DNA from: a virus
Direction: 5' to 3' (one strand)
Virus record (IMG/VR): IMGVR_UViG_3300025133_000177
Location: 1 to 49,031 of that record
DNA: 49,031 bases
Shown: positions 1 through 49,031 of the stretch, one piece after another
How positions within the stretch are numbered: the stretch's first letter is position 1
How the letters are laid out: each line of letters begins with the position of its first letter
The notes under the pieces: model-generated
Databases searched by the model: none
Told to the model about the DNA's origin: nothing
Seen by the model: the letters and a program-made list of their open reading frames with translations, nothing else
Position numbers and translations under genes: made by a program

Positions 1-300
1 CGTGGTATCATCAAGCGGCGCATTTGAGATATGGACATGCAAGCCGCATGCAGAATTGATGCGTGCGCCAGATGATTGCAGCGCCGCGCAAACATCGTTC
101 AAATAGCGGCATGCTATTTGGCTTGATTGGTTTTCGTCCAAATTAAAAGCCAATGGCGGCAACACGATTTCAGCGTCAACGCTTGGCGTGCCGTCTGGCT
201 TTACTTGGCAACCGCGAATTCCTGCATTTGTTAAAGCGTTGCGAACGGTTGCGATGCTTGCGCCGCATGTTTCGATTTCTATTCCAAAAGTGTAAGTCAT
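1..300 (-). CDS. Putative amidoligase, N-terminal 100 residues (cut by window edge)
   Basis: The frame opens with ATG at 298-300 and stays open to position 1, so the C-terminal part lies outside the window. Visible are a start MTYTFGIEIE, a middle VKPDGTPSVDAEIV followed by LPPL (residues 33-50), and CGLHVHIS near residues 86-93. This order (FGxEIE, then PDGS-E-V-PPL, then GLHVH) is the signature of phage and bacterial amidoligases of the glutamine-synthetase-like COOH-NH2 ligase fold (Pfam Amidoligase_2), which form amide or isopeptide bonds using ATP. The substrate is unknown. The ribosome site is AGAGAGG before ATG. It follows the small gene at 303-476 with almost no gap and shares its MTYT start. 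A gamma-glutamylcyclotransferase-like gene lies elsewhere in the window (3785-4186), a pairing that suggests glutamyl-amide chemistry. Family call good; role inferred. Confidence 0.82.
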   Translation of the reverse strand, partial: MTYTFGIEIETCGASIATVRNALTNAGIRGCQVKPDGTPSVDAEIVLPPLAFNLDENQSSQIACRYLNDVCAALQSSGARINSACGLHVHISNAPLDDTT

Positions 301-302
301 GA

Positions 303-476
303 TTATACCTCTCTCTTGTAAGTGTTATTTGAAAAAGTAATTTGAATATCGCGTTGGCGAATTTGAGAGATAACAGAGCGAATGAATGTTGCACTACGTC
401 CGGTTTCATTCATTAATTCTGTTAATGTTGCGCCTTTGCAAATCATTGTGAAGATTTTTGTTTTAGTGTAAGTCAT
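303..476 (-). CDS. Small helix-turn-helix-like protein, 57 aa
   Basis: ATG at 474-476, TAA at 303-305, preceded by ACGGAGTAAAATCA. The product has a central GATLTELMNETGRS followed by a second helix (residues about 15-45), the spacing of a compact winged or simple helix-turn-helix such as that in DUF3489-type proteins. Its first four residues and start region resemble those of the downstream amidoligase gene, perhaps from a small duplication at the gene start. It is the first gene after the terminator at 623-647 and a candidate promoter at 535-562, and is probably cotranscribed with the amidoligase. Function unknown; a DNA-binding role is inferred from the predicted helices only. Confidence 0.65.
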   Translation of the reverse strand: MTYTKTKIFTMICKGATLTELMNETGRSATFIRSVISQIRQRDIQITFSNNTYKREV

Positions 477-534
477 TGATTTTACTCCGTTTTTTCTAGA
501 TGTGGGGCAGGCATAGCTGCGCCCCTAAACACTC

Positions 535-562
535 AATATAGCATTTTTCCCATATAAACAAG
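535..562 (-). promoter_or_regulatory. Candidate sigma70 promoter for the amidoligase unit
   Basis: On the minus strand CTTGTT (562-557) is followed after 16 bases by TATATT (540-535). A TGGGA box lies in the spacer (548-552), as in several other promoters here, and a GGAACAATTGTTCGG palindrome lies just upstream (582-596). The -35 match is poor, so this is tentative. Confidence 0.35.
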
Positions 563-622
563 GGGTTTTCTGGGATTATCTGGAACAATTGTTCGGTTTA
601 TTGATCCAGCCAGCGCCGCGCC

Positions 623-647
623 AAAAAAAACGCTGGAAAATCCAGCG
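623..647 (-). terminator. Rho-independent terminator
   Basis: On the minus strand CGCTGGA-TTT-TCCAGCG is followed by eight T residues (630-623). The stem is perfect (631-637 with 641-647). It ends the unit that starts at promoter 1353-1395 and contains the genes at 1187-1336 and 885-1187. Its presence also argues that the long minus-strand reading frame covering this site is not a gene. Confidence 0.9.
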
Positions 648-756
648 TCAAATTTACCACGATAGCAGCAATAGCTATATTCAAAGAGAACGCGTGCGAT
701 CACATGTATGTGCGTATGTGTATATACATATAAAAAGGGGCATATCATATGATATA

Positions 757-835
757 CCCCGATCCCGATCCCGATCCCGATCCCGATCCCGATCCCGAAA
801 GCCCGAAGCCCGATCCCGAAAGCCCGAAGCCCGAT
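757..835. repeat. Tandem CCCGAT hexamer followed by a duplicated 21-mer
   Basis: Six CCCGAT units run from 758 to 793. They are followed by two exact copies of a 21-base unit (794-814 and 815-835) built from CCCGAAAG, CCCGAAG and CCCGAT. The block lies in the 3' untranslated part of a minus-strand transcript, upstream of the terminator at 623-647. An AT-rich stretch with CATATCATATGATATA precedes it (741-756). Whether it acts as DNA, as RNA, or is only a slippage product is not visible. Confidence 0.9.
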
Positions 836-884
836 TAGATCAGCCCGATCCAGTGGGTGCAATCGTCAAAAGGTGCGTCAAACA

Positions 885-1187
885 TTACGAACCCTCCATT
901 GTGTGCGCTAGTGTTTTCATTGCGCTAGTCTTTGGGTTGCCGTTATTCACAATAAAAGTATAGCGGTGAACGTTGCAAGCGAGAACACCGAACCGTTCAG
1001 CATCATGATATTTCATGAAGTGGCCTTCTTCGTCCATATCTACAGGCTCAGAAGTGCCGTAGTTTTTCAGTGCCCACTGGCAAAATTCTTGAAAAGGCTT
1101 TTCATCCTCATAACCGAACCCGCTCGTGTCGTCGTAGAAAAGTGCGGTTGCCCAAAAGTCAGGCAACTCTAGTGTGATCGTTTCCAT
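885..1187 (-). CDS. Conserved small phage protein (DUF6926-like), 100 aa
   Basis: Opens with METITLELPDFWATALFYDD and carries an acidic middle. The LPDxWAxALxxxDxSG start resembles a family of small phage proteins of unknown function (DUF6926 type); I recognise the pattern but no activity. The ribosome site is GGAGACAGAATA before ATG at 1185-1187, and the stop of the upstream gene (1187-1189) overlaps this start by one base, so the two are translationally coupled. Transcription should come from the promoter at 1353-1395 and end at the terminator 623-647. Confidence 0.8.
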   Translation of the reverse strand: METITLELPDFWATALFYDDTSGFGYEDEKPFQEFCQWALKNYGTSEPVDMDEEGHFMKYHDAERFGVLACNVHRYTFIVNNGNPKTSAMKTLAHTMEGS

Positions 1188-1336
1188 TATTCTGTCTCCT
1201 CATGCAAGTAAGCGTCAATGCCTGCCGTTGATTTTAAATTCCACTTCTTAGCGGCTTCTTTCGCTGCTCCATATGATGAAGAGGCTTCTACTTCAATTGT
1301 GCCTTTTTTAACGTGTACGCATGTATATGTGTGCAT
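1187..1336 (-). CDS. Small conserved phage protein, 49 aa
   Basis: I place the start at ATG 1334-1336 (MHTYTCVHVKKG) because GAGGAAAAAGACA precedes it; the longer frame to 1378 would run into the promoter at 1353-1395. The product has a beta-rich start and an SYGAAKEAAKKWNLKS helix. Short proteins of this pattern recur in phage genomes, but no function is known to me. It heads the two-gene unit with 885-1187. Confidence 0.75.
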   Translation of the reverse strand: MHTYTCVHVKKGTIEVEASSSYGAAKEAAKKWNLKSTAGIDAYLHEETE

Positions 1337-1352
1337 TGTCTTTTTCCTCTTG

Positions 1353-1395
1353 ACTAGACTAATCCCAATATATCCCACACTATATTATATGTCAA
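1353..1395 (-). promoter_or_regulatory. Promoter with TGGGA tandem boxes and GTCTAG start region
   Basis: TTGACA (1395-1390), a 17-base spacer and TATATT (1372-1367) make a near-ideal sigma70 promoter. Two TGGGA boxes on the promoter strand (1377-1373 and 1367-1363) are exactly 10 bases apart and overlap the spacer and -10 region. GGGATTAGTCTAG follows the -10. The same arrangement recurs at 4863-4904 and, with altered spacing, at 2812-2853. Confidence 0.85.
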
Positions 1396-1906
1396 CACAA
1401 AAAGATAAAAAAATTTGTCCAAGCAGGTGCTGGAAAAATATGACTTAGCGGCCCAATGCGAGCGCCGGGAGCGGGATTCAAACAATTGTTCGGGTTATGT
1501 TGCACGGGAGGTTGCCGGGCTGGAGGAGGAGATGCCGGGCACGAGTCACCGGGGAGACTCCAGCGGGTACTGCTCTGGGAGGCGAACAATTGTTCGGATT
1601 GTTTCCCCGGAGGAAGCCCGGCCCCGGCAAACCCGTTCCGACCCCGACACCTCCAGCGGTTCTGTAGACCTCCAGCGAGCCTGCACCCCGAACCCGAACA
1701 ATTTATCGGTTTATGTCCCCAGCAAGTTGAATCCCGACCCGATTCCGTGCAAAAATGGTGATAATCCCGTACAGGCGCTGGGAGGGCTATAGGAGAACCC
1801 GAACAAGTTTTCGGCTTCCCGACCCCGATTACTGACACAACCCCGCCTGAAGCCCCGATTCTGGGGGGCTACGACCCCGCCAGCCACCCCGCACGATGTT
1901 ACCCAG
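1396..1906. other. GC-rich non-coding island with five palindrome copies
   Basis: The stretch between the promoter at 1353-1395 and the end of terS is markedly richer in G and C than the flanking DNA, especially 1450-1890. It carries the CCGAACAA/TTGTTCGG element at 1486, 1590, 1694, 1799 and, just inside terS, 1946. Several long frames are open on both strands at once, which is expected of GC-rich non-coding DNA, and none has a ribosome site or a recognisable product. A short ACCCAG/CTGGGT hairpin overlaps the terS stop. Position beside terS would fit a packaging (pac) or control site; that is inference. Confidence 0.6.
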
Positions 1907-2443
1907 CTACTCTGCTGGGTTCTCGCTACAGTCAGTTATAGGGATTTGTTCGGATTTTACGGGATTTTCTGCTGGAGTTACGTCAATCATGCGATTTTTA
2001 GCACGATCCATAAATTCTTGCAGTTGTTCAACGATTTGTTCTCTGCTGAGATTATCAACGTGTTCATGTGTTACATGGCTACGGGCAACCATTAGCCCTG
2101 TTACCTTGAGTCTCAGTTCCTCGGCTTTGATGGCTGCTCCGAAGTTTCCTGCCTGCCAAGCCTCATCCCGCAGTCGTTGCATATCCCGAACAGATTTGGT
2201 TACGGACACCCCATACTTGCTTTCGAGTTCCTGCCGCATTTCTTCCATGCGTTCTTTGACTCGTGGATGATTGAGAAGCTGCACTGCTGAAACGTTCGGG
2301 TTTTTATATCCTGCTGCTCGTGCTGCTGCGGTTTGTGTCATGTCTTTGTGGATATAGTTATCCAGAAATTTCTGCTGTGGAGGAGTTAGGCGCTTTTCCC
2401 CTTTGGCTCTTTGTACCCCGACTTTTGGCATCTGCTGGCTCAA
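1907..2443 (-). CDS. terS: Terminase small subunit, 178 aa
   Basis: The N-terminal half reads RLTPPQQKFLDNYIHKDMTQ followed by TAAARAAGYKNPNVSAVQLLNHPRVKERM (residues about 18-68). This is the classic LTPKQxxF-xxYI...NATQAAxxAGY...AxxLLxNPxV pattern of Terminase_2 small subunits, a helix-turn-helix DNA-recognition domain. The middle is helical and probably drives ring assembly. It should bind the packaging site and load the large subunit (47659-49023). The start ATG at 2443 overlaps an AACCCGAATAATTTATCG copy of the dispersed element. The two terminase genes are at opposite ends of the window, which fits a circular or circularly permuted map. Confidence 0.88.
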   Translation of the reverse strand: MSQQMPKVGVQRAKGEKRLTPPQQKFLDNYIHKDMTQTAAARAAGYKNPNVSAVQLLNHPRVKERMEEMRQELESKYGVSVTKSVRDMQRLRDEAWQAGNFGAAIKAEELRLKVTGLMVARSHVTHEHVDNLSREQIVEQLQEFMDRAKNRMIDVTPAENPVKSEQIPITDCSENPAE

Positions 2444-2505
2444 CCCGAATAATTTATCGTGTTGTTAGAATAGCGCGGCTGCTCCCCCGTTGCAAGTCCA
2501 GAGAT

Positions 2506-2535
2506 TCCCAATTTGTCCCAATGCCAAAGCGTCAA
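2506..2535 (-). promoter_or_regulatory. TGGGA tandem boxes with weak promoter upstream of terS
   Basis: On the minus strand TTGACG (2535-2530) is followed by TGGGA boxes at 2520-2516 and 2510-2506, again 10 bases apart, in the position seen in the stronger promoters. The expected -10 (2512-2507) is poor, so transcription may need an activator, or the boxes may act only as an operator. Confidence 0.45.
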
Positions 2536-2560
2536 CGCGGCTTTGACAATAACGACAAGT

Positions 2561-2594
2561 GGGGGGTCTTTATATACCCCCCCTATAAGGGGGG
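2561..2594. other. G6/C7/G6 competing hairpin block
   Basis: GGGGGG (2561-2566), CCCCCCC (2577-2583) and GGGGGG (2589-2594) are separated by AT-rich spacers, so the central C-run can pair with either G-run. The block insulates the terS promoter from the TGACGT cluster. It could be a terminator or attenuator in either direction, but no clean T-run follows it. Confidence 0.5.
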
Positions 2595-2820
2595 TGACGT
2601 AGTTGACGTAAAATAACCCATTGATTTTATTGACTTATTTACGTCAAAACGGGTTTTTGACGCTGTTGACGTAAACCACATAAGTCATTGATTTCATTGA
2701 ATAAGTTACGTCAACGTCAACTACGTCAAGTTTTGACGTGGATTTTTTTGACGTAAAAAATCCTTTAAAATCAATGGGGGTGTTTTTTGTAAATTTATTT
2801 ATACTTTATGCTTGACGTAT
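2595..2820. repeat. Cluster of TGACGT (TTGACGTAA) elements; candidate origin or operator array
   Basis: TGACGT or its complement occurs at 2595, 2604, 2641, 2708, 2714, 2723, 2734, 2750 (as TTGACGTAAA 2748-2757) and 2813, with TTGACGTAAA also at 2666-2675 and the variant TGACGC at 2658. Both orientations are present. The last copy is the -35 hexamer of the promoter at 2812-2853. Between copies lies AT-rich DNA with an imperfect direct repeat, CATTGATTTYATTGA (about 2630 and 2687), and an inverted copy near 2767. An iteron-type origin and a repressor operator array are both possible. Confidence 0.75.
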
Positions 2821-2853
2821 GGGAATTGATATATTAAATATGGGAACGTCTAG
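2812..2853 (+). promoter_or_regulatory. Promoter of the first plus-strand unit
   Basis: TTGACG (2812-2817), 17 bases, TAAATA (2835-2840), then TGGGAACGTCTAG (2841-2853). The distance from the -10 to TCTAG is the same 8 bases as in the promoters at 1353-1395 and 4863-4904. TGGGA boxes lie at 2820-2824 and 2841-2845, 21 bases apart (two helical turns). The -35 is also the last TGACGT element, so binding to the array would block it. Confidence 0.7.
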
Positions 2854-2873
2854 TATTGAAAGGAGGCCATAAC

Positions 2874-3293
2874 ATGGCACAAGCAGACAAGAAAGATAAC
2901 ATTCTCCGCGATCTTCAGGGTGATTTATTTGATGAGAATCACGCAACGCGGCGCTTTTTCCGCTGTTGGTTGGATGGTTCTTATTTTGGTGAGAACGACT
3001 ATCGCCGCAATGTCCAGTATTTGCGCGATGCTTTGAAAACTCACGGCGTGGGCATTAAGCTTGAGCGCAAGATCACACCTTGGGTAATTAGTCAATTTGT
3101 TCGGTATACTGCGCATGAGGCTGATTGTTCATCTGGTTATGCTCAGAAGGTCATTGTTGAGCATTTTAATTCACTACCTAATCCGATGGAAGCTGATTTG
3201 CTTGCATCATTTACAAATGAGTTAATCGGCGATGCGCTTGATTTGATCGCTGATGATATCCGCGAACATTTAGCAGAGAAGGAGGTTGCGTGA
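2874..3293 (+). CDS. Unknown early protein, 139 aa
   Basis: I choose ATG 2874 (MAQADKKDNILRD) because a perfect AAAGGAGG lies 7 bases upstream; the in-frame ATG at 2856 lies before that site. The protein is charged and mostly helical, with a C-terminal stretch DALDLIADDIREHLAEKEVA. I do not recognise a family. It is the first gene after the TGACGT array, a typical place for an early regulator or host-takeover protein. A TTGTTCGG element lies inside it (3097-3104). Its TGA overlaps the next ATG. Confidence 0.75.
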   Translation: MAQADKKDNILRDLQGDLFDENHATRRFFRCWLDGSYFGENDYRRNVQYLRDALKTHGVGIKLERKITPWVISQFVRYTAHEADCSSGYAQKVIVEHFNSLPNPMEADLLASFTNELIGDALDLIADDIREHLAEKEVA

Positions 3294-3454
3294 TGGGTTG
3301 GATTATTGAGAACAAGAAAGACCGCGAATTGGCGTGGTCAAATTCTTGGGGTTGGTGTTCAGAATCTTTTGACACTTTCACTGATTGCGAAAAAGAAAAA
3401 CTTAATTTGCCTGTCGATGGAGAATGGCAGTCAGTATCTTGGGAGGTTGCGTGA
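3293..3454 (+). CDS. Small tryptophan-rich protein, 53 aa
   Basis: ATG 3293 overlaps the previous stop (TGATG), with GGAGGTTGCGTG just before it. The product begins MGWIIENKKDRELAWSNSWG and contains six tryptophans in 53 residues and two cysteines. It ends with the same EVA-stop as the gene before it, and the GGAGGTTGCGTGATG junction is repeated at its own end, suggesting duplication of a coupling signal. Too small to classify. Confidence 0.7.
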   Translation: MGWIIENKKDRELAWSNSWGWCSESFDTFTDCEKEKLNLPVDGEWQSVSWEVA

Positions 3455-3675
3455 TGTTTAATATTGAGAAGGGTGTTCCAGTTCCGCGTCGAGAGCCTAG
3501 AGGCCGTGAGAAGGGCGAATTGCGCTTGACGATGGAGAAGTTGGAAGTTGGCGATAGTTTTATTGTTACTGAGAAGCTTAGGTGTCAAGTTCCCAATATC
3601 GCTAGGCTAATGAAAATCGGCTACACGACCCGAAGTGTTGGTGAAGATGCGGTCAGAGTTTGGCGCTTGAGTTAG
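3454..3675 (+). CDS. Small basic protein, 73 aa
   Basis: Starts at ATG 3454 after GGAGGTTGCGTG and overlaps the previous stop. N-terminal KGVPVPRREPRGREKGELRL is followed by a short alpha/beta part with VGDSFIVTEKLRCQVPNIARLMKIGYT and VRVWRL. The MEKLEVGDSFIV segment resembles phage proteins that end in a small DNA-binding-like fold (the pattern L-VGDSxxV...A...G..F..R), but no function is assigned. Last gene of the first unit; the terminator 3698-3724 follows. Confidence 0.7.
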   Translation: MFNIEKGVPVPRREPRGREKGELRLTMEKLEVGDSFIVTEKLRCQVPNIARLMKIGYTTRSVGEDAVRVWRLS

Positions 3676-3697
3676 AAGAAAATTTGCACATTAAAGA

Positions 3698-3724
3698 GGG
3701 GGGAGATTTTATCCCCCCTTTTTT
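3698..3724 (+). terminator. Rho-independent terminator
   Basis: GGGGGGA (3698-3704) pairs with TCCCCCC (3712-3718) around a 7-base loop, followed by TTTTTT. It ends the unit of three genes that starts at 2874. Confidence 0.9.
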
Positions 3725-3729
3725 ATTGC

Positions 3730-3758
3730 TTGACATCTGGGACATTATGGGATAAGTT
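3730..3758 (+). promoter_or_regulatory. Promoter of the second plus-strand unit
   Basis: TTGACA (3730-3735), 17 bases and TAAGTT (3753-3758). TGGGA boxes at 3738-3742 and 3748-3752 lie in the spacer, 10 bases apart. It sits between the terminator at 3698-3724 and the ATG at 3785. The -10 is weak. Confidence 0.6.
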
Positions 3759-3784
3759 TATTTATCTAATGAGAAGGAGAAGTT

Positions 3785-4186
3785 ATGTATTATCTAGCAT
3801 ATGGAATGAACATGAACCGCGCCGCTATGCGGCAGCGATGTCCGAAGGCAAAGCCTATGGGCGGTTTTTACTTACCGAACTATCGGTTGATTTTTCGCGG
3901 GGTTGCTGACTTTCGCGCTGATCGTGATTGTATGTTGCCAGTTGTTGCGTGGAAGATTACGCACGATTGCTTACGCGCATTGGATCGGCTTGAGGGCTAC
4001 CCGACTTTATATGATCGTCGGTTTATCAACGGCGAGTGGTTGATCTATGACATGAACGGCAACAAGGGCGGCATTGGCAGACCTAGTGCGCATTATTACG
4101 AGATGATCAAGGACGGTTATGATGCCTTTGGCCTTGATGATTACTTTTTGCGTTCTGCGTTGCGTGATGCGGAGTTGGCAGCATGA
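3785..4186 (+). CDS. Gamma-glutamylcyclotransferase-like (AIG2-type) protein, 133 aa
   Basis: The start YLAYGMNMNRAAMRQRCP is the YGxN(M)N motif of the AIG2/gamma-glutamylcyclotransferase family, followed by LPNYRLIFRGVAD and VVAWKIT. DRLEGYP holds the expected catalytic glutamate at residue 70, and YDRRFI follows as in the family. Members release 5-oxoproline from gamma-glutamyl amines or peptides. The length is normal for a single domain. The ribosome site is AGAAGGAGAAGTT before ATG. The amidoligase at 1-300 could make the gamma-glutamyl bond that this enzyme cleaves or tailors; that link is inference. Confidence 0.8.
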   Translation: MYYLAYGMNMNRAAMRQRCPKAKPMGGFYLPNYRLIFRGVADFRADRDCMLPVVAWKITHDCLRALDRLEGYPTLYDRRFINGEWLIYDMNGNKGGIGRPSAHYYEMIKDGYDAFGLDDYFLRSALRDAELAA

Positions 4187-4377
4187 GTGTTGAGAAATTC
4201 AAGAAGCGGTTGGAAGGTTTCAACGACAACAAGATTGAAATTATTGACAATCTTTTTCGGTGTCAGGAAGAGCAGTTTGCAAGCACTTATTGGTTAGGCG
4301 AGGCGGTTAAAAGTATTGCGGGTTTACATGATCTTGTTGAGGACTTGATCAATCACATGGAAAAGGAGAAATTGTGA
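4183..4377 (+). CDS. Small helical protein, 64 aa
   Basis: ATG 4183 overlaps the previous stop (ATGA). The protein is a likely helical hairpin with charged ends (VEKFKKRLEGFNDNKIEIID and DLVEDLINHMEKEKL). No family recognised. It is coupled on both sides: its own TGA overlaps the next ATG at 4377. Confidence 0.75.
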   Translation: MSVEKFKKRLEGFNDNKIEIIDNLFRCQEEQFASTYWLGEAVKSIAGLHDLVEDLINHMEKEKL

Positions 4378-4472
4378 TGGACTGGGGAGATTTGGAGGAC
4401 TGGATTATTGCGGCTATCACGGTTGCTTTGGTAATTGTTTGGGTAGTTGGAGTTTTGAGCAGATGGTGGTAG
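4377..4472 (+). CDS. Single-span membrane microprotein, 31 aa
   Basis: ATG 4377, stop TAG 4470-4472, with AAAAGGAGAAATTGTG before the ATG and a TGATG overlap with the previous gene. After MDWGDLEDW comes a hydrophobic run IIAAITVALVIVWVVGVL, then basic SRWW. This is a plausible inner-membrane span with the N-terminus outside or an acidic cytoplasmic start. Possible roles are membrane takeover, superinfection exclusion or an antiholin; none can be shown. Confidence 0.65.
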   Translation: MDWGDLEDWIIAAITVALVIVWVVGVLSRWW

Positions 4473-4482
4473 ATTCTGACAT

Positions 4483-4596
4483 AACCCGAATAAATTAATG
4501 ACCCCTGCGATTTTCGCGGGGGTTTTTTTATTTCCCGTAACATTAACGCCAGTTTTGCTCCCAGCGGATAAGCCGAACAATTTGTCGGTTTACCTC
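4483..4596. other. Intergenic stretch with two element copies
   Basis: The 453-base gap 4473-4925 contains no gene. This first part holds AACCCGAATAAATTA (4483-4497), the terminator 4502-4529 and AGCCGAACAATTTGTCGGTTTA (around 4571-4592), a nearly full palindrome. The rest, to 4721, shows only an ACCGAACA half-site (about 4684-4691) and AT-rich DNA. Further on come the small-RNA promoter, its terminator and the promoter at 4863. Confidence 0.6.
4502..4529 (+). terminator. Rho-independent terminator
   Basis: CCCCTGCG (4502-4509) and CGCGGGGG (4515-4522) form an eight-pair stem with one G-T wobble, followed by seven T residues. An AACCCGAATAAATTA copy of the dispersed element lies between the last gene and this stem (about 4483-4497). 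Confidence 0.88.
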
Positions 4597-4721
4597 GTGG
4601 GGGCGTGTTAAGTTAAAAAATGTGGCGCATTTGGTAGCTTAACCCCGACACGGCAAACCGCGCGATTCGCCCCCAGTTGATATTACCGAACATATATTTT
4701 ATCTTCAACGGCATTTTTTTC

Positions 4722-4750
4722 TTGCGTCCCATGTTGTCCCACGCTATAAA
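4722..4750 (+). promoter_or_regulatory. Promoter of a candidate small RNA
   Basis: TTGCGT (4722-4727), 17 bases and TATAAA (4745-4750). TCCCA boxes at 4727-4731 and 4737-4741 are the TGGGA pair in reverse orientation, 10 bases apart, filling the spacer. No reading frame with a ribosome site starts downstream before the terminator at 4801-4842. Confidence 0.6.
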
Positions 4751-4756
4751 TATTTC

Positions 4757-4842
4757 ACAGAAGGGAAGTCTGTTTCCTATCTGCCTCAAAACTAGACTTG
4801 CCCCCGATACAGCACCTTTCCAATTGTATCGGGGGTTTTTTT
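4757..4842 (+). ncRNA. Candidate small non-coding RNA, about 85 nt
   Basis: The segment lies between the promoter 4722-4750 and a strong terminator, and has no gene. It contains a hairpin ACAGA-AGGGAAG-TCTGT (about 4756-4772) and an alternative pairing of AAGTCT in that hairpin with AGACTT (about 4791-4797). It ends in the terminator stem. The size and layout are those of a small regulatory RNA. The 5' end is estimated from the -10 position. No family recognised. Confidence 0.5.
4801..4842 (+). terminator. Rho-independent terminator of the candidate small RNA
   Basis: CCCCCGATAC (4801-4810) and GTATCGGGGG (4826-4835) form a perfect ten-pair stem with a 15-base loop, followed by TTTTTTT. Since the preceding gene already ends at terminator 4502-4529, this second terminator implies a transcript starting between the two. 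Confidence 0.92.
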
Positions 4843-4862
4843 GTTTTGCATAAATTTTTTTA

Positions 4863-4904
4863 TTGACATTGATAAAGGTTTGGGATATTATGGGATATGT
4901 CTAG
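4863..4904 (+). promoter_or_regulatory. Strong promoter of the third plus-strand unit
   Basis: TTGACA (4863-4868), 17 bases, TATTAT (4886-4891), then GGGATATGTCTAG to 4904. TGGGA boxes at 4881-4885 and 4891-4895 are 10 bases apart and flank the -10. This is the best match to consensus in the window and drives the gene at 4926 and probably the following genes to 8694. Confidence 0.88.
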
Positions 4905-4925
4905 CAAACAAAGGAGATTTTTATC

Positions 4926-5363
4926 ATGGGCTTAGATATGTATTTACGCGGCGACAAGTATATCGCCCGATTTGACAATTCACAGCGCGACAAAGACGGC
5001 AATGAGTTGGAGATTAAGCGTCCTGTTATTGATGGGTTCGAGGTTGCGTCTTACAATCTTGATCTTGGTTACTGGCGCAAGTTCGCGCCTTTGCATAATT
5101 ACATTGTAGATGTGTTTGCCAATAGTGTTGATGATTGTCAGGAAATTCATTTGGATTCTTCTGATTGTCACCGCATTGCCGATGCTTTGCGCAACAACGG
5201 CTTGCCCGACAACGAAGATTGCCACGGCTTTTTATTTGGCTCCCCTGAGTTATGGGATTACTACAAAGATGAGGCCGAAGAGCATGCGAAAGTTTTTGAC
5301 AAGGCTGCGGCTTGGATTGAAAGCAATTCATGGAACAGCGTAACTTATCAGGCGAGTTGGTGA
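4926..5363 (+). CDS. Conserved phage protein (GLDMYL family), 145 aa
   Basis: Starts MGLDMYLRGDKYIARF after AAAGGAGATTTTTATC. The GLDMYL opening and the later LGYWRKFAPLHNYIV are hallmarks of a widespread phage family without known activity. The middle and C-terminal parts are acidic, and the stretch CHGFLFGSPELWDYYKDEAEEHAKVFDKAAAWI follows. First gene behind the strongest promoter, so an abundant early product is expected. Confidence 0.82.
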   Translation: MGLDMYLRGDKYIARFDNSQRDKDGNELEIKRPVIDGFEVASYNLDLGYWRKFAPLHNYIVDVFANSVDDCQEIHLDSSDCHRIADALRNNGLPDNEDCHGFLFGSPELWDYYKDEAEEHAKVFDKAAAWIESNSWNSVTYQASW

Positions 5364-5364
5364 G

Positions 5365-5565
5365 ATGGACAATATCAAGTTTTACATGGAGATGTTTGGT
5401 CAGCTAAAGGGCGCGAAGATCATCGACTTTAATATGGTGCAGTGTGAGTTTGGCGATGTTTGGCCTACGTTTACAATGCGTAAGGGCAATCAAACGTTTA
5501 GTTTTGTTTTGTCTCAGGACGAGGAGGGCAATGGCGGCGGCTTTGCGTTTATCGAAAATGTGTAA
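5365..5565 (+). CDS. Small unknown protein, 66 aa
   Basis: ATG 5365 is one base after the previous stop. The product has a compact beta-rich pattern, with a phenylalanine-rich core (FTMRKGNQTFSFVLSQDEEG) and a glycine-rich turn GNGGGFAFIENV. No family recognised. The end overlaps the next gene by eight bases. Confidence 0.7.
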   Translation: MDNIKFYMEMFGQLKGAKIIDFNMVQCEFGDVWPTFTMRKGNQTFSFVLSQDEEGNGGGFAFIENV

Positions 5566-5713
5566 ATGTCCCGATTGTGATGGTGAAGGGCAGGTCGAGT
5601 ATGACTTGCCCCGACCACACGGCTTTGGTCGTGATGTTGGTTACATTGATACAGTGATGGACGACTGTGAGAATTGTTCGGGTTCTGGTGAAGTGGAGCA
5701 GGACGATGGATAA
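5558..5713 (+). CDS. DnaJ-type zinc-ribbon miniprotein, 51 aa
   Basis: I choose ATG 5558, which gives MCKCPDCDGEGQVEYD and later CENCSGSGEVEQ. The two CxxCxGxG half-sites are those of the DnaJ cysteine-rich zinc finger, here alone without a J domain. It may bind unfolded protein or act as a small zinc-dependent adaptor. There is no clear ribosome site, so translation probably depends on coupling to the previous gene. A TTGTTCGG element overlaps the second half-site codons (5674-5681). Confidence 0.7.
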   Translation: MCKCPDCDGEGQVEYDLPRPHGFGRDVGYIDTVMDDCENCSGSGEVEQDDG

Positions 5714-6119
5714 GTTTAGCGGAAGAAAATTACGTTACATTCGTGAGCAGCGAGGCGTTAGTCAATTGGAATTGTCTAAGGCTTGCGAAGTTCCACAGTC
5801 TTTGTTGTCAAAGTATGAAAGGGGGGAGGTTAAAAGCCCCCCTGCAAGTGCGGTTCAGGCTTTTGCGGATTACTTTAATGTTTCTTACGGTTATTTTTTT
5901 GGTGATGTGAACAGCATTTCTTTAGAGTTAAGTTACCCAGAAATGGGGCTTATTTTGTCTGGTTTAAAGGCTCTTAAAAAGAAAACCAAGAAAGATTATG
6001 ACCCGAATTTTGTTCCCGAAGACGGCAGCTTTGATGCGAATCTAAGTAAGTTAATTCGTTGTGACCGTCTGTTGAATAGTTTGCAGAAAATTTACCGAAA
6101 GGGGAAAGAAAATGAGTGA
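5706..6119 (+). CDS. XRE/Cro-type transcription regulator, 137 aa
   Basis: ATG 5706 (MDKFSGRKLRYIREQRG) follows GGAGCAGGACG. Residues about 5-60 form a standard XRE helix-turn-helix, LRYIREQRGVSQLELSKACE then VPQSLLSKYERGEVKSP and a closing DYFNVSYGYFFG. The C-terminal part (about 65-137) is unlike the LexA-type peptidase repressors; no catalytic serine-lysine pair is evident. It may control early promoters, either through the TGACGT array or the TGGGA boxes. The stop overlaps the next small ORF. Confidence 0.82.
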   Translation: MDKFSGRKLRYIREQRGVSQLELSKACEVPQSLLSKYERGEVKSPPASAVQAFADYFNVSYGYFFGDVNSISLELSYPEMGLILSGLKALKKKTKKDYDPNFVPEDGSFDANLSKLIRCDRLLNSLQKIYRKGKENE

Positions 6120-6180
6120 CAGGGAGATGGAAGAGCTTCTTGATGAAGTGTTTCGCAAAGTTTTTGGAAAAGATTGGTAG
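6112..6180 (+). CDS. Micro-ORF, 22 aa
   Basis: ATG 6112 is preceded by AAAGGGGAAAGAAA and overlaps the regulator stop. It reads MSDREMEELLDEVFRKVFGK then DW and stops at 6180. An amphipathic acidic-basic helix is likely. It may be a real microprotein or a coupling leader for the gene at 6191, whose ribosome site (GGGAGATAGTG) begins at its stop. Confidence 0.45.
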   Translation: MSDREMEELLDEVFRKVFGKDW

Positions 6181-6190
6181 GGAGATAGTG

Positions 6191-6517
6191 ATGCTTGAAA
6201 AAGGGAGCGAAGAGCAATTAACGCCATTGGAGCGAATGAAAGAAATGGCGAAGATTGAGAATGAAAAGATGTTAGCCAACAATGGCGGCAGACATTCTAT
6301 TGCGGGATTAAAGGGCAGGGATGGTGGCTACAGCGGTGGTAGGCCAAGCAAGGGCGTTAATGGTGTTCCCAAGCTGTCTGAGAAGGCTGAGAGGATATTG
6401 GTCTGCCTGAAGGCAGGTATGAAGGTCAAAGCCATTGCGAAAGTTGTTGGCAATTCTCATCAGGCGGTTAGTCAGATTATTGCGCGATATAATTTAAAGG
6501 AGTTAGCAGATGAGTAG
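6191..6517 (+). CDS. Helix-turn-helix protein, 108 aa
   Basis: The start ATG 6191 (MLEKGSEEQLTPLERMKEM) is chosen for the GGGAGATAGTG upstream; earlier in-frame starts overlap the micro-ORF without a site. A glycine-rich linker (GGRHSIAGLKGRDGGYSGG) leads to a C-terminal domain (about 70-105) with LKAGMKVKAIAKVVGNSHQA then VSQIIARYNL. That is a resolvase- or Trp-repressor-like helix-turn-helix. Likely a DNA-binding accessory regulator. The end overlaps the next gene by eight bases. Confidence 0.72.
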   Translation: MLEKGSEEQLTPLERMKEMAKIENEKMLANNGGRHSIAGLKGRDGGYSGGRPSKGVNGVPKLSEKAERILVCLKAGMKVKAIAKVVGNSHQAVSQIIARYNLKELADE

Positions 6518-6845
6518 CGTTGAGGATACAATGTGCATGCACTATGTTGTTGATCGTTTGAACGGCATTGTGACTGAGACTGATTTGTTGGGCTTTATTG
6601 ATGAGGTTCGGCACAACATACAAGTGAACGAAGACTGGCGGAGGTCAAATCCGCCATCATTACCCGAACAAGTGTCCGTTAATCCCGAAGACTTTGATGT
6701 TTCTACTGCTGTTGATAACATTAAGAGGGATTATGTTGAGAGGGCATTAGCCAAATCAAAGAACGTAAGCAGTGCTGCAAAGTTGTTGGGTTTAAAGAAT
6801 TATCAGACTTTGCAAAACTGGATTGATAGATTGGAGATTAAGTGA
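6510..6845 (+). CDS. Fis-type helix-turn-helix protein, 111 aa
   Basis: The C-terminal 45 residues (IKRDYVERALAKSKNVSSAA followed by KLLGLKNYQTLQNWIDRL) match the Fis family HTH_8 domain: a first helix, then AAxxLGL and a recognition helix. The N-terminal half is acidic with no recognised domain. Fis-type proteins bend DNA or activate transcription. The ribosome site AAAGGAGTTAGCAG precedes ATG 6510. A CCGAACAA element lies within it (6664-6671). Confidence 0.75.
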   Translation: MSSVEDTMCMHYVVDRLNGIVTETDLLGFIDEVRHNIQVNEDWRRSNPPSLPEQVSVNPEDFDVSTAVDNIKRDYVERALAKSKNVSSAAKLLGLKNYQTLQNWIDRLEIK

Positions 6846-7132
6846 TGGGTTTTTATAAACCAAACAAAAAGAAGGTGGCGGCGTTTAATAATGCTATTGA
6901 GCGGATGCCTGAGAACATGACAAACAATGATCTTTCTGCGTTTATTTGCGGACTTTTCAAGGTTTATGACATTAAGGGCGATCAGCGCAGGATGCTTATT
7001 CTTGGATTAGCTATGCAAGAAGACGACGACGACGATGATGATGATGATGACGATGAAGATGACGTAGGTGTTGGTGTCGAGATTGACTTTAATGACCCGA
7101 AGTTGTCAGCTATTTTTAAGGGAGGTGCATAA
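6845..7132 (+). CDS. Acidic protein with an aspartate run, 95 aa
   Basis: ATG 6845 overlaps the previous stop; a GTG one codon earlier is an alternative. A basic start (FYKPNKKKVAAFNNAI) precedes a helical middle, then eleven consecutive aspartates at about residues 60-72 encoded by GAC/GAT repeats (7022-7054), and the end EIDFNDPKLSAIFKGGA. The strongly acidic patch could mimic DNA or bind cations or basic proteins; the codon repeat also suggests slippage expansion. No family recognised. Confidence 0.7.
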   Translation: MGFYKPNKKKVAAFNNAIERMPENMTNNDLSAFICGLFKVYDIKGDQRRMLILGLAMQEDDDDDDDDDDDEDDVGVGVEIDFNDPKLSAIFKGGA

Positions 7133-7368
7133 TGGAGTTTTTTACGGCGTTGGTTTTTTACTACACGTTACAAGGTGAGCCTATGGTTTCTACAATTTGG
7201 TTTGAGACTAGGGCGCAGTGTGAGAGGGCTTTGCGCGTTGATGAGTTTATTTACGCTGTTTACCAAGACCCTCTTCATGCTCATGTTGCTTGTGACGTTA
7301 GCAAGGTTGCATCTATGTCGATCAGGCCAAAAGCGAGGCCAGAGATGTTTGCACAGGAGGGTTCTTAA
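7132..7368 (+). CDS. Small unknown protein, possibly exported, 78 aa
   Basis: ATG 7132 follows GGGAGGTGCATA. The N-terminus MEFFTALVFYYTLQGEPM is hydrophobic and the protein holds two cysteines (ARAQCERAL-type and VACDVS), a pattern seen in small phage proteins that act in or beyond the membrane. No basic N-terminal charge precedes the hydrophobic run, so export is uncertain. Stop TAA overlaps the next ATG. Confidence 0.65.
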   Translation: MEFFTALVFYYTLQGEPMVSTIWFETRAQCERALRVDEFIYAVYQDPLHAHVACDVSKVASMSIRPKARPEMFAQEGS

Positions 7369-7532
7369 TGGACGACAGGGTGTATGTTGTTCGTGATGAG
7401 GTGTGTAGGCTTCAGCGTGAGGTAGACGATGCTGAGTGGGAGGGCGATCCGCGTCTTTCTCATTTGGCTTGGGAGTTAGCTCAATTTAAAAAGTTGGAAG
7501 AAGAGGGCGTAATTTATGAGCCTAAGTTCTGA
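7368..7532 (+). CDS. Small charged protein, 54 aa
   Basis: ATG 7368 overlaps the previous TAA (TAATG), with ACAGGAGGGTTCTTA before it. The product starts MDDRVYVVRDEVCRLQREVD and is largely helical, with acidic and aromatic residues (EWEGDPRLSHLAWELAQFKK). It overlaps the next gene by 17 bases. Unclassified. Confidence 0.7.
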   Translation: MDDRVYVVRDEVCRLQREVDDAEWEGDPRLSHLAWELAQFKKLEEEGVIYEPKF

Positions 7533-7722
7533 AAAAGTGGAGGAGGTCGTTAGTGACCTCCTTCAAAACTTACCCGAACATGTTTCTATTTCTGACATGC
7601 GCAATTTGGTTTGCGAACTTTTGTTCGGTTTAGGTTTGCACCCAGACGACCTGCCGATTTTTTTGTTGACGGTTGTTGATGCTTATATGGGTGATCGTAG
7701 AGTTGATATGTTACGAGAATGA
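7516..7722 (+). CDS. Small helical protein, 68 aa
   Basis: ATG 7516 lies inside the end of the previous gene, behind GAAGAGGGCGTAATTT. The product reads VEEVVSDLLQNLPEHVSISD, then MRNLVCELLFGLGLHPDDLP and a hydrophobic end IFLLTVVDAYMGD. No family recognised. A TTGTTCGG element overlaps the LFGLG codons (7621-7628). An AACCCGAATAA copy lies directly after the stop (about 7728-7738). Confidence 0.68.
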   Translation: MSLSSEKVEEVVSDLLQNLPEHVSISDMRNLVCELLFGLGLHPDDLPIFLLTVVDAYMGDRRVDMLRE

Positions 7723-7758
7723 TGATATAACCCGAATAAGTTTAGTTTGGAGATTGCT

Positions 7759-8694
7759 ATGTCTTACGGGAATGATTCATTTAGAAGGTTTGCTCTTCAA
7801 AAAGCTCGTTCTGGAGTTCCGACTTCACCACCATCTCAACTTGGATTGGGGTTTCTGTCTCATCCCTCTTTGATGGGTAATTCAATTTCACCAGAACAAA
7901 TTAGACAGAATCAGGCTTTCCGAGGGCGTGGGCCTTCTATGTTTGGTCAAAGTAAAATGACATATAATCGCGCTATGGGCCGCAAAATGCAGCAAGACAT
8001 GAAATCGCCAGAAGAGCAGGCGATGATTGATGCGGCGATAGCCGCAGGCCCGACAGACCCATCAATGAATACTTCTGGCCCTGCTGAACATCAGAGTCGA
8101 ATCAATGCAGCGTTAAAAGCACGCTCTCAACCCGCTAATCCGTTTGAGGGCAACGAGCAGTATCAGGCGTTGATGGAATATCAGCAGAGCCTAGCACCGA
8201 GCCAAGAGCAGCAAGCGCGTTTGCAAGAGTTACGTTCGGCTTTTGAAGGTACGGGTGGATATAAAGATTACCGTATTAATCAGTTGCAGAACCAGTTTCA
8301 GCAGCGACAGCGCAATCCGATGATGGGTATGGGATTGGGTGGTATGCGTCCGATAGGAATGCAGCCGTATCAGGGATTTGGTAGGCCACAGCAGTTCTCA
8401 ATGCAGCAGCCTATGCGTCAGCCGATGCCTATGCAGCAGCCAATGAGACAGTTCGGCGCTATGGGATACAATCAGCCACAGCAGAATCCCTATCAGCAGC
8501 AGCAATACGGTATGATGGGTGGTTATCAGCAGAATCCCTATCAGCAGATGCGTCCGCAGCCACAGCAGTTTGGTGGTTATGGAATGGGACAAAGCATGGG
8601 TGGATACGGCGGTTACGGCGGTATGTCGAATCCTTACCAGCCCCAGCAGATGGGTTCATACAACCCGAATAATTCTATGGGTTATCTTCAATAA
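7759..8694 (+). CDS. Prion-like low-complexity protein, 311 aa
   Basis: ATG 7759 (MSYGNDSFRRFALQKARSG) follows TTTGGAGATTGCT; the TTG at 7747 precedes that site. Residues to about 175 are of ordinary composition with helical, Q-rich parts. From about 175 to the end the sequence is almost only Q, M, G, P, Y, N and R, in repeats such as QQPMRQPMPMQQPMRQ, NPYQQQQYGMMGGYQQNPYQ and GGYGGYGG. That composition is typical of intrinsically disordered, condensate-forming domains. It is the last plus-strand gene and its end overlaps the convergent gene 8675-8932 by 20 bases. A structural or assembly role is equally possible. Confidence 0.75.
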   Translation: MSYGNDSFRRFALQKARSGVPTSPPSQLGLGFLSHPSLMGNSISPEQIRQNQAFRGRGPSMFGQSKMTYNRAMGRKMQQDMKSPEEQAMIDAAIAAGPTDPSMNTSGPAEHQSRINAALKARSQPANPFEGNEQYQALMEYQQSLAPSQEQQARLQELRSAFEGTGGYKDYRINQLQNQFQQRQRNPMMGMGLGGMRPIGMQPYQGFGRPQQFSMQQPMRQPMPMQQPMRQFGAMGYNQPQQNPYQQQQYGMMGGYQQNPYQQMRPQPQQFGGYGMGQSMGGYGGYGGMSNPYQPQQMGSYNPNNSMGYLQ

Positions 8695-8932
8695 CTAACT
8701 TGCAAGCGTCACATTTTCTTTGTGACTCGTTTAATGTCTTTAATGGTATGTTACACTTAGGGCATTGATTTGCCTCTAATTTTTTTTGGAAATCGCCTTC
8801 TTCTTGAAGCTTAATAAGATTCATTTTGTTCTCCCAAGGCGCGGTTCTTAACGTCACCTTCATGTTTCCATTTGCTATTTTTCTTTTATAGCCCTGCATT
8901 TCCTTTTCTGCTGCTGACCACCTTTTTGCCAT
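8675..8932 (-). CDS. Zinc-ribbon protein, 85 aa
   Basis: MAKRWSAAEKEMQGYKRKIA leads to a charged helical region and a C-terminal zinc ribbon, CPKC at about residue 58 and CDAC at about 74. ATG 8932 follows TCGGGAGAAA. Small zinc-ribbon proteins in phage replication regions often bind nucleic acid or host polymerase. It is the last gene of the minus-strand replication unit and converges on the plus-strand unit. Confidence 0.72.
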   Translation of the reverse strand: MAKRWSAAEKEMQGYKRKIANGNMKVTLRTAPWENKMNLIKLQEEGDFQKKLEANQCPKCNIPLKTLNESQRKCDACKLVIEDNP

Positions 8933-9092
8933 TTTCTCCCGACTCCATTTTTCTTACGAGCATTTCCAATAGTGCTTGAAGCTCTTCTACTTGTTGCTTG
9001 ATTATTTGATCTGAACGAGCGGCGGCATCTTGTTTCATCCAAGACATCCGCCGCTCCATTCTTCTTATTATTTTTGCGGATTCTATGTCCAC
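8886..9092 (-). CDS. Small coiled-coil protein, 68 aa
   Basis: I start at GTG 9092 (VDIESAKIIRRMERRMSWMK), which has AAAGGAAATGCACG upstream; longer versions have no site. A heptad-like stretch follows (QIIKQQVEELQALLEMLVRKMESG), so a short coiled coil is likely. It overlaps both neighbours: 10 bases with the gene at 9083 and 47 with the gene at 8675. The alternative ATG frame behind the same site has a less protein-like composition. Confidence 0.5.
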   Translation of the reverse strand: MDIESAKIIRRMERRMSWMKQDAAARSDQIIKQQVEELQALLEMLVRKMESGENGKKVVSSRKGNAGL

Positions 9093-9310
9093 CGTGCATT
9101 TCCTTTCAAAACAACTGCGGGTCCGACAATCCCTGTCCCGCAAATTTTTGTTGCTTCTTCATTGAAAGGAAGTCCGTCTAACAGCCCCTCTTCATTTACA
9201 AGAACTTGGATATCTGGGTTAGTCGGAGAATGAACCATTTCGACTAATCCACCCACAAGCTTCTGAACTTTTTCAAGTGTTGGCTTTTTATCTTCAAATG
9301 TATGAATCAT
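9083..9310 (-). CDS. DUF3846-like phage protein, 75 aa
   Basis: The product reads LEKVQKLVGGLVEMVHSPTN, then NEEGLLDGLPFNEEATKI and GTGIVGPAVVLKG. This is the pattern LVGGxxE.., NEEGxLxGLPxN.., GxIVGPxVV of DUF3846, a common small phage protein of unknown function. ATG 9310 follows AAAAAAAGGAGACAAAC. It is the first gene after the terminator 9372-9404 and has its own candidate promoter. Confidence 0.82.
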   Translation of the reverse strand: MIHTFEDKKPTLEKVQKLVGGLVEMVHSPTNPDIQVLVNEEGLLDGLPFNEEATKICGTGIVGPAVVLKGNARWT

Positions 9311-9340
9311 GTTTGTCTCCTTTTTTTACATAGACTGGGA

Positions 9341-9369
9341 CTTGTACCATATAATCCCGTACCCTGCAA
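9341..9369 (-). promoter_or_regulatory. Candidate promoter for the DUF3846 unit
   Basis: On the minus strand TTGCAG (9369-9364) is followed after 17 bases by TACAAG (9346-9341). The spacer ends CGGGATTATATGG, a degenerate form of the TGGGA pair, and GTCTATG follows downstream. Weak on its own. Confidence 0.35.
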
Positions 9370-9371
9370 GC

Positions 9372-9404
9372 AAAAAGGTTAACCGGGGAGGCCCGGTAGT
9401 TAAC
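9372..9404 (-). terminator. Probable terminator after the primase-helicase gene
   Basis: GTTAACCGGG (9378-9387) and its complement in 9392-9404 form a stem with a three-base bulge. On the minus strand it is followed by TTTTT (9376-9372). A CCGAACAA element (9413-9420) lies between the gene end and the stem. Confidence 0.55.
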
Positions 9405-9429
9405 TTTATAACCCGAACAAATTATCGGC

Positions 9430-11655
9430 TTACATGCTATCGCGCCCGGTAACGGGTTCATATGTCCCGTTGGATAGCGGCCCATTTGGAACTCCGAGGT
9501 ATTTAAGAGGTCCGCTTGGGGTCAATCTGTACTTATTAACCAGACCTTGCTGCATGGCTTTGGTCACTGTGTTTTTAACTGTTGTTGGTTTGACTTGTTG
9601 AATTGCTATGATGCAAGGCTCATTTGGCTCTAATCCGTTGGCTGTATTCCAAACGCCATCATGCACACCTTCGATTGTAACTGCCAATCCTTGCGCTTCA
9701 CGCATACGGATATAATCAACAACATGCGCCAAGCGTTCTCTGACGGTGGAAGACATTGCAATAGCTTGAATATCTACGCTTCGATCTTCTAGTAGACCCG
9801 TGTTTGGGTTACGAATGAAATGCCTGATTTCACGATTGGCAGGTCCATTCGATTTCACAACAGCGCCATCGAACGCGGCATTTCGTGCGTATGGTATGTT
9901 TAAATCCTTACACCTTTGCCTACCTGTGCTTTCATCTATTTGCCACACTGAGAAGGCAGAGCGAACGCCGTCAACGATAGCGGATGTGCCTCTGATTTTA
10001 TTACGAGCCTCCTCTGGTGTGGAGATTGGCTCTTTGGCATCCACTTTTGACATGTGGTGGTTAACCATGACAGTTGCACCTGTTTCGGTTGCCATCTGCG
10101 CGAGAAGCCCCATGAATGCAGCACCTGCCGCTGGATCAGCGTTTACATCAGCGTGAACAAACGATGCCATTGGGTCGATTACCACTAGCCGCAAGTTATC
10201 TAATTCAAGCATTTGATCATATATCCGAGAGAACTCATCGCCCATGACATATGAATTGTCGAACTTTTGCATGATTGGGAACACGCCGCCCAAGTTAGGC
10301 AACGGTAAAATCCTCAGTTTGTGATCATAATGTTCACGATAATTCAGGGGATCAAGTCGAGTGATCCTGCGGTGCATTTCATCTTTATCATCTTCCGCAG
10401 TCAGAATAATCGCATCTCCATGCTCTGCTACAAGACCGCCAAAAGCGTTTTGCATAGATGCTCCAGACGCTACTTTCATGGCAAGGTCGAGTGTCATCAT
10501 GCCTTTGCCGCTATCCCCTGCTGCCGCAAATACCACTGGAACACCTAGCGGCATTGTGTCTCCAATGAGAAACTTTTGCTCTGGTGCGCTGCCGACAAAG
10601 TATTTGTCGATAAGCAAGCTATCATCTAAAAGAGATATCGGCTTTTTTACTTTATTTTCATGGCCTTTGATGAACTTCTTTATGTTGAATTCTTCTTCGA
10701 CAGCATCTGCTGCGTCCCACTTTTCAGGCTTTGTTGATGGGATTTGAAGCATGAGCGTTGATTTTGCACCCACGGCTTTTGCTTGTGCTTCAACAATCCT
10801 TGCAAGTTTTTTCCCCGCATCATCGTGATCAGGCCATAGGATTACTTCTTTGTTGCGCAGAGGTGTGAAGTCGAACTTTGATGCTGTATTTTCGGACAGC
10901 ATTCCCGCGCCACCAATTGTGCATGTTGCAGCGTATCCTAGCTGACTAAGAGCATCTGCGCATTTTTCACCTTCAACCCAAATAACCTTGTCTGATCCAA
11001 GTATATTGGGTATGTTATAAAGAGGTCTGGGTTCGGGTAAACCTTGGCTTCCATTCATAAACTGGCGGAACTGTTTTTTTGGTTTTCCTGTTCCATCCCG
11101 AACAATTTCGCCAGTTGCATCTCTTTCAAAGTATTTTCTAACAGTAACGAGAACTTGACCGTCCTCATCTGTATAGTCGTACTCTTCTTCAAACGGAGTG
11201 CTTGGCCCAATGTTTGCTTTCACAGGCTTTTGTTCGGGTTTGATAAAGCCATTTGTGGCAGTTGTGTTCGTAACCTTAAAGTTTTCTGGCTTGTTCAGCT
11301 TGACAATGTTCTCTGGTTGCGGCGCTAGGTTTTTGGGCAGATATTCAGAGAAGTATTCTGCTGTTTCCGCGAGTGTCCACCCACGGCCCTCTTTCATAAT
11401 CTTGCTGATACCACCTACGCCATCACCTGACTCAAAGTCTTTACCGCTCAGAAACCAAGGGCTATTGATGTCAATGTTTATGCGAAGCGACTGACCTTTT
11501 TCCCCACGCAATGAACCTAGCATGAAATCATTGCCGCGACGAATCCCATTCGGGAAGGTTTCTAGTAGAGCGCGTAGCTGAACTTCCCTTGGGACTTCGC
11601 TTGAAATCCTTTCAGCTACCTCCCTTGATGTCTTGCCAAATTGTAAAATATTCAT
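9430..11655 (-). CDS. Primase-helicase: Toprim domain plus RepA/DnaB-like ATPase, 741 aa
   Basis: I start at ATG 11655 (MNILQFGKTSREVAERISSE), which has AGGGACAAGATA upstream; the TTG at 11673 precedes that site. The N-terminal part is a CHC2-less primase-like region. Near residues 220-300 is a Toprim domain (VIWVEGEKCADALSQLGY, then GGAGM and VILWPDHDDAGKK). Near 370-560 is a RecA-fold ATPase with a variant Walker A (AAAGDSGKGMMT) and Walker B-like LRLVVIDPMASF, as in RepA/DnaB-type phage helicases. The C-terminus is a winged-helix-like region. It should unwind and prime phage DNA at the fork. CCGAACAA/TTGTTCGG elements lie inside it at 11098 and 11230. Confidence 0.85.
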   Translation of the reverse strand: MNILQFGKTSREVAERISSEVPREVQLRALLETFPNGIRRGNDFMLGSLRGEKGQSLRINIDINSPWFLSGKDFESGDGVGGISKIMKEGRGWTLAETAEYFSEYLPKNLAPQPENIVKLNKPENFKVTNTTATNGFIKPEQKPVKANIGPSTPFEEEYDYTDEDGQVLVTVRKYFERDATGEIVRDGTGKPKKQFRQFMNGSQGLPEPRPLYNIPNILGSDKVIWVEGEKCADALSQLGYAATCTIGGAGMLSENTASKFDFTPLRNKEVILWPDHDDAGKKLARIVEAQAKAVGAKSTLMLQIPSTKPEKWDAADAVEEEFNIKKFIKGHENKVKKPISLLDDSLLIDKYFVGSAPEQKFLIGDTMPLGVPVVFAAAGDSGKGMMTLDLAMKVASGASMQNAFGGLVAEHGDAIILTAEDDKDEMHRRITRLDPLNYREHYDHKLRILPLPNLGGVFPIMQKFDNSYVMGDEFSRIYDQMLELDNLRLVVIDPMASFVHADVNADPAAGAAFMGLLAQMATETGATVMVNHHMSKVDAKEPISTPEEARNKIRGTSAIVDGVRSAFSVWQIDESTGRQRCKDLNIPYARNAAFDGAVVKSNGPANREIRHFIRNPNTGLLEDRSVDIQAIAMSSTVRERLAHVVDYIRMREAQGLAVTIEGVHDGVWNTANGLEPNEPCIIAIQQVKPTTVKNTVTKAMQQGLVNKYRLTPSGPLKYLGVPNGPLSNGTYEPVTGRDSM

Positions 11656-11675
11656 TATCTTGTCCCTGATCAAAC

Positions 11676-11681
11676 ATTATA
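11676..11681 (-). promoter_or_regulatory. Candidate -10 element upstream of the primase-helicase
   Basis: A perfect TATAAT (11681-11676 on the minus strand) lies 20 bases before the ATG at 11655. No good -35 is present. The 70-base gap also carries GGGGTGCGC twice (11692-11700 and 11709-11717), able to fold with the adjacent CCCC, just after the upstream gene. Confidence 0.4.
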
Positions 11682-11725
11682 CACTAAATGTGGGGTGCGC
11701 TTTTGGTAGGGGTGCGCCCCATATT

Positions 11726-12508
11726 TCACTCATCCCAACAACTCTGTTGATATTCACAAAACTTACATAGAAAAAAGTCTTTGCTTTGAGCGATACGAGG
11801 CAGAATGTCACCTGCCTTTGCAGCGGTCAAGATATTTACCGCTCTATCACTTGCCTCTTGTGCTAACGCGAGATTGTATGGAACTAGCTCATAGTAAATC
11901 TCAGAGGTGTTTTTGTTGACCACAGTAAACAAAGCAGGGTTTTCCGTAAGCTCCATGTATGTTTGGTACAGAGCAATTTGAGTAGCGTAAGTTGGATTTG
12001 CTTTAGCAACACCCATACGCACAAACGCTTGGAATTTTTTCTCATTGGCTGATTTATTTTCCCATAGTGAGGGATATGCCATAGCAACAGGGCCATCACA
12101 TATAACTCCATCTATGTGTCCACGAATCTCTCCATCAGCGATAGAAAAGCCAAACTGCTCACCGCCCTTGTCTTCTGTGCGAAGATCAAAATCTGCATCT
12201 CTAATCCACTTGGCTGCATAGTCTTCGATTTTATGACCGAACTGAAAGATACGCAGCGTTCTGGCGCTGAACTCTTTGTCGGGATCAACAGGGTAATTCA
12301 GATAGCGATACTGTATTTTGCGTTGACACTCATCGCCAATGCTTGACGCTCCAATATACTTTCGGCGCTCACGTTTCTTTTCGCCTGCGACAATGGCATT
12401 ATCAACTGCGGCTTTAATGTGTTCTACAATCGGGTCAATCTTAGAAGGGGATTGATGTAGAAGGCCAAGTGCCTGTTGACTTATAGTAAGTTTCTTCGAG
12501 TTTTCCAA
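11726..12508 (-). CDS. RecB/Cas4-like PD-(D/E)XK exonuclease, 260 aa
   Basis: The start is most likely TTG 12508 (GGAG lies 7 bases upstream); an ATG is absent nearby. IGASSIGDECQRKIQYRYLN supplies the first cysteine and an early motif. GHIDGVICDG then LWENKSANEKKF forms the catalytic D...ExK core. SKDFFLCKFCEYQQSCW ends the protein with three more cysteines, so a Cas4/AddB-like 4Fe-4S cluster is probable. It should resect DNA ends to feed single-strand annealing by the nearby Sak4-like ATPase. Start position less certain than the family. Confidence 0.8.
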   Translation of the reverse strand: MENSKKLTISQQALGLLHQSPSKIDPIVEHIKAAVDNAIVAGEKKRERRKYIGASSIGDECQRKIQYRYLNYPVDPDKEFSARTLRIFQFGHKIEDYAAKWIRDADFDLRTEDKGGEQFGFSIADGEIRGHIDGVICDGPVAMAYPSLWENKSANEKKFQAFVRMGVAKANPTYATQIALYQTYMELTENPALFTVVNKNTSEIYYELVPYNLALAQEASDRAVNILTAAKAGDILPRIAQSKDFFLCKFCEYQQSCWDE

Positions 12509-12665
12509 TTTCAATCTCCGCTGCTAGACGTTTTGCTTCTTGTATTCCAAATATCAGAGTGTGAACTTGTTCTTCTGAAAGGTCAGAAAAGCGAGTATCC
12601 CATCCAAATTTGCTCAATATGTGCGCCAATTCTTCGACTGGCTTGGGTGGATCAAGGTTGCTCAA
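12441..12665 (-). CDS. Small acidic protein, 74 aa
   Basis: Starts at TTG 12665, overlapping the previous gene's TGA, with AGAGGAGACAATACA upstream, so a TTG start is well supported. The product MSNLDPPKPVEELAHILSKF and EEQVHTLIFGIQEAKRLAAE is helical. It overlaps the nuclease gene by 68 bases. No family recognised. Confidence 0.65.
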   Translation of the reverse strand: MSNLDPPKPVEELAHILSKFGWDTRFSDLSEEQVHTLIFGIQEAKRLAAEIEIGKLEETYYKSTGTWPSTSIPF

Positions 12666-12967
12666 TGTATTGTCTCCTCTCTTGACCCGAACAATTCTAC
12701 GACTTCATTTATTTCTTCCGGGTCCACATCTTTGTTTCTAAATCCAATATTTAAGACCTCATGCCCTTTAATCACAATGGTTGCGGTTCCAAACAAAATC
12801 TCTTTTTCTGCTTCTTCAAGATGGTCATGAATAACTTCATTGGCTCTATCTTGAACTTCAGTAAGGTTTGTTGGATCATTAACCCAACAAACCATTTCGA
12901 TTTCAGATGTTTCTACCGAATCATCATCTTTTTCTGCGAACATTAAGTACATTTCAAATCTAGGCAT
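12662..12967 (-). CDS. Unknown small protein, 101 aa
   Basis: ATG 12967 (MPRFEMYLMFAEKDDDSVET) follows GGAGAAGACAG and is preferred to the upstream TGG-rich frame. The middle has an alternating beta pattern (MVCWVNDPTNLTEVQDRANE, then FGTATIVIKGHEVLNIGF) and acidic ends. No family recognised. The start overlaps the previous stop. A CCGAACAA element lies at its end (12687-12694). Confidence 0.68.
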   Translation of the reverse strand: MPRFEMYLMFAEKDDDSVETSEIEMVCWVNDPTNLTEVQDRANEVIHDHLEEAEKEILFGTATIVIKGHEVLNIGFRNKDVDPEEINEVVELFGSREETIH

Positions 12968-13121
12968 CTGTCTTCTCCACAAGGTTTTTAGCTAAATCGC
13001 TAATGAGATTAGCTGCTGCCCTTGTGTTTAACTCTACATGACCAACCTCTTTGCCGTCTACCCACATGTAAACGACTGGTCCTGCATCGCTCTTTTGAAC
13101 TGTGATTAACTTAATTCCCAA
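12960..13121 (-). CDS. Small beta-alpha protein, 53 aa
   Basis: Candidate starts are TTG 13121 (behind CACAGGATAAGACC, overlapping the helicase stop) and ATG 13142. I use TTG because of the site. The product IKLITVQKSDAGPVVYMWVD then GKEVGHVELNTRAAANLISD looks like three strands and a helix. It is a plausible accessory factor of the helicase, but unclassified. Confidence 0.55.
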   Translation of the reverse strand: MGIKLITVQKSDAGPVVYMWVDGKEVGHVELNTRAAANLISDLAKNLVEKTDA

Positions 13122-14793
13122 AGGTCTTATCCTGTGCTGCATGAAATGCTTTGCCCATAGCATTTTTGTTCCAACAAAAATTCAAGGCGCATCCTGCTTT
13201 ATATTTTGTCCATGAGAAGTCCATTGCATTGACTTGGATGCCTTGGTCTAACAGGAGGCTTCTTTGCTTATCAGTGGCCCTGTTATTGAGCCACCGCTTA
13301 GTTTTATTGGCGGCGTTACTGTCTTCTATTTCGCGCAAGAAGTCGTCGGCTGCTGACATAGCATGAACCTTCTCACCAATTGCTACTGTACGGACACGAC
13401 CTTTGTTCTGCTTTACCATTGCAACCCACATGTTGTCTTTCATGTGGCCTACAAATGCAAATCCCTGAAAGCCCATAGCCATCAGCGCATTACCTTCTTG
13501 GAATGGATTGATCCACATGAAGGGAGATAGCTGCATTAGATCGTATTCTGTCATGACGAATTTTTCTAGCGAAGCTTTTTCTGCCGCTCCAAACTCGTGA
13601 CCGCAGATCGGACACTCTGATACACGAGCATGAACTTCTGAATCACACTCTGGACAAATTTTTGTAGGTGCGTCACCTTCAGCCGCTTTGTCCCTGCCAT
13701 CAAGATTAGCAACATCATCAATGCTACCATGCGTAATTACAGATGTACCAAAGTCCATAACGATGCAATCAGTCTTGACTGTGTTTGGATATAACTCAGG
13801 ATCAACAATGCGTAGCCCACGACCAATCATCTGCACCATTGTACCCTTCTGAGAGCATGGTCGCGTTAGAATGACACAAGACACAGGTGGAGCATCAAAC
13901 CCCTCTGTAAGCACCGCTACGTTGACCACAACCTGCAAATCACCATGCTCAAGGTCATGAAGCATTTCTGCTCTTTTATCTTTTGGTGTTTCACCTGTTA
14001 CAAAGTTTGCATCGACACCAGAGGCAAGAAACGCATCGCAAAGATGTTCGGCATGTTTGACTGTGGAGCAGAACACAACTGTTTTTCTATTGCCTGCTTT
14101 TTCACGCCATTCCCGAACAATTCTATCGTTAATGACTTGGTGATCCATAATCGCGGCGACTTCTTCCATGTCATATTCTTTGCCGCGTTTTGTGACATTA
14201 TCCAGTTGATCATTGATACCTAAATCAACGATAAATGTTTTGGGACGAACCAGAAACCCTTCTTGGATTAAAGAGCCGATTTCAATCTGGTGTGCGCAGT
14301 TGTTAAATACATCGCGCAATCCCTTTCCATCGCCACGATTAGGCGTGGCTGTAAAGCCCACAATCTCTGCGCTGTCGTTATCTTCAAGCACGGCATCTAC
14401 CACACGGCGATACGTCTTCGCCGCAGCGTGATGGCCTTCATCAATCACCACCATGTCGAACTTGGGGCGCTCTCTCAGGTTACGTTCGCGTGATATGGTC
14501 TGAACCATTGAGAAGACTGCATCTCCATCCCAATGCTTAACCGTGCCATTGACGATGCTTGTAGTGATGTAGGGATTTACCTTTTTGAACTTGGACTCAT
14601 TTTGCTCAACAAGTTCGTCGCGGTGCTGCACGACTAAAATCTTTTTGCCTTCTTTATGGCGCTTGCCGATAAGGGCAGAAAGCATGATGGTTTTGCCTGC
14701 ACCTGTTGGTGCTACAACTAATGTGTTGCCGTGCTTGTCGAGTGCTTTGATAGCATCGCTTACGGCTACTTCTTGATAAGGACGTAATAACAT
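13111..14793 (-). CDS. Superfamily II DNA helicase (DEAD/DEAH type), 560 aa
   Basis: Walker A APTGAGKT lies at residues 28-35, Walker B DEGHH at 118-122 and motif III GFTATP at 146-151. The C-terminal RecA lobe has NVAVLTEGFDAP, then ILTRPCSQKGTMVQMIGRGL, the Q/R-x-GR motif VI. A zinc knuckle CPECDSEVHARVSECPICGHEF (approximately residues 375-397) follows. The overall plan is that of phage UvsW/RadD-like helicases that remodel recombination intermediates. The last 130 residues are a C-terminal region of unknown role. Translation starts at ATG 14793 with a modest TTGGGG site. Confidence 0.88.
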   Translation of the reverse strand: MLLRPYQEVAVSDAIKALDKHGNTLVVAPTGAGKTIMLSALIGKRHKEGKKILVVQHRDELVEQNESKFKKVNPYITTSIVNGTVKHWDGDAVFSMVQTISRERNLRERPKFDMVVIDEGHHAAAKTYRRVVDAVLEDNDSAEIVGFTATPNRGDGKGLRDVFNNCAHQIEIGSLIQEGFLVRPKTFIVDLGINDQLDNVTKRGKEYDMEEVAAIMDHQVINDRIVREWREKAGNRKTVVFCSTVKHAEHLCDAFLASGVDANFVTGETPKDKRAEMLHDLEHGDLQVVVNVAVLTEGFDAPPVSCVILTRPCSQKGTMVQMIGRGLRIVDPELYPNTVKTDCIVMDFGTSVITHGSIDDVANLDGRDKAAEGDAPTKICPECDSEVHARVSECPICGHEFGAAEKASLEKFVMTEYDLMQLSPFMWINPFQEGNALMAMGFQGFAFVGHMKDNMWVAMVKQNKGRVRTVAIGEKVHAMSAADDFLREIEDSNAANKTKRWLNNRATDKQRSLLLDQGIQVNAMDFSWTKYKAGCALNFCWNKNAMGKAFHAAQDKTFGN

Positions 14794-14795
14794 GG

Positions 14796-15212
14796 CTACC
14801 CCAAAAAATTGAACTCTGAGATTGGAATGTGAACAACTGGTTCAATGTCTTGCCAGTCATTTCGGTCTGTGCGACCACCGACCATAACAGGCCAGTCATT
14901 CTTAAAGTATGTGTAGCCGAGCTTGTCTTTCCATTTAACGAGCAGGATGCTCTTGATACCAGACGCCTCCTTTAATCCGTTTGCGGCTGAAACCTTGGAA
15001 AGAGACAGCAAGAGTGTGCTGTATTGATTGTGATTGTTCGTTCTGACTTTGACTTCACAGAACCCAACAACCTTGTCTTGCTTTAAGACGCAATAATCTA
15101 AGTGATATTGCTTGGGCATTTTGGCGTACTTGTAATCAAATGGGCCACAGAATGCCTCAATTACACTACGCTCATTGCGTAAGTCATCAATAGTCTCATA
15201 CGTTGGACGCAT
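14796..15212 (-). CDS. PD-(D/E)XK-fold nuclease-like protein, 138 aa
   Basis: YHLDYCVLKQDKVVGFCEVK then VR gives the D...ExK core, preceded by a helix with conserved-looking ERSVIEAFCG. This is the arrangement of small VRR-NUC and resolvase-like endonucleases. KYAKMPKQYHLDY is a common lead-in. ATG 15212 follows GAGGAAATCCTT. It is next to the helicase gene, fitting a junction- or end-processing role. Specific substrate unknown. Confidence 0.7.
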   Translation of the reverse strand: MRPTYETIDDLRNERSVIEAFCGPFDYKYAKMPKQYHLDYCVLKQDKVVGFCEVKVRTNNHNQYSTLLLSLSKVSAANGLKEASGIKSILLVKWKDKLGYTYFKNDWPVMVGGRTDRNDWQDIEPVVHIPISEFNFLG

Positions 15213-15244
15213 AAGGATTTCCTCTTCGGCTAGAATAGTAAGTT

Positions 15245-15270
15245 GGGGGGTTCGCGGCCCACGGCCCCCC
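15245..15270. other. G6/C6 hairpin between two genes
   Basis: GGGGGG (15245-15250) and CCCCCC (15265-15270) bracket a GC-rich loop in the 99-base gap between the nuclease-like and single-strand-binding-like genes. No T-run follows on either strand, so a terminator is not supported; mRNA processing or stabilisation is possible. Confidence 0.4.
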
Positions 15271-15311
15271 TATCCGTGGTCTAGCAGGCGCGGAATGGCC
15301 CTGCCGCTAGA

Positions 15312-15935
15312 TTATTGTTGTGCCCATGATGGAACTGCACCAGATGCTTGTGGCTGCGCAGGAGCGGCCTGTTGCATTGGTTGCGCCGCAGCAGGAGTCT
15401 GCATGACTGGCGCTTGTCCACTTGACACAAAACCTTTTGCATTAGGAGCTAAAGCTGCAAGCAAACGATTGTTGTCACTGTAGCCATTAGTGCCTTTCTT
15501 AATGCCAACTTTAGCACAAATCTCCATAGCGTTTAAATCAAAAACACCTGTGATGTTACGATTTTGCTGCGCCTGTGGCGACATGTCCGCAGGATCAATG
15601 TTACGCGCACTTTCAACAATTGCCTTCAGTGTGCGCAGACCAATCTCTTTGGCTTGTGGAATGCCGCTTTGACCCATCTTGTCACCATCGACAAAGACAC
15701 GATCCCAGAACTTACGGCGATCAAACTCGCCCCCAATAATGGTGAACTCAAGTTCCATCCACTTAGCAGCAGAAGACATTGATTTCTTGAACCAAGGGCC
15801 AGAGCCGAACTCAGGGATTTCAATATCGCCTTGCTTCACAAGAATGACTGCACGGCAAATTGTGCCGTTTGGGATTAGAGAAAACTCACGGTCTTGTGGG
15901 TTATTATCGGCGGGTACGTTATTTAAATTAAGCAC
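15312..15935 (-). CDS. Single-strand-DNA-binding-like protein (DUF669-like), 207 aa
   Basis: The start is GTG 15933-15935 (VLNLNNVPADNNPQ), which has AGAGGAGGCACAAA upstream. The core has FSLIPNGTICRAVILVKQGD, WMELEFTIIGGEFDRRKFWD and a helical end, as in the OB-fold DUF669 proteins that sit beside phage recombinases. The C-terminus is a low-complexity P/A/Q tail ending VPSWAQQ, without the acidic tip of bacterial SSB. It should coat ssDNA and load the adjacent Sak4-like ATPase, whose gene ends inside this start. Confidence 0.75.
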   Translation of the reverse strand: MLNLNNVPADNNPQDREFSLIPNGTICRAVILVKQGDIEIPEFGSGPWFKKSMSSAAKWMELEFTIIGGEFDRRKFWDRVFVDGDKMGQSGIPQAKEIGLRTLKAIVESARNIDPADMSPQAQQNRNITGVFDLNAMEICAKVGIKKGTNGYSDNNRLLAALAPNAKGFVSSGQAPVMQTPAAAQPMQQAAPAQPQASGAVPSWAQQ

Positions 15936-16797
15936 TTTGTGCCTCCTCTTCGCTAGAGTTTTGAGTTGCAGGATCAACAAATGTTAAGTCCTTTGAGTCT
16001 GGAGAGACACTAGACATCTTTTCCATCAGTTTGCCAAGATGTGGCTCTTCCAAAGTTTCGAGGCGACCAGAGCGATCTTTTGCAGGGTAGCCCCATTCAT
16101 TCAATGGCTGACAAATAAATGCACGATACTGACCGTGATCACCTGACAGGATTGCCATTGTAATTACTTCGTCAACAATTCCGGGCAATTCACGCCCTGT
16201 CTTGCTGCCTTCGATTTGAAGCGCGTATTGCTTGCGCCCATAATCATCTGTGATTTCATCAAGAATGCCAACAAAAATCACATTCTTTGTGCGGATGTGC
16301 TGAAGGTGTGTAAGCCACGACATCATTTCACGTCCGTGCATTCCGTATGCTGCGCGTGTGTCTAGCTTTCCAGACCGCTCAGACCGCGCCTCTGGTTGCT
16401 GCAAACACCATTGAAAGCACAAACGTCCTGCTACAGTAATGGAGTCAACAAAAAGAGTATCGAACTTTCTCCAAACCTCTTCACTGTCGCCAAACATTTG
16501 AGCGACATAATCATAATGCGCTTGGCTGTATGGCTGATCTTCTGAAAGAGATGGATTTGGCCCACCTAAGAAGCAAGCCAAGTCGCGGCACTCTGTCCAT
16601 GTACGCGGACGGATAACATCAATCGGGTATCCTTCGATGGCGGCATCCCCTGCTTCCAAGTCCATAAACAGTGTGGTTTCTGGATTAAGCGTTCTAGCAA
16701 GTGTGGTTTTACCCACACCGCTTGCGCCACACACCACAATCTTGTGGCCTTTTTTCTCAGCCAAACGTTGATCGGCTGTGATAATTTGCAAAGCCAT
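15928..16797 (-). CDS. Sak4-like RecA-fold recombinase ATPase, 289 aa
   Basis: Walker A GASGVGKT is at residues 24-31 and the Walker B LFVDSI lies near 115. The sequence around NVIFVGILDEITDDYGRKQYALQIEGSKT resembles the Sak4 (AAA-type) family of phage single-strand annealing proteins. It should promote annealing with help from the SSB-like protein next door. ATG 16797 follows AGGAGGATGAATA; the last codons overlap the SSB-like start. The C-terminal 40 residues are acidic and probably flexible. Confidence 0.82.
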   Translation of the reverse strand: MALQIITADQRLAEKKGHKIVVCGASGVGKTTLARTLNPETTLFMDLEAGDAAIEGYPIDVIRPRTWTECRDLACFLGGPNPSLSEDQPYSQAHYDYVAQMFGDSEEVWRKFDTLFVDSITVAGRLCFQWCLQQPEARSERSGKLDTRAAYGMHGREMMSWLTHLQHIRTKNVIFVGILDEITDDYGRKQYALQIEGSKTGRELPGIVDEVITMAILSGDHGQYRAFICQPLNEWGYPAKDRSGRLETLEEPHLGKLMEKMSSVSPDSKDLTFVDPATQNSSEEEAQSA

Positions 16798-17195
16798 TAT
16801 TCATCCTCCTCAATTGTAAACCCACCGACTTCAACGGTGCGGCAACGTTCCAAAACTTCCCTAACCGCAGGTGGCGCGGCTGTGTATTTTCGCTCATCAA
16901 CGGCAAGCGTCAGCTTCCCATAGTGACGCGCATCCTCTGGAGCCATAGCTTCCAGAACAAGACCAAGTTCATTTTGATCCCAGACCACCTTCTTGCGCAC
17001 TGTAGCCTTTAGCTTACGGTTTCCTGCTACGATGTGGGTGGTTCCAAAGTCTTTACCATCTGCGCGTAATGCGTCACACGCTTGGTTAAAGAATGTATCA
17101 TGTAGTTGCTCATCTACGCTTTTTAACTCATTACGCAGTTCACTGATAATGTTTTTGAGTTCGCTTCGACGATCAAACAGTTCACGACTATTCAT
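16797..17195 (-). CDS. Unknown recombination-unit protein, 132 aa
   Basis: An N-terminal coiled coil (residues about 3-40, ELFDRRSELKNIISELRNEL then KSVDEQLHDTFF) precedes an alpha/beta part with RKLKATVRKKVVWDQNELGL. The first gene of the recombination unit, coupled to the Sak4-like gene. Similar small coiled-coil proteins accompany Sak4 in other phages, but I cannot name a family. ATG 17195 follows GGAAAGGAATCGAC. Confidence 0.7.
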   Translation of the reverse strand: MNSRELFDRRSELKNIISELRNELKSVDEQLHDTFFNQACDALRADGKDFGTTHIVAGNRKLKATVRKKVVWDQNELGLVLEAMAPEDARHYGKLTLAVDERKYTAAPPAVREVLERCRTVEVGGFTIEEDE

Positions 17196-17231
17196 GTCGA
17201 TTCCTTTCCGCTTTAAATTTCTAGAACCTTA

Positions 17232-17260
17232 CCTATCCCACATGGTGAAGGATATGTCAA
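17232..17260 (-). promoter_or_regulatory. Promoter of the replication/recombination unit
   Basis: TTGACA (17260-17255) is followed after 17 bases by GATAGG (17237-17232). One TGGGA box (17240-17236) overlaps the -10, and TTCTAG follows (17225-17221). The -10 is poor, so this may depend on an activator. Confidence 0.5.
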
Positions 17261-17631
17261 CGACTTTTTTTGGATAAAAATATTTCTATGCCCAAGCACG
17301 CCTTCATTAATTTCTTTTTTAGTTTAAATTCAGGGGTTTCTACACCTTTGGCATCTTCAATAATTGTTTCCCAATCGCCGTTGGCATTTTCTTTCTCGTA
17401 GCGGAAGTCGGCTATGTAGGTGCAAATCTTCTGACCGTTGACCTCTAGTGCGAAACGAACCTGTAGCTCAAGGTTGCGCACCCTACCTGCACGTTCAAGG
17501 CTCTTTATATATAGATACCGCTCTGACTCCCATTTGGAGTCAAACTTAATGCCCTGCACCGTTACTTTCTTGTTTCCGTACTTGGCTCTTGACCCATGCC
17601 GTTTGGGATTATATACAGAAGAAAACGTCAT
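17257..17631 (-). CDS. DUF1064 endonuclease-like protein, 124 aa
   Basis: SRAKYGNKKVTVQGIKFDSK then WESERYLYIKSLERAGRVRN is the diagnostic FDSxxExxRYxxL(..)G.I..L pattern of DUF1064. CTYIADFRYEKENANGDWET then IIEDAKGVETPEFKLKKKLM supplies the D...E(D)xK nuclease core. The family is assigned to Holliday-junction or replication-fork endonucleases of phages. It converges on no neighbour but its 3' end overlaps the promoter -35 at 17255-17260, and the promoter of the next plus-strand gene lies inside its 5' end. Confidence 0.82.
   Translation of the reverse strand: MTFSSVYNPKRHGSRAKYGNKKVTVQGIKFDSKWESERYLYIKSLERAGRVRNLELQVRFALEVNGQKICTYIADFRYEKENANGDWETIIEDAKGVETPEFKLKKKLMKACLGIEIFLSKKSR
17589..17617 (+). 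promoter_or_regulatory. Promoter of the ribbon-helix-helix regulator
   Basis: TTGACC (17589-17594), 17 bases, TATACA (17612-17617). TGGGA boxes at 17604-17608 (spacer) and 17635-17639 (just before the start codon) are 31 bases, about three helical turns, apart. It lies within the 5' part of the opposite-strand DUF1064 gene. Confidence 0.6.
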
Positions 17632-17647
17632 TTATGGGAAAACCTCC

Positions 17648-17857
17648 ATGCCAAATCCAGTAAAGTACAAATCAGTAAGCGTTTCAATAGCAGCTTACGA
17701 TAAATTAGTAAAAATAGCGGATCATGAAGACCGTGCTATAGGTCGCCAGTTATCTCGCATGATTGATGAGTCTTATGACGATGTGCAATCGAAGGTGGCA
17801 TCTCGCTATGAAAGACGTAACAGCGTTGGCGGCATTGCTTCAGTTCTAGAAGACTAA
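17648..17857 (+). CDS. Ribbon-helix-helix (CopG/Arc-like) regulator, 69 aa
   Basis: ATG 17648 gives MPNPVKYKSVSVSIAAYDKL, then VKIADHEDRAIGRQLSRMID. A short beta-strand (KSVSVSI), a helix starting AYDKLVKIA and a second helix RAIGRQLSRMIDES match the ribbon-helix-helix fold. RHH proteins bind tandem DNA boxes one helical turn apart. This is the only plus-strand gene between 8694 and the right end, has its own promoter, and its stop overlaps the convergent stop of the gene at 17854 by three bases. It sits exactly between the early and late minus-strand blocks, a good place for an early-to-late switch; that role is inference. Ribosome site weak (ACCTCC before ATG). Confidence 0.68.
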   Translation: MPNPVKYKSVSVSIAAYDKLVKIADHEDRAIGRQLSRMIDESYDDVQSKVASRYERRNSVGGIASVLED

Positions 17858-20800
17858 AGCAGTCCTGCGTTTCCAAGACCGCCCAGTAGTGTTGCTGCCA
17901 CTGCTGGGTTTTTTCGTGCGCGATCTCTAAGTTCTTTATTAACATTAGAGCGAAGAATATCAATTACACCAACAGGAGCAGCAGGACCTCCTTTTGAGAT
18001 AGTTTTAGGTATTGATATTTGAGGCATTTCAGGTTGTTGAACATTTGGAACACTTGTTCGGTTTCCTTGTTCCTGTCTAAACATAGCACGAGGAAGTACG
18101 TTTTTTGCTACACGACTACTTTGCCCATAGGTAGAACCTATTCCACGAGCAATTCCACCAGCCCTACCAGCCATCTGTCCTACGTTTATACCTTCTTCCA
18201 TTGCAGCTTGGTTCATTATATCCATTACGCCTTGAGCGCGACCTTCTGGGTTATTTATAGTAGCTCGCCTCATTGCTATATAAGCCTTTACAGATTCTGG
18301 CTTGTTAAAAATACTTACGATTGCTCTAAATTTAGCTAGTCTTCCTAGCACATTAAGCGGATGTGAAAATATTCGAGAAAACAATCCTGAAGCAGCAATA
18401 GAACCTTCTTTAGCTGCATCTCCACCAATAACAGCTAAATCGTCTGCAAAATCTTTTAATGCTTTAAAAGTTTGTTGACCTTCTTCGTCTAAAATTTGTT
18501 TTAAAGAACCCGGTTTATATTTGCTCAAGGTTTCTTGTAAAGACCTTGCTTTTGCAGCAGATGTAAATACATCTTCGTCAACTACACTTAGCATGTCTTG
18601 AAGAACAACATTCTTCATGTTTTGTTTCATTTGAGGGTTGTAGTCAAAAAACTTCATAATTTGACGCGTTTCGCTTTCAGTCAAATTAGGGTTTGTTAAA
18701 GCCTTAACAACGTCATCATAACTCGAAGATTTGTTCGGATTGTTTAAGTCTTTAATAACACTTGTTTTGAGAGCCTCTGTTTGCTCTTTGTTTGCTTTAA
18801 CAACATTTTTTAAAGAAATTATAAGATTGGAAGAACCTCCTGCATCAAAAACTCTTTGCACATCGTTTGCATTTAAAGTATTTTTTATACTTGTTTGTTC
18901 CATAACCTTTGCAAGTTTTTTAACTTCGCCCCACTCTTTGCCAAATAATTTAGGTCCAGTAGTTCCAAGTTTCATAATACTTTTTGCAAATGCTTTACCG
19001 TTAAACGCTTCAGGATTTATTGGATCAAGGTTAGATTCTTTTATAGCCATACTAAAGAAACGGCCTCCAAGTTCGTCCAATAATTCGTTTGGGTTATCAA
19101 CTGCACTTATTACAGCCTGAAGGCGTTCAGGAGAATCTGGTTTAATAACTTTAGAAAAAAAGCCATCTGATATTGCTCGTGGACCTGCATCACCAAAGGC
19201 TTTTAAGTCTTGTATAGACCGTATAACACCAATGTTTGATAAATCTTCAAACCTACTAATGCCTTTTCTGTAATTATCATTAGCAGTTTTGCGCAACTTT
19301 GCTGCCGCAGCTAATATTTCTCTTGTGTCTTTAGGAAGTTCTAATCCTGTAGGAAGAACTAAGCGATTAATAATATCATCGCTGTCTAACATATTATCAA
19401 GCAAACCTTTAAGACTATTTAGTTGTTTTGTTCCTTGAGTTCCAGCACCGAACATTAAACTGTCATTAACGTGCTTTCTAAGAGAAACAAGGTTTCTAAA
19501 ACTAGCTCTTCCACCCGCATCTGTTAGTTCTTTTAACGAGTTATATGCAAGACCAACGGAACCTTCTAAGAGAGATGTCCCATGATCTTCAATCATGTCA
19601 TCAAATTTACTCATAAGACCACTAGTGTTAAATAATTTTAACTTACCGCCTTCTTTGAGAACCTGAACACCGTCTATAGTTACTGGAACTTGTATTTGCG
19701 CCAAAGCATCGTCTATAGCACCATAAGCACTCCGCGATACGTCATCAAAAGCATTAAATGCTTGAACTATACTGCCAAGAGTTTTTGCGTTTAAATCTAA
19801 ATTCTCATCTACAGAAGCATATAGCATTTTCATGCCAGTATCTATGGCGTCAAAAGTTTCCGAGTGAGATTTTTTTATGTTTGAATTTAATTTTGAAAAT
19901 TTAGAAGGAGCGTACCACATTACGTCTTTAGCTAAACCCTCTACAGGATCACCTTTTATAGCATTAGTAAAGGTTTTCTTTTCTTCCAAAGCTACTGCTA
20001 GGTTGTTGTCCATTCTTGTTGTATTTTTTGTAGCATTTTCTCCAAAAAGTTGAGTGTAAGCTAAAGGTTCTGGAGCACCAAGAGAACGTAAAGATTGAAT
20101 ATAACCTTTACTAAGTAATCTTTCGCCTTGGTCTAATTGTTTTAAAGTCACTTCATCCATTGCGCTAAGAGAGCCGCCTGCACGACCAGCAAGTGATTTG
20201 CCAGCGCGTCCTAATCCACGCACCCCTGATGCTACTATAGCGCCAGCAACTTCACCACCAGCACCAATAACAGCTTCTATAGCTACATCTTTAGTCACAT
20301 CACCAAGACTTTGAGTTTGTACTCCAAGCAATGTCTCAATGGCCTCCTCTAGTGCTTGACCACCAGCCGCACCAGCGGCTGCGCCACCAATCGAACCAAT
20401 TCCAAAAGTTAAACCACCACCAAGAATAGCCCCACCAATAGAACCTATGGTTTCAGGTAAGATACCAGCGAAGTCAGAAAAATCACGCATACTAAAACCT
20501 TCATCTTCGATAATGAGGTTTTTTCCAATTGGCTCCATGCCACGGGCTTTTTGTCCTGCTTCAGTTAAGGCAAGTCGCCCAGATGGATCACGCACATAGC
20601 CATCTTCTCCAACAGTCTTTTTTAAGATTGCTTCACGATCACCTTCAGTTTCACCAAAGGACATTAAAGCGCGAAGTTTACCGTCTGCACCTGATTCATA
20701 GTCAAACATATCACGGTCTTTGTTAGTTCTTTTATCAGCAACTTGTGTTAAACTTTCACCTGAATTTAAACCAGAAAAAGCTAAAGACGCCATTAGGTCT

Positions 20801-20919
20801 GACACTTCATTAGTTTCTTTATTTTGTTTAATTGCTTGTAGAGCCTCAAAGCTCTGTCTTTCATTTAACAAACCTGATTTTAAACCTTGAAGAAGATTAT
20901 ATTTTGTTCTGTCATCCAT
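17854..20919 (-). CDS. Large putative DNA-ejection (internal virion) protein, 1021 aa
   Basis: Residues about 145-195 carry a glycine/alanine-rich, hydrophobic stretch (LPETIGSIGGAILGGGLTFG then IGSIGGAAAGAAGG), typical of ejection proteins that insert into membranes. The rest is long helical, charged sequence without catalytic motifs, ending in a P-rich tail. Order (three large genes after the tail hub) matches P22-like gp7/gp20/gp16. Base composition is more AT-rich than the neighbours. An IAMRRATINNPEGRAQGV helix near residue 900 is characteristic of related marine phages. It is the last minus-strand late gene. TTGTTCGG occurs at 18054 and 18731. Role inferred from position and composition. 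Confidence 0.68.
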   Translation of the reverse strand: MDDRTKYNLLQGLKSGLLNERQSFEALQAIKQNKETNEVSDLMASLAFSGLNSGESLTQVADKRTNKDRDMFDYESGADGKLRALMSFGETEGDREAILKKTVGEDGYVRDPSGRLALTEAGQKARGMEPIGKNLIIEDEGFSMRDFSDFAGILPETIGSIGGAILGGGLTFGIGSIGGAAAGAAGGQALEEAIETLLGVQTQSLGDVTKDVAIEAVIGAGGEVAGAIVASGVRGLGRAGKSLAGRAGGSLSAMDEVTLKQLDQGERLLSKGYIQSLRSLGAPEPLAYTQLFGENATKNTTRMDNNLAVALEEKKTFTNAIKGDPVEGLAKDVMWYAPSKFSKLNSNIKKSHSETFDAIDTGMKMLYASVDENLDLNAKTLGSIVQAFNAFDDVSRSAYGAIDDALAQIQVPVTIDGVQVLKEGGKLKLFNTSGLMSKFDDMIEDHGTSLLEGSVGLAYNSLKELTDAGGRASFRNLVSLRKHVNDSLMFGAGTQGTKQLNSLKGLLDNMLDSDDIINRLVLPTGLELPKDTREILAAAAKLRKTANDNYRKGISRFEDLSNIGVIRSIQDLKAFGDAGPRAISDGFFSKVIKPDSPERLQAVISAVDNPNELLDELGGRFFSMAIKESNLDPINPEAFNGKAFAKSIMKLGTTGPKLFGKEWGEVKKLAKVMEQTSIKNTLNANDVQRVFDAGGSSNLIISLKNVVKANKEQTEALKTSVIKDLNNPNKSSSYDDVVKALTNPNLTESETRQIMKFFDYNPQMKQNMKNVVLQDMLSVVDEDVFTSAAKARSLQETLSKYKPGSLKQILDEEGQQTFKALKDFADDLAVIGGDAAKEGSIAASGLFSRIFSHPLNVLGRLAKFRAIVSIFNKPESVKAYIAMRRATINNPEGRAQGVMDIMNQAAMEEGINVGQMAGRAGGIARGIGSTYGQSSRVAKNVLPRAMFRQEQGNRTSVPNVQQPEMPQISIPKTISKGGPAAPVGVIDILRSNVNKELRDRARKNPAVAATLLGGLGNAGLL

Positions 20920-22709
20920 TATTTAACGACTCCAAGTGTTTTTAAGTCAGCGTTCATAGACTTTCTTTCAGCTTCTGTAAGCTCACCATCTCCAAAATAA
21001 CTAGAAATTTTTTCTCCTGAAACTTGATCAAGATTTGTTAATCCTTCAAGGATTTTATTTTCTTCTCCCATAACAACATCATTGTATAGTTTTGCAAGTT
21101 TGAATTCTAGTAAATCTGGATTTGAAAATAATGTTTTATCCCCAACAATTGATTTTACAAGTGAACGTTCAAAGTCAGATGTATTTTTGCCGCCTTCACC
21201 TAATATATTATTTGCTTGTTTTGCTTGTAATTCTGTCAAAATAGCTTTCATTTTTTCGTTTGGATTAGCACCTTCTGAAACATTAACTCCAAATGCACTT
21301 GCCGCACTGTCTACAGTGTCTAGTAAGGTGCTAAATACATTTACAGCACCCTCATCTGACATTGTTTGAAGGTTTATAAATTTTTCTTTATTTGTTTGAT
21401 TTGATTTAAATCTTTTTTGAAGCGCCCTGTACGCAGCATCAACTTGCGCATCACTAGCCGAAACAACTTGGCCTCTTTTAGCTTGATTTGGGAGGCCGTA
21501 AAAAACGTCAATCATGTACATAGGGTCATCATCCCCAGTTATGAGAGACATTTTTCTTGGGGTTGTGTCAAAATATTCTTTAGCCTCTGGTGTTTTCATA
21601 GCCTCTGATACAACAGAACTCCAAACTGATCCGGGCAGTACCTCAAACTGAGAAGCAAATTCAGGATTCTTAATAAGTTTGTCTAACTCATATTTACTCA
21701 ATGATTTACGCTTACCTTCTCCCTGCGCTAAACTAGCCAACAAACCTTTTACATTTTCAAATTTTGGAACAACAAAGTAATCGGTACGTTCCATTGCCTT
21801 TTCTCTAGCTGCAAGAGCTTTAGCTTCATCAGCAGACCTCATCTCTAAGGCAAACTTCCCAGCAGCTATAGCATCGTTACGCGCTTGCGTCTTAGCCTTT
21901 TCAAGTGCTGGCAACGCCGCTTGACCAGCCTCACCGACTGCGCCTAGCATTTTCCCTATGTTAAAATTTTTACCCGCTTTGTTTTGCATTAGTGCAAGAC
22001 CAAAAGACATAAGAGCATGACTCTTATCCACCTTGCCGCTAATGTCTATGCCAGTGGCTTCAGCAAACTTTTTCTTGTATTCATCTAAATCTTTAACTTT
22101 TGTGTCTGGGCCTGCGCCACGCACAGCCTCCAAATAGTCATTTAAACCAGCCATAGCCGCTTGTTCGATTTGATCTTGTGAAACAGTCGGGTCAAGGTCA
22201 GCTTCTTTGCGCCGCAATGTTTCCTCTATTGGAGACTTGGCATCCTTTTTCGGCTGTAATTCCGCTAATGTTTCATCAATGTCCGTTGCAAGTTGATCTA
22301 ATGGAGATTCTGCAAAAATAGGATCATTTTCTGGCAAACTTTCAAGACGCTTTGCGACATCCGCTACAGATTTACGATCTTCTAATTGGCTAACAGGAGG
22401 CATTCCCTGAAGGATGTTATATTCACTCAACAACTCTTCTTCATTAAATTCTGTTGGCAATCCAAATTGGACAACTCGACCATCTTCTGGACGCTGATAA
22501 GCACCGAACACTTGTTCGGGTTGTGCGAAAAGTTCAGATATTCTTTCACCCAAGTTATCTTCTTCTTGAAAATAATCTAAAAATGAGCGTTGATCATCAA
22601 TTTTTCGGATAAGTGAGTTGTCTATTTGTGGCAAAACTCTGGGCGCACCTGTGCGCCCCGGACCTTCTTCTTGAAACAAAGAACCCAAACCAAAATTAGT
22701 ATCAGCCAT
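20919..22709 (-). CDS. Putative ejection/internal virion protein, 596 aa
   Basis: N-terminal 120 residues are acidic and low in hydrophobics. The middle, KSHALMSFGLALMQNKAGKN then FNIGKMLGAVGEAGQAALPA, is an amphipathic helical region (about 225-270), and long charged helices follow to the end. The start overlaps none, but its stop overlaps the next gene start by one base, so the three ejection genes are coupled. No enzyme motif seen. Confidence 0.62.
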   Translation of the reverse strand: MADTNFGLGSLFQEEGPGRTGAPRVLPQIDNSLIRKIDDQRSFLDYFQEEDNLGERISELFAQPEQVFGAYQRPEDGRVVQFGLPTEFNEEELLSEYNILQGMPPVSQLEDRKSVADVAKRLESLPENDPIFAESPLDQLATDIDETLAELQPKKDAKSPIEETLRRKEADLDPTVSQDQIEQAAMAGLNDYLEAVRGAGPDTKVKDLDEYKKKFAEATGIDISGKVDKSHALMSFGLALMQNKAGKNFNIGKMLGAVGEAGQAALPALEKAKTQARNDAIAAGKFALEMRSADEAKALAAREKAMERTDYFVVPKFENVKGLLASLAQGEGKRKSLSKYELDKLIKNPEFASQFEVLPGSVWSSVVSEAMKTPEAKEYFDTTPRKMSLITGDDDPMYMIDVFYGLPNQAKRGQVVSASDAQVDAAYRALQKRFKSNQTNKEKFINLQTMSDEGAVNVFSTLLDTVDSAASAFGVNVSEGANPNEKMKAILTELQAKQANNILGEGGKNTSDFERSLVKSIVGDKTLFSNPDLLEFKLAKLYNDVVMGEENKILEGLTNLDQVSGEKISSYFGDGELTEAERKSMNADLKTLGVVK

Positions 22710-22718
22710 TTATTTCCC

Positions 22719-24212
22719 CTATGCCGTGTTCAAGCCTTGAAGACCTGCATATGCGCCAACCCCTGATATGAATGGGTTTGGTGCAGACGAAGGCTGCGTT
22801 GTAAACTGTCCATACATTGAAGCTGATGGTGATCCTGTCAAGTATGTTTGTCCATAGCTATACGGAGCAAGAGCTTGCTGCGTTTTAAGCAACTCATTTT
22901 GACGCGCAAAGTCCTTCGCTTGTTGATCGTACTGACGATCTTTGCCACCAATCTCATACATGAATCCAAGGTCCGCAGGCTGCATTCCCGCATACACACG
23001 ACCAATATCAGCAGAGGTTCCAGCCAATGCACCATATGCCTTGCCAATGTCAGCTTGTGCGCCACCAAGTGCGCCCATTGTTTGTCCCAAACCGCCTGTC
23101 AAGCGACCAGCTTCTAGGCTGCGCTTCATTTCATCTTGTTGCGCTTTTACTTGTGCATCAGCCGATGAAAGCCCCATGCTGCGATACATGTCTGCTGCTT
23201 TCATTATACGATTTTTGTTAGCCTCAAAAGCTCTTTGATTTAACTGAGCTTCAGTGCTTGTCGCAGCAAGACCGCGCTTTGCAGCATCTTCAAATGATCT
23301 GGATTCTAAAGCCGCTCCAGATGTGCCAAGCTGTCCTGTTAAGCCAGAAGCCTGTAGCGCACGCTTACGAGCCGCCTCATCTGTTGCCATTGCGCCTGAG
23401 AGCGCTCTGTCATATCCTTGGGACATAAGATTAGCAATTGTACTTTGCTTTGCTTCATCAACGGCTCTTTCAGTTTCAGCCGCTTGAACCCCTCTACGAG
23501 AACCGCCAAATGCCCCCGCGCTAAGAGCTTTAGCCGCATCAGACTGGCGGCGTTTAGCCCCTTCACGATCAATGCGCGTCATAGCTGCATCAATGACCTG
23601 ATCCTTGTAAGGGTCCATAAACTCTTGTGTACGAGTCGCTGGATCAAAGCGTCCAAGCCCTTGTTCAGCAAGCTCAAAGGCACGACCTGTGCCACGCTCA
23701 AACGCCTCACGAGCGCCAAACTCACCACCTTCATCAACGTCTACTGTAGGTGCTTGACCAATACCAAGCTCTAGCGCATCTCGTGCGTCTGTCAATTCTG
23801 TGTCATATATCCCTTTAGCGTCTACTGAGCCACGGCCTTCGTCTAGATACGTTTTTGCATCAGGGAAGTAATCAGTAAGAGCATCAGAAATAGTTTCTTG
23901 ACCAGTTTCCAATCCAGCCGATGCGTCTGGAAGATAACGAGCCATTCCTGTTTCATCTTGAAAGTAGGGCAGGTAACGATCCATAAACGCTTGGCGTTCT
24001 TCAGCCGTATCAAATGTTCCTGTAACAGCGTCCTGAAGTGGGCTACCTGCTTGCACATAATCAGGTATCTTAAACAGTTCAGGATCATCAATTAAACCCC
24101 CAGTTAGAACTCCCTCTTCATCTGGGGTTCCAAAAATTCTAGCGAGTAATGCTTCATCATACTCTTGAATATATTTTGGCCTAGCCTGAATCTGTGTGAC
24201 TGTATCCGACAT
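22719..24212 (-). CDS. Putative ejection/internal virion protein, 497 aa
   Basis: The sequence is alanine-rich and helical, with repeats in AKALSAGAFGGSRRGVQAAE and ALAGTSADIGRVYAGMQPAD, and a C-terminal tail PYSYGQTYLTGSPSASMYGQ rich in Y, Q, S and P. Proteins of this pattern stand next to tail-hub genes in marine short-tailed phages and are assigned to the ejectosome by position. ATG 24212 overlaps the previous stop. Confidence 0.62.
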   Translation of the reverse strand: MSDTVTQIQARPKYIQEYDEALLARIFGTPDEEGVLTGGLIDDPELFKIPDYVQAGSPLQDAVTGTFDTAEERQAFMDRYLPYFQDETGMARYLPDASAGLETGQETISDALTDYFPDAKTYLDEGRGSVDAKGIYDTELTDARDALELGIGQAPTVDVDEGGEFGAREAFERGTGRAFELAEQGLGRFDPATRTQEFMDPYKDQVIDAAMTRIDREGAKRRQSDAAKALSAGAFGGSRRGVQAAETERAVDEAKQSTIANLMSQGYDRALSGAMATDEAARKRALQASGLTGQLGTSGAALESRSFEDAAKRGLAATSTEAQLNQRAFEANKNRIMKAADMYRSMGLSSADAQVKAQQDEMKRSLEAGRLTGGLGQTMGALGGAQADIGKAYGALAGTSADIGRVYAGMQPADLGFMYEIGGKDRQYDQQAKDFARQNELLKTQQALAPYSYGQTYLTGSPSASMYGQFTTQPSSAPNPFISGVGAYAGLQGLNTA

Positions 24213-25207
24213 CAGGCGTTCCCTTCCAAGTTATCCATCATGCTATACATTTTTTGGATTCCTCTGTTCAAGTTTCCATTACCAGCGCCCTTAACTGCAT
24301 CACGAGTCATTACAAACTCACCTGCGGTCAACATAGCGGGAACGTCATCTTTTGTTCCAGAACCCTCGCTTGGCATAATACCACCATCTCGACGCGGGAA
24401 ATATGCGGGTCCACCTTTATTGGCATACAGTAAATCACTTGCTGAACCCTGCCTGCGATTAACTGGCCTAAACCTTATAGGCCCTTCCCCTGCACCACGA
24501 TTGAATCTTTCCATCATTCCGTATGGATCAGGGTCTTCATCCTCACTAAACAGGGTGTCAAGCAATTGCGAACCAAGGCCCATTATTAAAGCCTCGCCTG
24601 CTTTAGTATTTAATATGCGACCAAGCCCAGTTTTTGTTTGCTTCGTTCCAAGCAATTCACCTATGCCCAAAAGCCCCTCTGCTCTGGATACTGCTCTGGG
24701 TACTTTAGTAGTCATTAAATTGTCTTTATTCATTTTGTTCGTAATAGCATCTAAACCGCTTGTGGCTCCAGAATCTCCTGTCAACCCTAAAAAAGCGTCA
24801 AGAGAGTCCATGCCAGTGCCTGTGCCGCTAATCGCGCCAAGTCCACCACCGATTGCTCCACCAATCAAAGCGTCACGCAAAGATGGCTTTTTGCCCTGCA
24901 AAGCTTGAACCGCAAGATTACTAACAGCGCCTTGAACCATAGGATTAGCAGCAGCTTTCGTCAGAAAGGGCATTATTGACTCTAAGAAAAACTCACGCTT
25001 TCCAGTCATTGGATTTATGCTGTTTTGACCTGACCCAACCACATATCGCTTGGGATCAGCGCCTACATCTCTAAAAGCTTTCCCAAGACCACGAGCAACT
25101 TGAGGGCTGCGCTGTAGCACCTCTCTAGGCACAATCATCTCGTTTGGATTAACGTGCGCCATCATTGTGTCGCCGTTTCTTCCGTGCCTTGCCATACCTT
25201 GCATCAT
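24212..25207 (-). CDS. Virion-associated protein, 331 aa
   Basis: ATG 25207 follows GTGAGGTTAAC. The start MMQGMARHGRNGDTMMAHVN then PNEMIVPREVLQRSPQVARG is a recurrent opening in marine phages, followed by a hydrophobic, glycine-rich stretch (RDALIGGAIGGGLGAISGTG). The C-terminal end again has AMLTAGEFVMTRDAVKGAGN, a motif found with tape-measure- or ejection-like proteins. Probably part of the ejection apparatus. Confidence 0.6.
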   Translation of the reverse strand: MMQGMARHGRNGDTMMAHVNPNEMIVPREVLQRSPQVARGLGKAFRDVGADPKRYVVGSGQNSINPMTGKREFFLESIMPFLTKAAANPMVQGAVSNLAVQALQGKKPSLRDALIGGAIGGGLGAISGTGTGMDSLDAFLGLTGDSGATSGLDAITNKMNKDNLMTTKVPRAVSRAEGLLGIGELLGTKQTKTGLGRILNTKAGEALIMGLGSQLLDTLFSEDEDPDPYGMMERFNRGAGEGPIRFRPVNRRQGSASDLLYANKGGPAYFPRRDGGIMPSEGSGTKDDVPAMLTAGEFVMTRDAVKGAGNGNLNRGIQKMYSMMDNLEGNA

Positions 25208-25257
25208 GTTAACCTCACAGCCGCTAAGATTAAGTTACCAAATGTTTGCATAAAATA

Positions 25258-25488
25258 CTAGAGTGTACTGCCAGAAATAGCTTCTGGGGCTGTAACCCGA
25301 ATATTTGTACTTCTTTTTTCCGATCCTGTCCAACTTTCTCCACAGTCAGGACAGTTCCCATCAGGGTAAGACGCGATTTCTTCAGGGGTATCCACAGCAT
25401 TTGTGCAATTTACGCAATGCACCATATCAGTGCTTGTAGAAGGTTTCCATTTAGAGCCATCTGGCATCGTAATAATTGTGTCACTCAT
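25258..25488 (-). CDS. Zinc-ribbon protein, 76 aa
   Basis: ATG 25486-25488 (MSDTIITMPDGSKWKPSTST) overlaps the previous gene's stop (ATGA). HCVNCTNAV and NCPDCGESW give two CxxC pairs, a rubredoxin- or zinc-ribbon-like knuckle. It lies between structural genes, so it may be a small virion or assembly factor. The junction sequence before its ATG is nearly identical to that before the gene at 37785-38432. Confidence 0.68.
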   Translation of the reverse strand: MSDTIITMPDGSKWKPSTSTDMVHCVNCTNAVDTPEEIASYPDGNCPDCGESWTGSEKRSTNIRVTAPEAISGSTL

Positions 25489-25781
25489 GATATTGTCACC
25501 GTTACTGCACCCACGCCACAAGTCCCTTCAGACCCACGAACATGTGGTGTGTTGATTTCTGATACTTTTAAATAGCCACCATGATTAAACACAGCGCCAA
25601 CTTCTAGACCACTATCATCTGTTTGTAACGCCGTAAAAACAGTGAACGTGTTACGCCCTTCACCGGGGTTTTGCATGTTTTGAAGATATGTTGAGTAAGA
25701 CCTCAAAACTTCTTCAAAATATTGATTGCTATACTCTTGCGGAGGTATTGGGAAAAATGGAAGGTTTAAGTTTCTAGACAT
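25485..25781 (-). CDS. Small tail-region protein with a repeat-like C-terminus, 98 aa
   Basis: MSRNLNLPFFPIPPQEYSNQ leads to a helix (YFEEVLRSYSTYLQNMQ) and a beta-rich part (DDSGLEVGAVFNHGGYLKVS). The end GTCGVGAVTVTIS resembles the ATGSVGSVTVT unit of the 990-residue fibre at 34065-37037. ATG 25781 overlaps the hub gene stop. Likely a virion component; no known family. Confidence 0.62.
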   Translation of the reverse strand: MSRNLNLPFFPIPPQEYSNQYFEEVLRSYSTYLQNMQNPGEGRNTFTVFTALQTDDSGLEVGAVFNHGGYLKVSEINTPHVRGSEGTCGVGAVTVTIS

Positions 25782-27904
25782 TAACGCCTCCCATCAGGTC
25801 GGACATCTACCCGTGGTGAGCCTAAACGCCACCCCGTTCCAGTGTCGTCGCTTTCAATTCTAAACGCAAATGACCTACCTCTAAGCCGAACAAATACTTG
25901 ATCTGTAAACTGCTCAATGGGAACAGATGCGGTTTTAGATACTGTGCTGGCATCAGATGATAAGTAGTTTCCGCCCGGAAAATTTCTTACCTTCAGTGTC
26001 ATAGTAGCACTAGGCTCTGGATTAGTAGAGTTTCTAAAGGTCATGTCTGGTATCATGCGGCGCATAAACACAAACTGCTCACCTTCCCCAAGGTCCATTT
26101 GGCTTGATTCAATATAAGCGCTAATGCCACTTGCAGGACTTGTGCTGCCATCATCAAAGCCAACTTCATGATAGTACAGGTAATGATCTGTAGATGCCGC
26201 AATTGGATCACTATTCACACCACGATCAAGCCAACATGTGCGAGCCAAGTTCCCATAATACCATATTTTTTGATCATAATTATATGTTACATAGCGATCA
26301 TTTTCGTTACTTGATGAAGAAGGATAAAACCAAGTCACTTCAGAAAACGCACTATTCGTTGCAGCAGTTACTTTTTCTAATTGATCAATATTTATGTCCG
26401 TAAAGACATAATCTCTTACGGAGCATGGCAAGCGCTGCACAGCACCACCATAAACATAAAACTCTTCCGCACCCATCCAGAACACATTATCTTCCACAGC
26501 GATTGCAGATAAAGGTCCAGCAATTGTAATATTTGTAGATATTTCATTGATGCCAAACGTAAAAGGAGGACCCAAAAACTGCATTGCATGCAATGAAACA
26601 TCAGTAAAAACAAGTATTTGCTGTCTTGTCTCTATAGCCGCAACAATTTGTGACCCAGAGCCAAGCCTCAAATCTCCTGCTGTATTTGTTACAAGAGTTT
26701 GCCATTCAGTTACATTTTCTTGGTCAGAAAATCTTATAAGCAATGGGTCTTGCACCCCCGGATCAGTTTCTGGATCACAACCGAAGGCGATAACATGACG
26801 ATCACGATCAGAAACAAGAATTTGTTTTGCGATTGTGGGAACCTTGTTGGCTCCAGCAAGAGAGGACAATGCCACTGCTCTACCAAACGGGATAGATGAA
26901 CTTGTGCTTTTATCCCAATAATATATGTTTTCATCTCTAACGTTGATGATTAAATCTTCACCAAAATTGTCATGCGACCATATGCGAAGCGTTTGACCAC
27001 CTACAGACAAAGATGTTGAGCTTCCCCATGTTCCTCGACTCCATGTTCCAGCACCCCAGCCGTTTCCGATAATGGTAGTATCTAATCCAGTATTAATTTG
27101 ATATGCACCAACAGCGCTAGAGCCGCCGCTTCCACTATCTGAAGTTGTCGCAAAAACATAAGTCTCATTAAGGCCAGAGGTCGTTGTTATGGAAGTTATT
27201 GCAGAAACAGTACGAGCCTCTACCTGATAACTATTAACGTTAATAATAGATGTAATTTTATATTCTTGATTAAGAACAGCAGCCGTAATTGCATCACCTA
27301 GTGTAACTGCATCAGAAAACGTAACAAAGTCGCTTTCCAACGCACCATGACTTGTATCCGTCACAATCAAGGTTGCACACGTTACAGCAGCGCCAGAAGA
27401 GTGTGATGCGGCTACTGTATCATTAAGGCCACGAATACATCCCTGTAAAGTATTGCTAGAAATAGACGCATAAGTAATAATTTCACTGCCTATTTTTATA
27501 CGACCAGAATTAGGGAACCCTGAAGCACTTGTAAGTGGTATGTTAACATCAATTGCGTCTATACTCGCAGATAAAGTATTAGCACTTGCAGAAAACGTTA
27601 CATCCCCTGCTGATGTCGTTGCGCGAATTGGTGTGATGTCGTTATACCCACCACCTTGATTTATATAATATTTTAGGTGCGTTCCAACGCCTAAATAGCT
27701 TGATCCGTCTAGCGCGACCCAAGGATGCAATGCACGACAAGTACCTAAAAACGTACTGCCTGACTCTTTGACCCAACCACCAATTTTTTCAGGGAAGCCA
27801 AAGCGAAACCTGACTTTATCCATATCAAACCAACCGCCCTCATTTGAATATGACGTAGTTTCGCGGTTAACGCCGGGGCGAAATTGAAGTTTGGTAAATG
27901 GCAT
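25781..27904 (-). CDS. Tail hub/stabilisation protein (P22 gp10-like by position), 707 aa
   Basis: The start ATG 27904 (MPFTKLQFRPGVNRETTSYS) is preferred because AGTAGGAGGTTGCTG lies before it; a start at 27934 would fall in the promoter. The opening then FDMDKVRFRFGFPEKIGGWV and ALHPWVALDGSSYLGVGTHL recurs in marine short-tailed phages. The rest is beta-rich, with propeller-like repeats. In P22-like tails the protein after the gp4-like adaptor closes the channel and holds DNA in. Here it sits apart from the adaptors (37785-39416), separated by fibre and lysis genes. Confidence 0.7.
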   Translation of the reverse strand: MPFTKLQFRPGVNRETTSYSNEGGWFDMDKVRFRFGFPEKIGGWVKESGSTFLGTCRALHPWVALDGSSYLGVGTHLKYYINQGGGYNDITPIRATTSAGDVTFSASANTLSASIDAIDVNIPLTSASGFPNSGRIKIGSEIITYASISSNTLQGCIRGLNDTVAASHSSGAAVTCATLIVTDTSHGALESDFVTFSDAVTLGDAITAAVLNQEYKITSIINVNSYQVEARTVSAITSITTTSGLNETYVFATTSDSGSGGSSAVGAYQINTGLDTTIIGNGWGAGTWSRGTWGSSTSLSVGGQTLRIWSHDNFGEDLIINVRDENIYYWDKSTSSSIPFGRAVALSSLAGANKVPTIAKQILVSDRDRHVIAFGCDPETDPGVQDPLLIRFSDQENVTEWQTLVTNTAGDLRLGSGSQIVAAIETRQQILVFTDVSLHAMQFLGPPFTFGINEISTNITIAGPLSAIAVEDNVFWMGAEEFYVYGGAVQRLPCSVRDYVFTDINIDQLEKVTAATNSAFSEVTWFYPSSSSNENDRYVTYNYDQKIWYYGNLARTCWLDRGVNSDPIAASTDHYLYYHEVGFDDGSTSPASGISAYIESSQMDLGEGEQFVFMRRMIPDMTFRNSTNPEPSATMTLKVRNFPGGNYLSSDASTVSKTASVPIEQFTDQVFVRLRGRSFAFRIESDDTGTGWRLGSPRVDVRPDGRR

Positions 27905-27925
27905 CAGCAACCTCCTACTAAGGCA

Positions 27926-27945
27926 ATTATACACAATCCGAACAA
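27926..27945 (-). promoter_or_regulatory. Candidate promoter of the tail-hub/ejection block
   Basis: A perfect TATAAT (27931-27926 on the minus strand) lies 21 bases before the ATG at 27904. The expected spacer is occupied by CAATTGTTCGGATTGTG, a copy of the dispersed element, and the -35 position is poor. That arrangement would suit a factor bound to the element. Confidence 0.45.
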
Positions 27946-27986
27946 TTGTACGAGTTATTCTTTTTTAAAAAATAACCCGAACAATT
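27944..27986. repeat. 43-base inverted repeat built from two element copies
   Basis: The arms 27944-27966 and 27967-27986 are complementary apart from two mismatches and one bulged base. Each arm is one copy of the dispersed element plus an A or T run (TTTTTT/AAAAAA at the centre). It starts at the endolysin stop codon, so it may serve as a transcription stop in either direction as well as a protein site. Confidence 0.7.
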
Positions 27987-28459
27987 TAGTCTATAAGCTC
28001 AAAATGCGGTCCATCTATAAACGGACGACGATTTTGTTTTCTGCGCAAGTCGATATAAGCATTCATAGCTTCTTCCATAGTGCCGTCCCACTTGCGAATG
28101 TCCATAGGATACGGCATGTCTGGTGTTCCCCAAGCTGCGCCCCAACATATAGGAACACCCACAACTTTTGCGGCTTCTTTAATTGCATCAGCCAAATCAT
28201 CGTACAGGTTTAGTTCCCAAGATGCTCGACCATTTACATAGGCCATAATGTCGAAAGCCTTACCCTCAAGATGCTTTGACTTCATGGTTTGCGATGCGCC
28301 CTTGGCTACCAACTCTTTCTGTTGCTCAAGGGTTCTCATGCCCTGCACTACGCCGAAATCAGTTTTTGTAAGCGTAATAGCATGTTTAACTACAGCTTGT
28401 AGCCCCTCATCAATCCCCTCCAACCTATCAAGGCTGCGTCTGCTTAGTTTGAATCCCAT
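27986..28459 (-). CDS. Endolysin, M15-type L,D- or D,D-carboxypeptidase, 157 aa
   Basis: ATG 28459 (MGFKLSRRSLDRLEGIDEGL) follows TCTGGAGAAAAAAAG. SKHLEGKAFD provides the zinc-binding H63 and D70 and GPHFEL the second histidine (H152) of the peptidase M15 fold (VanY/L-alanyl-D-glutamate peptidase-like endolysins). SQGMRTLEQQKELVAKG-like residues 39-56 match the conserved substrate-binding region. It should cut peptidoglycan cross-peptides. No signal peptide is present, so it needs a holin; candidate holins lie just upstream. Confidence 0.88.
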   Translation of the reverse strand: MGFKLSRRSLDRLEGIDEGLQAVVKHAITLTKTDFGVVQGMRTLEQQKELVAKGASQTMKSKHLEGKAFDIMAYVNGRASWELNLYDDLADAIKEAAKVVGVPICWGAAWGTPDMPYPMDIRKWDGTMEEAMNAYIDLRRKQNRRPFIDGPHFELID

Positions 28460-28548
28460 CTTTTTTTCTCCAGATATAACCGCCAACAGTTGACGACTGT
28501 GTTAATTGATACTGCGCTAAACAGCATTATCCACTGCCAAACTTCCAT
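28444..28548 (-). CDS. Membrane microprotein in the lysis unit, 34 aa
   Basis: ATG 28546-28548 follows AAGAGGAAGTG and overlaps the holin stop (TGATG). The product MEVWQWIMLFSAVSINTVVN then CWRLYLEKKRWDSN is a single hydrophobic helix with a basic end. Its last 16 bases overlap the endolysin start, whose ribosome site lies inside it. Position and form suggest a lysis-timing or pinholin/antiholin peptide. Confidence 0.6.
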   Translation of the reverse strand: MEVWQWIMLFSAVSINTVVNCWRLYLEKKRWDSN

Positions 28549-28937
28549 CACTTCCTCTTAAAGAATGATTGCGCCCCTCGAATACCAAAACTCGCTGAAA
28601 TCGCAATTCCAAGGCTGTAAAAATACCAGTCTGGCGCTTTGTTAAGCTGCTCAAACCCACGATCAACCCAACCTTCTGCGCCCGGAATCCAGCATAAAAT
28701 CAATGGGATAGACAGAATAATTACAAAATATTCGTCCTTCCAGCTTGTTTTTGCACCTTCAGCCATGACTCGCTCCCAGTCGGCAACGCTTGTCTCTTTT
28801 GACAATAATATTTTTGCCTTCGCTTCGGCTTCAGTAAGTTTTAGCCGTGCTTCTGCGGCGTTTTTATCTGCCTTTCCTTGCAGCCATGATCCTGCAAGAT
28901 TAGCTATTGGCCCTAATGCAGCGGTAAAAATACTCAT
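28548..28937 (-). CDS. Holin of the three-transmembrane (GTA_holin_3TM-like) type, 129 aa
   Basis: The start FTAALGPIANLAGSWLQGKA then DKNAAEARLKLTEAEAKAKI, the WKDEYFVIILSIPLILCWIP membrane helix and the end helices WYFYSLGIAISASFGIRGAQ match marine holins of the GTA_holin_3TM pattern. An amphipathic charged helix links them. It should permeabilise the inner membrane so that the endolysin can act. ATG 28937 lies within the end of the gene before, with AGGGG/GGGTCTGAGAA upstream. Confidence 0.75.
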   Translation of the reverse strand: MSIFTAALGPIANLAGSWLQGKADKNAAEARLKLTEAEAKAKILLSKETSVADWERVMAEGAKTSWKDEYFVIILSIPLILCWIPGAEGWVDRGFEQLNKAPDWYFYSLGIAISASFGIRGAQSFFKRK

Positions 28938-29134
28938 TTCTCAGACCCCAGCCACACGGCGAACGCGCCTGTCATGGCCCCAGAACATACTGAAATCATT
29001 GCACTTTGTTGTGTTGACAAGTCGTCTAGAGTCATGCCCCACTCCAAAACTCGAATATACATAACAGTCATTACCAGCATCATCAAACGCGGCATAATTT
29101 TCCACGCTAAAATCTTTTCCATCGCTACAGCCAT
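28934..29134 (-). CDS. Two-span membrane protein, 66 aa (second holin or antiholin candidate)
   Basis: Two hydrophobic segments, MPRLMMLVMTVMYIRVLEWG and AMISVCSGAMTGAFAVWLGS, are joined by an acidic loop TLDDLSTQQS. ATG 29134 follows AGAGGTTTAGCG. Proteins of this type with LSTQQSA(M/L)ISV are common next to phage lysis genes. It overlaps the holin start by four bases. Confidence 0.7.
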   Translation of the reverse strand: MAVAMEKILAWKIMPRLMMLVMTVMYIRVLEWGMTLDDLSTQQSAMISVCSGAMTGAFAVWLGSEK

Positions 29135-29136
29135 CG

Positions 29137-29394
29137 CTAAACCTCTATGTTAACCTTTGTCCCAGTTGGCCTCTCAGCCTGCGTTGCATGACCAAACTTA
29201 TCATAACTTTGCTGTAAGTCCAATCCTTGCTTCTGAAGCACCTCTAGGCGTGCGTGATTGGCCCTATGCTCCTTTTCCACCCTCTGCTCTATCAAGTGGC
29301 TGCTTATGCGCTCACGCACTCTTGTTTGAGCGTGTATGTCTGATGCCACGTTAAAAGGCATATTGCTACTTACGCTTTGAGTCCCGTCACTCAT
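29137..29394 (-). CDS. Small soluble helical protein, 85 aa
   Basis: Start ATG 29392-29394 (MSDGTQSVSSNMPFNVASDI) overlaps the previous stop (ATGA). The middle has a long charged helix ERISSHLIEQRVEKEHRANH and HARLEVLQKQGLDLQQSYDK. No family recognised. It lies between two membrane proteins, so a lysis or virion role is possible. Confidence 0.65.
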   Translation of the reverse strand: MSDGTQSVSSNMPFNVASDIHAQTRVRERISSHLIEQRVEKEHRANHARLEVLQKQGLDLQQSYDKFGHATQAERPTGTKVNIEV

Positions 29395-29852
29395 CTTGTA
29401 GCCAGCCACACAAAACCAAACAAACATGCTGTGCAAATAATAAACAGCGTTATGCCTGCCGACCATTCGATTATCTTCTGCCTCACCTCAATCTTACGGT
29501 GTTCGTGTTCACGCTTCTGCTTTCTGAGTTGAGCCTCTATCTCAAGAATTTCCTGCCACTTTGAGGGGCCGTAATAGACCGATATAAAATCTTTCAACTC
29601 CTTGCGCATGGATTCAGCCTTCTGCTTGGCAGCAAAAATCTCCATGGCTTGAGCCTCAACCCCGCCGCCCAACGCTTTATACCAAGGGGGCTTTTGGACT
29701 TGTCGATCCGCAAAGTCTAAATCTGCTATAGCGCCTGCCCATTGGGAAAGTTGACTTCCCATATCTTGCAGGTCCCTGCCTACAGAGATACCTTTTTTAA
29801 GTGCTTTAAAGGCTGCGGTTGCACCCGCTATAGCTGTTATTGGGTCGATCAT
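29391..29852 (-). CDS. Membrane-anchored coiled-coil protein, 153 aa
   Basis: Starts MIDPITAIAGATAAFKALKK and includes a long charged coiled coil (AMEIFAAKQKAESMRKELKD to EIEAQLRKQKREHEHRKIEV). The C-terminal hydrophobic span ITLFIICTACLFGFVWLATR anchors it. The pattern is common in marine phages near lysis genes. A spanin-like bridge or a tail-chaperone role cannot be separated. ATG 29852 overlaps the previous stop. Confidence 0.7.
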   Translation of the reverse strand: MIDPITAIAGATAAFKALKKGISVGRDLQDMGSQLSQWAGAIADLDFADRQVQKPPWYKALGGGVEAQAMEIFAAKQKAESMRKELKDFISVYYGPSKWQEILEIEAQLRKQKREHEHRKIEVRQKIIEWSAGITLFIICTACLFGFVWLATR

Positions 29853-30013
29853 TATTCACGAAAGCTCCTTGGACAAAAATAGTCAGGATCAACGCGATAA
29901 ACGCGCTTGGTATGCACCTCATCACATTGATAGTGACAAGACTTATAAAGCCAGCTTCCGTAGCCGTTTATGAACACATGCCCATATCCTATAAATACGA
30001 GCGTGCAAATCAT
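29852..30013 (-). CDS. Cysteine-containing small protein, 53 aa
   Basis: ATG 30011-30013, stop TAA 29852-29854 (overlaps the next ATG). The product begins MICTLVFIGYGHVFINGYGS and continues CHYQCDEVHTKRVYRVDPDY, FCPRSFRE. Three cysteines (CxxxC and one FC) and a conserved-looking RVYRVDPDYFCPRSF motif suggest a small disulfide or metal-binding domain; the hydrophobic start could be a signal peptide. Similar small proteins stand in lysis regions, so a periplasmic role is plausible. Confidence 0.7.
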   Translation of the reverse strand: MICTLVFIGYGHVFINGYGSWLYKSCHYQCDEVHTKRVYRVDPDYFCPRSFRE

Positions 30014-30014
30014 T

Positions 30015-30248
30015 TTATCGTTCCATCAAGCGATCTATTTTCTCCTCTAGTCTATCAAACCTAGATACAATTTGATTCATTACCGTAGAGCTATCGCCTT
30101 TATTGACATATTCTTTTGCCATTTCTTCTCTTGTTTTGTTTAACAAGATTTGAACGCGATCAAGCTCACTATGTTGAGCCTTCAACCACCAACCAATACC
30201 ACCAATTGCAGCAGTCAGCACTGTATTTATAAGAGCGTTCATTTCCAT
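30015..30248 (-). CDS. Membrane-anchored coiled-coil protein, 77 aa
   Basis: One hydrophobic span near the N-terminus (ALINTVLTAAIGGIGWWLKA), then a coiled coil (ELDRVQILLNKTREEMAKEY and SRFDRLEEKIDRLMER). This is the layout of small phage membrane proteins near lysis genes, such as inner-membrane spanins or haemolysin XhlA-like proteins. Start could be the first or second ATG (MEMN). Confidence 0.68.
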   Translation of the reverse strand: MEMNALINTVLTAAIGGIGWWLKAQHSELDRVQILLNKTREEMAKEYVNKGDSSTVMNQIVSRFDRLEEKIDRLMER

Positions 30249-30303
30249 AAAAGTGAACGCTCTACAACTTAGGGAGCCAAATAATATTCATCAGAAAACC
30301 TTA

Positions 30304-30654
30304 TTATTCCCCTAACAAGACTGCAATTGTCAGCGCCTTTAGCGCGTCAGGTGTGCTTGCCCCTGCAATACGACTATCAGCCGTGATGTCACGAAGAGCA
30401 GTCTTTTGTGTGGCAATAGCATCTGCGCCTGACCCTGCTTCCAGAGCCTTCATGTAATCTACATCTAGTGCTTCTAAGCGTGGCTTGCGTTCAACCCGAA
30501 GGTTGTTTTTGTGGATGTCTCTGGCCTTCGTCATGTCAACTTCAATGACTGCCTCGTTGAAAGCCCATGCCTCACGGAATGTACGATCTGATGGAACAGT
30601 AAGAGATGCCGCATCACGAACATCCCCGTTGATGTTAATATAAGTTGTAGTCAT
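30304..30654 (-). CDS. Tail-fibre-associated protein, 116 aa
   Basis: Sequence TTTYININGDVRDAASLTVP then SDRTFREAWAFNEAVIEVDM recurs in marine phages beside fibre genes. The VPSDRTFREAW motif is shared with the next protein (VPSDRSFRNAW), so the two are related or fit a common partner. The second half is a helical domain. A fibre-assembly role is inferred from position. Confidence 0.62.
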   Translation of the reverse strand: MTTTYININGDVRDAASLTVPSDRTFREAWAFNEAVIEVDMTKARDIHKNNLRVERKPRLEALDVDYMKALEAGSGADAIATQKTALRDITADSRIAGASTPDALKALTIAVLLGE

Positions 30655-31088
30655 GCTGCAATCCTTTCGTCAGCTTCTTGTTTAATCTTCCAAGCATTTC
30701 TAAATGATCTATCACTTGGGACTAACTCAACAGGTACAATCTTCATAATTGTTCTGTTTCCTTTGTAATCCCGCCACACAGAGGGGCAGATGTCTTTCAT
30801 TATGAGATACTCAATGGCTTCTTCTTCGGTCATAGCACCGATAGGTTTAGCGTATGGATGCTCTTTTGGCTGTCCATCTGGCACATCTCTGTCACGTTGA
30901 TAGGTATCTATCGGTGGCAAGATGTTGCCCTCTAGTGCGCAGGCCATCCAGTTAGGATCAGGCACAAGCACCTTGGCAGCTTCGTCAGGTGTGGCAGGGT
31001 CTTCAAACACTACACGATATTTAGACTGAACAGGGTCAAGACGGCTTTTAGCTTCGGCTAGTCTATCCCATAGGTGTCCGTGGGTCAT
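30651..31088 (-). CDS. Fibre-associated protein, 145 aa
   Basis: HGHLWDRLAEAKSRLDPVQS opens it and YLIMKDICPSVWRDYKGNRT, then VPSDRSFRNAWKIKQEADER, closes it. A conserved DPATPDEAAKVLVPDPNWMA region lies between. The VPSDRSFRNAW motif near residue 125 is shared with the 116-residue neighbour. Overlaps both neighbours by four bases, so translation is coupled. No enzyme motif. Confidence 0.65.
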   Translation of the reverse strand: MTHGHLWDRLAEAKSRLDPVQSKYRVVFEDPATPDEAAKVLVPDPNWMACALEGNILPPIDTYQRDRDVPDGQPKEHPYAKPIGAMTEEEAIEYLIMKDICPSVWRDYKGNRTIMKIVPVELVPSDRSFRNAWKIKQEADERIAA

Positions 31089-31441
31089 GCTAAGTCTCCG
31101 TGGACTGTGTGGTAATAGTATGTGGGGTCAGTCAAAGTTCCTGCATCATTATAAGACCTACGACCAGTAGCAGACACAGAAACAGTGCCGCCAACATCTG
31201 TCAACGCCGCCGAAGCAACACCTTCAACTGAATAACCAACGGTTGAAAAACTACTTGTATAATTTACTTGATACTGTCCCGTCCCATTATCACCCAAACT
31301 AGATAAATTTAGGCTATCCCGTGCCGCAATCGTTCCAGTACCATTAAAATTAACCCAAGCCTTCGCAGACCCATTGACCACATAGCTAGTGCCGACTGTT
31401 GTTGTTCCGTCTGTGATGTTGGAAACGTTTAGTGTACTCAT
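31085..31441 (-). CDS. Fibre-domain paralogue 1, 118 aa
   Basis: Reads KAWVNFNGTGTIAARDSLNL then SSLGDNGTGQYQVNYTSSFS, a beta-rich fibre unit, and ends YHTVHGDLA. It is one of three tandem genes with the same layout, each ending in HGDL(A/S) and overlapping its neighbour by four bases. Probably the distal, variable part of the tail fibre. Confidence 0.75.
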   Translation of the reverse strand: MSTLNVSNITDGTTTVGTSYVVNGSAKAWVNFNGTGTIAARDSLNLSSLGDNGTGQYQVNYTSSFSTVGYSVEGVASAALTDVGGTVSVSATGRRSYNDAGTLTDPTYYYHTVHGDLA

Positions 31442-31812
31442 GATAGGTCTCCGTGGATTGTGGCACTTGTATTCTCTGGATCAAATAGACCAACGGTGCT
31501 GCCGATAGTTGTAACAACTCCCACAGACCCTACCGCAGGGCTTCCAAGGGGATTAAAAACCCTATTGTTGTTTGCCGTACTAAAATTGTTACATGTCCCT
31601 GATAATGAGTAGTCATCATTAGCCATGTTTGATGTGAAGTTTATAGTGTATTTACCAGTTGCATCATCGACCAAACCACTTACGTTCAGGCTGTCCCGAA
31701 TAGCTACCGTACCTGTTCCATTAAAATTAACCCAAGCCGCAGCAACCCCTGAGACTGCACGACTAGCTGTTTCACCCGTGGCTTTGATGTTTGTGACCGT
31801 TACCGTACTCAT
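31438..31812 (-). CDS. Fibre-domain paralogue 2, 124 aa
   Basis: Shows AAWVNFNGTGTVAIRDSLNV then SGLVDDATGKYTINFTSNMA, the closest match to paralogue 1, but with a different C-terminal middle and the end SATIHGDLS. The conserved WVNFNGTGT..xRDSLNxSxL..x(T/A)G.Y..N(Y/F)T block is about 45 residues. It follows an N-terminal MSTVTVTNIK that resembles the VTVT repeat ending elsewhere in the fibre cluster. Confidence 0.75.
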   Translation of the reverse strand: MSTVTVTNIKATGETASRAVSGVAAAWVNFNGTGTVAIRDSLNVSGLVDDATGKYTINFTSNMANDDYSLSGTCNNFSTANNNRVFNPLGSPAVGSVGVVTTIGSTVGLFDPENTSATIHGDLS

Positions 31813-32204
31813 GCTAAGTCTCCGTGCCAGTTTGCAGAACAGAGGTCCACATCATTAGATGATGTTCCTCCAGAGCTGGGAAAAGCAAAAGAGTAGAAAG
31901 TCATAAAACTAGCACTAATACCCGAACTACTGCCACGACCACCCATGCCTCTGTTGCCGCCTCCGGTTTTTTCACCTATGCCAGTAGAAAACCCATACTC
32001 GTCACTATCAAAAGCAGTTGTAAAAGTTATTTTACCCACTCCAGTGCCACCGTCAGTGAGGCTACTTATTGCAAAGCTTTTATTAATGTGCGCTGTGCCT
32101 GACATATCCCATTGCGCCCAACATTTGCTGGCCTGTTGCTTCGTCAAAGTAGTGGGACTTGTGCCATCAGCGGCAACAAGTGTATCTGCTTTTAGTGTAC
32201 TCAT
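31809..32204 (-). CDS. Fibre-domain paralogue 3, 131 aa
   Basis: The most diverged paralogue: KCWAQWDMSGTAHINKSFAI then SSLTDGGTGVGKITFTTAFD, with a glycine-rich loop GGGNRGMGGRGSSSG and the end SANWHGDLA. The region around ADTLVAADGTSPTTLTKQQA is a fibre-type start. It overlaps paralogue 2 by four bases and lies one base after the 616-residue fibre. Confidence 0.72.
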   Translation of the reverse strand: MSTLKADTLVAADGTSPTTLTKQQASKCWAQWDMSGTAHINKSFAISSLTDGGTGVGKITFTTAFDSDEYGFSTGIGEKTGGGNRGMGGRGSSSGISASFMTFYSFAFPSSGGTSSNDVDLCSANWHGDLA

Positions 32205-34055
32205 TTAAACCACCGTCCATGTTTCTCCAGAGCCGACTGTCACAGTCACGCCTGAATCAATTGTTATCGGCCCTGCACTCATTGCGTTTTTCCCATTCGT
32301 AATCGTGTAATTTGTTGTTACATTCTGACCGTTTTCCCAGAATATTTCATCTGATCCGCCGCCCGTAGCACCTGCGGCAATACCAGTTAAGTTAGAGCCG
32401 TCACCAGTGTATGATGTTGCAGCTACTGTTCCATCTACGTCAAGAGTAGTAGCTGGCGTCTTCCCAATTCCAACATTGCCTGAACTACCCTCAACAAACA
32501 GAGCATGAGTGACAGTATCACTCTCAACCCTAAAATCTACATCGTCATGTGCTTGATTAAATGCTACCTCAGTAGAATTAATCTCAATTGCGTTTCTTAA
32601 ATTTCCGTCGTTACGGATCATTAGGCGCATTTCACCGTCTGTTGAACCTGCGCCAATGCTGTCTGCTTCTAATTGAATTTCACCAAAAACAGTTGTAGTG
32701 CCTCCGTCATCGTCACCTAGATAACGTAGTGTTCCAATCAGATCACCAGCCGCAGGAGATGCACTGTCCCTGCGCAAGTCTAGCCGTGGACCTTCTGTTG
32801 CATCAGCATCAGTTGACGTTAAGGTTAGCTGCGTGGAGTTATCGGCAGTGGTAATCGTACATCCATCTGTTGCGGTGAAGTGGCCCTCAATGTCAGCGTG
32901 ACCTGTGATGTCGATGCCGTCTGATGAGGTGTTTAACCGCAGTGTGCCTGTGCCAGAATCATTATGGAAAAGTTTAACTTGACCACTTGATCCATCGGCT
33001 CTGAAATATACAGCAGTACCTCCAGAACCATCGTCACTCACAATATCAACGTCTTCATCGTTATCAGTATTTTGGATAGTCAAAGTGCCTGTGGTGTTGG
33101 TGATTGTACTGTTACTGCCGTTGTGCAGGATAGTTAAATCTGAGCCAGCACCAAAGATAGCTGAAACGTTATCTGCAAATGTAGCATTACCTGCATGGGC
33201 AGTAGTTGATGCAAAATCTACAGCACCATCAATGTCTACAGCATCTAGGTTTGTTGTACCATCTACGTCAATGTCACCAGAGATGTCTAAAGATGCAAAA
33301 ACAGAAGTTCCTGTTCCAGTAACAGTGCCACCAACACCTAAGTTACCTGCAATGGTTACATTTGTTGTGCCTGTAGGTATTTCTAATACATCAGCATCCG
33401 CATCATTCTTAATTGTTACATCGTTAGTAGAACCTTGGCCTGTAAGAATAAGACCTTCAGCAGCAGTATAGCCAATAGCTGCATTATCACCAGCAGCAGT
33501 ATCACCTGCTGGCTCTACTGTTCCAGATGTTGTTATATTACCTGTGGCTGCTACAGTGCCTCCGACAACAACATTGCCCACAATGTTCATCGCGTCGAAG
33601 TGCGCATTGTTAAAGACGTTTGCCGCTACAGCACCGCTACCTGCCCCATCGAAAAACACAACCGCAGTTTTACCCGCTGGAATTTCATAATCATTACTGG
33701 CGCTATACGTTCCCTGAAACAACAATATACTGCGTGACCCAGATAGATTGTTGCGGACGTACACAATTTTTTCAGCATCATTTGGAGTAAGCTGAACATA
33801 AGCTGTACCGCCCAAGTCTCCTCCATCTCCAAATATAACTAAACGATTGCGCCCATTAGAGGAGGCTCCGTCAGTAACAGGCAATGTGTTTGGAGAGCCA
33901 GAAGAACCTGTTGCTCCTAAAGTTACAGAAACCTGCCCATCAAGAGCAGTATCCAGTAATTCAAAGTTTGTGTTTGTGGTGCTACCCCATGTGCCTGACT
34001 GTTCGCCTGTGGCAATAAGCTCAATACCGTTATTCGTTGTATATGTACTAGGCAT
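32205..34055 (-). CDS. Tail fibre, 616 aa
   Basis: N-terminal TNNGIELIATGEQSGTWGST then TNTNFELLDTALDGQVSVTL is a recurrent marine fibre start. The middle is a repetitive beta-helix-like region (GTTNLDAVDIDGAVDFASTT, TLTIQNTDNDEDVDIVSDDG), and the end DSGVTVTVGSGETWTVV is typical of fibre tips of this kind. ATG 34055 overlaps no gene. Likely attaches to the tail hub and recognises the host together with the three paralogues. Confidence 0.78.
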   Translation of the reverse strand: MPSTYTTNNGIELIATGEQSGTWGSTTNTNFELLDTALDGQVSVTLGATGSSGSPNTLPVTDGASSNGRNRLVIFGDGGDLGGTAYVQLTPNDAEKIVYVRNNLSGSRSILLFQGTYSASNDYEIPAGKTAVVFFDGAGSGAVAANVFNNAHFDAMNIVGNVVVGGTVAATGNITTSGTVEPAGDTAAGDNAAIGYTAAEGLILTGQGSTNDVTIKNDADADVLEIPTGTTNVTIAGNLGVGGTVTGTGTSVFASLDISGDIDVDGTTNLDAVDIDGAVDFASTTAHAGNATFADNVSAIFGAGSDLTILHNGSNSTITNTTGTLTIQNTDNDEDVDIVSDDGSGGTAVYFRADGSSGQVKLFHNDSGTGTLRLNTSSDGIDITGHADIEGHFTATDGCTITTADNSTQLTLTSTDADATEGPRLDLRRDSASPAAGDLIGTLRYLGDDDGGTTTVFGEIQLEADSIGAGSTDGEMRLMIRNDGNLRNAIEINSTEVAFNQAHDDVDFRVESDTVTHALFVEGSSGNVGIGKTPATTLDVDGTVAATSYTGDGSNLTGIAAGATGGGSDEIFWENGQNVTTNYTITNGKNAMSAGPITIDSGVTVTVGSGETWTVV

Positions 34056-34064
34056 TTTTTTATC

Positions 34065-37037
34065 CTATGCTGCCATATCATCCCAGCTTGGAGATTGGGA
34101 CGGTGATTCGTCACTCCAAGAAGGGGTGGAAGATGGTGTTGTTTCACTATAGCTCGGTTCTTGATTTGGATCAATAGGCCCCCAAGCAAGAGACTGATTT
34201 GGGTTAACAGAGTTCCAATCAGCAACTTGCTCTGGAATAATAGGCCCCCAAACAAGGACTTGCGATGTTTTTCCTGTCCCAGAAACTCCTTCTGGGAAAA
34301 CATTTGTGTTAACTTCAGTTGTGACCGCCCCAACTTGACCAGTTGCAGAAACACCTGTCACTGAAACATTTAGTGAATTAGATGTAGTAACTGATCCGAC
34401 TTGTCCTGTCGCGTTTACTCCAGTGGGAGAAACATTGGCTTTGGCTACAACTGTAGTTTCTCCGACCTGTCCAGTACAAGAAACGCCCGTGACAGAAACA
34501 CTTTTTGAAACAGAAACAGTAGTTGTACCGACTTGACCAGTACCAGAAACGCCTGTGACTGAAACACTTCTTGGTATAGAGGCAGTAATTGCCCCAACTT
34601 GTCCAGTTCCAGAAACGCCTGTAACTGAAAAATTAGCATTAGCAACTACAGTAACGGAGCCAACTGATCCTGTAGATGGTAGTCCCGTTACAGGAACAAC
34701 TTCCGCAGTTTCCGCAGTAACAGAACCAACTGATCCTGTGGCGCTAACCCCAGTAACAGATACGATTGCTTCCGCATTTATTGTAGCAGAACCTATTGAT
34801 CCAGTTGCTTCTAATCCAGTAACTGAAGAATTTGCATTCGCTGTTGTGGTGACAGAACCAACCTGACCTGTCGATTCTAGGCCCGTTACATTTATAACTT
34901 CATTTTCGTTTATTGTTACACTACCAACGCCGCCTGTAGCAGCCACACCTGTTTGTGTAACATTTGCTGTGCCCTGCACAGTGACTGAATTTGTCGCACC
35001 TGTGGCAGTCGATCCTGTAACTGCAATATCCGCACTCGCGGCAATTGTAACGCTACCAACAGCACTTGTAGCCGAAAGGCCAGTTTCTGGGACAATAGCA
35101 TCACCGCTAACCGTTACTGATCCTACGGCTCCCGTACCCGCAGAGCCAGAAGCTGAAATGTTTGCTATACCTGTTACAGTTACAGAATCGACAGAACCTG
35201 TGGCTTCCAAGCCTGTAACGCCCACATCTGCACTAGCAGCAACAACAACCGAACCTACGGCTCCCGCTCCAGATAGTCCTGTTTGTGGAACATTAGCGTC
35301 ACCTGACGTAGTGACTGCGCCCACATCGCCTGCACCAGAAGAACCTGTAACATCTACATTAGCCGCAGCATCAGCGATAACTGAACCAACTGCACCTGTT
35401 CCCGCAGAACCTGTAACGTCTGTATTTGCTTTCGCTACAACCGAAATAGACCCAACTTCACCTGTCGCAGAGATTCCCGTGACAGAAATATCTGCGGAAG
35501 CATTCGCAGTTACAGAGCCAATCTCTCCTGTTGATGAAAGTCCTGTAACAGAGACACTTTCTGGAATAGAGGCTACAACGGAACCAACATTTCCAGTTGC
35601 TGATACTCCTGTGACATTTACGTTCTGAGACTGTATAACAGAGGCGCTGCCAACTTCTCCTGCACCAGCGACACCAGTAACAGAAACACTTGAATTGGCA
35701 GTGGTTGTTACAGAACCCACACTTCCTGTTGCAGAGACTCCTGTAACAGAAACATCTTTTGGGGCTGATGTAGATACGGAGCCAACTTGACCAGTTGCAC
35801 TTAACCCCGCAGGCGAAACATTGGCTTTAGCAACAATAGATACAGCACCCACACTGCCTGTAGAGGCCAACCCAGAAACAGGAATATCACTTGCACCAGA
35901 AATGGACACTGAACCAATCTGACCTGTCGCAGAAAGCCCTGATACAGAAACCTCTGAATCCGCAGTAGTTGTTACAGTACCCACACTACCTGTGCAGGAA
36001 ACGCCAGTAACAGAGGTATTTGAAGCTGAATCCGTAGTTGCGGAACCAACTCCACCTGTCGATGACAAGCCTGTAACTGAAATATTTGAAGATGTAATTA
36101 AAGTTACAGAGCCAACCGCTCCTGTAGCGGAAAGCCCTGTAACAGAAATGTCTGCTGAAGCATTTGCAGTTACAGAACCCACGCCGCCTGTAGCGGAAAG
36201 CCCTGTAACAGATACGCTTTCAGGTATTGAGGCGATTACAGAACCGACTTGACCTGTTGCACTTAGTCCAGTCGGTGAAACATTTGCTTTTGCAACAACT
36301 GTTACAGAGCCAACACTACCTGTGGCATCAATTCCTGTAACGGGAATATCACTCGCGCCTGCTGTTGTAACTGAGCCAACTTGTCCTGTACCAGAAACAC
36401 CAGTTACCGTAATTGGAAGAGGATTGCCCCATTCTCCTTGGGACCATGTTCCTCTACCCCATCCAGTTTGACCAGTGTTTCCTTCTGTAATTTCTAAGTA
36501 TGCGTAAATAGGTCCACAAGTAGAACCTGCTTGGGCACTATAAAAACTTAGTGTTCCATTATTTATTGTAACTTCTGGAGAACGTAACCAAAAATCATTA
36601 TTTTGTCCCGGCGTAGTTGTTTCAGCATACAGATAATAATCTCCTGTATTGCCAGAAGTATTACCTGTCCAACTAGAAGGTGTTCCAAAACCATCCCTTA
36701 CAAAGAAACCGCGACCAGAAATAGTATTTGTGCCAACTGTTTGAAATGTTACAGCATCATAATCTGATTGAATATCATCTACATCTGATAGCTGAGAATT
36801 ATCAGCAACACTTTGAGTTTGAAATCCTTGGCTTGAAGAAAAGTCAGTAAAACTATTTCCGCCAATATTAAAGTCATCTAACTGAATGTCACCAGTATAA
36901 GAAGAACCAGACTGGTAAAGAATAACCAATCTGGCCTTGCAGCCTACAAAGGCTGATATATCCGCAGTACGCTCCGTCCAAGTAGAATTATTCTGCGCGG
37001 GTACAGAGATAAGTCTACTAGTTATTCCAGTAGACAT
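34065..37037 (-). CDS. Repeat-rich tail-fibre or surface protein, 990 aa, 33 units of 22 residues
   Basis: Residues about 1-205 are a non-repeat head (domain with VPAQNNSTWTERTADISAFV and FSSSQGFQTQSV, a jelly-roll-like galactose-binding pattern). From about residue 206 to 930, 33 units of exactly 22 residues follow, of the form SVSVTG(V/L)SATG(Q/S)VGSVTTTAN. Units differ mainly at positions 1-4 and 18-22. The last unit is degenerate, and the C-terminal 60 residues are rich in W, P and S (PEQVADWNSVNPNQ, TPSWSDESPSQSP). Each unit could form two beta strands of a solenoid or small beta-sandwich, giving a long rod. The 66-base DNA repeat is too diverged for simple slippage. Confidence 0.75.
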   Translation of the reverse strand: MSTGITSRLISVPAQNNSTWTERTADISAFVGCKARLVILYQSGSSYTGDIQLDDFNIGGNSFTDFSSSQGFQTQSVADNSQLSDVDDIQSDYDAVTFQTVGTNTISGRGFFVRDGFGTPSSWTGNTSGNTGDYYLYAETTTPGQNNDFWLRSPEVTINNGTLSFYSAQAGSTCGPIYAYLEITEGNTGQTGWGRGTWSQGEWGNPLPITVTGVSGTGQVGSVTTAGASDIPVTGIDATGSVGSVTVVAKANVSPTGLSATGQVGSVIASIPESVSVTGLSATGGVGSVTANASADISVTGLSATGAVGSVTLITSSNISVTGLSSTGGVGSATTDSASNTSVTGVSCTGSVGTVTTTADSEVSVSGLSATGQIGSVSISGASDIPVSGLASTGSVGAVSIVAKANVSPAGLSATGQVGSVSTSAPKDVSVTGVSATGSVGSVTTTANSSVSVTGVAGAGEVGSASVIQSQNVNVTGVSATGNVGSVVASIPESVSVTGLSSTGEIGSVTANASADISVTGISATGEVGSISVVAKANTDVTGSAGTGAVGSVIADAAANVDVTGSSGAGDVGAVTTSGDANVPQTGLSGAGAVGSVVVAASADVGVTGLEATGSVDSVTVTGIANISASGSAGTGAVGSVTVSGDAIVPETGLSATSAVGSVTIAASADIAVTGSTATGATNSVTVQGTANVTQTGVAATGGVGSVTINENEVINVTGLESTGQVGSVTTTANANSSVTGLEATGSIGSATINAEAIVSVTGVSATGSVGSVTAETAEVVPVTGLPSTGSVGSVTVVANANFSVTGVSGTGQVGAITASIPRSVSVTGVSGTGQVGTTTVSVSKSVSVTGVSCTGQVGETTVVAKANVSPTGVNATGQVGSVTTSNSLNVSVTGVSATGQVGAVTTEVNTNVFPEGVSGTGKTSQVLVWGPIIPEQVADWNSVNPNQSLAWGPIDPNQEPSYSETTPSSTPSWSDESPSQSPSWDDMAA
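34270..36430 (-). repeat. 33 tandem 66-base units coding 22 residues each
   Basis: The coding repeat has a strict 66-base period for about 2.15 kb. Unit sequences share the (A/S/T)TG(x)VGSVT core and vary elsewhere. Regular period and in-frame conservation show selection at protein level. Antisense frames over it are long only because of this periodicity. Confidence 0.85.
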
Positions 37038-37055
37038 AATTTATCTCCTTGGACG

Positions 37056-37490
37056 TTAAGCTATCCTAATAATAGCGTTACTCGCGTCTGCTGTTGGGAA
37101 AACAACTGTAAAGTCTCCAGCAGTTGAGGTCTTATCACCACCGAAGTCCAAAACAATTACAGATGGATCACCTGAAGCACTATCATTATAAATCAATGCA
37201 CCACGCGCAGTAACTGTTGCGTTGCTGAAGGTAAGATCAGCAAAATCAGTAAGTGCTGTTGTGCTACTTGTGCTAGGGTCAACCCGCGTTAGGGCTGCGC
37301 CTCCAGCAGTATAATTAGTGCCACTAACTTCATTTGAAGTTGTGTATGCTGTGGTAGCCGCTGTAAACGATGCGCTATTTGTATACATAGCTAGTTTAAA
37401 AGTGCTACCTCCGCTATTTAAAAAGTTGTGCTTGGCTTCGAGAAGCTCTTTCTTAAAGCTCGTACACATGAAGTTTCCTGAAAAGGCCAT
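37056..37490 (-). CDS. Virion structural protein, 144 aa
   Basis: SGGSTFKLAMYTNSASFTAA and TTSNEVSGTNYTAGGAALTR lead to GALIYNDSASGDPSVIVLDF and an all-beta end. The threonine- and serine-rich, beta-type sequence fits a small structural (decoration or tail) protein widespread in marine phages. It precedes the repeat-rich fibre gene with 18 bases between. Confidence 0.7.
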   Translation of the reverse strand: MAFSGNFMCTSFKKELLEAKHNFLNSGGSTFKLAMYTNSASFTAATTAYTTSNEVSGTNYTAGGAALTRVDPSTSSTTALTDFADLTFSNATVTARGALIYNDSASGDPSVIVLDFGGDKTSTAGDFTVVFPTADASNAIIRIA

Positions 37491-37491
37491 C

Positions 37492-37788
37492 TCATAGTCT
37501 CCTTATAAGCTCTGCAAGGCTTGGATGCCCAGCATCTGTAAGTGCATTATATACCGTAGTTCTATCACTTTTGATAGCCTCTCGTAAATAAAACTCTATA
37601 ACTTTCGTAATTTGACGCTCAAAGACACGAGCTTGATCACGAATTGAAGGGTGCGCTGCATCAGAAACGTTGACAATTTTCTTGGCACAACGCTCTGCAA
37701 TTTCTTCGGGCGTAAACCCTCTGTTGTTGGTTGTATGAACCTGAACGCCAAAATCTTCTGGCAATTCTATATTTAAAGCAGGTATCAT
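37492..37788 (-). CDS. Conserved structural-region protein, 98 aa
   Basis: An acidic start (IPALNIELPEDFGVQVHTTN) leads to two helices, GFTPEEIAERCAKKIVNVSD and AAHPSIRDQARVFERQITKV. The sequence is conserved in pattern in marine phages between adaptor and fibre genes. ATG 37788 overlaps the adaptor gene by four bases. Function unknown. Confidence 0.65.
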   Translation of the reverse strand: MIPALNIELPEDFGVQVHTTNNRGFTPEEIAERCAKKIVNVSDAAHPSIRDQARVFERQITKVIEFYLREAIKSDRTTVYNALTDAGHPSLAELIRRL

Positions 37789-38432
37789 GTTTTCTCCCTA
37801 ATAATAAGACCTGTTCGGTAAGCATCAGTGACTTCTTGTGATTCACCAAAGTTTTTAACGCGCGAAAGTGCTTCTGTAAATCTTTGTGTATAGTTTTGCA
37901 CAAGATCACCTTCACCTTTCATAAAGGTGTACGCCTCTATTAAACTACCATAAAGAAGTGAAACTGAAGCATTTTTGCTTAACCATGTTGTCCCACTTCC
38001 AGAACCAGCAGTCAAAGAAGCAGGTCTGTAGAAGTAATGAAGCTCAACATTGTAATTTGAATCTGGAGTTGGTCCTAGAATGAAGTTATCAACATCAAAC
38101 TGCGCATAATACCGAGGAGCACCAGTCGTAGAATTGTTCGGGTTAAAAGACTGAACAAAGTTTACGTCTTTAAATAGCACAAACTCTTTGTTGCTGCCGT
38201 TTGTAAAAGACAGACTAAATGGAGCCAAATAATCATCAGGTAAAGCAAGATATTGATTTCCTGACGTTAAAGCGCCAGTTTGATTTTTTCTAAATACTTC
38301 AAGTTGAGCAATTTTTAAAATGCGCTCTTCGGCATTTTTAATGAATATATCAAGATTATTCACAAAAGTTGTTTCTGTGTTTTCAGTATAATCTTGAATG
38401 GCTTGTTTAAGCTGATCGTATGTAAAACTCAT
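37785..38432 (-). CDS. Tail adaptor/connector protein, 215 aa
   Basis: Starts FTYDQLKQAIQDYTENTETT and ends in a helical adaptor pattern; YLALPDDYLAPFSLSFTNGS and FILGPTPDSNYNVELHYFYR are marks of the phage adaptor family that follows the P22 gp4-like protein. It should extend the portal below the head. ATG 38432 overlaps the stop of the gene before (ATGA) in a junction duplicated near 25488. A TTGTTCGG element lies inside (38134-38141). Confidence 0.75.
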   Translation of the reverse strand: MSFTYDQLKQAIQDYTENTETTFVNNLDIFIKNAEERILKIAQLEVFRKNQTGALTSGNQYLALPDDYLAPFSLSFTNGSNKEFVLFKDVNFVQSFNPNNSTTGAPRYYAQFDVDNFILGPTPDSNYNVELHYFYRPASLTAGSGSGTTWLSKNASVSLLYGSLIEAYTFMKGEGDLVQNYTQRFTEALSRVKNFGESQEVTDAYRTGLIIREKT

Positions 38433-38755
38433 GATGTTGTCACCGTTACGCTGCCAACAGAACCAGTGGCAAGCAAGTTATTGGGGGTTAGCCCCCCATC
38501 ATATTTAAAACCAACTGGATTCCAGCCCCATTGTATGTTGTTTTGCTGTGCCACATTTTGTTCAGGACGCGGATCACGCAATGCTTGTGGGTCTGGTGTA
38601 GCCCTAAGAGGTTCAAGTTGTGGCTGTTTTGGTTCCCATTCATCTTTTCCGACAAGCAAGCCATTCCACTCTTTACGCATGTCTCTTAGCCGATAGCGAA
38701 AACCTGATCGGTCTGATATTCCATATGCCCATTTTCCTGTAGCATATTTAGACAT
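38429..38755 (-). CDS. Structural-region protein ending in one fibre-repeat unit, 108 aa
   Basis: The N-terminal part (SKYATGKWAYGISDRSGFRY then RLRDMRKEWNGLLVGKDEWE) is a common marine phage pattern. The end NNLLATGSVGSVTVTTS is one unit of the 22-residue repeat from 34065-37037. A single unit at a protein end could be a docking tag. The stop overlaps the next start by four bases. Confidence 0.68.
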   Translation of the reverse strand: MSKYATGKWAYGISDRSGFRYRLRDMRKEWNGLLVGKDEWEPKQPQLEPLRATPDPQALRDPRPEQNVAQQNNIQWGWNPVGFKYDGGLTPNNLLATGSVGSVTVTTS

Positions 38756-39416
38756 AACGATAGCTTCTTAAATCAGGAGCAACGTGGAAAGAAGCACGAT
38801 CACGGTCTTCATCCATTGCACGGTTGATTTCTTCCTCATATATCGCTTTTAGCATCTGCATACGGTCTGGAGCACGCTTAATACTCATATAATATGCCAA
38901 TCCAGCCGCTAACGCAGGATAAAATCGAAACGGAACCTGCAATGTATTGGTGTAAATATCAGCATCATCCATACGAACCAGAGCGTCATATAAAACAACA
39001 TCTGTGCTATTATCTGGCAAAGGCCACACTTTTAAGGCAGGATTTATTTGACGATCAACAAAAAACTGTGTTGGTCTACCTGTTGTGGATTTTGTAGGAA
39101 TGTTAAGATACTCATCTCGACTGATGCGATTTAACGCATAATCTGTTCCATCGCGGCGAACAACAAGAGATAATATGTCAATTACATCTGTTCCAAGATC
39201 AATATCACCATCGTTTTCTGTAACGGTAAAGTTACGTTGAGCTATCGTCCATTGGTTCAGTCCACGGTTAGCCCAATCAGCAAACATAAGATTCAAGGAC
39301 CGCTTTGCGGTCTTCAGGTCATAACCTGTACGAACCTCTAAGCCGCATCGCTCAAAAGCCTCTTCGATGTAGTCAGCTACATCTAATTCAAAATCTTTAG
39401 ACCCTGATACAGTCAT
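38748..39416 (-). CDS. Head-to-tail adaptor (P22 gp4-like by position), 222 aa
   Basis: ELDVADYIEEAFERCGLEVR then TGYDLKTAKRSLNLMFADWA is the typical opening of gp4-like tail-accessory proteins. WPLPDNSTDVVLYDALVRMD and PFRFYPALAAGLAYYMSIKR follow. These proteins bind the portal base and start tail assembly. ATG 39416 follows TTAAAAGGAAGAAGAA. Identity by sequence pattern and order between capsid and tail genes. Confidence 0.75.
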   Translation of the reverse strand: MTVSGSKDFELDVADYIEEAFERCGLEVRTGYDLKTAKRSLNLMFADWANRGLNQWTIAQRNFTVTENDGDIDLGTDVIDILSLVVRRDGTDYALNRISRDEYLNIPTKSTTGRPTQFFVDRQINPALKVWPLPDNSTDVVLYDALVRMDDADIYTNTLQVPFRFYPALAAGLAYYMSIKRAPDRMQMLKAIYEEEINRAMDEDRDRASFHVAPDLRSYRYV

Positions 39417-39465
39417 TTCTTCTTCCTTTTAAGGTGGGGCAACAAAGTGCCACCCCACTATAATT

Positions 39466-39747
39466 TTAAGACAAAAAGATTGTCAGTTCGTTGCTGGACC
39501 CTGTGAAAGCACTAATATACGCGCCACTACCAGCCAAAATGCCATCATCTGGAATATTCAAATGGTGCATCCCCACTGGAAAAGTTTGCGTAATTAGAGT
39601 TTCGCCCGAACCGCTACCATCTTTAATCGTAAAAGCACCCGCTGCGGCTGCATAAATTACAATTTGACGAATGCGAGAACGAGCAGGACCGACAACAGCC
39701 GCAGATGTTCCCTGCGCCCAATTATATGCCTGTACTGGACCTGCCAT
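39466..39747 (-). CDS. Small structural protein, 93 aa
   Basis: YNWAQGTSAAVVGPARSRIR then QIVIYAAAAGAFTIKDGSGS is a beta-rich sequence with a GETLITQTFPVGMHHLNIPD core and an end SNELTIFLS. Short beta proteins in this place often form head fibres or decoration. Start ATG 39747 follows GGAGATAACTT. Confidence 0.65.
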   Translation of the reverse strand: MAGPVQAYNWAQGTSAAVVGPARSRIRQIVIYAAAAGAFTIKDGSGSGETLITQTFPVGMHHLNIPDDGILAGSGAYISAFTGSSNELTIFLS

Positions 39748-39758
39748 AAGTTATCTCC

Positions 39759-39986
39759 TTATGCGCCAGCAGTTGCACCAGTATCTACACGAATCCAATT
39801 TGAACCGTCAGAAAATACTAAGTTACCTGTACCGTTGCCTGATGTTTCTGAAGCCTTTAAAGCGTCAGATGCAAAGAAAACCATACCTGTGCTTTCAGAT
39901 GCAGTTGGTAGATTTGCGAATGTTGATGTACCTACAGTGACACCGTTGCTTGATACAACTGGTCCTGAAAAATTAGTTGCTGCCAT
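39759..39986 (-). CDS. Small structural protein, 75 aa
   Basis: VVSSNGVTVGTSTFANLPTA leads to SGNGTGNLVFSDGSNWIRVD and a GATAGA end. Marine phages often carry such short, low-complexity beta proteins with a GNLVFSDGSNWIRVD-like motif next to the capsid gene. ATG 39986 follows AGGAGAAAAAC. Located between the terminator at 40083-40116 and the previous gene. Confidence 0.68.
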   Translation of the reverse strand: MAATNFSGPVVSSNGVTVGTSTFANLPTASESTGMVFFASDALKASETSGNGTGNLVFSDGSNWIRVDTGATAGA

Positions 39987-40082
39987 GTTTTTCTCCTCTC
40001 GTGTCCGAGGTCAACTCTCCATGTTTGCAAATCACAGAGATATATACCGAGCATTATTACTCAGGATCACAATAACACAATC

Positions 40083-40116
40083 AATAAAAAAAGAAAGGGG
40101 CTACCGAAGTAGCCCC
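40083..40116 (-). terminator. Strong terminator after the capsid gene
   Basis: On the minus strand GGGGCTAC-TTCG-GTAGCCCC (40116-40097) is a perfect eight-pair stem with an extra-stable UUCG tetraloop, followed by TTTCTTTTTTT. It lies 52 bases after the capsid stop and should cut transcription of the genes below, keeping the capsid message high. Read-through or a new promoter in 39987-40080 is needed for the tail genes; no clear one is seen. Confidence 0.92.
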
Positions 40117-40168
40117 AGTCCAACAGGGAGGAGGAGTAAATGAATACTCACACCCCTTTTAGCATACA

Positions 40169-41077
40169 TTACGCTCCGGGGGAACCGAAAACACAACGTG
40201 GGTCTGAAAACCCAAAGCTGTAACGCTCACGCGCTTTAAAGCGCATATTGCCTGAATCGAAGTCAGCTTCCATGTTTGTCCGCATTGGCGAACGCTCAAA
40301 GTGCTTAAATCCGTTAGGCGCGTCAGTTTTGATGAAGAACGCATCTGGGTCTGTCAAGAAGTGGTTAACAGTGTAACCCTCTGGAAGCATACCCATGTTG
40401 CGAATGGCGTTTACATCATTATCGGCTGTGCCAACACGCAATGTTGATTCCAGCAAACGATCCGCAACGAATTGCAGTTGTGGTGGAATAACCATTTTTG
40501 TGCCACGCAGAGCAATAATCATATTGCGCTCATCTACGAAGGTTGAGATATCAATCAACGCATTTTCCAACGAAGTTTCGTTGAGGTCCGCCGCTGTTGA
40601 TGGCTCGTTGCGGAAAGTACCGCCACCTGAAAGTGGATGCGCAGTTGAGCAAAGCTCAACACCGTCACCACCAGCAAAAGTAGCATTAAACGCGTTGTTT
40701 AATACTGCTGCTGCTTTAACCTGCTTAGTGTGTGCCATAGAACGCGCAAGCGCCTTCGTATAACGAGCACCAAGACGGTCATACAAGTTGTCTTCGATTG
40801 CTTCTTCGGTCAACGCAAATGCGAGAGCAACTGTTTCGTGTGAATAACGAGCAGTGTACGCTTCATTTGCATTGTCGAACTCTACACCAGAACCTTCGGA
40901 CTTTGTGGGAGCATTCCCAAATCCGACGAGCATCACTTCTTCTTCAAACGCACGGTCTGAAGATTCAGTATCGAATATTTCCGCATGTTGATTTTCATAG
41001 CGGTCATATTCCATGCCGAACAGAGCGTTAAGACCCGGTTCTAGCTCCTTAACGAGTTGTGAACGTGAAATAGCCAT
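40169..41077 (-). CDS. Major capsid protein (Mu gpT-like/HK97-fold), 302 aa
   Basis: Opens ISRSQLVKELEPGLNALFGM with a long first helix. YTARYSHETVALAFALTEEA, FVDERNMIIALRGTKMVIPP then QLQFVADRLLESTLRVGTAD (a mark of Mu-gpT-type capsids: a helix after xIPPxLxFxA) and RYSFGFSDPRCVFGSPGA follow. Adjacent scaffold-like, decoration-like and terminator features support it. ATG 41077 follows AAGGAGACTGAGTT. Confidence 0.85.
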   Translation of the reverse strand: MAISRSQLVKELEPGLNALFGMEYDRYENQHAEIFDTESSDRAFEEEVMLVGFGNAPTKSEGSGVEFDNANEAYTARYSHETVALAFALTEEAIEDNLYDRLGARYTKALARSMAHTKQVKAAAVLNNAFNATFAGGDGVELCSTAHPLSGGGTFRNEPSTAADLNETSLENALIDISTFVDERNMIIALRGTKMVIPPQLQFVADRLLESTLRVGTADNDVNAIRNMGMLPEGYTVNHFLTDPDAFFIKTDAPNGFKHFERSPMRTNMEADFDSGNMRFKARERYSFGFSDPRCVFGSPGA

Positions 41078-41089
41078 AACTCAGTCTCC

Positions 41090-41662
41090 TTACGCTAGAC
41101 CCGCAGTGCCAGCACTGAACAGGTGATTGTTGATTTTGACAATTACATTCGTATTTGCCGACGAAACATCGCTATTCTCAGGGTCTTGAGAAATGTCGAT
41201 GGCTTTAAGTGGAAGACCAGCAGTCGTTGCACCAGTTGTGACATCAATTTCAGTGCGGGAATTACCACTTACGGTACTTCCTGCTGTTGCGTCAACAATG
41301 TCGAAATTGCCAAACAAATCAGCTACAGGGAATGCAGCGTCAGCTTGGATTTCAAAGGTTGCACTTGGGTCATCAACGACATTTGCGAAAATATCTGTCC
41401 CAGTTGCACTTGCAGGCCAGTAGTTGGAATAGATTACATCCCCACTAGAGTCCACATATGAACAGCCATTAAATACGCCCAAAATCAACGCAGTACCACC
41501 AGCAGGAGCACGAGTAATAGTTCCGTCAGTGGCAACAAGAACTAAGTCGCCTTGGAAAATACTCGTACCATAGCCAGAGGCAATACGATAACGATTCTGT
41601 CTTTGTGAGCTTGTGCTCGTCTTGATTGGGCGAAGGCCGAAAGCAGCGTCTTGATTAGACAT
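41090..41662 (-). CDS. Capsid-associated/decoration protein, 190 aa
   Basis: AAFGLRPIKTSTSSQRQNRY then RIASGYGTSIFQGDLVLVAT is a recurrent start of proteins immediately before marine phage capsids. A beta-rich middle contains GVFNGCSYVDSSGDVIYSNY, then NVVDDPSATFEIQADAAFPV. The location between capsid and scaffold-like genes supports a head decoration or minor-head role. Confidence 0.78.
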   Translation of the reverse strand: MSNQDAAFGLRPIKTSTSSQRQNRYRIASGYGTSIFQGDLVLVATDGTITRAPAGGTALILGVFNGCSYVDSSGDVIYSNYWPASATGTDIFANVVDDPSATFEIQADAAFPVADLFGNFDIVDATAGSTVSGNSRTEIDVTTGATTAGLPLKAIDISQDPENSDVSSANTNVIVKINNHLFSAGTAGLA

Positions 41663-41664
41663 CT

Positions 41665-42135
41665 TTACTCTCCTTCAGAGGCTCCGCGTCCTTTCATTCC
41701 AAAGGATACGGAAGATTTACGTTGCGGAGCAAGCTTAGGCATGGCTGAATTGTTTTCACGCATCCAGTCACGATCCACTGCATCCAGTTGATTTTGAGAA
41801 ACACCTTGATAGTGTTTATTCCGCTGATTAGCCATTTCGACAGGGATACGAGCGAGAACAAGACCACCAACACCAATGATGCCAGCGTTTCGTCCCTCAT
41901 CTACTACAGGCCCTACATATTCAGGATACTCTTCAGCGCGAACGAGGTCCCAGCCTTCTTGCCGTTTCTTGTGAACGTTAGTTTTATCGTCAAATTCCAT
42001 TACGGATTCACGAATCCAACGGTGCTTATAACCGAGGGGTGCTTCAGGAGCTTCCAAGGCAGAACCGGGTCGCCATTCCATTGAACGCTCTGTGCGCTCC
42101 CGCGTAGTTGACTCGCGTGGTGTCCGATTAGCCAT
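41665..42135 (-). CDS. Head-region protein, 156 aa
   Basis: A basic, arginine- and proline-rich start (RTPRESTTRERTERSMEWRP) precedes APLGYKHRWIRESVMEFDDK and EGWDLVRAEEYPEYVGPVVD, then a GIIGVGGLVLARIPVEMANQ hydrophobic part. It is seen in marine phages between scaffold and decoration genes. ATG 42135 is one base before the scaffold stop. Function unknown. Confidence 0.68.
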   Translation of the reverse strand: MANRTPRESTTRERTERSMEWRPGSALEAPEAPLGYKHRWIRESVMEFDDKTNVHKKRQEGWDLVRAEEYPEYVGPVVDEGRNAGIIGVGGLVLARIPVEMANQRNKHYQGVSQNQLDAVDRDWMRENNSAMPKLAPQRKSSVSFGMKGRGASEGE

Positions 42136-42136
42136 A

Positions 42137-43087
42137 TCAATCTCTCCTGTTTTGCTCTAAACGAGCTACTTCTTTTGCGTAACGATCTAACGGAATACGC
42201 ATTTTTTTGGCAAAAGCCACTTGACCGGGTGTTAGTTCCACCGACTTTTTCCGCCCTGATTTTACAGACCGTCCATTTCCAGACGCAGGAGCAACAGTTT
42301 GGGCGTTAGACCGTTTCTCCGAAAACTTGTGAGGCATTTCTTTTCGCATACGAGAGTCGATTTCTTTGTAATAATCTTCAGTCGTAGGATCAAAGTCTTC
42401 CTCTAAAACTAACTGTTCATGAATGGCTTGAGCCGCACGAGTCATAATGCGATCTGATCCAAACCACTGATTTTTGTCCATCCACTTTTCCAACTTAGGG
42501 TCACGTTGAGGCGCTTCCTGTTGTGGAGGTGGGGCATATTGCTGTTGTTGCGGCTGTTGAGCTTGCTGGTCTTGCTGTTGAGCATTATTATCACGAGCTA
42601 TTCTAGCTTTTTGTGTGCTAACCTTGTCTTTAGCAACTGCAATTTTAGCTAAAGCTTGTTGGGCTTTCGCAGCCTTTTCATAGTCTCCAGCTTCATTAGC
42701 TTCTTGCAGAGCACGAATGGCTTGCTGCTCTTGAGCATTTAATCGGCTTTCAGCTTCATTGTTGTATGCCCCATTAAGCTGCTGCAAACGACCTTTCATT
42801 TGCTCGTTTTCAGCCTGCATTTGTTGAGCATACTGAACGGCAGCTTGAGCTTCCTCTGCTGCTTGCTTACGCTTTGCTGTTAATTGATTGATTCGACGCT
42901 TTACAGAATCACTGTAACTATCTAACTCATCATCTCCTGAGTTTTTTTCCTGAACATTTGTTCGGGTTTCTTCTTCTTCATCATCAGAAGATACTTCAAT
43001 AGCTTGATCGTCTTGATCATCATCAAGCTCAACTGAGGTATTGCTTTCAAGCTCTTCGCTTTCACGAATTTCTTCAGACATAGCCAT
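42137..43087 (-). CDS. Scaffolding-like protein, 316 aa
   Basis: An acidic start (residues 1-55) precedes a long coiled-coil region (about 60-190, RRINQLTAKRKQAAEEAQAA then VQYAQQMQAENEQMKGRLQQ), a Q- and P-rich linker (QQDQQAQQPQQQQYAPPPQQ) and a C-terminal basic segment with SGRKKSVELTPGQVAFAKKM. This composition and position before the capsid match scaffolding proteins, whose basic end binds the capsid. A TTGTTCGG element lies in it (42958-42965). Low Cys and W content fits. Confidence 0.78.
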   Translation of the reverse strand: MAMSEEIRESEELESNTSVELDDDQDDQAIEVSSDDEEEETRTNVQEKNSGDDELDSYSDSVKRRINQLTAKRKQAAEEAQAAVQYAQQMQAENEQMKGRLQQLNGAYNNEAESRLNAQEQQAIRALQEANEAGDYEKAAKAQQALAKIAVAKDKVSTQKARIARDNNAQQQDQQAQQPQQQQYAPPPQQEAPQRDPKLEKWMDKNQWFGSDRIMTRAAQAIHEQLVLEEDFDPTTEDYYKEIDSRMRKEMPHKFSEKRSNAQTVAPASGNGRSVKSGRKKSVELTPGQVAFAKKMRIPLDRYAKEVARLEQNRRD

Positions 43088-43107
43088 TTTCCTTGCTCTC
43101 CGTTACC

Positions 43108-43596
43108 TTATACATATGAAATGTCTTTTGGGTCAAGGATCGTAGCGATAATGTTATCGTCATTTATGATACGAACCTCAAGACCTTCTACTTTGAACCT
43201 ATTTCCGCTATATCTTCCTATAAGAACCCAGTCCTTTTCATTACACCAAGGACCATTTGGGAACTTCTGGGTGTCCATATAGGCATCAGGGCCTAATTTC
43301 ACGACATAAGCTGCTACCGTAGCAAAAGATTCACGCTCACGAACCTGATCAGGAACGATAATGCCGCCTTTTGTCTTTTCACTAGGGTAATAAGGGATGA
43401 TAAGAACACGATAGCCCGTAGGCTGTGGTAGTCTTTCCAGTGATGAAGCTTCCATCTGGGATGGATCATCTTCGTTTTTATTTTCCGCGCCTTTACCAAA
43501 CGCGTTCTCAATGGGCTTTGGCATTGCCTTTGCGCCCTTTGCAACCTTGTCCGCTGCTACAGCAACGTGCTCTGGTACAAATAACTTTTTAGTCAT
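43108..43596 (-). CDS. groES: GroES-like co-chaperonin, 162 aa
   Basis: The N-terminal 50 residues are an extra, charged tail. The GroES domain follows: PTGYRVLIIPYYPSEKTKGG then IIVPDQVRERESFATVAAYV, KLGPDAYMDTQKFPNGPWCN and EKDWVLIGRYSGNRFKVEGL. EKTKGGIIVPD is the mobile-loop equivalent. Phage cochaperonins cap host GroEL to fold the capsid protein (as T4 gp31). The placement between portal and scaffold genes supports that role. Longer than bacterial GroES. Confidence 0.88.
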   Translation of the reverse strand: MTKKLFVPEHVAVAADKVAKGAKAMPKPIENAFGKGAENKNEDDPSQMEASSLERLPQPTGYRVLIIPYYPSEKTKGGIIVPDQVRERESFATVAAYVVKLGPDAYMDTQKFPNGPWCNEKDWVLIGRYSGNRFKVEGLEVRIINDDNIIATILDPKDISYV

Positions 43597-43786
43597 CTGC
43601 GTACTCTATACCTTTCATCGCGGCTCTTAATTCTTCTTCGACGTAGGCCATGCCGCGTATTTCACCTACAATATACCGATACTCATCAAAAGTTTGTATC
43701 GAACCATCCGCAAGCTTGTCTTTTAGACGAACATCGCGCTCACGAATGCTTTTGTATAAATATTCTGCAAGATGTATTGCGTCCAT
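43589..43786 (-). CDS. Small conserved protein, 65 aa
   Basis: I start at ATG 43786 (MDAIHLAEYLYKSIRERDVR); a TTG at 43804 is possible. FDEYRYIVGEIRGMAYVEEE then LRAAMKGIEYADD is an all-helical pattern common between portal and GroES genes of marine phages. Ribosome site weak (ATGCGGT). The stop overlaps the GroES start by eight bases. No known role. Confidence 0.7.
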   Translation of the reverse strand: MDAIHLAEYLYKSIRERDVRLKDKLADGSIQTFDEYRYIVGEIRGMAYVEEELRAAMKGIEYADD

Positions 43787-43878
43787 ACCGCATATAGTAT
43801 GCAATTATGCGGGAAACACAAGAGATATTACCAAAAAGTCAGAAGATACCTTGGAACTTCTGGGGTCTAGCGATTTTG

Positions 43879-44166
43879 CTAAACTTTTTTAGCCGCTTTT
43901 TTCTTTGCGGTTGTTTTTTTCTTGGCGGCTGGCTTTTTCTTTGGCTTTGGTTTTGGCTTTTCAACCCACGCTTCATTTTCTGGGGTACTTGGGTCATCTT
44001 TTACAAAATGTCCTTCTTCCGTTCGCGCCCTGACTTTTTCAACTGCTGCATCAAATCCCTTTTCAACAGCTTCTTGAGCATTTTTTACAGCTTCTTGAGC
44101 ATCTTTCGCTATGCGCTTGGCAGAACGAATTTGCTCTATAATCTTTTCTCTAACAGATGAAACCAT
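43879..44166 (-). CDS. Histone H1-like basic-tail protein, 95 aa
   Basis: A helical N-terminal region (VREKIIEQIRSAKRIAKDAQ to VEKGFDAAVEKVRARTEEGH) precedes an unstructured, lysine/alanine/proline-rich tail (PKPKPKKKPAAKKKTTAKKK then AAKKV). Such tails bind DNA or RNA without sequence preference, like H1 and AlgP. ATG 44166 follows the portal stop. Might help condense packaged DNA. No family call. Confidence 0.7.
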   Translation of the reverse strand: MVSSVREKIIEQIRSAKRIAKDAQEAVKNAQEAVEKGFDAAVEKVRARTEEGHFVKDDPSTPENEAWVEKPKPKPKKKPAAKKKTTAKKKAAKKV

Positions 44167-44167
44167 C

Positions 44168-46675
44168 TTACTGTCCTTTCATTTTTGCATTCACAGCAGC
44201 AATATCACGCTGCGTTTGAATGCGCTCTTCAGCAACGCGAGAACGCTCATCTATAGCTTTTTCTTGGGCATCTATGCGTTGCTGCGCTATAAGCACATCA
44301 TTGCGCTCCTTTTCACGGTCCATTTCCTGACGCGCATCAAATTCACCTTGCTTACGCTGCAAGTCTGCTGCTTTTAGCTGCAATTCTTGCTGCCTTATCT
44401 CAACGAGAGGGTCTTGACCCTCTTCCTGCGGAGATACAGCCTGCACAAGTTGTTCTGTCATGTCCGCTGCTATTTGTGCGGCCCTTGCGTCGATCTGAGG
44501 CTTTAACTGCATCATAATCATCTGCATTGGGTCTTGCGGCATTGGGCCTTGCGGACCTTGCTGTGGAGGCATCATCTGAGCCTGCTGCTGCATCATCTGC
44601 ATTTGTTCTGGTGGGATTTCTGACATTATTTCCTGCTGTGCTTGAGCCTCCGCCAACAATCCAATGTGCTCTTGTATATGCCCTTGCAGGACCACAAGCG
44701 CTTGTGGGTTTAATTGCATCGCAGGAGTAGACATAACAGCCATATGAGCTTCAATGTGTGCTTCATGGTCTTGGTCAGGGAACGCTTGCAACGGAGCGCC
44801 CATAAGAGCGTTCTGGTTCTCCTTGGATGGATTTACAGGTTGTGGCTGTGGAGGCGGGGGGAGTATAGCGTCAATGTTATTAACGCCTAAAGCCTCATAC
44901 ATTTTACGATATGCTTGGTACAAACCCTGTGGGCCACCGTGAATCTGTGGGTTAGATTGCACTAACTGCAATTCAGTTTGCGCCAATGCAATCCTTTGTG
45001 ACATCGAAAAGATGTTTGGATCAGATACAGGCAAAACATCTACACGCTGATCGAAATCCTGAACAAACACTTCTGGACCCATCTGCATGTCAGCAGCATA
45101 TGGATATGCCTGAATGGTTTCGGCAAATATTCTAGAAAGAAGCTTAAACTCAATTTTCTGAGAATAATGCAAGCGCTTATGAATCGCGGACATAACTTTC
45201 GTGCCACGCTCCATGATTGCCATAGTGGTTCCGACAGGCGTTTCACCGCTCATCTCACCAACCTTCATGTCAGCCATAGAAGCGAACCTGCGTCCTGCGT
45301 CTACAAGCGTCCCTAGAAGGTTATAAAGCGTCCCTGAAGGCTCTTTGAAGGGGAGCGGCATCAATGAGCCTTGCAGGGTGCCTCCAACCACATCAATATC
45401 GCGGAACTCACCCGGCTGAAGGGGATTATCTTCATCGCGGATACGAGCGCCACGGGCTTTAAAGCCTGCTGGAAGATTGGAGAGCGTGCCTGCATCAATC
45501 AATTGACGCAAAATAGATGTAGATGCTTGTGCTAAACCGCCAATCATGTGCGTTAAGCCCAAGCCATAGAATCCAAGACCCGGCAAGAATTTATAATGCA
45601 CGAAGTATTGCTTCGCACGCCTCATCGGGTCCATTTCTTGATAGTTGCGGCGAATGGATAAAACATCTCCGCTATCAGCAACTACCGTAATAATGTAAGG
45701 AAGTTTCAGTCCTGTAGGGGTTCCATCAGGGCCAATATCCTCAAAGCCTTCAATATCAAGGCTTGTGTGAATCTCATATAAAGTCAATTCTTCAGACGGT
45801 CCACTAGGATGAACGCCTTGAATATCATCAATTGACTCTTCAACTTCACTCATAGCCGCAGTGTCACTTTCAGACTCATCTGGCAAGTCAATGTCACGAT
45901 AAAATCCAGTTAACTGTAGCTTTCTGACTTCATTAGAATCCATTGTTATGCGATGTGTAATACGCGGAGAAGATAACAAATCAGTAGCGCCATAAGGTAC
46001 AACCATGTCTTCAGCGTGAATAAACTTGCTAACAGCGCGACCCTTCAAAGGATCGAAATAAACCTTCTTAAACGTAGAACCAATGACAGGAAGATAAAAA
46101 AGCATCTGATCCAACTCAGGATCATACTCTTCCATTTCATAGGTAATCATGTAATTCATGTAGTCTTTGACACGCTCAGATTGCTTAACAAGAATTTCAT
46201 TTTGAGCGCCAACAACCGCTGTGCGAACAGGCCCAGTGGCTGGCAATAACTCACGATAAGCCTGCGCTTGAAATTGAGTCACACTTTCAGCAAGCAATGG
46301 GTGAATAACGCCAGAAGAACCCTCGAAAGGCTCTGAACGCTCTTCTGTCTTCATTCCTAAGAACTCTAAACCACGCTTGTAAGTATCTTCCCAGTCTTCA
46401 CGAGAAGCTAAGTCATCTTCAATGGAATTTACCAAGTCAGATGAAATGCGACCAAGCTCGGCTTCATCAACAACTTCTGCTAGGTTCCCATCAAAAGGAA
46501 CAGGCTGGATAGGTGGCTGATCTTCTTCATACTCCCCTATAACCGCACTGCCATCATCAAATTCAGTAACTCCCGGCTGCGCAGGCAAATCAATTACGTT
46601 TTGAAGAGATTCAGCTTCCGCAATCATTGGGTCTTCAGGCAATCCACCTGCACCTAATCCACGTTCGACTGCCAT
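44168..46675 (-). CDS. Portal protein (P22-like), 835 aa
   Basis: GLEFLGMKTEERSEPFEGSS then GVIHPLLAESVTQFQAQAYR is a portal opening; RVKDYMNYMITYEMEEYDPE, LDQMLFYLPVIGSTFKKVYF and LFYLPVIG identify a P22-like portal wing. The C-terminal 200 residues are coiled-coil and Q/M/P-rich (ILPPPPQPQPVNPSKENQNA, PEQMQMMQQQAQMMPPQQGP), the barrel of the P22-like type. Longer than P22 gp1 because of this tail. It is the DNA entry ring at one capsid vertex, next to the terminase. Coupled to both neighbours. Confidence 0.85.
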   Translation of the reverse strand: MAVERGLGAGGLPEDPMIAEAESLQNVIDLPAQPGVTEFDDGSAVIGEYEEDQPPIQPVPFDGNLAEVVDEAELGRISSDLVNSIEDDLASREDWEDTYKRGLEFLGMKTEERSEPFEGSSGVIHPLLAESVTQFQAQAYRELLPATGPVRTAVVGAQNEILVKQSERVKDYMNYMITYEMEEYDPELDQMLFYLPVIGSTFKKVYFDPLKGRAVSKFIHAEDMVVPYGATDLLSSPRITHRITMDSNEVRKLQLTGFYRDIDLPDESESDTAAMSEVEESIDDIQGVHPSGPSEELTLYEIHTSLDIEGFEDIGPDGTPTGLKLPYIITVVADSGDVLSIRRNYQEMDPMRRAKQYFVHYKFLPGLGFYGLGLTHMIGGLAQASTSILRQLIDAGTLSNLPAGFKARGARIRDEDNPLQPGEFRDIDVVGGTLQGSLMPLPFKEPSGTLYNLLGTLVDAGRRFASMADMKVGEMSGETPVGTTMAIMERGTKVMSAIHKRLHYSQKIEFKLLSRIFAETIQAYPYAADMQMGPEVFVQDFDQRVDVLPVSDPNIFSMSQRIALAQTELQLVQSNPQIHGGPQGLYQAYRKMYEALGVNNIDAILPPPPQPQPVNPSKENQNALMGAPLQAFPDQDHEAHIEAHMAVMSTPAMQLNPQALVVLQGHIQEHIGLLAEAQAQQEIMSEIPPEQMQMMQQQAQMMPPQQGPQGPMPQDPMQMIMMQLKPQIDARAAQIAADMTEQLVQAVSPQEEGQDPLVEIRQQELQLKAADLQRKQGEFDARQEMDREKERNDVLIAQQRIDAQEKAIDERSRVAEERIQTQRDIAAVNAKMKGQ

Positions 46676-47097
46676 TAGAAAATATCCTTTTCGTTACCCT
46701 CAATCGGCTCAAGCGTATCAATGTCGTCAAAGTCAGTTATGGGGCCACCCTTTTCCCAAGCATCACAAACATTTTCAGCTTTGCAAGCAAATTCAAACTT
46801 TACGCAATATCCCACGCCTTCGACATCCATTTCAAGACCACTGCTCAAGCAATCAAGCATTTTAGACTTAATGCTGTAATAACTGCAAGTTCCGCACATT
46901 TCTTTACCGCCCTCTGATGGGCCATAAGAATGCTCTTTAATAACATATTCACGATTTTCAGAATTTAACTTAGAGTCCTGAGTCGGAAGAGGACAAACAA
47001 ATTCCTCTTCCTCTATCTCGTACATATCGTCATCAACAACTTGGTTAATGCCTGACTTCAACTCATCCATGTCAATGTTGATAACGATTTTAGCCAT
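46675..47097 (-). CDS. Cysteine-cluster protein, 140 aa
   Basis: CGTCSYYSIKSKMLDCLSSG, then GYCVKFEFACKAENVCDAWE gives six cysteines, spaced C-x2-C-x(12)-C then C-x6-C-x5-C. This resembles the HiPIP-like cysteine pattern CxxC..GYC..F.C...C..W of small iron-sulfur proteins; iron binding is not shown. An acidic N-terminal region precedes it. It overlaps the portal start by one base, so it may be co-translated. A role in head assembly is possible. Confidence 0.65.
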   Translation of the reverse strand: MAKIVINIDMDELKSGINQVVDDDMYEIEEEEFVCPLPTQDSKLNSENREYVIKEHSYGPSEGGKEMCGTCSYYSIKSKMLDCLSSGLEMDVEGVGYCVKFEFACKAENVCDAWEKGGPITDFDDIDTLEPIEGNEKDIF

Positions 47098-47102
47098 TTA
47101 CT

Positions 47103-47270
47103 TTACTCCAGCAAACTTGCATGTCCATAACCGCGAACTTTGCCGCCGCCCATGTATTTCTTAACCGCACCACCTTCCATGTACTTCATGGCAGCTTTGG
47201 GGTCCATTTTCTGCTGCACTTCTTCAGGCAGCTTTGAAAATCCTTTATATTTCTTTGGTGTATTAGGCAT
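47103..47270 (-). CDS. Small basic glycine-rich protein, 55 aa
   Basis: ATG 47268-47270 overlaps the previous stop (TAATG), and the stop is TAA 47103-47105. Residues 26-50 read AAMKYMEGGAVKKYMGGGKV then RGYGHA, a lysine/glycine motif that recurs in small marine phage proteins near terminase genes. The first 25 residues (MPNTPKKYKGFSKLPEEVQQ) look unstructured or helical. Function unknown. Confidence 0.7.
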   Translation of the reverse strand: MPNTPKKYKGFSKLPEEVQQKMDPKAAMKYMEGGAVKKYMGGGKVRGYGHASLLE

Positions 47271-47659
47271 TAGCTTTGTCCTTTATATTTTCCGCCACGC
47301 CCCTTCATGACGCAGCCCATTTTTGGTTTCTTTCCGCCCTTAACAACGCCACCGCTCTTAAATGGAGTAGGCCGTTTTTTAGGCATCTTTGCTTTGGACT
47401 TCTTTCTTCTCTCATTTGCCTTTTCTTGTGCAAACCCCATCATTAGTTTTTCAAGCCTACCTGCATCGTCGTGACCTGTGCTGGCATAATGCGTTGCACC
47501 TAAACGATTCATTTTTTCCCTAATATTAGGATCACTAATAGAGTTATTTAAATATTTTTCAAACAACAGGTCCTCAAATTTTCGTGCGTTTTCGCCTCCG
47601 TATTGATATGCACCGCCACGAGTTTTCTTCAAATTAATGGGTTTACGTTTTTCAGCCAT
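47270..47659 (-). CDS. Basic protein with a lysine/glycine-rich tail, 129 aa
   Basis: Starts AEKRKPINLKKTRGGAYQYG. A central helical domain (about 25-85) is followed by RRKKSKAKMPKKRPTPFKSG then GVVKGGKKPKMGCVMKGRGG and KYKGQS. The GGVVKGG.. end resembles the neighbouring 55-residue protein. It overlaps the terminase large subunit stop by one base. Nucleic-acid binding is likely from charge; no known role. Confidence 0.68.
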   Translation of the reverse strand: MAEKRKPINLKKTRGGAYQYGGENARKFEDLLFEKYLNNSISDPNIREKMNRLGATHYASTGHDDAGRLEKLMMGFAQEKANERRKKSKAKMPKKRPTPFKSGGVVKGGKKPKMGCVMKGRGGKYKGQS

Positions 47660-49023
47660 CAGTAATATTCCCTTTTTCTGCGTGCATACGCAAGTTCATC
47701 TTCATCGTCATAGTCGCTCGGAGTGGTGATAAAACCACCTTGTCTAAAACGTAGTATAGCCTGAGTCATCGAATCCGCCAAGTCATCATGTTCACCATTC
47801 GGAAATGCAGCACATTCTTCCATAACTTCATCAGCAAAATTAGCATCTGGTGCCCACACCATGCCACTCTCAAAGACAGGAGCGCACGCGTGCATGCGTG
47901 TAAACTTATCCGCACCCCTACTGGGCGTAAAAGGCGTTACAGGTATGCCCATGCGCCTTAATTCTTGCGTGAGAGGCATACCACTAGCCTTTTGCTCCAC
48001 AAGAACCATGTCAGGCTCGTATAAGTCGTATAATTCATTCGCCTGCTGCTTTAACTCTGGAAACTCCCAACGACCACGAACCGCGTCAAGCAGCACAATG
48101 TGATCCTCTCTCGTTTCATCATTGTGAAAAATACCCCAAGTCGTAATAGCACTAAAGTCAGCCCTGTCAGACTTACTAAATGCCGTATCATAACTTTGGA
48201 TAATATAGCTGCATGCAGGTGGATCATCCTTTTCCCACACGTTCCACCACTCACGCTTAATAATAGCGCCCTCTTCAGCAGTGGGGTTCTGCATATACTG
48301 CGCATTCCACTTGGCTACAGGGATAGAAGCCTTAACACCCTCAAGCTCGTCAAGCGCCCAATACTCAGGCCAAAGAGGATCACCAGACGGCATAATCGCA
48401 GGAAACTCAACAACTTCCCACTTATCTGCGCCCTTTTCACTCTGCTTCGCCAAAACCTTCGCCGTCAGGTCACGAATAGACCACCGCGTCATCACAATGA
48501 TGATAGACCCACCGGGCTGCAAACGCTGCCGTGGACCAGAAGTGTACCACTCGTAGATATTATCTAACGCCGTAACACTCAGCGCGTCTTGTTCGGAGAC
48601 AGGATCGTCGATAATCGCAAGGTCAGCGCCGCGCCCCGCGAGAGCGCCACCGACACCAACCGCATAATACTCGCCGCCACCGTTCGTACTCCATCTACCA
48701 CTCGCTTTGGCATCCGAAGCAAGACTGACATTCGGGAAAACATCCTTGAACTCCTCACTCTCAATTAAGTTTTTAATCTTACGACCAAAGCCAACAGCCA
48801 ACTCAGCCGTGTGAGTCGCCTGAATAATCTTTAAGTCGGGCCTTCTACCCATCAACCAAGTGGGAAACAGATAACTCGCAAACTCAGACTTCGTATGTCT
48901 AGGCGGCATGTTAACAATCAAACGCTTGATTTTGCCGTCCGCAACGTCCTGTAACTTCTGAGCGTAAATCTTGTGATGCCTGCCCTCAATAAACTGAGGC
49001 CAAACATACTTTACAAAGTCCAT
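47659..49023 (-). CDS. terL: Terminase large subunit, 454 aa (N-terminus perhaps incomplete)
   Basis: FVKYVWPQFIEGRHHKIYAQ and IVNMPPRHTKSEFASYLFPT give the ATPase P-loop variant PPRHTKS; LAIIDDPVSEQ is Walker B. The nuclease domain has SYDTAFS, LVEQKASGMPLTQELRRMGI and NGEHDDLADSMTQAIL, with the three expected acidic residues. It is the packaging motor, working with TerS (1907-2443) and the portal. ATG 49023 lies eight bases from the right edge with no in-frame stop before it, so the protein may be a few residues longer. The ribosome site is not visible. Confidence 0.88.
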   Translation of the reverse strand: MDFVKYVWPQFIEGRHHKIYAQKLQDVADGKIKRLIVNMPPRHTKSEFASYLFPTWLMGRRPDLKIIQATHTAELAVGFGRKIKNLIESEEFKDVFPNVSLASDAKASGRWSTNGGGEYYAVGVGGALAGRGADLAIIDDPVSEQDALSVTALDNIYEWYTSGPRQRLQPGGSIIIVMTRWSIRDLTAKVLAKQSEKGADKWEVVEFPAIMPSGDPLWPEYWALDELEGVKASIPVAKWNAQYMQNPTAEEGAIIKREWWNVWEKDDPPACSYIIQSYDTAFSKSDRADFSAITTWGIFHNDETREDHIVLLDAVRGRWEFPELKQQANELYDLYEPDMVLVEQKASGMPLTQELRRMGIPVTPFTPSRGADKFTRMHACAPVFESGMVWAPDANFADEVMEECAAFPNGEHDDLADSMTQAILRFRQGGFITTPSDYDDEDELAYARRKREYY

Positions 49024-49031
49024 ATAACTTT

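Follow-up and report, generated by a model that had tools for sequence, protein, structure and literature searches.

A conserved phage-encoded protein of predicted ribbon-helix-helix fold as a candidate autorepressor reading TGGGA boxes at early promoters

The proposed regulator gene, its neighbours and its predicted fold

The window, i.e. the whole stretch of DNA analysed here, spans all 49,031 b of the IMG/VR record of a marine bacterial virus. The genome is probably not complete in this record, because relatives run from 54.6 to 58.8 kb and the genes of the two window ends (1-300 and 47659-49023) are separated by about 5 kb in the relative G010. The features of the locus are listed below, where the near clade refers to the homologues with the enriched word TGGGA.

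17648-17857, plus strand: 69-aa predicted ribbon-helix-helix (RHH, Arc-like) protein, proposed repressor, ATG at 17648
17589-17617, plus strand: promoter TTGACC-N17-TATACA of the 69-aa gene (TTGACC 17589-17594; TATACA 17612-17617), within the resolvase coding region, with frozen synonymous resolvase codons
17604-17608, plus strand: box 1, the TGGGA within the promoter spacer (TGGGATTATA), which does not vary in the near clade, not even in homologues of 54-57% identity
17635-17639, plus strand: box 2, TGGGA just before the ATG, 31 bp (three helical turns) past box 1, found in most of the near clade
17257-17631, minus strand: DUF1064/Holliday-junction-resolvase-like gene whose N-terminal codons contain the regulator promoter (Pfam DUF1064 1.8e-19; PHROG 190 9.6e-35)

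The first-pass annotation had assigned the span 17589-17857 to the gene; its end and the 69 residues were retained, and its start was moved, as 17589 is the beginning of the promoter -35 and the ORF runs from 17648. A block of plus-strand genes lies at 2.8-8.7 kb of the window, and from 8.7 kb to the right end (the right 40 kb) the minus strand is tiled by long ORFs, with the 69-aa gene as the sole plus-strand gene, so that the ORF map bears out the earlier description of a lone plus-strand gene. Its neighbours are the divergent DUF1064 resolvase and, in convergent orientation, a 1021-aa protein for which no family match was found; relatives have the same neighbours. With the protein as query, a first scan of IMG/VR viral contigs returned 57 relatives (57-100% identity); with the wider alignment as query the number rose to 145, and one relative was found in a Rhodobacteraceae MAG; tblastn of INPHARED with the 69-aa protein gave no match. 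The 69-aa gene is a real and conserved gene linked to the resolvase, because it has these IMG/VR relatives and is present, in divergent orientation, at 80/80 of the closest loci of the neighbouring resolvase. The first 40 residues are near-invariant and are followed by a variable linker and a conserved tail, GIGG(I/L)xSV(I/L)ED, of which the G-x-G-x-L part is shared with the far clade described below.

The monomer was folded by AF2 with 51 sequences from three clades, and the model consists of an extended N-terminus, a helix (14-26), a turn and a second helix (31-59), with pLDDT of about 90-95 in blocks 11-40; with a shallow alignment (20 close sequences) the AF2 model was one long helix without a PDB match, and the wider alignment was required. 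The Foldseek PDB list for the model was mostly RHH (MatP, Arc, CopG, ORF56, AmrZ, CdbA, NikA, PutA, MazE6 and other antitoxins), Arc 1baz being matched with a probability of 0.97 over 37 columns at 1.7 A. No RHH fold match reached E <= 0.001, each E-value being weak, as is expected of so short a chain. Sequence comparison of the protein with Pfam, PHROGs, NCBIfam and PDB chains yielded no RHH match of significance: the best Pfam RHH_7 value was 0.13 (in 5/34 members), PHROG "Arc-like repressor" gave 0.012-0.03 for distant homologues, and there was no RHH match in NCBIfam. The filing of the protein therefore rests on fold and not on sequence. By its predicted strand-helix-helix fold it most likely belongs to the RHH (Arc/MetJ/CopG) superfamily, and on the model it is a new family within this known kind. 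The RHH assignment made in the first-pass annotation thus agrees with the predicted fold and the RHH-dominated PDB matches, and finds no significant counterpart in curated sequence families.

Many small RHH proteins are autoregulated antitoxins, as are several of the PDB fold matches, and the protein might accordingly be read as the antitoxin of a toxin-antitoxin pair. This is extremely improbable: no toxin-like partner is adjacent, the recurring neighbours being the resolvase and the 1021-aa protein, and boxes are found at many promoters besides the regulator's own. The antitoxin reading was rejected for the lack of an adjacent toxin gene.

The promoter of the 69-aa gene and the boxed promoters of the window

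The promoter TTGACC-N17-TATACA, with one TGGGA in its spacer and another before the start, is present in the sequence in all the parts that had been described earlier. It overlaps the start of the resolvase coding sequence, which runs on the opposite strand; there five of the eight conserved degenerate codons are invariant, versus 0/61 elsewhere in the gene (27 different resolvase sequences; permutation p 2e-5, a contrast within one gene, with the kinship of the sequences left in the p-value). The invariant codons TAT AAT CCC correspond to GGGATTATA, and GGG TCA to the -35 TTGACCC, while the codons between them, in the promoter spacer, do vary. Judged from this codon pattern, the promoter and box 1 are under selection at the DNA level, because the synonymous resolvase codons are frozen exactly at the promoter elements. 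Box 2 is weaker evidence than box 1; it is missing from L056/L057 and from the most divergent part of the near clade (L219, L225, L230; the 54% clade), and it could also be a Shine-Dalgarno region or part of the resolvase leader. The spacing of 31 bp between the two boxes, in the window and in the near clade, is neither the N5 nor the 10-bp spacing of the tandem boxes.

Five exact copies of TGGGA-N5-TGGGA were found in the window versus 0.10 expected from dinucleotide shuffles, and 0/100 shuffles reached five. All five are intergenic and lie at 1.3-4.9 kb. In 13 near-clade records, some of them closely related so that the counts are not independent, 32 copies were found versus 0.8 expected, and a scan of all 5-mers gave TGGGA as the top repeated 5-mer at period 10. 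The boxed sites of the window other than the regulator's own are listed below.

1354-1395, minus strand: boxed promoter TTGACA-N12-TGGGATATATTGGGATTAGTCTAG for 1187-1348 and the leftward genes
2506-2520, minus strand: tandem TGGGA-N5-TGGGA upstream of a terminase-small-subunit-like (TerS-like) ORF (1907-2443), also in G001
2812-2853, plus strand: boxed promoter for 2874-3293, boxes 21 bp apart (2820, 2841), TCTAG at 37
3730-3752, plus strand: boxed promoter for the gamma-glutamylcyclotransferase-like gene 3785-4186 (PHROG 2520 4.6e-22), boxes 8 and 18 b from TTGAC
4727-4741, minus strand: tandem box without a -35, in a conserved TAGCR-TGGGA-N5-TGGGA-YGCAAnnAAAAA element (4720-4745), also in G001, G010, G024, G028, G034 and G038
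4863-4904, plus strand: boxed promoter TTGACA-N12-TGGGATATTATGGGATATGTCTAG for 4926-5363
17221-17260, minus strand: replication-operon promoter (16797-17195 leftwards), TTGACA...TGTGGGATA...TTCTAG, with a single TGGGA box at 17236-17240

The TerS label for 1907-2443 was given from position and from the sequence by eye; in G010, tandem boxes without TTGAC are likewise found upstream of the TerS-like homologue. The replication-operon promoter also carries one or two boxes in G007, G009, G010, G024, G034 and G038, and a TTGGGA remnant in G011, G017 and G023. The element at 4720-4745, which lacks a -35, may be the promoter of a small RNA or may use the boxes in some other way.

In relatives, the two boxes of a pair flank the -10 of TTGACA promoters for early genes, and the replication operon is marked by one box or a pair. 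A typical boxed promoter reads TTGACA-N12-TGGGA-TANNNT-GGGA...TCTAG, the TCTAG being conserved near the likely transcription start (e.g. 1354-1358, 2849-2853 and 4900-4904 of the window). TTGAC lay within 30 b of 18 exact sites, at a distance of 18 b from the first box in 11 of them, while 14 further exact sites had no TTGAC within 30 b. TTGAC and TCTAG were 35-37 b apart in 38 cases, in 32 of which a box lay between them, and within this fixed core the boxes stood at 8/18, 18/28, 19/29, 8/29 or 20(/29) b, i.e. in steps of about one or two turns. The boxes thus appear to behave as an operator and not as a core promoter element, because their positions mostly shift by turns while the TTGAC...TCTAG core stays fixed. 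A rival reading makes the boxes part of the core of a promoter type peculiar to the phage, or sites of a host regulator. It would agree with their location at the -10 of TTGACA promoters and with the conservation of TCTAG as an initiation element, and is nevertheless very unlikely in view of this shift of about one turn, of the occurrence of boxes in both orientations in the pelagic clade (see below), and of a constant layout whose word changes from clade to clade.

Left-arm operons running in either direction start from boxed promoters, as do the replication operon and the regulator gene itself; no boxed promoter was tied directly to the head/tail (structural) genes. The first-pass annotation had proposed an autoregulated early-to-late switch; the autoregulatory promoter with its conserved box was upheld, whereas the switch was not, the boxed promoters being of early type or belonging to replication and to the regulator. 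A true switch, in which the RHH protein reads the boxes and activates, or does both depending on position, is an unlikely reading; the variable position of the boxes, the element at 4727 without a -35 and the ability of some RHH regulators to stimulate, e.g. AvtR (PMC5569661), speak for it, while most boxes lie across the -10 or spacer of promoters close to consensus, where a bound protein should block polymerase, and structural genes are without a directly tied box. Repression of early and middle promoters is a better fit than activation of late genes.

Two other kinds of repeat were observed in the window. A palindrome-like interspersed repeat, CCCGAACAA-T-nnTCGG, has 19 matches within two mismatches versus 0.4 expected, at 480-9430 and also at 12686, 18723, 22503, 27938, 38126 and 42949. 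The region 2595-2760, between the TerS-like gene and 2874, holds a dense TTGACGT/ACGTCAA array of inverted and direct repeats, which may be an origin or else an array for packaging or binding.

Homologues in two further clades and the candidate reader of the boxes

Distant homologues were first seen in three 58-kb relatives and in gp21 of the pelagiphage HTVC027P, and then at 51 and at least 80 further loci. The homology is reciprocal by profile (hhalign 97.6% near-far and 97.2% far-pelagic). Each clade has its own enriched word spaced at 10 bp, namely TGGGA (near), TGGGT (far) and AGGAT (pelagic), and each word occurs in the protein's own promoter. The far clade has TGGGTATAA[A/T]TGGGTAT there, a tandem word at 10 bp that is almost invariant, and it is the only clade with tandem 10-bp spacing in the own promoter. 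Further boxed promoters had been expected in the far clade; this expectation was not borne out, as tandem boxes in promoters were found at the regulator gene alone and the other four TGGGT pairs appear to lie within genes. The pelagic clade has ATCCTATAT beside the -10 of the own promoter, and the pattern TTGACN12-24TATAGGATA gave 13 matches versus 0 for the reversed pattern in 14 records, with 1/13 in the far-clade genome G026. AGGAT-N5-AGGAT was found 9 times versus 0.9 expected in the pelagic clade, a modest excess, and boxes occur there in both orientations. Within the first 50 kb of HTVC027P, ATCCTATAT has three exact copies, each of which lies at a TTGACA promoter. The words hardly cross between clades, the exception being three TGGGT pairs in the pelagic set, and the outgroup Roseophage CRP-902, which lacks the gene, had no excess of a tandem word.

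Two helix-turn-helix (HTH) proteins of the DNA-binding type, a Cro/CI-type one (5709-6119) and a Fis-like one (6510-6845), are encoded in the block with most boxes, and the Fis-like gene is present in most box-bearing near genomes. That one of these two phage proteins reads the boxes, with the RHH protein controlling only itself or something else, is quite unlikely. Cro/CI proteins usually read inverted and not direct repeats; the gene at 5709-6119 was found among the relatives in G001 only, is absent from the far-clade genomes, and was dropped as reader for its presence in a single relative. The Fis-like candidate is weakened because G031 lacks it and yet has tandem boxes, and because the far-clade genomes, whose RHH promoters have the tandem word, lack it too. 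A non-exhaustive look showed no other small regulator common to the three clades. The 69-aa protein, named earlier as the TGGGA reader, is thus supported as the best candidate, because the same layout is found in three clades with a word of their own in each, and the rival readers are missing from some of them.

Proposed mode of action and comparison with known systems

The 69-aa protein is most likely an autoregulated Arc-like RHH repressor of early and replication promoters and the candidate reader of the TGGGA boxes. We infer its binding, dimerisation, sign of control (repression) and timing as follows. RHH dimers would occupy the TGGGA boxes, with cooperative binding to pairs spaced by one turn (10 bp). 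Since the boxes cover the -10 or spacer of strong TTGACA promoters of the host type, bound dimers would obstruct RNA polymerase. At the start of infection the left-arm operons, the replication operon and the regulator gene would be transcribed by the host polymerase, and the rising protein would then shut off the boxed promoters together with its own gene, so that early and middle genes would be expressed in a timed pulse. A prophage (lysogeny) repressor was rejected since no tyrosine integrase was found: PF00589 had no match in the window or in seven relatives, records that may be incomplete, while the control matched in 14/14 genomes. The phages carrying the regulator look virulent.

Arc of phage P22 shares the predicted fold and is likewise phage-encoded and small, and its operator sites lie about one turn apart; it differs in belonging to a temperate phage and acting there at a single divergent promoter region, compared with many promoters here, and it has no significant sequence match to the protein. 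CopG, MetJ and omega are autoregulated RHH dimers on short repeats, although with a repeat spacing of about 7-9 bp, compared with 10 bp here, and with plasmid or chromosomal genes. The nearest functional parallel appears to be F55 of the Sulfolobus spindle-shaped virus SSV1, an RHH repressor acting on tandem repeats at the immediate-early promoters and at its own (PMC5569661). It resembles the present case as a small RHH protein with tandem repeats at early promoters and at its own promoter, and differs from it in that F55 belongs to an archaeal virus, maintains lysogeny and has the repeat ATAGATAG, whereas no tyrosine integrase was found here and the promoters are of the bacterial TTGACA type. 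SvtR of the Sulfolobus rod-shaped virus SIRV1 is an RHH protein that represses its own gene and has a few other sites in the viral genome (PMC5569661), in both respects as proposed here, and unlike here its sites are imperfect inverted repeats at archaeal promoters.

HTVC027P gp21 (pelagiphage MN698241) is a profile homologue with the AGGAT word in its own promoter and in three further ones; it differs in being annotated as a hypothetical protein and in having another gene neighbourhood and another word. It is somewhat more probable than otherwise that one RHH family times early expression across a large lineage of marine phages, comprising roseophage-like phages, the far clade and HTVC023P-type pelagiphages, with the tandem one-turn operator layout kept and the word rewritten between clades at all targets together. 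The repressors and their operators would then have co-evolved, and their specificities would form a series provided by nature. With a single layout and three words, the three clades are ready material for reading how RHH strands recognise DNA.

No paper on an RHH regulator in these phages was found by literature search. In the RNA-seq paper on HTVC027P all early expressed genes were of unknown function (PMC12753301), and the 69-aa protein family is a concrete candidate for part of the control of these early genes. In the same phage (17530-17718, L158) a tandem AGGAT promoter (17689-17718, minus strand) was observed just upstream of gp34-gp33, the two genes that an RNA-seq study set apart as a separate temporal cluster with high expression at 6-9 h (PMC12753301); without being proof, this timing together with the AGGAT promoter fits a pulse followed by shut-off.
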